A stretch of DNA of 49,313 bases from a virus. The position numbers and the translations under genes were made by a program. Positions 1 to 49,313 of this stretch are shown here, piece after piece (within the stretch, counting starts at the first letter, position 1; each line of letters begins with the position of its first letter). The stretch lies in IMG/VR virus record IMGVR_UViG_3300031775_000003, positions 1 through 49,313 of that record, one strand, 5' to 3'. The notes under the pieces are model-generated. The model saw only the letters and a program-made list of their open reading frames with translations, made no database searches and was not told the DNA's origin.

Positions 1-504
1 ACCGCTAAGTTCGGTGTCCTTGTTGGCGTTGTCGTCAACGTACTGGGAGAGGACACCACTAATGTCCTTGGCGTAACCACTGACGGCATCGTCGCGGGTG
101 TCGACGTAGCCCAAAATGGATGCTTCCCTCGAATCTACGTAGCCACTGACGGCATTGTCGCGGGTATCTACGTAACCGCTTAACGCAACATCTTTGGCCA
201 CCGCAAAACCGGTAAGGTAACCACTGACGGCATCATCACGGAGGTCAACGTAACCGCTAAGTTCGGTGTCCTTGTTGGCGTTGTCGTCAACGTACTGGGA
301 GAGGACACCACTAATGTCCTTGGCGTAACCACTGACGGCATCGTCGCGGGTATCGACGTAGCCCAAAATGGATGCTTCCCTCGAATCCACATACCCGCTG
401 ACCGCATCGTCGCGGAGGTCAACGTAACCGCTTAACGCAAGGTCTTTAGTAACCGCAAAACCGGCAAGGTAACCGCTGACGGCATCGTCACGAGTATTAA
501 CATA
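1..504. repeat. 252-bp tandem repeat, copies 1 and 2
   Basis: The block starting at base 1 begins again at 253 with nearly the same sequence. The period is 252 bp, or exactly 84 codons, so the fibre frame is preserved. The first ~110 bp of the two copies are almost identical; divergence grows towards the end of the second copy. The same block recurs at 2485-2988. Confidence 0.9.
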
Positions 505-3500
505 ACCACTAAGAGAATCCAATTTGGCTTGGGACGTTAAATTCCCACCAATTATATCACCTTCTACATAAAGATTTGAACCTCCGGTAATAAAGACTCC
601 CCCTTCGAAGTCGAAAGATAAACTTTTGTTTGGAGCTGAAATTAGGTCAGGATCACTCCCGTCAGTCATCACCGTAGACCCACCGACTCCACTAATATCT
701 CCCAAAAGTTTTATATCAGATGCTATTATATCCCCTATAATATCCCCCTCTACGTGTAGGTTTGACGTTGACCCAGTGATATAAACCCCATTTTCGTAGG
801 AAAAGGCAAGACTTTTATCCGGGGCTGAAACTAGATCGGGATCACTCCCGTCAGTCATTACTGTCGATCCGCCTACGCCGCTTATATCGCCAATTAATTT
901 AATATCAGAAACAATAATTCCATCGTCAAATGTCTTGACCCCTTCTACCGTTTGATCCTCTGTCAACAAGACCGCTTTGTCGGAAATCTCAGAATTAACG
1001 TAACCGCTAATCGCATCATCTCTGCCATCTATATAACCGCTGAGAGCGAGATCCCTTGCTACCGCAAAACCGGTAAGGTATCCACTTATTTTAGAATCTT
1101 CGCTATTGGAATGGCCACTTAGTAAATCTATTTTTGATTGGGAGGTTATGTTATTTCCTATTATGTTTCCTTCTACAACCAGATCTGAAGTTGATCCCGT
1201 AATATAAACCCCTCCCTCGAAGTCCAGAGCAAGACTTTTATTTGGAGCCGAAACCAAATCAGGATCACTCCCGTCAGTCATTACCGTCGATCCGGCAACC
1301 CCGCTTATGTCACCCCTTATTTTAACATCAGAAAAAACAACATCGTCATCAAACGTTTTGACTCCATTAACAGTTTGGTCTGTAGTTAATAAAACAACAC
1401 TATTGGTTAGATCTATTGCTCCTATTTGTTGGTCTACGTATCCGCTCACTGCGTCATCCCTAGAGTCTACATAACCACTCAAGGACTGATTTATCGATGA
1501 AGAGTGCCCGCTAATTAGATTGTCTCTCTGGTTTACGTATCCGCTTAGCTCAGCATCTTTTTGGACGGCGAATCCAGTTAGGTAACCACTTAATACTTCA
1601 TTTTTCTGGTCTGAATAAGTTTCGGAATAACCACTTACTAAGTCATCTCTAGAATTTACATATCCGCTTAGGTCGTTGATTTGATTTTTGCTTGCTATAT
1701 TTTCTCCTATTATGTCCCCTTGGATATGAAGGTCTGACCCCGTAATATAAACCCCTCCATCAAAATCCAGCGTCAAACTTTTGTTTGGAGCCGAAACCAA
1801 ATCAGGATCGCTTCCATCGGTTATAACCATTGATCCGTCGACACCACTAATGTCCCCGCTTATTTTAATATCTGATACCACTATACCGTCGTGGAAAGAC
1901 TTTACTCCACTGATTAGTTGATCGGTTTCAAGAAGGACCGCTTTGTCCGTAAGATCTATACCTTGTATTTGAGAATCTACATAACCCGTAAGATGCCCGC
2001 TAAGCTCAAGGTCTTTGGCAACGGCGAACCCAGTTAAGTATCCACTGACGGCATCGTCTCTTGTATTTACATACCCACTAAGCAAATCCAGTTGGGCTTC
2101 ACTTACAATATTGTTTCCAATTATATCCCCTTCTACATATAGATCGGAACCCGTTATATAAACGTCGCCATCAAAATCAAACGTTAAGCTTTTATCTGGG
2201 GCAGAAATTAGGTCAGGATCGCTTCCGTCAGTAATGACCATGGAGCCATCAACCCCACTAATGTCTCCGCTTATTTTCAAGTCAGAAACGACGATACCAT
2301 CATGAAAGGATTTTACTCCGCTAATCAACTGATCGGTTTCAAGTAAGACAGCCTTATCCGTAAGGTCTATCCCTTGTATTTGAGAATCTACATAACCCGT
2401 AAGATGTCCGCTAAGTTCAAGGTCTTTGGCCACCGCAAAACCGGTAAGGTATCCACTAACCGCATCGTCACGGAGGTCAACATAACCGCTAAGTTCGGTG
2501 TCTTTGTCTGCGTTGTCGTCAACGTACTGGACGAGGACACCGCTAATGTCCTTGGCATACCCACTGACGGCATCGTCGCGGGTATCGACGTAGCCCAAAA
2601 TGGAAGTTTCCCTCGAATCTACGTAGCCACTGACGGCATCGTCACGGGTATCTACGTAACCGCTTAACGCAATATCTTTGGCAACCGCAAAACCGGTAAG
2701 GTAACCACTGACGGCATCATCACGGAGGTCAACGTAACCGCTAAGTTCGGTGTCCTTGTTGGCGTTGTCGTCAACGTACTGGGAGAGGACACCACTAATG
2801 TCCTTGGCGTAACCACTGACGGCATCGTCGCGGTTATCGACGTAACCAAGAATGGAAGTTTCCCTCGAATCTACGTATCCACTGACGGCATCGTCACGGG
2901 TATCTACGTAACCGCTAAGCTCAACATCTTTAGCAACGGCAAAACCCGTAAGGTAACCGCTTATTTCGTCATCTCTACCAGTAAGGAATCCGCTTGTATT
3001 TTCTATGTGATTATATACAGCTTGAATATCAGCCCCTATCGTTTGGCCGAATCCATCAATTTCCTCTTGCAAATTACCGCTGATTTCTTTGGCATATCCG
3101 CTAACAAGATCATCATCTGCTTCAAATTTATTATATATTGCTTGGTGCTCCTGAAGGACGGTTTGTGCTAGCCCGGCCATATCTGAAACAACACCATCAA
3201 TTTCACCACTAACAGTATCTAGATTTCCGCTTACAGCGTCAACATACCCACTTAAAGCCTGATCGGACAGGGTTGTCTTACTGCCTAATTGTATTACTAA
3301 TCCAGAAACATTATCAACATAATTTCTTAAAACCGCATCGGCGTCATCGGAATAACCTACAACATAACCACTGACTGCATCATCCCTTGAATCTATATAA
3401 TTTTTTAAATCCGTGTGTACGTAACCGCTTAATGTTCCGAGATTTCCGCTTACTGAATTTGCGAAAAGCTGAATGCTATCTTCTCTTTCTTGGGTTCCTA

Positions 3501-3723
3501 CTATTTTGCCGCCAAATTTTAAATCACTAAAATCCTTTTCTCCATCGATTTGTTGATTCCCGGCGAGTAAAACAGCCCCTCCTCTTTCTACTGTGCGATC
3601 AGAAAGGTCCTTGAATGTGATTTTATAATTGTCTTCATCTGTTTTCGCGAGAACAAGATACCAAGAATCATCAGGCATTGAAGACTGTTGAGTCAATTCT
3701 GAGATCTTTTTATTGTCTGCCAT
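1..3723 (-). CDS. Repeat-built tail fibre-like protein, 3' end beyond window
   Basis: The frame opens at an ATG (3721-3723) and stays open for 1,241 codons to base 1, so the C-terminus lies outside the window. The N-terminus (about 80 residues, starting MADNKKISELTQQS) has the look of a virion attachment segment, with the phrase VLLAGNQQIDGEKDF, a pattern common at phage fibre N-termini. The rest is low-complexity repeats built on an 11-residue unit of the form DDAVSGYVDxR, broken by beta-type modules containing GSDPDLISAP and LYVEGDIIG. Hendecad periodicity would suit a trimeric right-handed coiled stalk; the other modules would suit beta-structured knobs. That is inference. There are no visible enzymatic motifs. 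The likely role is a host-contacting side or tip fibre, placed at the distal end of the tail gene cluster. Function is inferred from repeats and position only. Confidence 0.7.
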   Translation of the reverse strand, partial: MADNKKISELTQQSSMPDDSWYLVLAKTDEDNYKITFKDLSDRTVERGGAVLLAGNQQIDGEKDFSDLKFGGKIVGTQEREDSIQLFANSVSGNLGTLSGYVHTDLKNYIDSRDDAVSGYVVGYSDDADAVLRNYVDNVSGLVIQLGSKTTLSDQALSGYVDAVSGNLDTVSGEIDGVVSDMAGLAQTVLQEHQAIYNKFEADDDLVSGYAKEISGNLQEEIDGFGQTIGADIQAVYNHIENTSGFLTGRDDEISGYLTGFAVAKDVELSGYVDTRDDAVSGYVDSRETSILGYVDNRDDAVSGYAKDISGVLSQYVDDNANKDTELSGYVDLRDDAVSGYLTGFAVAKDIALSGYVDTRDDAVSGYVDSRETSILGYVDTRDDAVSGYAKDISGVLVQYVDDNADKDTELSGYVDLRDDAVSGYLTGFAVAKDLELSGHLTGYVDSQIQGIDLTDKAVLLETDQLISGVKSFHDGIVVSDLKISGDISGVDGSMVITDGSDPDLISAPDKSLTFDFDGDVYITGSDLYVEGDIIGNNIVSEAQLDLLSGYVNTRDDAVSGYLTGFAVAKDLELSGHLTGYVDSQIQGIDLTDKAVLLETDQLISGVKSFHDGIVVSDIKISGDISGVDGSMVITDGSDPDLVSAPNKSLTLDFDGGVYITGSDLHIQGDIIGENIASKNQINDLSGYVNSRDDLVSGYSETYSDQKNEVLSGYLTGFAVQKDAELSGYVNQRDNLISGHSSSINQSLSGYVDSRDDAVSGYVDQQIGAIDLTNSVVLLTTDQTVNGVKTFDDDVVFSDVKIRGDISGVAGSTVMTDGSDPDLVSAPNKSLALDFEGGVYITGSTSDLVVEGNIIGNNITSQSKIDLLSGHSNSEDSKISGYLTGFAVARDLALSGYIDGRDDAISGYVNSEISDKAVLLTEDQTVEGVKTFDDGIIVSDIKLIGDISGVGGSTVMTDGSDPDLVSAPDKSLAFSYENGVYITGSTSNLHVEGDIIGDIIASDIKLLGDISGVGGSTVMTDGSDPDLISAPNKSLSFDFEGGVFITGGSNLYVEGDIIGGNLTSQAKLDSLSGYVNTRDDAVSGYLAGFAVTKDLALSGYVDLRDDAVSGYVDSREASILGYVDTRDDAVSGYAKDISGVLSQYVDDNANKDTELSGYVDLRDDAVSGYLTGFAVAKDVALSGYVDTRDNAVSGYVDSREASILGYVDTRDDAVSGYAKDISGVLSQYVDDNANKDTELSG
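541..2300. repeat. Five copies of a beta-module in the fibre gene
   Basis: The minus-strand protein repeats a module reading roughly GDISGV-x-GS-x-V-x-TDGSDPDLISAP followed by SLxFDF, YITGS and LYVEGDIIG. The TDGSDPDLISAP core is encoded near 640-670, 830-860, 1250-1280, 1795-1830 and 2210-2240. Spacings of about 190, 420, 540 and 420 bp show that the modules alternate with variable numbers of SGYVD hendecads. Found by eye; not an alignment. Confidence 0.8.
2485..2988. repeat. 252-bp tandem repeat, copies 3 and 4
   Basis: Two further copies of the 252-bp block start at 2485 and 2737. They are about 90% identical by eye to the copies at 1-504. All four copies lie in the same frame of the fibre gene. 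About 2 kb of more diverged fibre repeats separates the two pairs. Confidence 0.9.
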
Positions 3724-3820
3724 TTTAAACTAGTTTAAGTCCTATTACACTCTATTTTAGCCTAACCGAATAGGTAAAATTCAGCCGCACACAGGGGTTT
3801 TCTTTTTATTTTATTATTCA
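3724..3820 (-). promoter_or_regulatory. Intergenic gap upstream of fibre gene
   Basis: This 97-bp gap lies between the end of the tube-like gene and the fibre start. On the minus strand it carries the word AGTGTAATA (plus-strand 3743-3751), 20 nt before the fibre ATG. The same word recurs before other genes in the window. No convincing Shine-Dalgarno sequence or hairpin is visible. Confidence 0.35.
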
Positions 3821-4945
3821 TCATTTATTTCCAATAGCTTCTTCCAGGGACTCCATTAACGTTGATAAGTATTCAAGTAAAAGATAACCGCTTCCTTCTT
3901 GTGCGAATGCATCTTCTTCATTTGACCCGCCTTCATCCGTAAGGAAATCAGCATAATCCCTATTTTGCTGCAGGAATACCATGCTGGCGTCTTTATCTAT
4001 TGGTAATGTTAAATTGTATCTAGAACTTAATAATCCCCCTACTCCCAGAGAGTAATCTTGATTTAATACTATCAGGTCATCCATTAAAATAGCAGATAAT
4101 TCTTTAAATTTATTCGTACAATTGGTTTTTTGTAGAATAATTGTTAACCTATTCAACTTTTCCCCACAAACAGCCTTGTCTAAATCCCCTTCTGAGAAAC
4201 CGTCTGCCGTGCAAGCTAAGGACAATTGGCACTGAGTTGGCAAAATGGGCTTTTTCTCATATCTAAACTTTCCAAAATCGCTAAGACTTCTATATTGCAC
4301 GGGAATACTTAAACTTAATGAACTTATATTTTGTTTTATATTTGTTCCCCCTAGAAAACTTTCATCCCTAATGTTGGCCAAGGCCATCATAGACGGCAAG
4401 ATAGTCTCTCTTTGTGCGAATAATTTAGATCCATCTCCGGGATATGACTCAAACATCATGTAATCCCCAACTGCATCAATGGTCACCGAAGGCATTTGTC
4501 TTGGATTTATATCCAAAGAATAAGACGTTATATAACAATTGCTTATGGCATAACAACTCAATTTCTTATTGGTAATATTTTCCGATTCTAAAAATTCTCC
4601 GCAATCATCCATTGTCGCTATTACGAAATCCAACGGGCCGCAATCTTTTATCCAATCATATACTGATTTTCCCTCTTCTATTGCAGTCGTTGTCACCGGT
4701 ATTCCTAAAGCTTTTTCATTCTCCAGTCTGGATATGAAATACTTAAACGAAAACTTTACCGAGGGGGCCGATATGACCTCCCTATGGACCTTTTGGGTTC
4801 CGATTGAGCTGGACTCCACCCTCGGGAGTTCAAAGCCCCAGGAAGCCTCGTGAACCAAGCTCACTTCCCTTAATCCAGTATTCCCGGCCTTGTCGTCAAG
4901 AAATACCCTCGCGGACCCATATCTAAAAACCTTTGCCATCCACAT
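3821..4945 (-). CDS. Tail-tube-like paralogue, 374 aa
   Basis: I do not recognise a named family directly. The layout matches the tube protein at 40284-41741: an N-terminal 'MAKVFRYGSARVFL' strand, a V-x3-S-x2-F-x3-R start of the first domain, a central 'SYSLDINPRQMPSVTID' segment comparable to 'YLSDWSIEASVGAIPSASATI' of the tube protein, and a C-terminal half opening with 'SLSLSIPVQYRSLSDFGKFRY', comparable to 'SFNLSIPLSRTPIDRIGSRF'. I infer a virion protein of the tube/ring fold, perhaps a distal tail ring or a fibre-anchoring hub, because it sits next to the fibre gene. The start is the ATG at 4945; an ATG two codons in (4939, giving MAKVF) is equally possible. Divergent from the plus-strand LRR gene. 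Confidence 0.55.
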   Translation of the reverse strand: MWMAKVFRYGSARVFLDDKAGNTGLREVSLVHEASWGFELPRVESSSIGTQKVHREVISAPSVKFSFKYFISRLENEKALGIPVTTTAIEEGKSVYDWIKDCGPLDFVIATMDDCGEFLESENITNKKLSCYAISNCYITSYSLDINPRQMPSVTIDAVGDYMMFESYPGDGSKLFAQRETILPSMMALANIRDESFLGGTNIKQNISSLSLSIPVQYRSLSDFGKFRYEKKPILPTQCQLSLACTADGFSEGDLDKAVCGEKLNRLTIILQKTNCTNKFKELSAILMDDLIVLNQDYSLGVGGLLSSRYNLTLPIDKDASMVFLQQNRDYADFLTDEGGSNEEDAFAQEGSGYLLLEYLSTLMESLEEAIGNK

Positions 4946-4984
4946 TTTATTACACTTGTGTAACTATATGTGTATATTTTAACG
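4946..4984. promoter_or_regulatory. Divergent intergenic region between tube-like and LRR genes
   Basis: This short AT-rich gap separates two divergent genes, so it should hold promoters for both. It contains AAGTGTAATA on the minus strand (plus-strand 4949-4957), about 10 nt from the minus-strand ATG. It also contains TATATTTTAA just before the plus-strand start. Neither gene has a clear Shine-Dalgarno sequence. Promoter assignment is by position only. Confidence 0.35.
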
Positions 4985-6559
4985 ATGGACTATTCCAAGA
5001 AAATTAAAATCGGTGGCGGAAAAATAAGAGTCGGGGGATCTAAAATTAACCACTTTAGCGACTGGGACGAATATTCCGACGATATAACCTTAAGGCACCT
5101 AAGCAAATCAAAGCATCGTATAGGAAGACGAATTTTAAATAAATATTTTATATCAGACCCCTCCTGGTCTCAATATTCAATAGACGCGAAACCTTATTCA
5201 ACGTCAGCTACGGAGTCCGGTTATCAATTAAGTTCCGACGGAGAGGTCGTTTCCCTATCCATGGACGATTCCCTTCCTCAAAGATACGTCGAAGGTAGCT
5301 ATAAATTAACATGGACGGATGAAAACGGAGGCTCTCATACGACAAGAGCTATTCCTAACTTCTCCCATGGAAACCATGTAGTTGATGTCATCAATGAAGA
5401 CTTACTCCAAAACTCGACTGCCGTAGCCAGCGTATACGGTAGCAACGCAGGGTCTTTTTATAAAGCCGACATAAAAATAACAAGTTATCCATCAGTCCTA
5501 GCTGGCGATTCAGATCTAGTCCAGATGCCAAAATCAGATAGGGTATTGACTGATAAGTATGATTTAAGATACCAAATCTTTAGTAGTAGTAACCAGACTG
5601 TTTATATTAGCATAGCAGCGACGGAAGAGCTTTCTTCTAATTACTTTGACTCTAACGACAACCCCACAGGAAACGGCGACCCTTCCCCCAGAAATATAAC
5701 CATAACCCTACAGATGGACGGCTTGGTTGATGGCATGAAGTATTTCTATGAGATTTGGAGGGATAGTCTCAACACTGTTATGGGTGGAGAGAACTGGACG
5801 GAGGAGAAAATCCATTCGGACAATTTTAAGGCTAACGCCACATCCAACACCATAACCTTTTCTCAGCCCACTACCAAGGATTCAATAACATACTTCAGAG
5901 CAAAGGTATTCAAAAAGACACTAGGAGTTACTTTTAACCTAACCGGAAACCCCACAAACCTTGACGAAGATACAACTATAGTCGACCCAGCCACGCCCTT
6001 CCCCAAAGGAATGATAAATTCAATCTTACCAAATGCCAATATGGTTGACCTATCCTTCGATGGAAACTATGACAACGTTTATGCGATGTTTGGGGCCCCG
6101 GCAGAATTTGACGCCTCCAGTATTCCGGCGGAATTGAAATCTTTGACTATAAAAAATTGCAATAGCTTGACAAGTTTCAAAAGCGAAAGTCCTTCGTATT
6201 TATCAAACGTTAAAACTCTTGATTTATCAAATAACGGCTTGACCTCATTTAATGTTTCGGGATTATCTTCAGTAACTTCAATAAATCTCTCTAATAATAG
6301 TTTAGTATCCTTTATAGGATCAGGCGGAGACCCAGTCAGTGATTCCGTATTTCCTATTTGCGATAAAATAGAAACAATTAATCTTAGCAATAACTCCATA
6401 TCCGACGATGGATTAAAGTCTTTGCTCCCCGGTATCTGGGGATCCGCAAGAAACGGAACTGTTGATTTTTCCGCAAATAGCACGAGTGTATCATCCTTGG
6501 CTTATTATCCAACATTCCAATCCATCTTGACAGATTTGGGCTGGACAATAATTTTATAA
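4985..6559 (+). CDS. Leucine-rich-repeat virion-associated protein (524 aa)
   Basis: The start chosen is the ATG at 4985 (MDYSKKIKIGGG); an in-frame GTG at 4970 would add five residues. The N-terminus is Gly/Lys-rich and basic. The middle (~60-350) is beta-rich with no motif I recognise. Residues ~380-495 are leucine-rich repeats of the forms LKSLTIKNCNSLTSF, VKTLDLSNNGLTSF, VTSINLSNNSLVSF and IETINLSNNSISDDG, ending in a short cap. LRRs mediate protein or glycan binding, so a receptor-contact or host-surface role is plausible, but this is inference. There is no signal peptide or membrane segment. It is one of two plus-strand genes set inside an otherwise minus-strand tail cluster and is followed after 1 nt by the 758-aa gene, implying co-transcription. 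Confidence 0.7.
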   Translation: MDYSKKIKIGGGKIRVGGSKINHFSDWDEYSDDITLRHLSKSKHRIGRRILNKYFISDPSWSQYSIDAKPYSTSATESGYQLSSDGEVVSLSMDDSLPQRYVEGSYKLTWTDENGGSHTTRAIPNFSHGNHVVDVINEDLLQNSTAVASVYGSNAGSFYKADIKITSYPSVLAGDSDLVQMPKSDRVLTDKYDLRYQIFSSSNQTVYISIAATEELSSNYFDSNDNPTGNGDPSPRNITITLQMDGLVDGMKYFYEIWRDSLNTVMGGENWTEEKIHSDNFKANATSNTITFSQPTTKDSITYFRAKVFKKTLGVTFNLTGNPTNLDEDTTIVDPATPFPKGMINSILPNANMVDLSFDGNYDNVYAMFGAPAEFDASSIPAELKSLTIKNCNSLTSFKSESPSYLSNVKTLDLSNNGLTSFNVSGLSSVTSINLSNNSLVSFIGSGGDPVSDSVFPICDKIETINLSNNSISDDGLKSLLPGIWGSARNGTVDFSANSTSVSSLAYYPTFQSILTDLGWTIIL

Positions 6560-6560
6560 A

Positions 6561-8837
6561 ATGGCTCTATCAGAAAATAAAATCATAATACCCCACAAGG
6601 CCTCCCTGGAGGGCGACCCTGGTGATGTTTCGACTCATAGACTATCTTTGCTCCCTTATTTTTTGGATATTGAAGGCATAACCGATCCCTCTAGTTGGGA
6701 TTGGTCCGTAGAGATTGGCAAACTTTTTCCTGAGAGAGTAGAAAAAAACTTTTTTGGGCTGATTACCAAGGTGATTCCTGCTCACTATGGCCTTACCCAA
6801 CAAGACATATCGTCGTCCAATCACATATACCGCCCAAGTGGAGGAGTTACTTTAACTGGATCTGGATACCCCGAATTCATTATTAATTTTGGAAAATTAG
6901 TCCCAGGAGAAGAATACCCGATTAATTTGATAATCAAAGGAAAAAAACTAGTGGGCGGAAATCCCATTCAAAAGAATTTTTACGAAAAATTAACATTCAT
7001 GATGGAAAAACAGAAGGTTACTAGTCCTAACGGATGGGTTGCCCATGTAAATCCCTATGCTGGCGCGGCAGCAGCAGCAACGAATCAAACTGGACACGTG
7101 TTAATGGTTGAAGACGGAGAGCTTTTATCGGTTGAAGTGGTAGGCTCGAAAGAAGGGAACGTCAATGCCACGGCATCAGCCACCCTTACGGATGTAGGAC
7201 TCGAAACCCTTCTGAGCTTAAACCCTAATTTATCAAAAACCCTAGTGGATACAAATGAGTATGGGAATGATTTGGATCGCAGGTATTATTATACAAGAGA
7301 AGAAAAGGATCAATATTACAATGCCTTAGTTAACAACGTCTACTTCTTCAAGAAAAATGAATTTGACGCCGAAAACAATATTAATGCCACATTGGATTTA
7401 GACCTTAGGGACTATTGGGCCAATGGAGGATACTTGAAGTATAACCATGAAACCTTTTCCAATGCCGGGAATGTAGTGGATTTTAACTTTTTGGCATTCG
7501 ATAGAACGAGAGGGGACGAAGCATGGCATGCCCCGGTTCAACTAGAGCCCACCCCAAATAGGTCCGCGACAAAGAAAGCTTATGTAGCTCAAATATTATG
7601 GGAACAAGGAAGGGGGTCTGCGTCATCTGCGGCAAGTTCTCAGATGAACCTCGTTTCACATCTAAAGATGGATGAAGCTTTTAGTTTGCTTACCATTGGG
7701 GCTTTTGCATACCAAGAGTTGACATTACAAAAGGCTCATGCTCTTGAATCTCCATATATTATCAAAAGAATGAGCGAGTATGTTCCTGGTGGAGGTACGC
7801 AAACCATTACGGTTAACCCAGGTCTTGTTTATGGTGATTATGATGTTGGCCAACTTGTCGAGGTTCAATCAAAATCAAATATGGTCATTCCGGGAGACGT
7901 AAAATTTGCAAGAATTTCGGAAACAATGAGTTATGAATTTAATGCTCTGTCCGGGATGATGGAAAAATTAAACACAAACGACATCAACCCTTTTCTGGAG
8001 ATGTGCTTTAGGGCTGGGTTTAGGTGGAATCAATCAACCTCTGCTACTTATAAATTGTCCACCCAAGTGGATCCGGTGACAAAGGACTATCTGCTGGGAG
8101 AAACAGGAATAAGCTCAAATTTTTCCGTAAGTGATGAAATCAGTGACGCAGTAAGAGCAAAGTTCGCAAGGAATAAAAATAACCCCCCGTCTCTTAATAA
8201 AACAATAAAAAACAAAAGAGCTAAAGGACTTACGGTCACAGAGGACAATGTCACATCAAGCAGGCAAATGTCTCTCCAGAATCACGAATGGCTTTCTTTT
8301 AACATGGCCCCATTCTTGAACGACTCAATTCCCCATCTTTCAAATCGCGGCTTCACTCTCAACGAATTAGGTTTTGGTTTAGACAAAGAAGGATTTCTTC
8401 ATGAAGCCACCCTTAAAATGAAATTAAGGGTTCCTCAAAGCGAAGATAGCATTAGGGCGGAATTAGAACTTAATCGCCTACCCCAGAACTTACTTGAAAA
8501 AGTAGGCATGGATTGGTATTATGATAATGTTTTGTCCGAAGGTCTTACGGTTACTCTTGGCGTTGGCTATGGGAAGACAAGTATTCTCGGGGAAGATACG
8601 GAAGAGGGGCATAAGGCTCAAATCCAAATTAAAACCCCAGACACCTTCTTTGGGTTTGAGTACGGTAAATACCATAGAGACGGCGGCACTCAAACCGAAT
8701 TAAGGTCAATGTACGAAAAGAAACTAGGCAATTTCCACGCGGGTTTTGACCTCCTTCTTTTTGACGCAGATACGGAAGTTTTACAAAGCGACGGTTTCCA
8801 GCCCCAATTCGGCGGGTGGGTATCATATCCGTTTTAA
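6561..8837 (+). CDS. Unknown large beta-rich protein (758 aa)
   Basis: I do not recognise this protein. It starts at an ATG one base after the LRR gene stop, so the two are probably translated together. The N-terminal ~170 residues resemble a structural beta domain; an Ala-rich stretch (GAAAAATNQTG) lies near residue 175. The last ~100 residues alternate hydrophobic and polar residues in strand-like runs (LTVTLGVGYGKTSI, FFGFEYGKYHRDG, FHAGFDLLLFD) and end in ...GGWVSYPF with a terminal Phe, a pattern seen in outer-membrane beta-barrel strands, though no signal peptide is visible. It could be a structural or adhesion protein or a host-interaction factor. Its stop codon abuts, with no gap, the stop of the convergent minus-strand gene at 8838. 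Confidence 0.55.
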   Translation: MALSENKIIIPHKASLEGDPGDVSTHRLSLLPYFLDIEGITDPSSWDWSVEIGKLFPERVEKNFFGLITKVIPAHYGLTQQDISSSNHIYRPSGGVTLTGSGYPEFIINFGKLVPGEEYPINLIIKGKKLVGGNPIQKNFYEKLTFMMEKQKVTSPNGWVAHVNPYAGAAAAATNQTGHVLMVEDGELLSVEVVGSKEGNVNATASATLTDVGLETLLSLNPNLSKTLVDTNEYGNDLDRRYYYTREEKDQYYNALVNNVYFFKKNEFDAENNINATLDLDLRDYWANGGYLKYNHETFSNAGNVVDFNFLAFDRTRGDEAWHAPVQLEPTPNRSATKKAYVAQILWEQGRGSASSAASSQMNLVSHLKMDEAFSLLTIGAFAYQELTLQKAHALESPYIIKRMSEYVPGGGTQTITVNPGLVYGDYDVGQLVEVQSKSNMVIPGDVKFARISETMSYEFNALSGMMEKLNTNDINPFLEMCFRAGFRWNQSTSATYKLSTQVDPVTKDYLLGETGISSNFSVSDEISDAVRAKFARNKNNPPSLNKTIKNKRAKGLTVTEDNVTSSRQMSLQNHEWLSFNMAPFLNDSIPHLSNRGFTLNELGFGLDKEGFLHEATLKMKLRVPQSEDSIRAELELNRLPQNLLEKVGMDWYYDNVLSEGLTVTLGVGYGKTSILGEDTEEGHKAQIQIKTPDTFFGFEYGKYHRDGGTQTELRSMYEKKLGNFHAGFDLLLFDADTEVLQSDGFQPQFGGWVSYPF

Positions 8838-9977
8838 TTATTGAGGAATTAATTCAAGCCTGCAATCATAAGGTAAAGAAGGCCTGTAATATTTTGTTCC
8901 CGCATGCATTGCCGATCCGGCTGCTGCAATATCTCTAGCAAAAGTCACCTTGAATTCAGTTCCCGGGGGAATTACTTTATCAGATTCCCATATTGTAAAG
9001 GAGCCCGAATTACCCGCAGGCGCACCATCGTTTGTCAGCAAATATGTGGCAGTTGTATATAAATGATCAGGGTAATTAAAATTAGCCTCTCGAAGAACAT
9101 AGCCACCAAATCCAGCGGCGCCTTTTGACAGAGCCAAAGACCCTATGATTATAGAATTTGGGTTGTCTTCAAAAAGAGTCAAATCGTTGCCGTAGTGATC
9201 CTTTACGGGACTAATTCCTTGGAGGTGTTGAGGGAATGCCTCAAGGGAGGTTCCGCTAATTGATTCAAAAAATGCCGAGACGGATGTATTGACTATATCG
9301 GTTCCGGAGAAATCATTGGGATTATAATCATTGGCAAATGTGAATTTCCGAGGGATGCTGTTCCAATTTGATATGTTGTTAGGAACATCCGAAGCGGTTA
9401 AATAATCATCAAAGTAATTACCGCTTCCATCACCCCACCAACCATAAGGTGTATTTACGGTTATATAGTTTGAGGCAGAAGTGGGGGTAACCTTGACGAA
9501 CCCCCAAGTATAATTTGGATCAGCGGAACCTTTTCCTGCATAAAGTGAATTGTGATCTACCGAAGGCTTCAAGACTGCATCATTCTGCTTGATCGTGATA
9601 TGCATCATGTTAATAACCCTAAGGATATGTTCATCACTGCTTGTCACCGATGAAGAGATCTTGAACTTTAATCTTATTTTTATTCCATTAAACGCCTTAT
9701 TCCCAAGGCTTGCGGTTAAAGGTGCGCTTTTATGAAAGCCATTGAACTTGTATTGAATCGCGTTCCATTTGTTTGCATATTGTTCGGAGACATTAATTGT
9801 CGTAAGACCATACCCATCAACACCCAAGTCCGTATAAGTTGCCGCCTCAGGGTCTGAGCTACTTAACGAGCCCATGGAATTACCCTGAAAGGAACCAATG
9901 ACTACATCGTTTGGGTCACCAGGGTCGGCGAAGTTAACTCCGCTATTCCAGTAGAATATCTGGTCGAAAGGGACCAT
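8838..9977 (-). CDS. Putative virion structural protein (379 aa)
   Basis: No family recognised. The sequence is rich in Gly, Asn, Ser and aromatic residues with short predicted strands (NYTWGFVKVTPTSASNYITVNTPYGWWGDG region), as in phage tip or fibre-associated beta proteins. Residues KGAAGFGGYVLREANFNYPDHL and a C-terminal PPGTEFKVTFAR segment look like surface-exposed beta structure. The ATG at 9977 overlaps the stop of the 76-aa gene in the arrangement TGATG, indicating translational coupling; a TTG one codon upstream is possible but less likely. It sits directly downstream of the J-like gene in the position where fibre or J-associated proteins occur, so a tail-tip role is inferred. Confidence 0.5.
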   Translation of the reverse strand: MVPFDQIFYWNSGVNFADPGDPNDVVIGSFQGNSMGSLSSSDPEAATYTDLGVDGYGLTTINVSEQYANKWNAIQYKFNGFHKSAPLTASLGNKAFNGIKIRLKFKISSSVTSSDEHILRVINMMHITIKQNDAVLKPSVDHNSLYAGKGSADPNYTWGFVKVTPTSASNYITVNTPYGWWGDGSGNYFDDYLTASDVPNNISNWNSIPRKFTFANDYNPNDFSGTDIVNTSVSAFFESISGTSLEAFPQHLQGISPVKDHYGNDLTLFEDNPNSIIIGSLALSKGAAGFGGYVLREANFNYPDHLYTTATYLLTNDGAPAGNSGSFTIWESDKVIPPGTEFKVTFARDIAAAGSAMHAGTKYYRPSLPYDCRLELIPQ

Positions 9978-10207
9978 CAATCCTCAGAAGAAGAAGCATC
10001 CGCTTCCTCTTCTTCGGAGACATCCTCATCAGATTCGGATGTATCTTCGTATGGGATCGGAGGCTCGAGATCAGGTTGTTCGGCGGCTGCTCGATTTTTC
10101 AATTCCCCCTCAAGAGCCAAAATACTTTGGCGCGTTCTATCGAACTCCCTTGTCAGGTCATATAGAATGGCTTTAATCTGGACGTCGTTTAGTTCGGATA
10201 CGTTCAT
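9977..10207 (-). CDS. Small acidic coiled-coil protein (76 aa)
   Basis: No named family recognised. Residues ~1-45 form a likely amphipathic helix (LNDVQIKAILYDLTREFDRTRQSILALEGELKNR), and the tail (~46-76) is strongly acidic and disordered (SESDEDVSEEEEADASSSED). It lies between the J-like gene and the 379-aa gene and overlaps the latter by one base. Candidates are a small assembly factor or chaperone for the neighbouring tip proteins; nothing in the sequence decides this. A TATAAT-like element lies just before its start. Confidence 0.55.
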   Translation of the reverse strand: MNVSELNDVQIKAILYDLTREFDRTRQSILALEGELKNRAAAEQPDLEPPIPYEDTSESDEDVSEEEEADASSSED

Positions 10208-10252
10208 GTTTATATTATAATGTCGAAGGTTAATAAATTAAAGTAAAAAGTA
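10208..10252 (-). promoter_or_regulatory. Putative promoter before the 76-aa gene
   Basis: This 45-bp AT-rich gap follows the J-like gene. On the minus strand it reads ATTATAATATAA just before the ATG, with a TATAAT box at plus-strand 10214-10219. A similar TTATAATATAA string occurs upstream of the FI-like gene near 47400. If used as a -10 box the leader would be very short. Confidence 0.35.
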
Positions 10253-13200
10253 TTAATTTCGTTGGAGCTTTATATTGAACTGTATTGATGTTTTGCCTTT
10301 TGCATCATCTGTTTTTATTCTCATGTGGTTGCTGTTGTTGATCGTTCCAAGAATTTTATGAGTAGCAGGCGTTCCTTCTATTATAGTTGAGGTGTCGACC
10401 CAAGTTATTCCGTCTCCAATAAAATCAATGGAGACTGTAGGATCGACGGAGCCAGGAGGACCTGAAAACGCTAAATCAACTTCGGTGATTTTGTATTCTA
10501 TTCTATTGTTAGAAATTAATGTATATTCTTGTCCATCTACAGGATATAATATTTCTCCGCAGAATTGAGTGGATACTTGTTTGGCTATATTTCCGGCGCT
10601 TGTAGAGCTTGTGCTAAAGTTTGGAATACTACTCGTAGTTCCGTCCAAAGCTAAGCTAAACGCTGTGCCATCGGATGACGTAATCGAATTTGTGGTTAAT
10701 CCACCCGCATCTCCACTTATACTTTGCAGCTTAAAGCCACCATTTCCGTTGAGCGTTGCAACGGCGGGGGTGATTCCTTGTATTGTGCTATTCGTTACAG
10801 CCCACCCTTTGGATGCGTTCTGCCCTAATAAGGAGCCGTTCTTAGCGTGTAACGTTCCATCTATAGTGGCGCTTGCTGCCGTGAGAGCTCCCGCTGTAGT
10901 AACATGAAAGTTGTTATCGGTATGACTTCCAAGAGATCCCCCGGCGGGGTCTACCCCAACAGTCTTGGATGTCCCTATGCTCATCGCCCCATCGTTGCTA
11001 ACGTTGAACCAAGATGTATTTCCAACGGAAAGAGAGCTTGAACCAGCTGGGCCATCGACAGTAAGATTAGTGAACTTTGCCTTTCCGTCCCCCTCTAGCT
11101 TGAACTTATTATCTTTGCTGCTTATTACCCCGGGAAGAATGTCAATCCAATTGGAATTGGTTTTCTTTATTCTTATGCCGTGTCCCACTCCCAATTCTCC
11201 AGTAATTGTAGCTGAAGTGGCTTTTAGAGCCCCAGCGTTACTTACGGAAAATCTGGTCAAGTCATCCGAAAACGCACCAGCATCCCCCAGATGAAAAGAA
11301 CCATTGGCTGCAACGCGAAACTGGCCTATATTGAGAGTTCCTCCGTTAATGGACCCACCCTGAACGTCTATGTTTTTAAACATAGCTTCCCCATCGGGTT
11401 TAATGAGGAACTGTTGATTGCCAAGGCTTGGTCCGTAAATACCAACAGAAGAAATGTAAACATGTTCATTTGCCTGTCCCGCCCTAAAGCCATCACCCCC
11501 AATTGTTCCCTCAATCGTAGCGGAAGTAGCTATTAGGTTTCCATCGGTATCTACAGAAAATGGAGCAGTCGTAAAATCATTTGCGTCGGTCTTAGTGCCT
11601 ATATGAACATTACCATTGACGTCTACATGAAAACCGGGGTCTCCTATGTCAAGAGCAACGCCTGTAATGGCCCCACCGGTAACGTTTATTTTTCCAAATG
11701 TCGCGGAACCGTCGCCATTCAATATCCAATCATCTCCATGCCTTATCGATGCTTTGGTAATGAGAATATCGGCACCGACAGAAATATTAGAATCGGCATT
11801 AAGACTAGTAATCTTAGCTCCTTCGAATTCAGAGTTTTTGCCTTTTAAATTTCCGTCTTTATCGACTTCAAATAGTTTGGTGGTCGTCCCGTCTCCAATA
11901 TAGAAACTTCCATTTGAATCGACATGGAAGCCTTCGTTCTCGCTTCCGATATCAATTGTACCTGCCGAAAAATTCCCGCCTTGAATATCTATATCTTTAA
12001 ATTCCGCTGATCCATCAGCTTTAATATTCCAAAATTTAGTGCCGTCTGTCGGGCTTATGGCCTTTATTCCCGCGTCATTAATTGTGAATAATGTATTTTC
12101 TCCTATTATCGCGTCCCCAAGCTTTACGCTGCCACTAATTAAAGCTCCTCCCAGTGCCGTAATATATCCTTCTTTGGAAACATGAAACTTTCTGTCCGCA
12201 AAGAGAGGGCTCGTTCCTATGCCAAGTTCTCCTTTGTCATCGACCCAAAAGTTTTTGTCAGGGCCTATTTGGATATAGTCAATGCCATCGATTGTTCCTC
12301 CTTTGACATTTATGTTTTTAAATATTGCTGTACCATCCCCGACAATCCGCCAACCATCATCGTAATGAGCGGAGCTGGAGTCGGTATATCCATAGCTTTG
12401 AATAAGTGTTCCGGCAGCGTTTCCGTCATTTGTTCCCAAAGACATTTTTTCATCCGCTTCAAAACTATTGGCGGTTACGGTTCCCGCAACCACCGCATCT
12501 CTTGCGTAAAGTGTTCCGGAATTAGTTACCAAGAATTTAACACCTATAATTTCATAGGAATGCAAATTGAGGGGGATGTTATTATCATTGACATTAACAT
12601 TGATTGCTTTGGACAAAATGACTTCGTCTTTTACCAAATGGCCAGAAATGGGAATAGAATCTCTATATTTTCTCCCTCCTTCTTCCCTATATTGAATGTT
12701 AAGAAATTTATGATCGCTTAGGTAATTAAGCTGGGGGTTTGAACCGAAATGATCTTGTATTTTAACTTTGTATTGGTCGCTAGAATATTCAGCGTTTAGA
12801 TCGTGGGGAAAAAAACCGGAAGCGATATTCGTACTTGTCCCATCAACTATTCTGATCGGATTAATATCTCCTATGTATATTTCTCCATCCTGATTTATTT
12901 TAAGTGAAGTTTCGGAGCTTTGCCCGATTTCCACTTCACCCGCCGTAAAGTTGCCGCGTATTTCCAAGATATCGGGAGTGCCATCGCCATCATCATCTTC
13001 AGTAAAGAATAGGCCGTCTCCACCCGTACTTGGATCTCCCACTCTAAAATGAGTTCCACTTAAAAAGAAACCAGCCCCTTGACCTTCATTAACAACGTTA
13101 GAACTTTTAATAGCCCCATCATCAGAAATCTCTATTTCTCCCGCTCCAATTTTACCGGCAGTAATTTTATTTGCCGCAAGACTATGCAAATAGTCGTTGG

Positions 13201-16200
13201 AAATTTGCCCGCCAGTAACAGTTGTTGTTTTATTGTTTGTAGATTTATTTCCCGATCTATCTTCTAGTTCTAACTCATATTCATATACTGTACCCGGCTC
13301 TATGTCGGAATCGATAAAAAACGTGCCCGGGGCTATTTGATAAGTTATTGATGTCCCCCCAGTCCTTTTGATGTTTACATATTTTAGATCTTTTGGCCTA
13401 GATGTATAATCATAATCCCACGACAAATGAACTTGTTTCGGCCCGGAAATGGCAGTAAAATTATTAGTGAGGTTTGTTCCGTCTAAGGATTGAACATATC
13501 CCGGAGCAATAAAAGAACTGGGAGCCGATGATTTCCAAGTATTGCTAGTTGTTCCATTTTTATATTTTACTTTTGCTCGAATGGAATAGTGTTCTCCGAC
13601 AACTAAATTATTGAATATGCCCGGGCTTTTATTTAGCGTTTGATCTACTTCCGTAACTTGAGATCCGGCTAAATTACCCGCCGTATTTGGTCTCCATAGC
13701 TCGGTGACCATCGATTCTGCATCATCTTTATCGGGAATGGTTCCGATAAATGACGCAAATGAATTATAAGTTCCATCCCCATCGTCCAGTAAGATTCCCG
13801 AAGTAACGGTTAAATTACTTACTGCCGCGTAATGGTTTTGAAGGGTTACCTCTTTGAACTTTCGACCCTCGTCATTATTCGATATATCCTTTGCTTCGAT
13901 TTCAACTGCAAATTTATCATTATTAAGGTCCGAGGACTTTAGATAAATGTATTCCGAGGTATGTATGGTTGAACTATGAAGATTGTCAAGTGGCCCAGTA
14001 AAAGAAGTCCCGACGCCTGTATATAAATTATAATGACTAAAATCTATTGGTCGAGCACTGTTATCCTTCCAACTTACAAAAACCCCATCTCCGTATACTG
14101 ATAAATTTACACTGTCAACCTGATTCGGTCCCGCATCATCCGCACTAACAGAAAATTCCTTGATCGGGTAGGTCAATTTGGACAATTTTGTCTTATCTTT
14201 CGCTTGAGACCATCCTTGATAATAATAATCTACGCCTGGAATAACTTCGTATTTAAAGTTACCCAGAGGAGCTTCGACCTCATCCCATTGAACTGAATAT
14301 TTGTCTTTGGGCCCTATTTTTAATATGAAAGTTTCAAAGAAATCAGAATCCTTTGAGCTATGATCCATATCCCCGGTCCGATAATACTTTCGTATTCCAT
14401 TCGTAGGGTCTTCCAGTTCCACTATGGACTCATTTGAAAATTCAACATCTGCGTTGGTGTTAGCCTTTAGATCAAAGCTTTTAATGTTAGACATTGGACT
14501 TTCGTTATCCGAAAGGTCTATCGCTTTTGCTCCGAAATGTATGGCTTGGCCCGCTTCTACGAATTCCTGAATTGGGGCATCAAAAAAGGCATATTTATTT
14601 ACTGTTTTATATTCTTTTGTAGGAGGGTTCGAGTCTCCAGAATAAATTACAACCTGCTCGCAATCGGGTTCTGCCGGAGGATTCCAAGAAAAAACCAAAT
14701 CATCAAAAGGCTTGGTTACGCTAAAATTAGTAATTTGTGCCGGAGGATTAAGATCTCCAAGAGCAGTTATTGTTTTATTTATCCCCCCTATATAGCCGAA
14801 ATCCCTTGTTTGGCCATCAAGAATTAATTCATATTCCTTTCCTGCAATGGCTGGATAGGATAAATCCGGAGCTGCCGAACCATCTTTGAAAAGTTTAGTA
14901 TCGAGAAGTTTATTATTATCTTTGTCTATTATTTTAATTCTAAACTGAAGGAAACGATCATCATTCTCTAGTGCGGAATTATCGATTATATTTCCCGTTA
15001 TATATGGTCTAAATTCAGCGGTATTATATTCGGAGCCCACTTGGAAATCTGTTGCCCCAAGGCCCTGTAAAGAACCGACTTGAATTCCCGCCGCCGGTCC
15101 CGGAGTTCCGACATTATTAGAAAAATCTACAGCGGCTATATAGAATTTCGAATCAGTAGTTAAATCATTTGCAATCGGATTGTTCTTATGAAATACAATT
15201 TCCTGGCTGGTTGGTTCTGGTTTTTCATAAAATACTTTAGCATTCGCAACTGAAACCCCTGTATATAACTGTATTTTTTCTATATCGGTATCAGTTGGTT
15301 CATCCCAATTAAATTGATACCATTTGTTATCTATTAAACTCCCCCCGAAGTTTCCTATGGATCCGGGAGGAGTATCATCTTTAGCGGAGATAATGTCCTC
15401 TTTTAGATCGGAATCACATAAATATTTACCGCCTTCCGTATGGACACACAATTCCACCGTATAGCTTTTCCCCGGCGTCACTTTGAATTCAATATCTGGA
15501 GTGGTCAGGTCATTGGCTTCAGTTATGTATACCGTATCTAAGGGCGATAAAGAATCGTCAAAAAGCCTAATTCTATATTCCTTGAAATTGTCATCTAATT
15601 CGATAGCCGAGGGGAACGGTTCTATATTTCCAGTAATAAATGATTCGTTGCCCCTTAAGAATGTTCCCACTCGGAGCTTTAAATCCCCGAAGGGAGAACT
15701 ATCCAAGCCTAACCTCGAAACAGAGACCTTGGAACTGATATCTCCGGTATTATTTGAGAAATCTACGGCAGTCGCATAAAAACTCTCTGATACTGCCAGG
15801 TCTTTATATTCTTCAGTTCCGAATAGAATCTCCTGGCTAGTAGGCTCAAACCTTTCTATAAACAAATTCTCAGGGATCGGATCGACCCCATTCCCATGAG
15901 AGGCCCCGGTATAGAGCTGTATTTTCTCTATATCTCCTTCGGGGGGTTTATTCCATTTAAACCTATAAAGTTCATTAAACCATATTTCGCCAGTAAAATC
16001 CCCTAATGTAGTGGGAGGCTCAGTGTCTACGAAAACCGCCGAATCTGTTTTCGTTAACCACCTAATGTCTCCAGATTTTCTTTTGACAATCAGCAAGAAC
16101 TCAAGTTGTTTGCCTGGAATTGCAGGATACTCTCCCTCATGACTACTATCAAGGTCAACAATCCCCATGAAGCCTCCGTTGGTCTTATCATAAACCCACG

Positions 16201-19200
16201 CCTGAAACCCAAGAAATTCAGAACTATCTACAACTGATTGCGCTATTGAGTCGGCATGAGCTTTAAGGAACCACTTATCCGCCACAAGCTGTATCGGATT
16301 TGTAGTAAAACCATCGGAACTAGTGGGATAGTCGGAAAATATAATTGGATTGGCTGACTCTATGGGGCCGCTGGTATTGCCATCAAAGTCATATAAGTCT
16401 ATTGCGTACCTAAGGGTCTCATTCGGCAAACCCTCAATATACTCAACCTCTTCGGGTGTTAAAAATTGAGTAACATACGCAGTCGGATAATCTACTGTTC
16501 TTACCTCCTCCCAGTCCACTGGCAAGGGGTCACCAAATGAGCTATTTCCTGAATAAAGTACACCATGAGATATGTCATTAGAATTTAAGCTATAATTCCA
16601 CTCTAGTACAACCGTATCTCCAAATCTTAATTCAGAAGTGAAGTTTTCCACTTTATCGGGATCCAGGCTATCGCTAGCCGCAATAATACCCACTCTAGTC
16701 TTTCCATCGAACTCCTTGAACACATAGTCCCCACCCTTAGTTACTAGTCCGAATTTCGCCTCATAAGCCTTTCCTCCTCTAGCATTATAGGTAACCTCTG
16801 GAGAGCTAACAATTTCTTCTGTTATATCATATGTATTTAATATATTCTCTGTTCCGGATTCATAAATAGTGATTGTATATTTTTCAAAATTAGGATCATC
16901 TTCAACATCATTAAGGTCTCCAGGGTCAATATCTATATTGATATAAGACTGCCTGTCTGCATTATCGTATTGAGTGGTTAATACTATTTCCGGCAACTGC
17001 CCTGGATCCGTTCCTATTCTTGAAACATTTGTTTTTGCCCACCTTTTGTCAGGATCTACATTCTCAAGAGACTCGTTGCCCGCAACATCTACAGAAGTTA
17101 AATAAAAATCTTGATTAAGGCTGTCGGCAAGGTCAGGATAATTAGCTATGTTAAAAGTATGCCACTGATCTGCTGATGACTCGGCTTGCAACTCATGGAT
17201 TGGAGTATCGCCTAACGCCGGACCATTAATTCCAGTGTACAACCTAACCAAATCCAAATCGGCTGCAGAATCATTTTTCCAATTAAACTCATAAAGATTA
17301 TTGAAAAACAATTGACCTTCAAAACCCTTAGGCTCTCCTGGTGGAGTAATGTCGGCGCTAGATCTAAAGAAAGCGACCTTTTCTTCCGACGAAGCATCAC
17401 TAATAGTATGCTTCCGGCTGGCCTTCCACCTTATTTCATGCCAAGTTTCCTCCTTAAGTGCCCCAACTTCAGTTTTTACCCCTGAATATAGATGCAATGA
17501 AGGTGTGCTATTGGATTCGGCGCATTTCTCTATTCCTGAAAACTCTATCTTCTCAATGCCAACCCCAACTTCACTAATAACCTTATCAGTAAAATCCGAC
17601 CTAAAATTTGGAATGGTTGGGTCGTAAAATTCAGATCCTTTTGACCCAGTTAAAAATGATATTTCCCCGAAGTCTCCGCATTTGTCACTCTTGACGTATG
17701 AGCCGTCCTTTAATGAATGATAAAGTCCAGTAGCCTGCTCTACGCTTCCAGCATCCTTTAGTTTTTCATAATAAACATTTGATATTTCTTGAATCTTATA
17801 ATCGAAATGAGTGACGTTCTGCCCTTCATTCCCATAATCATTAAAGAAATATAATTCAATCTTAGGGTTGAAGGTGCCGTCGTTTTGATCCAAATCTCCA
17901 GTTCTATTTATAGAAAGGGAAACATTATTGTCGGGAATACCTCCTATTATAGTTGGAGTAAAGATTTCGCTTTCTGGCGTAGGAGGCGGAACTCCTTGTC
18001 GGTCATTAGGCTGAGTATCACCATGACTTGGCGTGACGGATATAAGCTGAGTGCTTGACTTATAGATGGTGGACAAACTATCCACGTCCTTGAACTTGTC
18101 CCTGTTATATTCTAGAGCTGCTATAGTGAACGTTGCGTCATCCTCTTCGGCCACGGCAAGAACTCTGAATTCCTTGGTTTGCTGTCTCGCATCTCCACTA
18201 GCCTCAACAATGTAAACGGCCCCTTCGGTTATCTTCTGTTGATTATTATTGGCTCTGTCTTGATGCTGAACGAACCCGGCATTTGCTTGAAAGACTCCGG
18301 ATTCAAGAAAATAATCATTAAGCGTTCCTGGGTGCAGCTCGCCCCCCTGCATAAATTCATCATTTTTATTGGGACTTTCCTGAAGCATGTCCAGAAACAT
18401 GGTCGTCTTAATCTTCGTCCCTTCATTAGTATTTTCGAAATAATTATGTAAATCAACACCCGCGTGGCTATTGTCACTTGTTTGTGAATTTAGCGGAATT
18501 AAAGCACTTCTGTATCCATCATCAATGACCCCTATATGGTGTCCCTTTCTATGTATAAAAGTTTTGAATTGTTTTTCCGCGCCGACCCCCTCTTCATCAT
18601 CCTCAGACAACTTTCCGGAATTAGGAATGATAAAACTTATTTTCAAATATTTAAAATTCGCCTCGTCAATATCCAGTGTTTGATCTAGTAAAATATGGTT
18701 TTCATCAACCGAAGTAGCATTATCCCCAACAACTTTGGCGACCCTGCCTCCGGATTTGAAATTTGTTCTATTATCGTCGGAAATCCCTATGACATCCCCG
18801 GGGCGAAGGTATCCGCCCTGCTTGTCTGTGGAAAATCTAACAACTTCTTGTTCGTTATTGGAGGTGAGAAGGATCCATCTTCCAAGTCTTAATGCTTGAT
18901 CCCTTGAGGTGCAACCAAGGGCGGCGCTTTCTTTCTCTATTAAGCCGTGTCGAATAATACCCTCTGGGTCCTCAATGTATTCATACTTAGGAAGAAAATT
19001 ATCATCCTTGTCTTTGTATGCGACCTTTACGGCTGTAAATCTCGTGTTCTTCGAGGATCCATGGTAAGTAAAGTTGCCCTCAAGAACATTCGAATTTGTA
19101 AAATTAAGTACTGGCTCGCTAAGAGAATCTTGAGATACGTATACTTCAGAGCCGTTGTAAAAGGCCATGCCCTTAAATACCGAAGCAATTTCCGAGAGAG

Positions 19201-20578
19201 CCTTGTAGGCCTCCATTTTATTATTAAGAAAAAGATTACAGCTAAACCTTCTCTCTTGTACGTACTTTTCGTTTTCAGGGTCGCCAGGTTTGTAGGAAGT
19301 GTTGCCCCTCGAAGTGGGAACGGGCTCATCACAGTATTTGGCTATCTTGAACAATTGCCACTTGTCTATATTTTCTTCCTTGACGTATTCCCCTAGCCCA
19401 TATCTTTCATTTGTTGCTATATCATAGAATATCCATGCGGGATTATCCGTCCATTCCAATTCGTCCTTAAACGTTCCGTCCCACGTTCCTGGGTGCCTTG
19501 ATTGTGAAGCATCATCATTCTCTACATAAATACTAGGTACTTTTACTTTTTTAAGTTTTAGGTGAAAAGTTCTTTCCGGGGCTCGAGGGAGATAGTTCGC
19601 TCTAATCACGGAGCCAACTTGAGCACTCCCCGGGTAACTCATGTTGCTTTTGATTATTTCCGTTACGCTTTCAAGTTTAACCGAATGAACTCTACTGAAA
19701 TTTTCCGGAAGAGACGTTAAGTTGCGAACTGATATCCGCCTGTTGGTTCTTCTTTTTCCGTCTTCATCCCTACCATCAACTAATTTGAATAAAATATCTT
19801 CCTGGTATGGAGATGTTGCGATTCCATTAATTGTGAGGTCTGTAGTACAGGTCCCAGCAACCGGATCAAGCAGTTTCCCATCTACCTGATTTTCCCAATC
19901 CCCTAGATTAGTGTCATCAACCATTGTATGGTGAAGAACTCCGGTATAATCCCCCTCAATGCGGAGCTTTAAACTATTCGGTATGATTTCCCCGTCATCG
20001 CTATTTAGATCAATGGCATTAAGCCTGCCTATATTAAAGGTTAAAGCCACCCAGTCTACGTCGCTGTCCTGGATGGTATGATGCCCATCGAAACTAGCCG
20101 TGGGCTCTCCGCCAAATGAGGATGCGGAGGGGAGTACTACTCCTTTCGATTTTGTTTGAGAAACATAGGAAAAGTCCTCCATCCATTGGAATGCTCCGGT
20201 TTGGCCGGTGTATATTGCATCTTGCCCTGTCGCTCCGTGCATCAAGACCGTAGAAACATCCCGATAATTTATTGTATCATTTTCATTTATTATCGGAGTA
20301 TTATCAAGGTATATGCCTTTTAGAATACCAGAACCACTCACCAAATTCCCGGCAGGATCACAAAAACCTTCAATGGGGCCTTCGGATATAAGGTCAAGAG
20401 CCTTGAAGTAACTTATTGACTCAAGCTCCTCCCACTCATTTATCTTTTTATCGTTTGTTGTATCTTGTTTTTTTACAAGAGGTTCAAATCCGGAAATATC
20501 CCTAAACCCAAGCTTAGGGCGGGCCTTAGGCTGACTAGGGGCATCAAAAGTAATATATGTACGATGTTCGTCTGACAT
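10253..20578 (-). CDS. J: Giant lambda J-like tail tip / host-specificity protein (3,441 aa)
   Basis: The N-terminal ~850 residues carry J-family hallmarks. These are 'ALDLISEGPIEGF' and 'SGSGILKGIYLDNTPI' near 60-100, 'FNIGRLNAIDLNSDDGEI' near 180, and the tip domain phrase NPAWIFYDIATNERYGLGEYV near 380 followed by IDKWQLFKIAKYCDEPVP. From ~1078 there are six tandem units of about 205-225 residues, each with a PPxxxxxF opening, a W-containing strand and an LYTG/IYSG motif; these look like paired fibronectin-III-type domains. Residues ~2460-3300 are beta repeats of the type DGSAxFKxIxVxGGxIxG, with FHVDxxGxxxIG and ATSATIxG. A C-terminal knob (~3300-3441) follows. Lambda J is 1,132 aa, so this is about three times larger. 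It sits 5 bases after the I-like gene and ends the M-L-K-I-J series. The expected role is the central tip fibre and receptor binding. Confidence 0.9.
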   Translation of the reverse strand: MSDEHRTYITFDAPSQPKARPKLGFRDISGFEPLVKKQDTTNDKKINEWEELESISYFKALDLISEGPIEGFCDPAGNLVSGSGILKGIYLDNTPIINENDTINYRDVSTVLMHGATGQDAIYTGQTGAFQWMEDFSYVSQTKSKGVVLPSASSFGGEPTASFDGHHTIQDSDVDWVALTFNIGRLNAIDLNSDDGEIIPNSLKLRIEGDYTGVLHHTMVDDTNLGDWENQVDGKLLDPVAGTCTTDLTINGIATSPYQEDILFKLVDGRDEDGKRRTNRRISVRNLTSLPENFSRVHSVKLESVTEIIKSNMSYPGSAQVGSVIRANYLPRAPERTFHLKLKKVKVPSIYVENDDASQSRHPGTWDGTFKDELEWTDNPAWIFYDIATNERYGLGEYVKEENIDKWQLFKIAKYCDEPVPTSRGNTSYKPGDPENEKYVQERRFSCNLFLNNKMEAYKALSEIASVFKGMAFYNGSEVYVSQDSLSEPVLNFTNSNVLEGNFTYHGSSKNTRFTAVKVAYKDKDDNFLPKYEYIEDPEGIIRHGLIEKESAALGCTSRDQALRLGRWILLTSNNEQEVVRFSTDKQGGYLRPGDVIGISDDNRTNFKSGGRVAKVVGDNATSVDENHILLDQTLDIDEANFKYLKISFIIPNSGKLSEDDEEGVGAEKQFKTFIHRKGHHIGVIDDGYRSALIPLNSQTSDNSHAGVDLHNYFENTNEGTKIKTTMFLDMLQESPNKNDEFMQGGELHPGTLNDYFLESGVFQANAGFVQHQDRANNNQQKITEGAVYIVEASGDARQQTKEFRVLAVAEEDDATFTIAALEYNRDKFKDVDSLSTIYKSSTQLISVTPSHGDTQPNDRQGVPPPTPESEIFTPTIIGGIPDNNVSLSINRTGDLDQNDGTFNPKIELYFFNDYGNEGQNVTHFDYKIQEISNVYYEKLKDAGSVEQATGLYHSLKDGSYVKSDKCGDFGEISFLTGSKGSEFYDPTIPNFRSDFTDKVISEVGVGIEKIEFSGIEKCAESNSTPSLHLYSGVKTEVGALKEETWHEIRWKASRKHTISDASSEEKVAFFRSSADITPPGEPKGFEGQLFFNNLYEFNWKNDSAADLDLVRLYTGINGPALGDTPIHELQAESSADQWHTFNIANYPDLADSLNQDFYLTSVDVAGNESLENVDPDKRWAKTNVSRIGTDPGQLPEIVLTTQYDNADRQSYINIDIDPGDLNDVEDDPNFEKYTITIYESGTENILNTYDITEEIVSSPEVTYNARGGKAYEAKFGLVTKGGDYVFKEFDGKTRVGIIAASDSLDPDKVENFTSELRFGDTVVLEWNYSLNSNDISHGVLYSGNSSFGDPLPVDWEEVRTVDYPTAYVTQFLTPEEVEYIEGLPNETLRYAIDLYDFDGNTSGPIESANPIIFSDYPTSSDGFTTNPIQLVADKWFLKAHADSIAQSVVDSSEFLGFQAWVYDKTNGGFMGIVDLDSSHEGEYPAIPGKQLEFLLIVKRKSGDIRWLTKTDSAVFVDTEPPTTLGDFTGEIWFNELYRFKWNKPPEGDIEKIQLYTGASHGNGVDPIPENLFIERFEPTSQEILFGTEEYKDLAVSESFYATAVDFSNNTGDISSKVSVSRLGLDSSPFGDLKLRVGTFLRGNESFITGNIEPFPSAIELDDNFKEYRIRLFDDSLSPLDTVYITEANDLTTPDIEFKVTPGKSYTVELCVHTEGGKYLCDSDLKEDIISAKDDTPPGSIGNFGGSLIDNKWYQFNWDEPTDTDIEKIQLYTGVSVANAKVFYEKPEPTSQEIVFHKNNPIANDLTTDSKFYIAAVDFSNNVGTPGPAAGIQVGSLQGLGATDFQVGSEYNTAEFRPYITGNIIDNSALENDDRFLQFRIKIIDKDNNKLLDTKLFKDGSAAPDLSYPAIAGKEYELILDGQTRDFGYIGGINKTITALGDLNPPAQITNFSVTKPFDDLVFSWNPPAEPDCEQVVIYSGDSNPPTKEYKTVNKYAFFDAPIQEFVEAGQAIHFGAKAIDLSDNESPMSNIKSFDLKANTNADVEFSNESIVELEDPTNGIRKYYRTGDMDHSSKDSDFFETFILKIGPKDKYSVQWDEVEAPLGNFKYEVIPGVDYYYQGWSQAKDKTKLSKLTYPIKEFSVSADDAGPNQVDSVNLSVYGDGVFVSWKDNSARPIDFSHYNLYTGVGTSFTGPLDNLHSSTIHTSEYIYLKSSDLNNDKFAVEIEAKDISNNDEGRKFKEVTLQNHYAAVSNLTVTSGILLDDGDGTYNSFASFIGTIPDKDDAESMVTELWRPNTAGNLAGSQVTEVDQTLNKSPGIFNNLVVGEHYSIRAKVKYKNGTTSNTWKSSAPSSFIAPGYVQSLDGTNLTNNFTAISGPKQVHLSWDYDYTSRPKDLKYVNIKRTGGTSITYQIAPGTFFIDSDIEPGTVYEYELELEDRSGNKSTNNKTTTVTGGQISNDYLHSLAANKITAGKIGAGEIEISDDGAIKSSNVVNEGQGAGFFLSGTHFRVGDPSTGGDGLFFTEDDDGDGTPDILEIRGNFTAGEVEIGQSSETSLKINQDGEIYIGDINPIRIVDGTSTNIASGFFPHDLNAEYSSDQYKVKIQDHFGSNPQLNYLSDHKFLNIQYREEGGRKYRDSIPISGHLVKDEVILSKAINVNVNDNNIPLNLHSYEIIGVKFLVTNSGTLYARDAVVAGTVTANSFEADEKMSLGTNDGNAAGTLIQSYGYTDSSSAHYDDGWRIVGDGTAIFKNINVKGGTIDGIDYIQIGPDKNFWVDDKGELGIGTSPLFADRKFHVSKEGYITALGGALISGSVKLGDAIIGENTLFTINDAGIKAISPTDGTKFWNIKADGSAEFKDIDIQGGNFSAGTIDIGSENEGFHVDSNGSFYIGDGTTTKLFEVDKDGNLKGKNSEFEGAKITSLNADSNISVGADILITKASIRHGDDWILNGDGSATFGKINVTGGAITGVALDIGDPGFHVDVNGNVHIGTKTDANDFTTAPFSVDTDGNLIATSATIEGTIGGDGFRAGQANEHVYISSVGIYGPSLGNQQFLIKPDGEAMFKNIDVQGGSINGGTLNIGQFRVAANGSFHLGDAGAFSDDLTRFSVSNAGALKATSATITGELGVGHGIRIKKTNSNWIDILPGVISSKDNKFKLEGDGKAKFTNLTVDGPAGSSSLSVGNTSWFNVSNDGAMSIGTSKTVGVDPAGGSLGSHTDNNFHVTTAGALTAASATIDGTLHAKNGSLLGQNASKGWAVTNSTIQGITPAVATLNGNGGFKLQSISGDAGGLTTNSITSSDGTAFSLALDGTTSSIPNFSTSSTSAGNIAKQVSTQFCGEILYPVDGQEYTLISNNRIEYKITEVDLAFSGPPGSVDPTVSIDFIGDGITWVDTSTIIEGTPATHKILGTINNSNHMRIKTDDAKGKTSIQFNIKLQRN
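10800..13200. repeat. C-terminal beta-repeat region of the J-like protein
   Basis: The encoded protein repeats a pattern in which W-x-I-x-x-DGxAxFKNIxVxGGxIxGxxLxIG is followed by F-x-V-x-x-xGxxxIG and then FxVxxxGxLxATSATIxG. Copies are visible around 11200-11450, 11550-11750, 11850-12050 and 12150-12400. The repeat suggests a triple-stranded beta-helical or beta-prism stalk. Boundaries are approximate. Confidence 0.65.
14130..17347. repeat. Six tandem ~205-225 aa units in the J-like protein
   Basis: Units open near plus-strand 17347, 16672, 16020, 15375, 14750 and 14135 (residues ~1078, 1302, 1519, 1734, 1943 and 2148). Openings include TPPGEPKGF, SLDPDKVENF, EPPTTLGDF, TPPGSIGNF, NPPAQITNF and AGPNQVDSV. 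Most contain a W-rich strand and then LYTG or IYSG about 30 residues on. Neighbouring units share longer stretches (for example EPTSQEI and YxxAVDFSNN), consistent with internal duplication. Confidence 0.8.
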
Positions 20579-20583
20579 TGTAC

Positions 20584-21324
20584 TTACGTAAGTTTAGTAT
20601 AATTAATGGAATCTTCTCCCGAATTTATTCTTTCTTCCATTTGATCATCAAATTTAACGTTCCTGACATTCAAGATGGATGAACTAATAACCGACGAGCC
20701 AACCCTAAGCCTTCCATATCCAACAGGAACGACAGATCCTTGAACCATATGATTGGCGGGTCTTTGATATATAAATGAACTGGTGGATTTTAATGTTGAC
20801 GTATTGTCCTCTTCATCCGGGCCGTCAGGTTCTCCAATTACTGCTTCTATAATCCCCTGAATAACCAAAGCCGTTCCCACTTCATAAGAAATAGCAGATA
20901 AACCTTCGGCAATCATAACCGGATTATACCAAGAGTCTCCTCCCCAGCCCATATCATCCATCCATCCTGCCGCTTGACCCAGGAGCCAGCCCGCCGCTAT
21001 ACCATACATTCCATATTGAAAGGAATCGTTTTTCCACAACTTTTGAAATACGTTATTCTCCCCCATCCCCTCCATGGCTGGAGCAATATGTATTTCGGAA
21101 TCCTTAGCTAACTCTATCGACAACTCATCATGGTGCCCGACCCCATGTTCATCTACAATAATATTATACTCAACGCCTTCCCGCTCTCTCTGGAAAAGAT
21201 ATTTATAGAATACGCCGGTGTTTGCTTCTATGGCTCGCAGAGCTTCCTTGGGGCTTTTAATACTAAAGTCCCATTCCTCCCCGAATTCCCTTCCGAGGCT
21301 ACCATATAAAAATACCTTTGCCAT
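20584..21324 (-). CDS. I: Lambda I-like tail assembly protein (246 aa)
   Basis: Residues 1-85 form a beta-grasp-like domain (MAKVFLYGSLGREFG, then ALRAIEANTG, ending IHIAPAMEG). Two hydrophobic Gly/Ala segments follow at ~104-121 and ~149-164. The C-terminus carries the family signature QGSVVPVGYGRLRVGSSVIS at 195-214, matching the QG-x-PVPLVYGR-x-x-VGS pattern of lambda I proteins. The start is supported by AAGGAG 3 nt before the ATG. I-family proteins act in assembly of the tail tip between K and J, and this gene has exactly those neighbours. It differs from the usual layout only in lying after a K that lacks its second domain. Confidence 0.88.
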   Translation of the reverse strand: MAKVFLYGSLGREFGEEWDFSIKSPKEALRAIEANTGVFYKYLFQREREGVEYNIIVDEHGVGHHDELSIELAKDSEIHIAPAMEGMGENNVFQKLWKNDSFQYGMYGIAAGWLLGQAAGWMDDMGWGGDSWYNPVMIAEGLSAISYEVGTALVIQGIIEAVIGEPDGPDEEDNTSTLKSTSSFIYQRPANHMVQGSVVPVGYGRLRVGSSVISSSILNVRNVKFDDQMEERINSGEDSINYTKLT

Positions 21325-21345
21325 CTCCTTAAACCTACAATATAA

Positions 21346-21717
21346 TTACACTTTGTATTCCCCTTTGATTTTTTTAAGAAAATTTAAGAATTTCCTAGAC
21401 TTCGGAGCTGTTTTCGGAATATACACACCATGCTTATTGTCTATCAAGCTAAAAACAAAAAAAGGCAGACCCCATTCCTCTGAAAAGGTAAGGTCTTTTT
21501 TCGAAAATTCCGAATCACAATCCACATGAGAATGGAAAATACCCATCAAACCTTTCGCTTTTATCACCTCTCTAGGTTTTATACTAAAAAGATGCTTCTT
21601 ATCCTCCGCCACATTCTGAATTGATTTAATATCTATCTTTCCTTTATTATAAAGAACAAACCCGCAAATTTCCTCATTAGGCTTTTCCTTTGCTATTGAT
21701 TCTATTCTCTTTTTCAT
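21346..21717 (-). CDS. K: Lambda K-like JAMM metalloprotease (123 aa), no NlpC/P60 domain
   Basis: The protein is a stand-alone JAB1/MPN (JAMM) zinc peptidase domain. The metal-binding signature is complete: Glu15/16 in NEEICGF, H62-S-H64, then seven residues, S72 and D75 (HSH-x7-S-x2-D). Lambda K joins this domain to a C-terminal NlpC/P60 cell-wall peptidase; the gene here ends after the JAMM fold, so that part is absent or encoded elsewhere. The ATG at 21717 overlaps the L stop as TGATG; a TTG one codon earlier is possible. The stop region contains the AAAGTGTAAT word found before other genes. The expected role is proteolytic tail-tip maturation. Confidence 0.88.
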   Translation of the reverse strand: MKKRIESIAKEKPNEEICGFVLYNKGKIDIKSIQNVAEDKKHLFSIKPREVIKAKGLMGIFHSHVDCDSEFSKKDLTFSEEWGLPFFVFSLIDNKHGVYIPKTAPKSRKFLNFLKKIKGEYKV

Positions 21718-22649
21718 CAATATATTCTACTGCCCGGGAAACCTCCGAATGGTAAAGGCTCCTCCGCATCGCCCTCGAATCTCATCTTGCAAGCCCTAAG
21801 GCATTTAGAGCATTGATCCGCCATCCAGAAATCAGTACTTACGGAAGGCTTGTTGGAAATGTCAGCAGTATTACTATTAATACATACGTAGACTACCTTT
21901 CTCGGATGGAGTTCCTTTTCTATGATTAAATGAACATAGTCGTCTTTTGCATAAGCTTCGCCAGGTTCCCACAGCCCTTTATCTGTGGATGGACCATTTA
22001 TTTGAAGGTCATTAGCATCCGCAACAGGAGGACCATCATAACCACAAACAGGCCCTCTGTATTTCCAAAAGCAATAATTATTGATTACTTTTCTTCGGGG
22101 GATTGAAACGTTCTCCAAATCGACGGGAGAAGTTAATTCGTATTCAACAAAAAATCTATTTTCATTTATCTTTCTGCCGATAATCCATTCTTCATTATCA
22201 ATCAATGCATTAGGATCAGGATCAATTCCCTTCTCAACCCACTCCTGCTTCAATGCGGCATCATCATTATATCCAAGAAAATTTTCTGCATCTAGAAACC
22301 TGAGGAAGGTTTTCATTCTTTTTACCTTCGCCCCTATTAAGTCATTTTTATCCTGAGCGTAAGTAGAAACAAACCCATCAATATTTATGATCTTCAGGGA
22401 AGGTCTCGTGACGCTCCCATCCGCCTTAGAGCCAAATCCGGAAGATTCATATGGAATGTAATAATATTCCTGACCTCCGAAAGTTACCGGTGTTCTTAAT
22501 TCATTTATTCCTCCGTGGAACCTTATTTTCCTGGCGGAGTCCTCATTTTCAATACTATGGATCGTATATAGCTCTATAGGTTCCACTGCCACCGCCCCAA
22601 ATAATTCGGAGGTGATCTTTTGCGACTTTATGGCTGATTTGTTTGGCAT
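21717..22649 (-). CDS. L: Lambda L-like Fe-S tail tip protein with CBM5/12-like insert (310 aa)
   Basis: The N-terminal domain (ELFGAVAVEPIELYTI, then GGQEYYYIPYESSGFG) and the C-terminal signature fit the L family, whose members bind an iron-sulfur cluster through C-terminal cysteines. Cysteines are at 193 (NYCFWKYRGP), 202 (VCGYDGPP), 280, 283 and 287 (DQCSKCLRACKMRF), followed by the conserved ending LPFGGFPG. Between the two cysteine groups (residues ~227-275) lies a segment reading LWEPGEAYAKDDYV...KVVYVCINSN...KPS...FW. That is the W-x-x-G-x-x-Y-x-x-x-D-x-V ... Y-x-C ... P ... W pattern of carbohydrate-binding modules of family 5/12. The start is an ATG just after the M stop. It acts in the tail tip next to M and K. 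Confidence 0.88.
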   Translation of the reverse strand: MPNKSAIKSQKITSELFGAVAVEPIELYTIHSIENEDSARKIRFHGGINELRTPVTFGGQEYYYIPYESSGFGSKADGSVTRPSLKIINIDGFVSTYAQDKNDLIGAKVKRMKTFLRFLDAENFLGYNDDAALKQEWVEKGIDPDPNALIDNEEWIIGRKINENRFFVEYELTSPVDLENVSIPRRKVINNYCFWKYRGPVCGYDGPPVADANDLQINGPSTDKGLWEPGEAYAKDDYVHLIIEKELHPRKVVYVCINSNTADISNKPSVSTDFWMADQCSKCLRACKMRFEGDAEEPLPFGGFPGSRIY

Positions 22650-22650
22650 T

Positions 22651-23574
22651 TTAGAAAGAGATTGTTTCTGCTATCCTACATCTTACGGAGAATACATTAT
22701 TATAAGTATAACTCTGTGAAATTTCATTACAAATAAACTTTTTGCGACTAGATTCTTTCCCATCCGGGCTAAAATAAAACCAAGTTCCGGCCTTCGACAT
22801 CATAAACGCAAGAATTAAAGTCATCTTTTCCAGATCTATGGGATCAAAAAGAAGATCGTATGTCAGGGTCTTGTCATTTATTCTTTCTTTACCAGCAAAC
22901 GGCCTAGACTTAGTTGATCCAAATTTCTTGACCCTAAACAAAGACGTCTCGTTCAAGCTCTGATCAGGAATATGCTCAAACGTATCCTTTTTGATTTCCG
23001 CCTTTATTTTATCGTAAAAATTCGTAGGCATTGAGGGTATGGCAAAAATATAGTCTTTAGAAAATAATGATATGTTTTTATTTCCAAAAACTAAATCTAC
23101 ATTTTGATACTCTCCCCTGCTATAATTCCTTTCTATTCCCTCGCATTGAAATTCTTGTTGAAAATATGGAGGCACCGAATAAAGGGCTTTGTATTTTTCA
23201 TTTGGCTCCAAGTCGTCGTACTTTACGGTTTGAAATGGAAACGGAGAACCAATATGTTTCTCTACGTGTTCTATTATCTGTTCTATCTCCGACGCTTCTC
23301 TCTCATAGAAGGGAAGGTTCATCTGCATGTTGACATTATTCAACCCTTGGGATGAAAGAGAGGAGTACCCATCTCCAAATTGAATAAAATTATTATTAAA
23401 ATTAAGAGACGTCGTGGCCCCGTAAGAAGGAATAAAGTTAAATGGATCCTCATATTCGAAACTATTAATTGTAGTTCCCGTCAGAACATCCTTTTTGAAT
23501 TGTTCGTGAGATGCGGGAGAAGCCAGGTAGCCCCTCTCTATTCCCCAGAAACCGGTAATAGGGTCAGCCTTCAT
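22651..23574 (-). CDS. M: Tandem lambda M-like minor tail protein (307 aa)
   Basis: Residues ~55-165 match the M family (about 109 aa in lambda): IQFGDGYSSLSSQGLNNVNM corresponds to the RFGDGYSQRAPAGLNANL signature, followed by an alternating strand, a helix with the EREASEIEQIIEHVEKHIG pattern, and an FPFQTVKYD strand. Residues ~205-307 look like a second diverged copy (VKKFGSTKSRPFAG, then DLEKMTLILAFMMSKAGTWFYFSPDG and a strand FSVRCRIAETISF). The protein is thus two M domains in one chain, where two or three separate copies would be needed otherwise. The start overlaps the upstream stop as ATGA. It is the distal tail protein of the tip, between tape measure and L. Confidence 0.85.
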   Translation of the reverse strand: MKADPITGFWGIERGYLASPASHEQFKKDVLTGTTINSFEYEDPFNFIPSYGATTSLNFNNNFIQFGDGYSSLSSQGLNNVNMQMNLPFYEREASEIEQIIEHVEKHIGSPFPFQTVKYDDLEPNEKYKALYSVPPYFQQEFQCEGIERNYSRGEYQNVDLVFGNKNISLFSKDYIFAIPSMPTNFYDKIKAEIKKDTFEHIPDQSLNETSLFRVKKFGSTKSRPFAGKERINDKTLTYDLLFDPIDLEKMTLILAFMMSKAGTWFYFSPDGKESSRKKFICNEISQSYTYNNVFSVRCRIAETISF

Positions 23575-24335
23575 CTAATGACCTCCTTTATGGATACCTG
23601 CCCGTTGAGAGTTCCTCCTGCAGAAATATCCAACCTTTGGTTTTCAATAGCCCCTGAACAAAATAAAGTTTGACCCCTAGATCTTCCCAGTTCATCAGAA
23701 GCTTTTATGCTAATTTCAGCTATATCTCTTTCTTGATAATTGATGACATCTCCAATATCATCTCCATTTATGTCTAAATACTTCTCAACTGCTCCTAGGT
23801 TTACATGCCGAGGGTAGGAACTGCCTATTACGAAACTAGGTATTCTCTCGCAGGCAACTTCATAAGTTATCTCTACAGGATTATCCATCCCTATGTTTAG
23901 ATAATTCATATTGGTTAATTCTACATTAGCCCCATTTGCTACTGTATAATCATTTTCCGAAAAAGAACTTTCTTGTATATTGTTATTGAATCCTGATAGA
24001 ACAACAAATCTTGCCGACATCTCTACGGGGGCATACGGCTTTATGCCTATGTGATAGTTAGTCAAGTAAGCTCCTGAGAACTCTATTCCACCAAATGATC
24101 CGGAACAAGAATTTTTTCCTGTTAGATTCGCTATTGGGTCATTCTCCCCAGTAACAAAATACTGCATGAAAAACTCAGACCTCTCTGGCCCAATGCCTGT
24201 TGATATACCAACCTTACCGCCGAACTCTATTGGATTCGTCGCAGAAGCCTGCGCCCCGATAGAAGCCCTTTTTGCCAAATAGAAATCCTCGTTAATCTTA
24301 ACGGGGCATTCGGTATATCTTATAAATTTAGACAT
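23571..24335 (-). CDS. Tail-tube-like minor tail protein (254 aa)
   Basis: No named family recognised with certainty. The segment 'RASIGAQASATNPIEFGGKVGISTGIGPERSEFFMQYFVTGENDPIANLTG' and later 'LNGQVSIKEVIR' show the strand order of phage tail tube/ring proteins, and they compare well with the 277-aa neighbour and the 485-aa tube protein. It begins with an 8-nt overlap of the 277-aa gene and ends in an ATGA overlap with M, so the three are probably translated as a unit. I infer a ring at the tube-tip junction made of this fold; a second tube-like subunit is the alternative. Confidence 0.55.
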   Translation of the reverse strand: MSKFIRYTECPVKINEDFYLAKRASIGAQASATNPIEFGGKVGISTGIGPERSEFFMQYFVTGENDPIANLTGKNSCSGSFGGIEFSGAYLTNYHIGIKPYAPVEMSARFVVLSGFNNNIQESSFSENDYTVANGANVELTNMNYLNIGMDNPVEITYEVACERIPSFVIGSSYPRHVNLGAVEKYLDINGDDIGDVINYQERDIAEISIKASDELGRSRGQTLFCSGAIENQRLDISAGGTLNGQVSIKEVIR

Positions 24336-25161
24336 TGTAATTTATTTCAGGAACATTCATCGAGAAAGCTTTGTATTGAAGGCTCGCCGTTACTTGATCG
24401 TTATAGTTTCCTGCTATTGATTCAGAAACAATACTAGCATCCTCTATTTTGTACTCGATATTTTTAGAAGAATCGCACTTGTCTGAAATCTTTATATTAA
24501 TGCCTGTTAAATCTATACCATCTCTAATCGTCGTATAAACGTTCTCTGATTCGTAATCGTCTACTTCTATCGTTAAATTGAGAGATATTTCGTAAGGCAG
24601 CGTGAGGTTTACTTGCTTCGGGAATTTCGAACCTATCCCGTAATGAGCATCCCTGATTACCCTTACTCCATATTGAAAACTAGTAACTCTATTAGTCTCT
24701 CTCCCCTTACATTCTATTTCTATTCCGCTGGAAGATGGAATAAATTTAGTTTCATTTTTGCTTTTTAATTCTCCAACGGAGAAATCCCCTCCCATTTCGC
24801 CGAATACAGATAGGGCAAATTGCTCTTGCGGCAAATCATCAGGAGAGAAAGAAGCCCTATATTCAGTCATGAAACCACTTTGAAACGCTAAGCTTTTTTC
24901 TCCATATTTAAATAATCCACTAAAGCCTTCTTCACCCAGCCATTTAGTTATCCCCGATGGCTGGGACGTCATATCCTTGGAAACCGAAAACTGCCCTATT
25001 GAGGGCGAAGTTTGAAAGGGCATAACCCTTCCCTTGTTCCCTAGAAAAGTCGACTGATCAGATTGTACCGAATAACCCCCATCCAGGCTTTGAACTCCTG
25101 AAATCGCGTAACCATCTAAATAAAAATCTTGATCAAATCCATTTATATTGCCTTGTGCCAT
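24328..25161 (-). CDS. Tail-tube-like minor tail protein (277 aa)
   Basis: This is a beta-rich virion protein whose N-terminus NINGFDQDFYLDGYAISGVQSLDGGYSVQSDQ and C-terminus (a strand with NYNDQVTASLQYKAFSMN) have the tube-protein arrangement, with paralogues at 23571, 40284 and 3821. The ATG overlaps the tape measure stop as TAATG, with GGGG nearby upstream. In lambda nothing lies between H and M; here two tube-like genes occupy that gap. A role in a distal ring or tube cap is inferred from fold and position, not demonstrated. Confidence 0.55.
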   Translation of the reverse strand: MAQGNINGFDQDFYLDGYAISGVQSLDGGYSVQSDQSTFLGNKGRVMPFQTSPSIGQFSVSKDMTSQPSGITKWLGEEGFSGLFKYGEKSLAFQSGFMTEYRASFSPDDLPQEQFALSVFGEMGGDFSVGELKSKNETKFIPSSSGIEIECKGRETNRVTSFQYGVRVIRDAHYGIGSKFPKQVNLTLPYEISLNLTIEVDDYESENVYTTIRDGIDLTGINIKISDKCDSSKNIEYKIEDASIVSESIAGNYNDQVTASLQYKAFSMNVPEINYNV

Positions 25162-28100
25162 TATCCCCTGAGTGATCCACCAACCCTTCGTTGGTCGTTA
25201 ATTACATCCAAAACTGCAGTCTTAATCTTTTTAGCCAAAATCTTTTCCTCGTTTGCGGAATTTCCTGCGACTTCAGTATCTTGAGTTCCTCCTGATTTGT
25301 CAACGTTTACAGTGATATTAATATCATTGTTGGTATTACTGGCGGAGCCCCCTGAAGATCCGACGAGACCCCCCTCGGAATGTCTTGAAACTGATCCTGA
25401 GTTGAGCCTACTCATGAACCCGGTTCCGTATTTATTTACGGCTGAAGATCCCATTACGAATTCCCCACCGGTCAAGAGGGAATTGGCTTGGGTCGGGACA
25501 GATCCTCCGCTATTCCGCTTCAATTTGACCTGTTGATGAAACGGGGGGCGTTCTCGCGTGTAGGAATTCTGCATAGCCCCCCTACTATAGTCCATGCCTA
25601 TTCCATGCCTTTGAGCATACTCAAGCATAGCGGACTCGCCCCTTCCGTTGTCATAAAGTTTCTCAAGATGTGCTCTTTCGGCTGTCCTGGCGTCTTTATT
25701 GGAGTGTCTATATGTTTGACCGTTCCCCTCTATCTTAACACCCCTTCCCGCATTCAATTCTCTTCTGGCTCTCCTCTCAAACTTTCTTCCTGACCATTTT
25801 TTATAGGTCTTTGTTTTCTTCATCCAGTCCGTGGCCTTCTTAGCCCCCCACGCTATCCCGGCAGATGCGGCGAGTTGAAGTAGCATATGTTTTCTATTCT
25901 TCTTCGCTTGTTGTTTGGCTTTCTCTCTGTCCGACAACATTTCCTTAGTCCGAAGATCTTCTCCGAATTGAGACTCCTGATCCTTGAACATCTTGGCGAT
26001 CAATGGATCATTATCAATTGCGAAACCGGACATTCTTCTATCTATCGCCCTTCCCTTTTTAATAGTCTTATACTTGGTTACGTCTCCGTATTTCTTATTC
26101 TCATCTGTGTATTCTTCTCTTTCGGCAGCTCTCCCTGCGGTTATGTTCATGTTTACAGCCCCGCCGCGAGCAAACCCTTGGGCTTCTCCCCTGTTCAGCT
26201 TTTCCAGAAAACCATAACCATACATTTGAGCGGAACGACGATTAATGACGTATTCGCCACCAGTCAATACAGCGGGTACGTCGTCCTTTACTCCAGACCC
26301 GCCTACTACTTTTCCTCCGCTATTCATTCCGAATGCTCCTACCACTCTTGAAGCAGCGCTTTCTAGGAATGCCCTTTGAATAATCTTTAAGAAACCAGTT
26401 CCTATTTCTTTTAGCCTATCGCCTAGTTCGTCAGCCCCTTCAACTGCGAGCATCATTGCGTCAGTCAAGCCGTCTCTTAATGCATGAGGGAGTTGTACGC
26501 CTAATTTCGTATAAATTTCTTCTGCCTGACTTTGAACCTCTGCGAATCCAACTCCTAAGCCCCTACCCATATTCGTCATGAATTCCTTGCCGAAGCCGTC
26601 GTCCCTTGGAACGTGTCTTTCTAGAGATCCGCCGAGTTGCTTTAAGAGCTCATCTACCTCTTCTACGGTTTTTCTTGCCTTTTGTATTGCTGGGTCCTCA
26701 TCTTCCTTTTTCTCGATTTGTTCTTTGGTCAATTCTTGGTCTTTGAACTTCTCTGCAATCTCATTCCTGGCTTCCAATATACTCCTCTGTGCATCCGTTC
26801 TTTTGGAGTGCAAAACTTCCATGTTATTCTTATTCCACTCTTCAGCATCTGCAAGCGAATTAAATCTTTGTCTTTGTTGCATTCTCTGAACCCCGTCCCC
26901 GCCCTGATTCAATTCCATCCCGGCAGAGTACGTGACTCCGGAAATCAAACTTCTGGCGGATGCTTTTTCCAAGTCAGTTGAGGTGGAGGAGGCATTTATG
27001 GCTTCATATTGCCTAGCAGACTGAGACCATTGATTAAAGGCTGCAATGTCCGTTCCTACCCCCATAGCGTTAATTGATTCTCTTATTCTTCCCCCGCTGA
27101 ATTCTTCTCCTCTTGATAAATTTAAAATCCCTGAAGACTCTTTCATTTGGGGCCTAAACAAAGCGCTTGACATCATTGAGTCTTCATACGTTTGCCTACG
27201 GGTCATCAATTCTAAAATTTCTTGCTTATTAGTTCTTTCTAAATTTTCCCTAATTAATTTCAGGCGATTTATTAAAGTGTTTAGGCCGTTTTTCATGCCT
27301 TCCTCAAGGTCTTTGGTGACCATCTTCGACAAAACATCTTCTAGTGCTTTTGCATCTTTTGCTCGATCAATGTTTCCAAGTTCTCTTTCGAAATTAGACA
27401 CGTCAAAACCTCCGGTCTTATTGCTCACTGAGCCTTTTACTTTTTTAACAATGGCCACCTGACGAGTACTTCTTGCCTGCATTTCCTGAACACTCGTAAG
27501 CTTATCAATAAGAGCCCTTCCAGTAGGCCGTCGAACTGATGACCATGGAGATTGCAAGGGCTCCAATTTAACACCCTGCCTCTTGGTATTCGCTTGGTCG
27601 ATTATATTTTCGATGTGTTTCTTTATTTCTTCTTCGGCGTTCAATTTCGCCTGTGCCAATTCTTTATCCAGAGAGGTTGTATTAATTGGGTTCCTGTTTA
27701 TAGATTCGAGGGGCCCTCCTATATTTCTATATTGTTCCTTCTTTATTGGATTATTTGGATGACCTAGATTATCTTTAAAGTTTTTCCCAACCTCCGCAGC
27801 ATCTTCCAACAATCTAACCGCCGCATGGACCTTGGAGTCTATTCCTTTTAGCGGGATGTTATTCATAGACAAGGCCTCGCCAAATCGATCAACACCTCCT
27901 TTATTTAAATAAAATCGACCACTTCTATCCCTCCCCATTGCATTAAGACTTTTCAAAATTGCTTCTGCTATTTGAAAATTCTTCTTTTCTTCGGGGGTCG
28001 TTTGCCTACCTTCTTCAATAGCCGCCTGCCTGCCTTCGATGCCAGCAATTGCTCGACCTATAAGGTCTTGCAGCGTAGTGGTATTTTCTGCATCATTTCT

Positions 28101-31100
28101 TCTCGTTAATCTGTATGCTGGTTTATCTTTCTTTGCTTCTTCGTAACTAAGCAAGCCCGCCCTTAACGACGGGGTGTGGGAAGATAAGTCTCTACTCATC
28201 ACATCCAACCACCCTTTATAGAATTTACCTCCAATCTCTATCTTTTTGTTGTCTTCTCCCGTAAGACCCCTAAGCAACTCTATCGCCAACTGGGTGCTTG
28301 CTCCTCTTCCTGCTCCTGTGGTGGTAAGCCCGGCTTTTTTTTCTATTTGGGCATTTTCAAACCTACTTCCCCCGTGATTGCCCAAATCGACGATTACATT
28401 CTGGAAGTCTACAAGCATTCCTCTTATATTTGCTAGTTTCTCACCCCCTGATTTTATATCCGCTTGCCTTGCGCCCTCTTGAGTGCGAAATTCACCACCC
28501 AGGGCTTTGTTGTGGGCTCGTACCCCCGCAAGTTTTTCTTCAATCTTGGTAACTCCAGTGCTTCTATTTATTTCCTCAATCCTTTTTTTGGTCTGCTCTT
28601 GAATCCTGGACTTTTCTTCTCCGCTAAGAGCGAAAGATGCAGTATCATCAGGCTTAGACCCAGTGATAGCAGCAGAAAGTTCATCGACTTGGCCTCTCAA
28701 ATTATCCAGGGAATATATCAATTTCTCATTAGATAAAAACCTTTGAATTTCCTCTTTGGCCTGAATTAGATTCTCTGCTTTTCTTATTTTGTGCTCTTCG
28801 GACTGTACCCCTTCCATTAATTTTTGTTGAGATTCAAATTGCTTGCTTTCGTTGTTATACCTAAAGGGCTCTTCTTGCGTATTCTTTAAAAAGTTTTTAT
28901 CTAAACTAAGAGATCCCTTTTCTTCTCCAAGTGTCAATTGTTTCTCGCTCAATCCTAAAGAGAATTTTGAATTCAGTACGCCTATATGCGTTAACATTTT
29001 CCCTTTGGCTATATTAATTTCCGTCTGCAATCTAAGTTCGGTTTGCGCGTTTTCATTTGCTTCTTTGATAAGTTTCAATTGGTCTTGCAACTGCTTATCC
29101 TTAAATTCTAAATTTTCTAGATTTTTCTTGTTTAACTTTATTTCTCTTTCATATACCGCCACGCCCTCGCCGAGTGCTTGGCCGTCAGGGAGGGCTTCTA
29201 AATCCTTTAATAATTGATCTATCCTCTTTTTGTATGCTTCAATTCCCCCTGTGTTTACAATCCCCTTGAATTTAGGGTCTTCGCCAAAAGCAACTTCTTT
29301 CTCACGATTACTTTTACTTTTATCCTTTAAAATTTTACTTAAAGAGTCCTGCTGAAGGGTAAGTTCGGTTTTCTGGCTTTTTCGGTCAAGACCTTTTAAT
29401 AAATCAAATTGATAAGTAAAATCGTTTTTAAAATAGTCCGTTAAGCCTGCTATACTTTTTAGCTCGGGCCTATCCTGTCTTTCGATTTCTCGCACAAGCC
29501 CGACTTTGTCCGGTGCTCCCAGTTTAGCCATTGGGCCTTTTCTCATCCAGTCTATATATGAAGACCTCAAGTCCACTTCTGTAGACTTTCTTGTTGACTC
29601 CTGAGATATTGAAAGCTTTTTAAATGCAAAATCCCTTTGGGCTTCTGCTTGCTCTCCGGCTGTTGAAGAGAAAGACGCATGAGCTTGCCCTCGAATAGCA
29701 GTGGTTTGGCCGACATGTCTGCCCTCCTCCTTGATTCTGATTGATTCCTTTTTTAATTTATGGAAAAGTTGGTCATAAGCTAGATTTACATTAAAAATTC
29801 TTTCGGATTGTAACTTTAAACCATCATCTATTTTCTCATACCTTTCAATAGCTTTATTAATCTCTTTACTTAAGGCCAAGCCGCTCAGATTGCTATCCAT
29901 ATAAGCGGTGGTTAAAAACTTGGCGTGTTCTTCCGAAATGGCCCCGAGCTCCTTCAGCTGACCTATAACATCAAACATTTCCCTTGTTGCTTCGCTTGCC
30001 TTCAGTTCTCCTTGGGCCCAATTTTTATCAATCATGCCACCGACACCAGCTCCGAGACCAGCCCCCATCATACCCCCGGCGAGAATTGGAGCAAATCCCG
30101 TTGCCGCCCCTGCCGCCCCCGCCGCCAGAGCCCCCTCTGCCACAACCGGAGCCGCTGCTGCGGCCAATCCACCAGTACCAACCACCATAGCTGCAATAGC
30201 AGCGACGGCGGCGGCCCCAAGGATCATTCCTCCTATGCCAGGCGCAGTAATAATATTGGAGGCTCCAGGCAACGTCCCCGGCCCTCCGGCCCTTCTTCTT
30301 AAATCCTTTATCTCTGAGCTAGATAACCCCGAAGAGTTTTTCTTGGCAGCCGTCTCCGAAAGAGCCTTAAGGTCTTTCAGCATTGACTCTTTTGTCCGTT
30401 CCTTTCCTTGTTGGTCTCGGACTGTAATTAAGCCCTTGTCTATATCATCCATCCTTTGGAAAATAATTCCGCCTATTTGAGATCCGGCCCTGCTTAGTCC
30501 TCTTTTTCCGCCCTCACTCATAGACAACATAGCACCCGACACATTCTGCTGAAGGGCCAAATCCCTAGAATGCTTTTCAAGAACTTTCCCAAATGCTTCC
30601 GGGCTGGAGATATTACCAATCATCTCCGCCTGAATAGAGGGATCAGTTATTTTCATTAATGCGTTTCTTATCTCACTTCCAATCCTACTCGATGCTACCG
30701 TATCACCCATTCGCGAGGCTTTCGCTCTTTTTTCAACCATGGGCATCAGAACATCTGCAGCTTGTACGGAAGCAGAAATTCTCTGAATATTCTTTTCCAT
30801 TCCTTCTGCAATTTCTTTTGTGGTTAGGGTCAAATCGTTCATCGCCTTTACCCATCCTATTCCAGCTCCGACTATCATACCCGGAATACCGGCAATCATA
30901 GCTCCCATTCCGGCCCCCGTAAGGAGCGGTTGAAGATTTTGCCTGCCTTGTTCTCTGTTCACCTCAAATCTTCCGGATTCTGCGTTATAATCAGATCTTT
31001 CGTATTTCCCTTGGTCCGGAGTTAAGTAACCAGCAATCATAGGTAATACAAACCCCATCCCCATAGATCCCATGCCTGGCCTAGGAGTCCCAAGGCTCTT

Positions 31101-34100
31101 GGCTGCGTTCTTCATGAAGTCTTTCGTTCCAGCACCAATTCTTTGGGTTCCTGCCCCCATAGCGCCCATCATGCCATGTTGCTGCCTTATTTCTGCAAGG
31201 GTTTGATTTCCATATGACGCATATCTACCGGAATGATAATTTATTCCCATTTTCGGCTTGGGATTGGCCGCCAGGTCTTTTAAAATCTTTTTCTTGGCCG
31301 CATCTGTTTTTGCAGTTTGCCTCGCTTCTGCTGCCACGGCAGCCTGGGCAGCCAAATTTCCGTGCATCCTGTCGGCCATTCTGGAGCTTCCGGATGTCAT
31401 TGCAGTTTTCATAGCCTCTCTTTGTGAAGCCTTTACCGCCTTAGCCTCTCCGGTCCCACCAAGTAAACCCCCTAGCCCTGTTGAAGACAAACGAGTTCTA
31501 ATTCTGTCTATAAATGTTCCCCCTTTTACCGCTTTATTAAAGCCCGTCAATGCTTTGGAGTGTTCCTTAAGGGCGTTTCCGTGTTTTTTCGACAAATCCC
31601 TCTCTCTTCTTTCAGTTCGCAATCCTTGGGCCCGCTTATCTCGAGCCTTTTTTTCAGCTTTATCTGTTGCTGCTTGGTTGAGCTTATTGATTGCTCCGTG
31701 ACCCTTTCTTGCTGGTGTCTTATCGTACACGCTGTCACGAGCAGCGTTCCATTCTTTCGTGATTTTCTGGCCCCCATACAAAGCCCCTCCTCCCGATTTC
31801 ATATTAGATCCTGGAGTGGTATCAAAAAAGCCTCCTTTTAAATAACCCGAAGAAGCCAAATGTCCTTGTGATGATTTAATGCCGGCGTCTTGTACCGTCT
31901 TCATGAAATCTCTAGCCAGTGCTCTCTGCACTTGGGTGGTGGGGTCTGTGCCTCCATGCTGAGCACCCATCAAAAATCGCGTATCGCGCAGGCCTTGCGA
32001 TTTCCCAAACTCCTGAGCTAGAGTTCTCATCAGTTGTCTTGTTTTACCCTTGCCTAATCCAGAAGCTCCAGTCCCAAATCCAGAATATTGTTGCGCCGTA
32101 TTTAAAGTTTTTTGTATAGCTTTACTCTGAGCTATTGCACTAAGAGCTTTTTGATCTTCAGCTCGAACTTGCGCTGACGCCATCTTCCTTTCCCCTTCCT
32201 TCATTTGATTGTCAGAACGAGTAATCTTATTGAACGTGTTTTTAGAATCTTTGAGAAGACTCATCATCATGGAAATCGATTGATTCGCTTGAAGTATGGC
32301 TCCCGGGGAAGCCTTTTTGCTATTCGTGATGTCCATATTAGCTTTAATCGCGCTATGGATTTTTGCTTCAGATGGGTTCGACCCCAAAGCCCTGGCTAAG
32401 CCTGCATTTTTATATTTATCTTGCCGTAAGGTTTCTGCTATTGCCTTTTGATTGAAATGGCCTTGATAAGCCGGATCTTTCCTGATAGCTTTAAGACCTC
32501 CTGTTGCTCGTGCTTGTTCCGCATGATAGGCTGTAGTTGCTTTATTTAGTCCTTCAAATAATTTAACAGATTTCTTAAGTTCGGGAGATAATGCCATTAT
32601 CGATTTTCGGTAAGCCTTATCAGCATCTTTATCCCCACCAAGTGTGTCACCCCAGAAACCCTTCATTCCTGCTTTGGATGCGTCAACATGAGCCCCCTTA
32701 CTTCCTTGGGGAAAAGCGGGGGTAGCATCTCTTTGCCTCTTTAAACCTTGGGCCTTATTTATGTTTAGCTGTCTTTCCATCGCCTTTGCCGCCGCATCTG
32801 CGTCGCCCAATGGTATAGAGAAATTGCCAAACGAGTCGAACATGGAATAATTAGGGACGTGACCCAACGATTTTCCTTGCTTTGGATTTAATCCTCCATG
32901 AAGTTTTCTTGCTTTCGCCAATGAGCCGCCCTCTTGCTCCTTATTCACTACCGCTAAGCCGGGATTCGTTCCGCTTTTTAATTGTGGGGCCGCCACAACC
33001 TGTGGAGTTACCCCGAATGCAGATTCCCTTTTTATCGAATCAACCGTAGCCGACGTAAAGCTTGGATTTGCCCGAAGGATATTGCTGGCACCGGGGCTTA
33101 TCATGGCATAATTCGGAACGAAGCCTTTTGAGAAAGGATCTCCTAATTTCTGACTAGGTTGAGTATTACTTAATTTTCCACCATCAATATAAATGCTCTC
33201 TCCTGAACGAATAGAATACCCAATGGATCCTGCAGACCCAGATACTCCCTGACCAAGACTAGCCAACTCTAAGTGTCCGTTTTCCAAGTTGAAACTTTTT
33301 ACCTTAAATGGGTGGCCCCTGACTTCAAATGTTTGCCCCACTCTAAGCTTTTCCGAATTTATTTGCTTTAAGCCGGACTCTTTTAGGGTCTTAATGTCTT
33401 TCATTCCCATAAAGTTACCAATGCCTTTTCCATTAGTAAGAGCCGTCAATGTTGCGTTTTCTATATTTTCTCGATATAAAGCAGCCTGAGCCAAAACCCT
33501 TTGTTCGCTAGCAGAACGTATCATTTCCCAAAGATCATCAAAAGAACCTGGAGAATATCCATGTTCAGGAAGAGCAGCAAGTACTTGATCTATAGTCTCT
33601 CCCTTGCTTTTTGACCTTAAGGATCTACCGGCCCCTTTAGCTAATAACCCTACCGAGTCCAATTCTCCGGCATATTTATGGCCGCTTGTTGTCTTAATTC
33701 CCGATGGAGATACTTCCTTTATCGCGTCTATTATATCGAACTCTCTTTTTTCGTCTTTTTTGAAAGATCTTCCTGCCTGACTCATCACTTGTTTTTTTGC
33801 CTTTTCCCAAATCTTTCCCGAACTCAGGCTTAACCCCATTGCCATGGGCTCATTAGAACCAGGAGTCACAGCGACGGTTGGCTGTTGTGATTTAAGCTCG
33901 GCGGCAGCAAACCTTTTTTGAGACTCTAGAAATGCTTTCTCATCCCTAGGCGGGAATGGCGTCGTTCCGTGCCTCCCCTCCATCTTCTCAATGTCAGTAA
34001 ACGTTGATCTATAACTTTTGCCCATTTTTGCTAATTTAGAAAACGCAATAGGTGGAGGAGGGCCTGGAGGAGGAGGATATTTTCTTCTCAATTCCTCTAT

Positions 34101-37100
34101 TAATTCCAATTTCTCGGCTGGAGTTTTGTTTTTGAGTTGTTTTGTGGTTGGAAGCCACCTCTTTTTCGAAGTATCGCTAGCCTCAACAGCCGCGATCTCT
34201 TTTGCGCGAGCTCTAGCCAATATATCCTGCTCTATCGCCGCCATCGAATTCCAAGTTTCTTGCTTCGCCCCGCGCATAATATCAATCTGATTTTTTTCTA
34301 CTTCTGATTGAGCTTTTTGAGTTTTGGCTTGAGCCGCCTTAGCCAAACTAGCCTGACTTGGTTTTCCTCCCAATTCCTTTGTTAGTATATCTTCAAGCCT
34401 TCCGCTTTTAGCTAACACGTCAAATATATCCCCGGAAGGTCTGTTTCTAAATTTCTTTTGCCTTGAGAGGGATTCCTTTATGCTTCCTTCTGCTTTGGAA
34501 TAGAATTTGTGTATAAAATCATTTTTCGTATTCTGTTGAGATGGAGGCACTATTGAAAATCCACTGCCAGGACTACCGTAACCATGCTCATACATAGGGA
34601 TTGTCTCAAACCCTTTCTTTTGTTGGATATGAGATATAAGAGTTTCGTGCTTTACCCTAGAAAGCATATCCCAAACCTTCGAGTCTTTTAGGTTTAAAGC
34701 TCCGGAGGAAGTGGCCTTTTGCCAACCAAGGCCAGATTCTTTCGATGTTACTGTCAATCCAGATAGATTCTTAGAAGAAAAGAATTCACTTACGGCTGCC
34801 TGTTTTTGATTTCCACTCGCATATTTAACAAAATCATCAAACGAAGAAATCATTGAGGAATCATAATCTTGAATAATTGGGTTGGATGTTTTTGTCCCTC
34901 CCAGACCCTTGGGGAGAAAAGCATTTCCCTTGTCTTTCAAACCTCCTAACCAATCATAAAATCCCGCTGTCTTTACATTAGGGATTGCCCCTAGTTCTCC
35001 CGCAAATGACTTATAACCTTCCGTGCCTATTATCTTATTTTTAATACCTTTGGTTAATCCTTCTCCTAAGGAATGTTGAACAAGAGAGTTTACATCTAAA
35101 TTTCTCCATTGCCCACCCCTTGCGCTCCACATATGCTCCTTCAATGATCCGATGGTTTTGGTAACCCATGGCATATAATTCGGAACGAAACCTTTGTTCT
35201 TCATGGGGATTCCATGAGCTTTTATCATATTCCAATCTAACGCATGTTCCCCGAAAGAACCTGAACCCTTGGGTGGAGACCCTCCTTTTAAATGTCTTGT
35301 TACCCCGCCCCGAATTTGATTATAACCCATGTCTTTCCCGACCAAGGTTTCATAATTCGATAAACTTGTAAATTTCCCGCTTTTTATTGTAGAGAGGTAT
35401 TCTTCTAAAGGCAAACGGATAAGCCCCTTTGGCTGATAGTCCATCCTCCCTAGCACATGAGGTTCCATGTCTTTCCATGGTTTTAGATTAGGAATAATCC
35501 TACTATAAAAACTCGAATCCTCTTTTCGTCCAGAGTTTACTACTTCATGAAACTTAACACCCCTTTTCTCAGCCAAATTCCGTATAAATTCATCCTGTTT
35601 AATAGCCTGAATGAGATAATCGTCTTTTTGATCTATTCCAAATTTCCTACCTCCGTAACTAAGCACGGAATCTCTCAGCCCGGAGTATTTTATTGCGGTA
35701 TATCTGGCTTTTTCTGCAGATTTTTGCGCAGATTTTTGTGACCCCTGCTTTAGGGCGTAGCCGGGGCTGAGGGGAGATGGCCCGGGAATGTTTATTCTCA
35801 TTCCATAGTTCGGAACATGGCCTTTGGCGTTCCAAAAGGCGGGATGATTCGGCGACATATCACCGTAAGGATCCAAGGCTTTTTTCAGGACCGGACCATG
35901 AATCATATTAGAAAGAGTATTGTCGTCTAGGCTTGAAGGAATAGTTAGTTTATCATGCTTGCCATGAGGATATGCTTTCGGTGACGCAGAAGTATCCCCA
36001 TATTGCTTGCGTTCAATAAGTCGTTTTAAAATAGTAGAAAAATCTCCTTTTTGTAAATCCTTAAGGGCTGTTTGATGTACTTTGGGCTTGTGGGTAAAGC
36101 TATAAGCATCATCAATCCACATTCTAAAGCTGTGGGCTTCTGCATCCGTCAAACCGTATGCTTTTTTAGCATGACTTAATAATTCTTTTGATCCCGAATA
36201 AGGAGAAGCCGCAGGCGAATATGAAATCGAATTCGCATGAGTAATTGGTTTAATGCCGCCGCCAGAAAGTTGTTGGAGCCATTTTTCCTTAGCCATTAAT
36301 TTGGTAAAACCTAAATTCCCGGGTTGGCCCACATAATTCGGAACGAAGCCTTTATTAAAGTTTAATTTTCTGCGGAGTTTCTTGAATTGAGCGGAAGACA
36401 TTCCATCCTGCATAGCTAATGATTTTAAAAGATCAATATTTTCAATGTTTCCTCCCCCTCTTCCGGCGTCCACGATTTTTATCATGCCTTTGTCAACTAA
36501 TCCCTTGGAAAGTTGATTAATGATATTTCCTGCTTTCATCCACTGAGGTGAGAAGGATGAAGGAGATCGTTCCCAATTTTGAGGGAGTCCTTGAACTGCT
36601 TTTGTTATTTCTGCATGAGCAGATTTGTGATATATTGCATTACCAAGATTCAAATCCGGGAGTGATAGCCCTGCCCCAGAGGCTTCGCCCTTAAGACGGT
36701 CTTTTACGTCTTTATTAAGTAATTTAGCGAAAACATCAGTTTCTCCATCGGAGCCTCTTCGACGAAAGAGCCTAGGCATAATATCACCAATGTCGCCCAT
36801 GAGTTTGCCACCCACGAATTCTTTTCTCATTCGGCCATGTGTTATAGCTTCCCCGAAACCACTACGAAGACCCGCAATATTTTTAGGCATACTTGCTGAA
36901 AGAGTATTTATTCTAGCCCACTCTTCAATCATTTCTCTATAAGCTCTTTCTTGCTCGCTTTTATTCCCTGATCGCCATCTTGCTCTTTTTTCTATTTCGG
37001 TAAGTGAAATTCGACTAACGGAACCAAACTCACCACTCCCAAGGAACCTTCCTCTTTTAGAAAATCCGGCCCCATGTTCCCCGGAAGGATAGGCCATGGA

Positions 37101-40100
37101 ATAATAGGTCTTTTTCGGGTCTTGTATTCCTGATTTTTGGTCAGCTGGAGTCCTTCTCCCGTCAACTACTTGAAGCCCGAAAGGCTTCTTGAAGTCTACA
37201 TTTCTAGGAAATCTACGAGAAGGAGAAGAAATCGGTGATAAGGAGGCATAATTCGGAACATGGCCTTTCCCGAAAAATCTTGTTTCTCCAGAAGAGTTTC
37301 TTCTGCCGAAATTCTCCCTAGCCAGTCTCTCTGCATACAATTCACTCCAAGGGGCGTTTACATCCAACACCCCTTCTCCTCCAGATTTTGCAAAATGTTC
37401 GGCTAATTTCTTTTTGGCAATATTTATTTCATTGGGAGTTGCTCCGCTTCCCGGTCTTAATTTAGCCCTAAGTCCCGCTATCATATTGGGAGTAAGAGCG
37501 TAATTCGGAACAAATCCCTTATTTCCAAAACGCCAAAGGTGAGCGCCCCCCTTCTTCCTTTCCAAGCCAATATTTGCATACTGAAGAGCGGTGGACATAT
37601 TTGCCGTCATCCACGTAGCCCCACCAGCATGCTTCCCTATCCCTTCCTTGCCTTGGTACTCCGCAAAACTTCTACTGCTTCCTAGATCTTTAAGCTCTTT
37701 GCTTCTAAAATTACTCCTGAAGGATCCTGTTCGAAACATGGTGAGAAGTTCCTCGGGCAATGCTTCGGGATGTGATTTTACTAATTTCGCTACGTAATCT
37801 TTAGAAAGAATTTGCGTTGATTGACTATGTGTTTTTGCTTTTCTGGCATTTCCGCGCATATCCTCATAAGTTCCTTCCTTCCCGTATCTGCCAACGTTTT
37901 GTATCTGAAGCCCCCGAGAGGAGCCGCCGTATTGCCTTGGTTCTCTTGAATAATGCCTTATAAAACCAAGCACTTCATCGGAAAGAATCCTGCCTGCAAC
38001 TTTATTGGTAGCTGTTTCGCCAATAGCGCCCCGATGGTATTCCAAACGCTGGTAATCTACACTTTTTTCGTGTCTTTTTTGTATTTTTTTATTATCCAGG
38101 ATCCATGTCCATCCCGTATTATATGATTTCGAACCCCCTGCACTAACTCCCCCTTCGGGCTTGCCTATACCCCTGAAAACCATTTTAAGTGGCTCATTTT
38201 GTCCGTAATGACCCTGTAGGCCGTGCCTACCTTTGCCCAGTTCTTCTGGCGTTATATTTCTAAAACCTTTTCTAGGTATATGCAACGGCGGGGCATTATA
38301 ATTCGGAACAAATCCTGTACTATATGGATTAAATCCATGAGTCTTTTCAAATGCCTTTCTATGTTGCCTTCCCGCAGGACTAGCTTTTGGAGGTCTAATT
38401 TCAGGTTGAGCCATGCCCGGATATCTTACTACCTTTTCGGCAGTATTCATCACCGACCTACCTTCTCCGGGGATATTAATGGCTTTTACTTTCCCAGGTC
38501 TATATCCACCCGCATATGCCCCCATCTTTTCTGCGATTTTCTCTTGAGGCAATACATAATTAGGAACATGCCCTTCGCTTTTTCCTGGCCTAAGTGACGA
38601 ACCAAAACCTCCTCTAACTACTGCTGGGGCAACACTCTTGGAAACAGCAGCCACTCTTGCCGCCGCCGCCGCTTGTTGCTGAAGTAATGTTAAAATAACC
38701 CTTTCTTGAGCAGCCTTATTTCCGGAAAGAGCCAGCAACTTTTGTTGCAGCCCCATATTTTGACTCAATAATTGATTAATGCTAGCTTGAACGGTTTTTT
38801 GTTTTTGGGTTTGACTGGTCAATTTCATCATTTCCAAAACGCTGCCCCCAAGGAACTTCATCGTCATGCCCGCCAATTTCCCTAAGATACCCACAAACAA
38901 TACTAGTCCCGGACCAGTAAGAACTTTCCCCAATCCCTTCAGGAAACCCTTGGCTGCTTTTGAACCCCAATCGTCAGAATCTTTGCTTAAAGCGCTATTA
39001 AGCCATTCCGATGAATTTTTAACAACGTCGAAAACGTCTCTTATGCCGGGAGCTAAGGAAAGTTGCCCAATTGTATTGGCTAATTCCTTTACAGATATTA
39101 CAGTCTCTTTTCCAAGAGAATGCAATGTTTTTTGCAGTAATATGTTTTTTCTGTGAGCTTCCCCGGAAGCATTCGACGAAACCTTTGTCGCTCTCGAAAG
39201 AAGATCAGTTTCGTTTCTTTGGTCTTTTATTAATGCTTTTAAAATATTAATCTGAAATACTCCACCTACTTTTTCCGCAATAGAAGCTTTGGCTGCATCC
39301 CCTACTTGATCGTAAGTATCCGATAGATTCTTTAATGCCTGTATAGCAGGCAAGGTATTGCCTTGGACATCTCTAACTGCGATACCTAAATCCTCGAGTG
39401 CATTTATTGTACTACCTCTTTGTATCCTCGTAAATATTGTCTTTAAACTATTCCCGATGACCTTACCTCCCCGAGCAGTCATTTGTTGGGCTGCGGTTAC
39501 AGTTCCCAACAGTTGATCGAAATTTACCCCCGCATCTTGAGCCACTGCACCCGCTCTTGATACTGCGTCAATAAGATCTTCAGTGCTAACGGCGAACCTA
39601 ACGTCCACAGCAGCCATTTTATCCAATATCTGAGTAGAAGTAAGGGAAGCGTCTGTGAACGTATTGATAGCCGCAGTCAAGCCCTTAACCGCCTCTGCTG
39701 CATCCATGCCTGTTAGTCTTACAAGAATCAGGGCATCATTTGTTCTTTTTAGGGTCTCCTCCATAGTAAGACCCTGTCTTGCGAATTCTGTTGCGGCTTT
39801 TGATACTTCATCAAAACTTTGGGCCGTATTCTTAGCTACTCTAAATAAACCTTGGCTGAAGTCCTCAAGCTTGCTAGAGCTTAATCCCATGACTACATTA
39901 ATGTCAGCCATCGCCTTTTCCACTTCAACTACAGTTTTTGCTAACTCCGTGAATGCTCTTTGCACTCCGTAAATTATTCCTACCGAAGCACCGAAAGCCA
40001 ATACGCGAGCATTTGAAGCCTCAAGGGATTTATTGAACTCGCTTACCTGCCCAGTAATCTTGCCGAGGGGCCTAGAGAATTGCTTGCTATTTAGATCTAC

Positions 40101-40187
40101 GCGCAAGCCCCGCCTATTAACGGAATTGACGGTCTTTTCAATAGACCGACGGAGCCCTCTCTCGTGAACCTGTACCTTAATCGCCAT
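25161..40187 (-). CDS. H: Giant tape measure protein with inserted effector-like module (5,008 aa)
   Basis: Residues ~60-340 match the phage tape measure (TP901/PhageMin_Tail) core: VYEVEKAMADINVV-like start, FDEVSKAATEFARQG, GMDAAEAVKGLTAA and FTRIQRG. A hydrophobic segment lies at ~422-453. Residues ~541-2444 hold nine [KT]G[FH]VPNY-type motifs with unrelated segments between them, including a kinase-like domain (~1040-1250) and a possible ADP-ribosyltransferase (~640-890). Residues ~2500-4600 are long helical/coiled coil with Ala/Gly-rich hydrophobic stretches at ~3036-3052, ~3088-3115 and ~3312-3385. Two copies of the common C-terminal cap (LTGGEYVINRRSAQMYG and LTGGEFVMGSSAVNKYG) end the protein at ~4632-4675 and ~4892-4940. 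Lambda H is 853 aa. A Shine-Dalgarno (AAGGA) precedes the ATG. It sets tail length and probably enters the cell during injection. Confidence 0.92.
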   Translation of the reverse strand: MAIKVQVHERGLRRSIEKTVNSVNRRGLRVDLNSKQFSRPLGKITGQVSEFNKSLEASNARVLAFGASVGIIYGVQRAFTELAKTVVEVEKAMADINVVMGLSSSKLEDFSQGLFRVAKNTAQSFDEVSKAATEFARQGLTMEETLKRTNDALILVRLTGMDAAEAVKGLTAAINTFTDASLTSTQILDKMAAVDVRFAVSTEDLIDAVSRAGAVAQDAGVNFDQLLGTVTAAQQMTARGGKVIGNSLKTIFTRIQRGSTINALEDLGIAVRDVQGNTLPAIQALKNLSDTYDQVGDAAKASIAEKVGGVFQINILKALIKDQRNETDLLSRATKVSSNASGEAHRKNILLQKTLHSLGKETVISVKELANTIGQLSLAPGIRDVFDVVKNSSEWLNSALSKDSDDWGSKAAKGFLKGLGKVLTGPGLVLFVGILGKLAGMTMKFLGGSVLEMMKLTSQTQKQKTVQASINQLLSQNMGLQQKLLALSGNKAAQERVILTLLQQQAAAAARVAAVSKSVAPAVVRGGFGSSLRPGKSEGHVPNYVLPQEKIAEKMGAYAGGYRPGKVKAINIPGEGRSVMNTAEKVVRYPGMAQPEIRPPKASPAGRQHRKAFEKTHGFNPYSTGFVPNYNAPPLHIPRKGFRNITPEELGKGRHGLQGHYGQNEPLKMVFRGIGKPEGGVSAGGSKSYNTGWTWILDNKKIQKRHEKSVDYQRLEYHRGAIGETATNKVAGRILSDEVLGFIRHYSREPRQYGGSSRGLQIQNVGRYGKEGTYEDMRGNARKAKTHSQSTQILSKDYVAKLVKSHPEALPEELLTMFRTGSFRSNFRSKELKDLGSSRSFAEYQGKEGIGKHAGGATWMTANMSTALQYANIGLERKKGGAHLWRFGNKGFVPNYALTPNMIAGLRAKLRPGSGATPNEINIAKKKLAEHFAKSGGEGVLDVNAPWSELYAERLARENFGRRNSSGETRFFGKGHVPNYASLSPISSPSRRFPRNVDFKKPFGLQVVDGRRTPADQKSGIQDPKKTYYSMAYPSGEHGAGFSKRGRFLGSGEFGSVSRISLTEIEKRARWRSGNKSEQERAYREMIEEWARINTLSASMPKNIAGLRSGFGEAITHGRMRKEFVGGKLMGDIGDIMPRLFRRRGSDGETDVFAKLLNKDVKDRLKGEASGAGLSLPDLNLGNAIYHKSAHAEITKAVQGLPQNWERSPSSFSPQWMKAGNIINQLSKGLVDKGMIKIVDAGRGGGNIENIDLLKSLAMQDGMSSAQFKKLRRKLNFNKGFVPNYVGQPGNLGFTKLMAKEKWLQQLSGGGIKPITHANSISYSPAASPYSGSKELLSHAKKAYGLTDAEAHSFRMWIDDAYSFTHKPKVHQTALKDLQKGDFSTILKRLIERKQYGDTSASPKAYPHGKHDKLTIPSSLDDNTLSNMIHGPVLKKALDPYGDMSPNHPAFWNAKGHVPNYGMRINIPGPSPLSPGYALKQGSQKSAQKSAEKARYTAIKYSGLRDSVLSYGGRKFGIDQKDDYLIQAIKQDEFIRNLAEKRGVKFHEVVNSGRKEDSSFYSRIIPNLKPWKDMEPHVLGRMDYQPKGLIRLPLEEYLSTIKSGKFTSLSNYETLVGKDMGYNQIRGGVTRHLKGGSPPKGSGSFGEHALDWNMIKAHGIPMKNKGFVPNYMPWVTKTIGSLKEHMWSARGGQWRNLDVNSLVQHSLGEGLTKGIKNKIIGTEGYKSFAGELGAIPNVKTAGFYDWLGGLKDKGNAFLPKGLGGTKTSNPIIQDYDSSMISSFDDFVKYASGNQKQAAVSEFFSSKNLSGLTVTSKESGLGWQKATSSGALNLKDSKVWDMLSRVKHETLISHIQQKKGFETIPMYEHGYGSPGSGFSIVPPSQQNTKNDFIHKFYSKAEGSIKESLSRQKKFRNRPSGDIFDVLAKSGRLEDILTKELGGKPSQASLAKAAQAKTQKAQSEVEKNQIDIMRGAKQETWNSMAAIEQDILARARAKEIAAVEASDTSKKRWLPTTKQLKNKTPAEKLELIEELRRKYPPPPGPPPPIAFSKLAKMGKSYRSTFTDIEKMEGRHGTTPFPPRDEKAFLESQKRFAAAELKSQQPTVAVTPGSNEPMAMGLSLSSGKIWEKAKKQVMSQAGRSFKKDEKREFDIIDAIKEVSPSGIKTTSGHKYAGELDSVGLLAKGAGRSLRSKSKGETIDQVLAALPEHGYSPGSFDDLWEMIRSASEQRVLAQAALYRENIENATLTALTNGKGIGNFMGMKDIKTLKESGLKQINSEKLRVGQTFEVRGHPFKVKSFNLENGHLELASLGQGVSGSAGSIGYSIRSGESIYIDGGKLSNTQPSQKLGDPFSKGFVPNYAMISPGASNILRANPSFTSATVDSIKRESAFGVTPQVVAAPQLKSGTNPGLAVVNKEQEGGSLAKARKLHGGLNPKQGKSLGHVPNYSMFDSFGNFSIPLGDADAAAKAMERQLNINKAQGLKRQRDATPAFPQGSKGAHVDASKAGMKGFWGDTLGGDKDADKAYRKSIMALSPELKKSVKLFEGLNKATTAYHAEQARATGGLKAIRKDPAYQGHFNQKAIAETLRQDKYKNAGLARALGSNPSEAKIHSAIKANMDITNSKKASPGAILQANQSISMMMSLLKDSKNTFNKITRSDNQMKEGERKMASAQVRAEDQKALSAIAQSKAIQKTLNTAQQYSGFGTGASGLGKGKTRQLMRTLAQEFGKSQGLRDTRFLMGAQHGGTDPTTQVQRALARDFMKTVQDAGIKSSQGHLASSGYLKGGFFDTTPGSNMKSGGGALYGGQKITKEWNAARDSVYDKTPARKGHGAINKLNQAATDKAEKKARDKRAQGLRTERRERDLSKKHGNALKEHSKALTGFNKAVKGGTFIDRIRTRLSSTGLGGLLGGTGEAKAVKASQREAMKTAMTSGSSRMADRMHGNLAAQAAVAAEARQTAKTDAAKKKILKDLAANPKPKMGINYHSGRYASYGNQTLAEIRQQHGMMGAMGAGTQRIGAGTKDFMKNAAKSLGTPRPGMGSMGMGFVLPMIAGYLTPDQGKYERSDYNAESGRFEVNREQGRQNLQPLLTGAGMGAMIAGIPGMIVGAGIGWVKAMNDLTLTTKEIAEGMEKNIQRISASVQAADVLMPMVEKRAKASRMGDTVASSRIGSEIRNALMKITDPSIQAEMIGNISSPEAFGKVLEKHSRDLALQQNVSGAMLSMSEGGKRGLSRAGSQIGGIIFQRMDDIDKGLITVRDQQGKERTKESMLKDLKALSETAAKKNSSGLSSSEIKDLRRRAGGPGTLPGASNIITAPGIGGMILGAAAVAAIAAMVVGTGGLAAAAAPVVAEGALAAGAAGAATGFAPILAGGMMGAGLGAGVGGMIDKNWAQGELKASEATREMFDVIGQLKELGAISEEHAKFLTTAYMDSNLSGLALSKEINKAIERYEKIDDGLKLQSERIFNVNLAYDQLFHKLKKESIRIKEEGRHVGQTTAIRGQAHASFSSTAGEQAEAQRDFAFKKLSISQESTRKSTEVDLRSSYIDWMRKGPMAKLGAPDKVGLVREIERQDRPELKSIAGLTDYFKNDFTYQFDLLKGLDRKSQKTELTLQQDSLSKILKDKSKSNREKEVAFGEDPKFKGIVNTGGIEAYKKRIDQLLKDLEALPDGQALGEGVAVYEREIKLNKKNLENLEFKDKQLQDQLKLIKEANENAQTELRLQTEINIAKGKMLTHIGVLNSKFSLGLSEKQLTLGEEKGSLSLDKNFLKNTQEEPFRYNNESKQFESQQKLMEGVQSEEHKIRKAENLIQAKEEIQRFLSNEKLIYSLDNLRGQVDELSAAITGSKPDDTASFALSGEEKSRIQEQTKKRIEEINRSTGVTKIEEKLAGVRAHNKALGGEFRTQEGARQADIKSGGEKLANIRGMLVDFQNVIVDLGNHGGSRFENAQIEKKAGLTTTGAGRGASTQLAIELLRGLTGEDNKKIEIGGKFYKGWLDVMSRDLSSHTPSLRAGLLSYEEAKKDKPAYRLTRRNDAENTTTLQDLIGRAIAGIEGRQAAIEEGRQTTPEEKKNFQIAEAILKSLNAMGRDRSGRFYLNKGGVDRFGEALSMNNIPLKGIDSKVHAAVRLLEDAAEVGKNFKDNLGHPNNPIKKEQYRNIGGPLESINRNPINTTSLDKELAQAKLNAEEEIKKHIENIIDQANTKRQGVKLEPLQSPWSSVRRPTGRALIDKLTSVQEMQARSTRQVAIVKKVKGSVSNKTGGFDVSNFERELGNIDRAKDAKALEDVLSKMVTKDLEEGMKNGLNTLINRLKLIRENLERTNKQEILELMTRRQTYEDSMMSSALFRPQMKESSGILNLSRGEEFSGGRIRESINAMGVGTDIAAFNQWSQSARQYEAINASSTSTDLEKASARSLISGVTYSAGMELNQGGDGVQRMQQRQRFNSLADAEEWNKNNMEVLHSKRTDAQRSILEARNEIAEKFKDQELTKEQIEKKEDEDPAIQKARKTVEEVDELLKQLGGSLERHVPRDDGFGKEFMTNMGRGLGVGFAEVQSQAEEIYTKLGVQLPHALRDGLTDAMMLAVEGADELGDRLKEIGTGFLKIIQRAFLESAASRVVGAFGMNSGGKVVGGSGVKDDVPAVLTGGEYVINRRSAQMYGYGFLEKLNRGEAQGFARGGAVNMNITAGRAAEREEYTDENKKYGDVTKYKTIKKGRAIDRRMSGFAIDNDPLIAKMFKDQESQFGEDLRTKEMLSDREKAKQQAKKNRKHMLLQLAASAGIAWGAKKATDWMKKTKTYKKWSGRKFERRARRELNAGRGVKIEGNGQTYRHSNKDARTAERAHLEKLYDNGRGESAMLEYAQRHGIGMDYSRGAMQNSYTRERPPFHQQVKLKRNSGGSVPTQANSLLTGGEFVMGSSAVNKYGTGFMSRLNSGSVSRHSEGGLVGSSGGSASNTNNDINITVNVDKSGGTQDTEVAGNSANEEKILAKKIKTAVLDVINDQRRVGGSLRG
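25370..26290. repeat. Duplicated C-terminal cap of the tape measure
   Basis: Two copies of the motif LTGGE[YF]V[IM]xxxx[AV]xxYGxGFxxxLNxG, each followed by an RGGAV- or EGGLV-type end, are encoded near 26160-26290 and 25370-25510. Single copies of this GGE motif typically end siphophage tape measures. Between them lies a basic, Arg/Lys-rich segment. Confidence 0.7.
36440..37070 (-). other. Kinase-like domain within the tape measure
   Basis: Residues ~1040-1250 of the tape measure show a glycine loop LGSGEFGSV (1049-1057, G-x-G-x-F-G-x-V), a helix with EQERAYREMIEEWARIN, a hinge-like RKEFVGGKL, a catalytic-loop pattern DLNLGN (D1178-x4-N1183, the spacing of HRDLKxxN) and IKIVDAGRG with D1240 in the place of DFG. 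The gap from D1178 to D1240 is 62 residues, longer than the usual ~20, so an insertion is implied. Overall this is a divergent kinase-fold domain, with activity unproven. Confidence 0.55.
37511..38300 (-). other. Possible ADP-ribosyltransferase-like domain within the tape measure
   Basis: Between the second and third VPNY motifs (residues ~630-890) lie KMVFRGIG (Arg672) and, about 185 residues on, ATWMTANMSTALQYA (W859 to A871). This R ... [ST]-x-x-x-x-TA-x-x-YA layout resembles ADP-ribosyltransferase toxins and the related domains in phage polyvalent proteins. A catalytic Glu is not clearly placed. The call is tentative. Confidence 0.3.
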
Positions 40188-40283
40188 ATTCCTTTTTCCT
40201 TATATCTATATACACAAAAAACCCCCGAATACTCAGGGGTTTTTTGAAGCTAATTTCTTAGCTCTTTATAAATCGCTCAATTA
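40188..40283 (-). promoter_or_regulatory. Gap between tail tube and tape measure genes
   Basis: This 96-bp gap holds a strong bidirectional hairpin terminator (40216-40245) and, between it and the tape measure ATG, an AT-rich stretch with TATATAGATATAA followed by AAGGA ribosome-binding signals. Tape measure transcription must start here or read through the terminator. Confidence 0.4.
40216..40245. terminator. Bidirectional Rho-independent terminator after the tube gene
   Basis: AAAAAACCCCC, an 8-9 nt loop, then GGGGTTTTTT forms a GC stem flanked by A and T runs, giving a hairpin with a U tract on either strand. It lies 39 bp past the stop of the tube gene (minus strand) and 29 bp before the tape measure ATG. 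Confidence 0.85.
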
Positions 40284-41741
40284 CTAGCAACTTGAACTAG
40301 CTACCCAAGCAGGCATTGGGTCATCAGTAGGAGGAGCAAGTCCGGAAATATAAATTCCGTGCTCGTCATCCTCTGGCCCGCCAATTTGAGTACTAAAGGT
40401 AAGATCTACCGACTTATTGCTTCCAATATCGGATGTGATATTTTCGCTATCGATTCTAGCTCCCTTGAAGTCGAAAATCAACGAATCTTTAGCTTCTCCA
40501 GCGGTGCAAGACTCATTGTATTTCATTTGGACCTTAACGTCATGCTCTTCGCAATCGTCAAGCATGTCCGCAAGATTCCCGGTATTCAGCTCTGAAACTA
40601 GAGCATTAACGGTCATCGAAGCCGTCACTGGGAAATCAACTACTCTAGAGAATGCGAACCTGGATCCGATTCTGTCGATTGGTGTTCTAGACAGAGGGAT
40701 AGAAAGGTTGAAGCTTTGAATATTGATTTCATCAACATCATTGAACAGGGACAGCTTAGAAGGAATCGTTAGCTTTATGTCTCCCGGTCTAAGAGCGGTT
40801 GCGTGAACATTTCCACTATCTGCAGGAGGAAGAGAAAATTCCGTAGGTGTTATTGGAGATCCTTTTTCCAGATCAACAGAAGGAACGCCAAGTTCTTGAG
40901 TTCCCGCATCGGACTTAGCGTTATACAACTCAATCGTTGCAGAAGCAGAAGGAATAGCTCCGACAGAAGCCTCAATGCTCCAGTCACTAAGATATCCGTT
41001 ACCAAGGGCGATTGTTCCCTTGTTGCTGTCCCCGCCTGAATAATTCACAGCATCCGTGCCTTCCGGGGAAGTCATGATGAAGAAGTTCTGTCCTTTGCCT
41101 GCGTCCTTCAAGTGAAGGCCAGCTGCGTTTTGAACATCATTCCCGTTAATGCCTTGAACATGAAAGTTCAAAAGACTTTCGTTCCTACCGTCTGTTGGGT
41201 AGTAATTGAAGTCCAAGTTAACTGTGGGTGGCTCCAGAACAAGAGAATCGATTCTAGCCAATTGGCCAAATTCATTAACATCTGTTCTATTGATAGTAAA
41301 ACTATAATTAGCACTTTGAACTCTATGGATTTGTTGAACCAGATTTTCTACGGAACCTTCCGATTGTTCGCCGGGAATAAGAAGATAACCGGTAGAGGCT
41401 TTATTAGTGGACTTGAAGTCAGTGTAATCGCTTAACTTATTATATAAAATGTGCTTTCCAGGCACAGGGTCAGGATTATTAAGAAGTCCATAATCGGCTG
41501 CAGCGATTCCAAGATCTCCTGAGATAAAAGCCTGAAGACAGTTCGCGCTAGACCCCGGTGTCGACCATTCGGTTTGGGTTGGGTTCAATTGATCAATACC
41601 GACGTCGGTAATGTCAATGTCACTCTCAGTATTGGCGACATTATCCCACCGTTTGATCTTCTTTAAAACGTAGTGAGCTCCGGTAGCGTTAGGGCTAACG
41701 AAAAGGGCTTCACTTTGATAAATTACTCTGTTTCTGGCCAT
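40284..41741 (-). CDS. V: Major tail tube protein (485 aa)
   Basis: The gene lies in the lambda V position, upstream of the tape measure. The N-terminal third includes LLIPGEQSEGSVENLVQQIHRVQSANYSFTINRTDVNEFGQ, and the middle LEPPTVNLDFNYYPTDG and YLSDWSIEASVGAIPSASATI are strand-rich segments typical of tube subunits. The C-terminal half begins SFNLSIPLSRTPIDRIGSRFAFSR and looks like a second, related domain, suggesting a two-domain tube subunit. Three paralogous genes (3821, 23571, 24328) share parts of this layout. No strong Shine-Dalgarno; the ATG at 41741 opens with MARNRVIYQSEALFVSPN. A terminator hairpin sits just after its stop, consistent with a high-copy product. Confidence 0.75.
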   Translation of the reverse strand: MARNRVIYQSEALFVSPNATGAHYVLKKIKRWDNVANTESDIDITDVGIDQLNPTQTEWSTPGSSANCLQAFISGDLGIAAADYGLLNNPDPVPGKHILYNKLSDYTDFKSTNKASTGYLLIPGEQSEGSVENLVQQIHRVQSANYSFTINRTDVNEFGQLARIDSLVLEPPTVNLDFNYYPTDGRNESLLNFHVQGINGNDVQNAAGLHLKDAGKGQNFFIMTSPEGTDAVNYSGGDSNKGTIALGNGYLSDWSIEASVGAIPSASATIELYNAKSDAGTQELGVPSVDLEKGSPITPTEFSLPPADSGNVHATALRPGDIKLTIPSKLSLFNDVDEINIQSFNLSIPLSRTPIDRIGSRFAFSRVVDFPVTASMTVNALVSELNTGNLADMLDDCEEHDVKVQMKYNESCTAGEAKDSLIFDFKGARIDSENITSDIGSNKSVDLTFSTQIGGPEDDEHGIYISGLAPPTDDPMPAWVASSSC

Positions 41742-41813
41742 GGTTTTATTTTGGTTGTATTATAGGCGTTCACGTACTATTACATTAGCTATATCATATT
41801 GTGAAGAAAAATA

Positions 41814-42653
41814 TTAACTTTGTTGCAAAAATCTCACAGAAATAACCTCGAAATCCAAGAATCCTAAATAAATAGATGGTGAAATTTGCTGTCGGACTCC
41901 CTCTCCCACCTTCGCAGTAACAACTCTATCTATCATGAAGAATGGCGATTTCTCGGCTAATTTAGACTGATATGAAAAGGATTCGTCCTTTAAGTCCCCT
42001 TTTTCATTAATAGGATGATCGTCGAATCCGATAAGAGGGAAATGAACTGTGTGAGTATCTGCAAATATAGAGGAAATTCCATCAAGTTGGTACATATTCT
42101 CGGCCATAACCACAGATTTGAACATAATAGTGGTCTCGGATTGACCCCCAAATGCAAACCCTTTGTTTTCTATTGTTTCGCTATTTATAAATACAGCAGG
42201 CAAAACCTGATCATATGGAGATATCGCCTGCAACGTTTGATTAAACCTGCTATTCGTTTCGAATTTTTTCTCTACAATTAAATCATCTTCGTATAAATTA
42301 GTATTATATATGTTAAAGTCTTTTACTTTATATTTTGCCGTAATATTTAAATTGTTGGAAGCGGAAGATCCGAAAAATACAATTCCTCCGTTTTCGTAGT
42401 CAATCCAATATCCGTAATCTGGATCATTTTTATTTAATAAAATTTCAGATTTATATATTTCAGGGGTTCCATAACCGTATACCCACTGCTTATATGGGCT
42501 TGAGTATCTAAATACTCCATCCGGCAGTCGGTTGTCTTCGACGTAATAAAGCTGAGTCTCATGATCAGAGAAGCCTTCTCCCTTATTGATCAAATGATTA
42601 TCAAACCAGAGAGTAAAACTAGTTACCGCTTCATGATTAAATTGAACTTTCAT
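41814..42653 (-). CDS. Putative neck / tail-terminator region protein (279 aa)
   Basis: No named family recognised. The sequence has strand patterns (VTSFTLWFDNHLINKGEGFSD, YGYWIDYENGGIVFFGSS, LNITAKYKVKDFNIYNTNLY) and a C-terminal segment ending YLGFLDFEVISVRFLQQS. The start is the ATG at 42653, whose ATGA overlaps the upstream stop with GGGAGTGGG about 10 nt before; the longer reading from 42698 begins inside the upstream gene and is rejected. Position between the neck genes and the tube gene corresponds to lambda Z/U, so a tail terminator or completion role is inferred. Confidence 0.55.
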   Translation of the reverse strand: MKVQFNHEAVTSFTLWFDNHLINKGEGFSDHETQLYYVEDNRLPDGVFRYSSPYKQWVYGYGTPEIYKSEILLNKNDPDYGYWIDYENGGIVFFGSSASNNLNITAKYKVKDFNIYNTNLYEDDLIVEKKFETNSRFNQTLQAISPYDQVLPAVFINSETIENKGFAFGGQSETTIMFKSVVMAENMYQLDGISSIFADTHTVHFPLIGFDDHPINEKGDLKDESFSYQSKLAEKSPFFMIDRVVTAKVGEGVRQQISPSIYLGFLDFEVISVRFLQQS

Positions 42654-43321
42654 GTTATGGTCCCACTCCCGGGGTATTGTTTCATCCTTAGTTTCCAAAG
42701 TTCCTTGCCTGCGTTTTCGACAATCTCCCTCATATATTTTTTAGTTTTAAACGAACCTGCGAAATTTCCCTTGCCCCGCGCAGACTTAAGCTGTTGCTTC
42801 GCTTGCAACCCGGTGCCGGAAAGACTTATCTCCGGCTTTCTAAACCCCGTGGGAGAATAAATATACTGCCCTAAACCAGACAACCCAGTCTCAATTCCAT
42901 CTGCCCAAGATCTCCCCGGGGCCCAAGATAGATGGGTTTTATCCCATATTGAGGATAATATTTCTTTTCGATCAGGAAGATTAAACCAAACTCTTGCGGT
43001 TCTTGAAACCACCCTCACTTCACTAATGACAAACATAGTCTGCAAAACCTCTCGAATTTCATCGGTAGGGGTATCACCTTGAACAAAACCAATAAAACTA
43101 AATAAATTACCTTTATGAAGGGATCCTGATGTATTTTCCGCATTCGGGCCATCCTCAATTTCCCTTGTTATCTTGTGATTGTTAAACTCCGACATCATTT
43201 TTGCTTTAATTTTTTCAAAATCCGCAATAGCACCAGACATCATCGATCTCTTATACTCTGGTTTTCGTGACATCTGCCTGCGAATACTGGCTACGTCTGC
43301 CTCCGGAACATCCTTGCTCAT
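42650..43321 (-). CDS. Putative neck / tail completion protein (223 aa)
   Basis: No named family recognised. The N-terminus (MSKDVPEADVASIRRQMSRKPEYKRSMMSGAIADFEKIKAKMMSEF) is helical and basic, and the C-terminus (AKQQLKSARGKGNFAGSFKTKKYMREIVENAGKELWKLRMKQYPG) is a lysine-rich helix. Between them are strands with VVSRTARVWFNLPDR. An HK97 gp10/lambda Z type role is possible from size and order. It overlaps both neighbours by ATGA junctions, showing translational coupling. Confidence 0.55.
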   Translation of the reverse strand: MSKDVPEADVASIRRQMSRKPEYKRSMMSGAIADFEKIKAKMMSEFNNHKITREIEDGPNAENTSGSLHKGNLFSFIGFVQGDTPTDEIREVLQTMFVISEVRVVSRTARVWFNLPDRKEILSSIWDKTHLSWAPGRSWADGIETGLSGLGQYIYSPTGFRKPEISLSGTGLQAKQQLKSARGKGNFAGSFKTKKYMREIVENAGKELWKLRMKQYPGSGTIT

Positions 43322-44355
43322 TCTACAGCCTTTAGGAAAAACGTATAAAACTTAGGGTCAAACAAACCATGGGGCCTAACCGCAGAATCAATTAAGAATC
43401 TTTTTCCGTCCAAATCAATGCGTTTCGCTCCGGATATATAATCAAATCCTTCTTTATCTAGTTTGACCCTTACCATGCCTTGTGGTATCATCGCATTTAA
43501 TTTACTATCAATAGGGCTTGCTGAAAGAGGGTCTTCATTCATTGGTGAAGCATATTCTATTCTGGCTTTTATTGTCTTGTATTGAGGGGTTCGAGATATA
43601 TCATCTGCCGATTTCGGGGCGGTTTTTTGCACAAGCCTTACATTGTCCCATATAGAAGCTTTGTTATTAACGCCGGAATCATCATGGGTGATTCTTATCT
43701 TTATGTTTTTATTTATTGAACCCGAAACGTTTTCAGTCTTGAACGAAGTGGAAAAATCATTAAATTGATCTACGGCCAAATCTTCAGAATTGATTATTAA
43801 TTCCGATAGTTTTTCGTCGTCTGAGTCATGCAATGATATTATGGCTCTCCCCCAGTCAAGGCCTCCCCCGGCTGAATAATAAGAAGATTGGCCTATAGCT
43901 GCAGTTAAATGATAAGAACTATCTTTTTCGATTTGCCCTAGATTCGGAGAGGTTAGCGACCATTCCACATTCCCTTTCATTCTCAAGTAATAAGTTCCTT
44001 CGTCAGCATTTGCTGGGTTTGTAGCTCCGGCATCCTGTCCCGCCTCAACTATTTCCGTTCTCCATTGTCCTTGATTAGTAGCGGTCCAATTAGCCGGGGA
44101 AATTTTCAAATCCACACCATCTCCTGCTTCGCCATCAGACTCAAAGGATCCATTAGGTACGGTTAATGAGGTGCTTTGAACAGCCGAATTGCTCCTTGTA
44201 TATTCTCCATATATCGGATTATGCTCCATGGTTGTATTAATCACAACTTTTTTAGCTTCCTTATAAACAAGGATGTCCCTAGAGAATGTATCATGAAGAT
44301 CCTGAAATACATTTCCTAACTTTTCCTTGTCTGCATCTGACAGTAAATTAGCCAT
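43318..44355 (-). CDS. Head-tail connector with inserted carbohydrate-binding-like domain (345 aa)
   Basis: Two flanks, residues ~1-60 (FQDLHDTFSRDILVYKEAKKVVINTTMEHNPIYGEY) and ~250-345 (TPQYKTIKARIEYASP, then VRVKLDKEGFDYISGAKRIDLDGKRFLIDSAVRPHGLF), read as one connector/adaptor fold. Residues ~65-244 interrupt it with a beta-sandwich: VPNGSFESDG, GQWRTEIVEAG, GTYYLRMKG, SYHLTAAIG, then KNIKIRITHDDSG and IWDNVRLVQ. That series is typical of CBM4/9-like carbohydrate-binding jellyrolls, which end in a DNV strand. The ATG at 44355 is preferred; a longer frame from 44451 would add an implausible Cys/Tyr-rich leader crossing the divergent promoter. Stop overlaps the next gene as ATGA. Confidence 0.6.
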   Translation of the reverse strand: MANLLSDADKEKLGNVFQDLHDTFSRDILVYKEAKKVVINTTMEHNPIYGEYTRSNSAVQSTSLTVPNGSFESDGEAGDGVDLKISPANWTATNQGQWRTEIVEAGQDAGATNPANADEGTYYLRMKGNVEWSLTSPNLGQIEKDSSYHLTAAIGQSSYYSAGGGLDWGRAIISLHDSDDEKLSELIINSEDLAVDQFNDFSTSFKTENVSGSINKNIKIRITHDDSGVNNKASIWDNVRLVQKTAPKSADDISRTPQYKTIKARIEYASPMNEDPLSASPIDSKLNAMIPQGMVRVKLDKEGFDYISGAKRIDLDGKRFLIDSAVRPHGLFDPKFYTFFLKAVE

Positions 44356-44428
44356 ATCAAATATATTACACTTTATTTTTATTGTTTTGTGTGTATAATA
44401 ATAACAAGGTTTAAGGGAATTTAAGGTA
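44356..44428. promoter_or_regulatory. Divergent promoter region at the plus-strand island
   Basis: This 73-bp AT-rich gap separates the minus-strand connector gene from the plus-strand island. It contains TATAAT at 44394-44399 for the plus direction and, for the minus direction, AAAGTGTAATATAT (plus-strand 44365-44374), 10 nt from the connector ATG. No operator repeat is visible. Confidence 0.45.
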
Positions 44429-44719
44429 ATGACGGATTGGCATCTTCTCAAGGAGGGACACGAAAGGCATGTTAGAAGGCTTTTTAAGGATTTTTTGTAT
44501 TTGTTGGAAGACCTGCAAAAAGATCATTCGATTAATTTCGACAAGCTTAAAAAAAGCATTCCAGAGTCTTATTCGGATATAATTGATCAAGCAAATTATT
44601 TTGATGGTCAAAAAATGCAATACTTACGCAAGCGAGTATTAGACCTTGGAAATGACTCAATACGTAGCTCAGAAGAAGATTTAGAAAAATTTACTGTAAT
44701 TTTTAAATTTAATCATTAA
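44429..44719 (+). CDS. Small hypothetical helical protein (96 aa)
   Basis: No family recognised. The sequence is mostly alpha-helical and charged (LKEGHERHVRRLFKDFLYLLEDLQ, then FDKLKKSIPESYSDIIDQANYFDGQKMQYLRKRVLDLGN). A weak AAGG lies before the ATG. It is the first gene of the plus-strand island, separated by 21 bp from the next gene, which has AAGGA. It could be an assembly factor or a regulator; the sequence does not say. The reading is supported mainly by the absence of any minus-strand gene here and by its place in an operon. Confidence 0.5.
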   Translation: MTDWHLLKEGHERHVRRLFKDFLYLLEDLQKDHSINFDKLKKSIPESYSDIIDQANYFDGQKMQYLRKRVLDLGNDSIRSSEEDLEKFTVIFKFNH

Positions 44720-44740
44720 TATATAGGAACAAGGATTTTT

Positions 44741-45502
44741 ATGAAAGAACTATACAGCTTTAGCATCGAAGTGGAACGCGAGGTCGAAAAGACCGATACA
44801 AAAAAACAGAAGAATAAAGAATCTGGAGAAATGGAGGAGATCTCGGTAACCAAAACAGTTAAGGAAATGGTTCCGGTCAAGATAATCATCAAGGAGCCAA
44901 ACAGAAGGGATGTCGAGGAAGCTGACATGGAATATAGCATTGAATTAAGTAAATGCATAAAGAAAGGCGTTCTTACTAAAGCAATGCTAGCCAAGAAGTA
45001 TAGCGACACGGGAGGATTGTTATCCGAAGAAGACGCTCAGTTGTTGACACGAAAGTATACCCAACTCGCTGAACAACAATCCAAGTATACCCGTCTTGAA
45101 GCAAAAACGAAAAAGAATAAAAAAGAACAAGACAAGGTTGACGGATTATTGTCTGATCTTGCGGAATTAAGAAGAGAGATCGTGGATTTAGAAACCGCGT
45201 ATTCTTCGGTCTTTAATCATACGGCAGATACCAAAGCTCAAAATAAAGTAATATTATGGTATCTAGTGAATTTATCATATTACCAAGAAAACGAAGATGA
45301 TGACATTAATTCGTTTTTCATAGGCGAGGCCTTGGAGGATAAAATCGATGAATATTACAAGATAGACGAAGAGGGTCATGACTTATTTGACGTGGCAAAA
45401 CATAAGCTCATGTCTTTTATTAGTTTTTGGTATTTTAGCTCTGGCGCAAGCAAGGAAGACTTTGATAGCCTGAATAAGGACATCGAAGAAGGAAACGTTT
45501 AA
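44741..45502 (+). CDS. Putative tail assembly chaperone-like protein (253 aa)
   Basis: No database family can be assigned from sequence alone. The N-terminal ~100 residues (a beta start, KIIIKEPNRRDVEEADMEYSIELSKCIKKGVLTKAMLAKKYSDTGG) suggest a compact helical domain; residues ~85-150 form a long coiled coil rich in Lys and Glu. It ends with TAA followed immediately by TGA. AAGGA precedes its ATG. The two G/T-type chaperone genes expected between tube and tape measure are absent there, so this gene and its neighbour are candidates for that role, which is inference from size and context. Confidence 0.45.
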   Translation: MKELYSFSIEVEREVEKTDTKKQKNKESGEMEEISVTKTVKEMVPVKIIIKEPNRRDVEEADMEYSIELSKCIKKGVLTKAMLAKKYSDTGGLLSEEDAQLLTRKYTQLAEQQSKYTRLEAKTKKNKKEQDKVDGLLSDLAELRREIVDLETAYSSVFNHTADTKAQNKVILWYLVNLSYYQENEDDDINSFFIGEALEDKIDEYYKIDEEGHDLFDVAKHKLMSFISFWYFSSGASKEDFDSLNKDIEEGNV

Positions 45503-45505
45503 TGA

Positions 45506-46483
45506 GTGAAGAAGACCTTATATCGTAAGGTTTTTTCCGATATAGTAAGCGGTTATTCTTTGTCGGAATTCGGCGGCAATGCTATATACATACGCCACCT
45601 CAGTACTCACGATCAAGTTAATTTAGAAGATATTGAGTCTTCTTTTTATGAATCCGCAAAAGATCGAGGGTTGCCAACGGAAGAGGAAGCTCTCAAGTCA
45701 TTAAAGGCCGATCATCTATGGACGCAGGAAGATGAGGACTTTATTTCCAGACAATCTTCTTATGTTGAAAACTTAATAAAGGGAAAGTCCCATTTAATCC
45801 TTAAGTCTCAAATAGACCAACAAAATAAATTAATAGAAGAAGAGAGCGAAAAACTTAATATAAAGACATCAGAAAAAGATAGTCTATTGGGCAATACCTG
45901 CGAAAAATATTCCAAACAAAGAGTAAACGACCACTACATTATAGAGAGTTTGTTTCTTGATTTGGAAATGAAAAAAAAGCTGTTTACGGAAAATGAATTA
46001 GATGATGTTGGATATAAGTCACTACATGGATTGATAGAAATACATAATAAAAACTTTCAAATGTTCTCTGAGGATAATATACAGAACTTAATTCTTCAAG
46101 ATTTTTATTATCCATACATGCCGTTTTCAGAAGACAGTATGCAATTCTACGGAATTCCCGTCTGTAATCTCACGCATAACCAACTTCAGTTATTGATATA
46201 CACGAGGGTGTTTAAGAATATAACGGACAGGCATGATAATATTCCTGAGCATATAAAGAAAGACCCGAAGGCTTTGTTGGATTTCGCCGCCTCGTCTGAA
46301 AAGGGAAAGGAAATGCTCCATCATGATGATGACAAAGGAGGGGCCAGCACTATAATAGGAGCGACTAAGGAAGATTACGAATACATGGGAGTTTCCTCGA
46401 AAGGAGTTTCTCTTCATGATGCCGCCGAGAAAAAAGGCGGAAAACTTGACATGCAAGATTTAATGGACTTGGCTGGGAGTTAA
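45506..46483 (+). CDS. Putative assembly protein with unusual start (325 aa)
   Basis: The frame can start at GTG 45506 (MKKTLYRKVFSDIVSGYS). The better-placed start is an ATG at 45502, which overlaps the upstream TAA as TAATG with AAGGA 8 nt before, but it encodes only MSEEDLIS before a TAA at 45526. A +1 shift there would join it to this frame at KVFSDIVSGYS. The body has an N-terminal mixed domain (GGNAIYIRHLSTHDQ), a coiled-coil stretch (IDQQNKLIEEESEKLN) and a C-terminal acidic/Gly tail (KLDMQDLMDLAGS). The role is unknown; pairing with the 253-aa gene suggests a joint function. Its stop overlaps the convergent minus-strand connector gene by four bases. Confidence 0.5.
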   Translation: MKKTLYRKVFSDIVSGYSLSEFGGNAIYIRHLSTHDQVNLEDIESSFYESAKDRGLPTEEEALKSLKADHLWTQEDEDFISRQSSYVENLIKGKSHLILKSQIDQQNKLIEEESEKLNIKTSEKDSLLGNTCEKYSKQRVNDHYIIESLFLDLEMKKKLFTENELDDVGYKSLHGLIEIHNKNFQMFSEDNIQNLILQDFYYPYMPFSEDSMQFYGIPVCNLTHNQLQLLIYTRVFKNITDRHDNIPEHIKKDPKALLDFAASSEKGKEMLHHDDDKGGASTIIGATKEDYEYMGVSSKGVSLHDAAEKKGGKLDMQDLMDLAGS

Positions 46484-46959
46484 GCCTCTGCCGGGTTAGC
46501 TCTATACAGGTTGTATTTGTATACTAGGTCTTTAAGGCTTATTTCGGTGTCCTGAGAGAACTGCAGGAATGTCTTTGATGCCTGGGTCTTCGTAGCGGGT
46601 GTGGCCAGCGTAGCGACCCTCTTTATGTAACTATCACCTTCCCTCAGTTCTGTCCAATCGGAAGTTACTATTTCTCCTGATCCATCTGTTTCCGTTGAAG
46701 TCGTTTGGACACCCTGCAATATTTTCCTACTCTCTTTTTCGTAATAACTCTTTAAATATAAATGACGAAATATAGCCCGCTCCTCTAATCCCATTCCTGG
46801 ATTTGCGCCACTAAAACATGAGAAAATTAAAGAATTCAATTCTCCCATATTTGCCTCTAGCCACCCAGATATCTGCAGTCCGTTTGTGGCCGTAGACCCT
46901 TCCCCGAAATCATATTCATAAATCCCGGTGGCTATTTCTCCTATTTCGTTCCAGCTCAA
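46480..46959 (-). CDS. Putative head-tail connector / adaptor (159 aa)
   Basis: No named family recognised. It starts at a TTG that overlaps the upstream stop as TTGA; no upstream ATG fits. The N-terminus (WNEIGEIATGIYEYDFGEG) and a long helical run (LNSLIFSCFSGANPGMGLEERAIFRHLYLKSYYEKESRKIL) suit a small adaptor. It occupies the lambda FII position, just after the FI-like gene, so a role in joining head and tail is inferred. Its stop codon overlaps the end of the opposite-strand gene. Confidence 0.5.
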   Translation of the reverse strand: MSWNEIGEIATGIYEYDFGEGSTATNGLQISGWLEANMGELNSLIFSCFSGANPGMGLEERAIFRHLYLKSYYEKESRKILQGVQTTSTETDGSGEIVTSDWTELREGDSYIKRVATLATPATKTQASKTFLQFSQDTEISLKDLVYKYNLYRANPAEA

Positions 46960-47351
46960 GAGTTCAATTTCGATATCTCCAAGGCTTTTTTAGCTGCCTC
47001 GGAATTTAAATCAAATACAGGTTTTGTGACTTGTGCTATCTTTAAGCCAGTATGAAATTTTGCCTTAAATTCCCTGCAAAGCTTATTTTTCAGAGTGGTC
47101 TTGTTCCCTGATGGAAAGATACTAGCCCTTACTGCAAGCTCTTGCATCTGAGAAAGACTCATTTCTTCTATCTTCTCCTGGAACTCTTCGCTGTCTTCAG
47201 TTCTGAATGGATTAGATGATTGTTCACTTAGGATCTCGTCCAGCCCCTTAGCCCTAGAACTTAAGGTATCGCAGGATTTTCCGTCTGTATATTCTAGAAC
47301 CGGTTTCTCTTTTTTGGATTTCTTCGTTGAGGTTTTTTTCTTTGCAGTCAT
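46956..47351 (-). CDS. FI-like protein with SAP-like motif (131 aa)
   Basis: The ATG at 47351 follows AAAGGAG by 8 nt; the longer frame from 47396 is rejected because it ignores this site. The N-terminal 20 residues are very basic (MTAKKKTSTKKSKKEK). Residues ~64-96 (SLSQMQELAVRASIFPSGNKTTLKNKL) fit a helix-extended-helix/SAP-type motif of the kind seen at the N-terminus of lambda FI. It directly follows the capsid gene in transcription order, as FI does. Likely a capsid- or DNA-contacting assembly factor. A hairpin terminator and a TTATAATATAA string lie just upstream. Confidence 0.55.
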   Translation of the reverse strand: MTAKKKTSTKKSKKEKPVLEYTDGKSCDTLSSRAKGLDEILSEQSSNPFRTEDSEEFQEKIEEMSLSQMQELAVRASIFPSGNKTTLKNKLCREFKAKFHTGLKIAQVTKPVFDLNSEAAKKALEISKLNS

Positions 47352-47394
47352 ATTTATATCTCCTTTATTGAATGTGCTATTACCATAGATGTAC

Positions 47395-47418
47395 ACTTAT
47401 ATTATAATCCATAGAAAC
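47395..47418 (-). promoter_or_regulatory. Putative promoter for the FI-like gene
   Basis: The minus strand reads TTATAATATAAGTGTAC with a TATAAT box at plus-strand 47401-47406. It is placed right after the capsid-gene terminator and ~45-50 nt before the FI-like ATG, which would restart transcription. Confidence 0.4.
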
Positions 47419-47443
47419 AAAAAATCCACCCTTAGGTGGATTT
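47419..47443 (-). terminator. Rho-independent terminator after the capsid gene
   Basis: AAATCCACC, loop CTTA, then GGTGGATTT: a perfect 9-bp stem. On the minus strand it is followed by a run of Ts (the plus-strand AAAAAA at 47419-47424). It begins 40 bp past the capsid gene stop. Confidence 0.85.
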
Positions 47444-47482
47444 CTTGATGCGTCACGCACTAAATGCGGTAAACAAAATGAA

Positions 47483-48595
47483 TTACACTTCGATACCAAG
47501 GATAGCGCGACTATCGAGAATCATGCGACCCTCTTCCATAGCCCCGTAGTAGCCAATCCTTTGTTGTCGAGTGACATATTGGTCATCTACCAAAAGGTTA
47601 AAGCTAGAACCGCTTACCGAATCAACGGCCACAGCTCTCATTAACGATTCTCTAGATTTATCCAGACCAATAACCAGATCCTTCTTGCCGGCCTTAAGAT
47701 TGTTCAGGTTATTATAAATGCCCGTATACTTTTGACTTTCGCCGAGTTCATAGATCTCTTGAATGGAAACTCCGTAAAATTCAGGAATTCCACCGTTGCC
47801 GTAAATCGCTTCCCGCATCGAATCGGTAGCAGGAATGCCTGTGGCCGAAGTGTCGGAAATGGCAGTACCATCAGGATTTCTCGTCGCGATAGGATTGTAA
47901 GCCATCTCGCGGAGAGACTGGACAACCTCAGGAGAAACGATCAGATCCGTGATTCCACGACTACGACTATCAGGAGTTCCGCCACTCCAGGAAGGGCTAA
48001 TTCTCTTAGCTCTCGTAAGGAGGCGATTGAAGTCATGAAGAACGAGTCGGCCATTATCCGTGGAAAGCAAGGTTTGCTCCAAGCCTGTTGCGCCATTATC
48101 GTCTTCCCTTCCTTGATCAACTAGAGTACCTAGGATCAAGTTGGCGGAAGTTCTTTCTTGTTGGAGAAGAATTTCTTGAGCGAGTCGTGTGAAAGACTTG
48201 CTGACAACATCAAGGCGAGACCTTGAGGCATAACGCTTATCGAAGTCAATGGCACTATCAAGACGATAGGTCGTGAACTTCATTTCGCTCTGAGTTGGAG
48301 CTACTGTGTTACTAGGAAGTCCTCCTGGCACCGTCTGGGTATATACCTTGATATAATCCTCTGCGGTAATATCGTAGTACAAATCCAATGGAATGCTTGG
48401 GCTGTCATCAGAATTAAACTCAAACGGAGTAAATAGATTACTCAAAGTGGGAGCGTTATTGATAACCTTAGCTAGCAAAGGCCCGATAAACTCCGCAAGA
48501 GCCAACTGAGCTTCGTATGCGACATTTCGATCCTTCGAGGCCATGGCTTTTACAAGCTCAACCTGCTCTTCGGTTCTTTTAAGTGTAATTTTCAT
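47483..48595 (-). CDS. E: Major capsid protein, HK97 fold (370 aa)
   Basis: Size (370 aa) and pattern fit lambda E-type/HK97-fold capsid proteins. The N-terminus is helical (KRTEEQVELVKAMASKDRNVAYEAQLALAEFI), followed by strands carrying SIPLDLYYDITAEDYIKVYTQTVPGG. A spine-like helix (LVVSKSFTRLAQEILLQQERTSANLILGTLVDQG) lies near ~135-165, with P-domain-like strands at ITDLIVSPEVVQSLREMAYNP and the C-terminal QQRIGYYGAMEEGRMILDSRAILGIEV. No scaffold or protease segment is visible. It lies downstream of the decoration protein, as in lambda D-E, and a strong terminator follows. AAAAGG precedes the ATG. Confidence 0.85.
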   Translation of the reverse strand: MKITLKRTEEQVELVKAMASKDRNVAYEAQLALAEFIGPLLAKVINNAPTLSNLFTPFEFNSDDSPSIPLDLYYDITAEDYIKVYTQTVPGGLPSNTVAPTQSEMKFTTYRLDSAIDFDKRYASRSRLDVVSKSFTRLAQEILLQQERTSANLILGTLVDQGREDDNGATGLEQTLLSTDNGRLVLHDFNRLLTRAKRISPSWSGGTPDSRSRGITDLIVSPEVVQSLREMAYNPIATRNPDGTAISDTSATGIPATDSMREAIYGNGGIPEFYGVSIQEIYELGESQKYTGIYNNLNNLKAGKKDLVIGLDKSRESLMRAVAVDSVSGSSFNLLVDDQYVTRQQRIGYYGAMEEGRMILDSRAILGIEV

Positions 48596-48634
48596 TGCGT
48601 TTTTTACCTTTTTGTGTTTAAAGTATAATTAAAT

Positions 48635-49288
48635 TTAGAAGTTAATCTGTACGACGTAATATTTCTCAGACGAACCAGAAGCTCCTGCAAATTGATCCGG
48701 ATAAGTTCCGGCTTTGCGTTCTCCTACAGCCAGAACCTTACCAACGCAAGGCATTTGGGTGATGGCACTGGCGTCTGGCACAAGCTTCTTAAGCTTCCCG
48801 CCAACGGCGACTTGAAGTCTGTCCCCTGCGACTAGGGCTTGACCACCCGCTATCGTCACAGCATCAGCAGAAAGAGTTACGACTCCTTTTGTCAAGACAG
48901 GAACCGTCTCCCCTGGAAGGACAGCTTGCAACTCATCAGCTTTCAAGCGGTAATAAAGAAGCTTTTCCCCGTTCTCGTCATGAGAAAGCGTTTGGCGCAA
49001 AGTGATTCCCAATGCAGCCTTGGCGTCATTGCCAGCTGCCTTGATCTTCAAAGGATTGGATGGATACTTGTTTCTCCCGACTGGAGCAGAGTACTTTTTG
49101 CCCAGATAGGTATTGTCTTCGAGAGAAATTACTTCATCTCCCATAACTCCCGCTTCTATCTTCACAACTACGCCTGCGGCGTTTACTCCATCCTCGGAAG
49201 GATCCACTGGAATAGTCTCGTCAAGCGAGTACAAGTTAATGACGTCGTTCTCGTCGTATTGTCTGAATGGTAGGATTCTTAGTGCCAT
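48635..49288 (-). CDS. Capsid decoration / head structural protein (217 aa)
   Basis: The protein is beta-rich, with Gly and Val patterns (VVVKIEAGVMGDEVISLEDNTYLGKKY; GGQALVAGDRLQVAVGGKLKKLVPD; CVGKVLAVGERKAGTYP) and an N-terminal strand MALRILPFRQYDEND. It resembles capsid-decorating or head-fibre proteins found upstream of the major capsid gene in large phages. The lambda equivalent by position is D, but no sequence identity to D is claimed. Its ATG (49288) has only a weak ribosome-binding site. The region to the right of 49288 is the short start-proximal leader. Confidence 0.6.
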   Translation of the reverse strand: MALRILPFRQYDENDVINLYSLDETIPVDPSEDGVNAAGVVVKIEAGVMGDEVISLEDNTYLGKKYSAPVGRNKYPSNPLKIKAAGNDAKAALGITLRQTLSHDENGEKLLYYRLKADELQAVLPGETVPVLTKGVVTLSADAVTIAGGQALVAGDRLQVAVGGKLKKLVPDASAITQMPCVGKVLAVGERKAGTYPDQFAGASGSSEKYYVVQINF

Positions 49289-49313
49289 TGTATTTAGTGT
49301 TAAAGTTTTTTAG

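What the first reader, a model, noticed from the sequence alone, without database searches (positions are those of the whole stretch)
43318..44355. Carbohydrate-binding-like jellyroll inserted in a neck protein
Residues ~65-244 of a head-tail connector are a beta-sandwich with the opening VPNGSFE and closing IWDNVRL of CBM4/9-like modules, while flanks look like one split connector domain. Together with the L insert it suggests repeated decoration of the virion with glycan binders, here at the neck.
Basis: partly seen in the sequence, partly recalled or inferred. Interest (0 to 1): 0.6.

Follow-up and report, generated by a model that had tools for sequence, protein, structure and literature searches.

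The report
Sugar-binding-like domain in phage neck stopper
One lineage of uncultured tailed phages has spliced a 180-residue sugar-binding-like module into an outer loop of the small protein that closes the neck between head and tail, probably giving each virion a ring of six extra surface-binding modules at an unusual place.

Summary
The gene at 43318-44355 (- strand, 345 aa) has a contiguous insert at residues ~65-244 that matches Pfam HpiC1-like (PF22825), a carbohydrate-binding-module-like beta-sandwich, over its full length (E 1.7e-9). The flanks are one split domain: they align end to end with ~150-aa proteins encoded at the same place in related phages. Among 132 distinct family members found, only this phage and a 94%-identical relative carry the insert. 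They form one clade nested among insert-free relatives, so the module was gained once. It is under purifying selection (dN/dS 0.07).

The insert-free fold is the stopper (head-closure) protein of SPP1 gp16 / lambda gpFII type. The insert lies in the beta1-beta2 loop, which in gp16 protrudes below the connector, not in the gating loop. A jellyroll was not predicted with confidence (shallow alignment); it rests on the Pfam match and weak Foldseek hits to CBMs.

Best reading: six CBM-like domains ring the head-tail junction as auxiliary glycan or surface binders. Structural neck reinforcement is the main rival. CBMs at phage necks are known (lactococcal neck passage structures), and phage 812's stopper has an external beta-sandwich. 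A CBM-like module inside the stopper is a new variant of a known kind.

The parts
43318..44355 (-). Stopper (head-closure) gene with inserted CBM-like module, 345 aa
   Evidence: ORF; flanks homologous to the insert-free stopper family; fold of the insert-free relative matches SPP1 gp16, lambda gpFII and T1 stopper
44206..44355 (-). N-terminal stopper half, residues 1-50: helix 7-24, strand beta1 26-37, conserved HDTFxR and N46/Y49
   Evidence: AlphaFold2 pLDDT 85-93 for residues 1-30; invariant columns in A3
44164..44205 (-). N-side linker, residues 51-64 (EYTRSNSAVQSTSL)
   Evidence: alignment A1; pLDDT below 50
43624..44163 (-). Inserted CBM-like beta-sandwich (HpiC1-like), residues 65-244
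   Evidence: Pfam PF22825 E 1.7e-9, residues 63-241; absent from 130 of 132 family members; dN/dS 0.07
43582..43623 (-). C-side linker, residues 245-258 (TAPKSADDISRTPQ)
   Evidence: alignment A1
43321..43581 (-). C-terminal stopper part, residues 259-345: beta2 onwards
   Evidence: AlphaFold2 pLDDT 86-91 for residues 291-345; homology
43477..43551 (-). Presumed gating loop (beta2-beta3), residues 269-293, not interrupted by the insert
   Evidence: order of strands compared with gp16 and gpFII; inference
42650..43321 (-). Next gene, conserved neighbour (tail-completion-like by position)
   Evidence: synteny, matched in 268 loci; no family match
41814..42698 (-). Conserved neighbour, tail-terminator-like by position only
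   Evidence: synteny
40284..41741 (-). Tail tube protein by position
   Evidence: synteny
46480..46959 (-). Adaptor or head-completion-like gene by position
   Evidence: synteny
47483..48595 (-). Major capsid protein (by position and conservation), used to fetch relatives

Best explanation
The gene encodes the phage stopper, the hexameric ring that closes the head after DNA packaging and joins it to the tail. In one lineage a ~180-residue CBM-like beta-sandwich has been inserted, with ~14-residue linkers on either side, into the loop between the first two strands of the barrel. That loop lies away from the channel-gating loop and, in SPP1 gp16, protrudes below the connector. The barrel should fold and oligomerise as usual, so each virion would carry six such modules around the head-tail junction. 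Their most likely job is auxiliary, reversible binding of glycans on the host surface, capsule or surrounding polysaccharide. Shown here: split domain, insertion site, family of the insert, single gain, purifying selection, stopper-type fold of the insert-free relative. Inferred: hexamer, outward display, glycan binding.
For: Insert family: PF22825 full-length match. Closest structures of Stig cyclases are beta-sandwich CBMs (PMC9063808). Weak Foldseek hits of the low-confidence insert are enriched in CBMs and lectin domains, such as an alginate-binding CBM (prob 0.97), lectinolysin and CBM4s, at E 0.02-0.2. Split domain. Stopper identity: 15 of the top 16 Foldseek hits of the insert-free relative L070 are stopper, neck or connector proteins, including SPP1 gp16 (E 1.8e-3, prob 1.00), T1 stopper, XM1 neck and lambda gpFII (TM by target up to 0.63); gene order agrees. 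Insertion site: strands E26-37 then E253-268 in the window protein against E26-38 then E58-74 in L070; the gp16 beta1-beta2 loop protrudes below the connector and its gate is beta2'-beta3 (PMC9701221). Maintained function: insert dS 0.35, dN 0.026, ratio 0.074. Single gain: the two carriers form one clade (100/100) within insert-free relatives. Precedent: neck CBMs of 936 phages bind host cells (PMC6669499). By spacing to published FamC1 numbering, E72, N116, E119 and D237 fit the calcium site shared by CBMs and Stig cyclases (E98-D216 = 118, E119-D237 = 118), and the cyclase catalytic Asp position is Ile.
Against: No ligand is known, and no solved structure matches the insert by sequence. AlphaFold2 did not fold the insert confidently. 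Foldseek hits of the insert miss E 0.001. Outward display is inferred from gp16, not modelled. The calcium-site and catalytic-residue statements rest on residue spacing, without a residue alignment. CBM-like sandwiches can be purely structural.
Confidence: 0.55

Rival explanations
1. The inserted sandwich is a structural clamp: it packs on the terminator or adaptor ring and reinforces the neck, with no ligand.
For: [quoted passage not shown] The beta1-beta2 loop of gp16 points to the tail. Purifying selection fits this too.
Against: Flexible linkers of about 14 residues on both sides suit a free domain better than a clamp. The insert is strongly acidic (net -13) while the flanks are neutral. 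130 of 132 relatives assemble without it.
Confidence: 0.28
2. The insert is an enzyme of the Stig-cyclase type or another catalytic HpiC1-like protein.
For: The Pfam family is named after the HpiC1 cyclase.
Against: By spacing, the catalytic Asp (FamC1 D214) is Ile235 and the partner Tyr (Y89) is Gly110. A virion neck has no obvious use for an indole cyclase, and the family also contains non-enzymatic domains (general knowledge).
Confidence: 0.03
3. The fusion is an assembly chimera or a drifting, non-functional insertion.
For: Only two carriers are known, and the insert is found in no other viral contig searched.
Against: Two contigs differing at dS 0.35 across the insert carry it at the same residue, in frame, with dN/dS 0.074 and conserved gene order.
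Confidence: 0.02

Closest known systems
Stopper / head-closure proteins (SPP1 gp16, lambda gpFII, phage T1 stopper, XM1 neck)
   Same: N-terminal helix plus beta-barrel, unstructured beta2-beta3 loop, same gene position between capsid and tail genes; Foldseek prob 1.00 for the insert-free relative
   Different: Carries a 180-residue module in the beta1-beta2 loop; no sequence-level family match to known stoppers
Neck passage structure (NPS) CBMs of lactococcal 936 and P335 phages
   Same: CBM-type modules displayed at the neck; one shown to bind host cells (PMC6669499)
   Different: NPS is a separate, dispensable 500-900-residue collar protein; here the module is inside the stopper, which is essential in model phages
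External beta-sandwich of the phage 812 stopper gp97
   Same: Extra beta-sandwich on a stopper, absent from close homologues (PMC12886913)
   Different: No CBM assignment in that paper; contractile-tailed phage; sequence relation to this insert not tested
Evolved Dit and MTP-TpeX (CBM inserted in tail structural proteins)
   Same: CBM inserted in or appended to a ring-forming tail protein as an auxiliary adhesin
   Different: At the tail tip or along the tail, not at the head-tail gate
HpiC1-like / Stig cyclases (PF22825)
   Same: Family of the insert by profile; CBM-like beta-sandwich with a calcium site
   Different: Catalytic Asp and Tyr apparently absent; fused inside a phage structural protein

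Membership tests
Phage stopper (gp16/gpFII type) | N-terminal helix plus antiparallel beta-barrel matching solved stoppers | tested here: met
   15 of the top 16 Foldseek hits of L070 are stopper, neck or connector proteins, prob up to 1.00, best E 1.8e-3; same element order in the window flanks
Phage stopper (gp16/gpFII type) | Gene between capsid/adaptor and tail completion/tube genes | tested here: met
   Conserved order across relatives
Phage stopper (gp16/gpFII type) | Sequence match to a curated stopper family | tested here: not met
   PHROGs: only one weak match to head closure Hc1, E 0.017 in 1 of 24 members; Pfam and PDB none. Not a structural requirement, since stoppers diverge strongly in sequence
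Phage stopper (gp16/gpFII type) | Hexameric ring closing the portal channel | not testable with these tools
   No complex prediction available
HpiC1-like (PF22825) domain | Full-length profile match above the curated cut-off | tested here: met
   38.4 bits against 27, positions 2-173 of 174; also in the relative
Stig cyclase enzyme | Catalytic Asp (D214) paired with Tyr (Y89), FamC1 numbering | tested here: inconclusive
   By spacing from the presumed calcium-site residues the positions are Ile235 and Gly110; no true alignment available
CBM family 4/9 | Match to the CBM_4_9 profile | tested here: not met
   No CBM_4_9 hit in Pfam at E up to 1
Carbohydrate-binding module (functional) | Binds a glycan | not testable with these tools
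   Needs binding assays
Carbohydrate-binding module (functional) | Beta-sandwich (jellyroll) fold | tested here: inconclusive
   Mostly strands and CBM-rich weak Foldseek hits, but pLDDT 32-65

The most novel reading that the evidence does not exclude
The stopper-borne modules are a true receptor- or capsule-binding collar hard-wired into the genome gate, so that glycan binding at the neck could mechanically influence opening of the stopper ring, linking adsorption to genome release.
Probability: 0.05. Interest if true: 0.8.

Novelty: new variant of a known kind. Interest (0 to 1): 0.45.

Why it matters
Stoppers are core phage structural proteins, and head-tail joining proteins show unusually low structural diversity for their genetic diversity (PMC10684548). 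A recent, selected insertion of a CBM-like module with insert-free sister phages shows that the genome gate itself can serve as a display platform. It provides a clean natural with/without pair for testing whether neck decoration changes adsorption, and it points to the beta1-beta2 loop as a natural permissive site.

Tried and rejected
Full protein and insert by tblastn against 50,697 phage genomes: no significant match. Insert against plasmids: none. Insert against PDB sequences, alone and as a two-sequence profile: no meaningful match. Capsid protein against phages: none; against bacterial genomes: one contig labelled Halobacteriovorax MAG, of doubtful binning, not used for host assignment. 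PF22825 in 100 related viral contigs: only the known twin; in 144 genomes of the MAG's phylum: none, but the control genomes were silent too, so this shows nothing. NCBIfam and PHROGs gave nothing for the window protein. Foreign base composition: insert GC 0.42, flanks 0.36-0.39, window 0.42, so not informative. The chimera hypothesis was rejected on the second contig.

Full report
Gene and observation. The ORF 43318-44355 on the minus strand starts at ATG 44355 and encodes 345 aa. The window lies in an uncultured virus contig with a lambda-like structural gene order. Pfam finds a single domain, HpiC1-like (PF22825), at residues 63-241, over positions 2-173 of 174, E 1.7e-9, above the curated cut-off. 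VPNGSFE (66-72) and IWDNVRL (235-241) are the ends of this domain. CBM_4_9 itself is not hit.

Is it an insertion? The capsid protein was used to fetch 80 related contigs. In about 30 of these a ~150-aa ORF at the same place matches residues 1-60 and 250-343 of the window protein as two adjacent pieces, and matches the two flanks joined as one stretch. The alignment puts the insert between NPIY(49) and YKTIKARIEY(259-268). Three further scans with family alignments brought the family to 132 distinct sequences: 130 have at most 5 residues beyond the model and two have 195 extra, namely the window protein and a 94%-identical protein on contig IMGVR_UViG_3300031886_000023. The tree places these two together (100/100) among insert-free relatives (the exact sister group is weakly supported, 95/58). 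This is one gain. PF22825 was found in only 1 of 100 related contigs, that same relative.

Is the insert used? Between the two carriers dS is 0.35 and dN 0.026 in the insert (ratio 0.074), against ratios of 0.17 for the N flank and 0.04 for the C flank. The insert is therefore maintained as protein, and two independently diverged contigs exclude an assembly artefact.

What are the flanks? No sequence library names them (one weak head-closure hit). AlphaFold2 on the whole protein with 66 sequences gives confident flanks: helix 7-24, strand 26-37, then 253-268, 294-300, helix 301-307 and four more strands. The insert scores only 32-65. The insert-free relative L070 gives the same order of elements. 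Fifteen of its top 16 PDB matches are stopper, neck or connector proteins: SPP1 gp16 (E 1.8e-3, prob 1.00), T1 stopper, P1 connector, XM1 neck, lambda gpFII and others. No hit reaches E 0.001, but the consistency and the gene order make stopper the secure reading. In the viral structure library the whole window model also retrieves neck and head-tail attachment proteins among its hits.

Where does the insert sit? The strand order places it in the beta1-beta2 loop. In SPP1 gp16 this loop protrudes below the connector, and the channel is closed by helices formed from the beta2'-beta3 loop (PMC9701221). In lambda gpFII the corresponding hairpin is residues 46-62 (PMC10721106). The window's equivalent of that gating loop is residues ~269-293, uninterrupted and of low confidence in the model, as expected for a flexible loop. 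So the gate should work, and the module should be displayed outside the channel. This is inference by topology; no hexamer was modelled.

What does the module do? Stig cyclases fold as a beta-sandwich whose closest structures are CBMs and share one calcium site with them (PMC9063808). Using the published FamC1 residues E39, N95, E98 and D216, the window has E72, N116, E119 and D237; N-E spacing (3) and E-D spacing (118) are identical. The catalytic D214 position is Ile235. This suggests a calcium-stabilised, non-catalytic CBM-like domain, but rests on spacing only. Foldseek hits of the poor insert model are rich in CBMs and lectins, none significant. Lactococcal 936 phages carry CBMs in neck passage structures, and one binds host cells (PMC6669499). 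The main rival, a structural clamp, has a precedent in phage 812, whose stopper bears an external beta-sandwich that relatives lack (PMC12886913). I weigh adhesin about 2:1 over clamp.

The L insert. The L insert region aligns in several relatives, and an oligosaccharide-binding domain flanked by the Fe-S cysteines is described for the hub proteins of RcGTA and R4C (PMC7296036, PMC10276861). It is a common feature, different in age from the neck insert.

Verdict. The feature is real and well defined. Filed under: stopper (fold and position tests met, sequence-family test not met) with a PF22825-type insert (met). Glycan binding is unproven. It is a new variant of a known kind. That no CBM-like insert in a stopper has been reported before rests on a limited literature search in an open-access library only.

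Noticed in passing
44429-46483 (+ strand): Three genes (44429, 44741, 45506) run opposite to the structural genes around them. The arrangement is conserved in many relatives, and in some (L052, L059, L069) the stopper block is inverted relative to the capsid gene. The middle one looks like a tail-assembly chaperone to me, but no library names it.
   Followed up: partly
21717-22649 (- strand), residues ~225-278: L/hub protein carries an insert that looks CBM5/12-like by eye, next to its C-terminal cysteines; [quoted passage not shown]
   Followed up: partly
4970-6559 (+ strand): Putative virion or surface protein with leucine-rich repeats near its C-terminus (PF13855, E 5e-10), unusual for a phage.
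   Followed up: no
25161-40187 (- strand): Very long tape-measure-like ORF of 5008 aa with many repeats of a 'KGFVPNY'-type motif (seen in the translation).
   Followed up: no
10253-20578 (- strand): 3441-aa J-like central fibre protein with Pfam match only to Phage-tail_3; fibronectin-like repeats by eye.
   Followed up: no
L166 (PBIO01000004.1): A related capsid gene lies on a 71.7-kb contig binned in a Halobacteriovorax MAG; a contig of the same length and coordinates is in the viral collection, so the binning may be wrong or a host hint.
   Followed up: no
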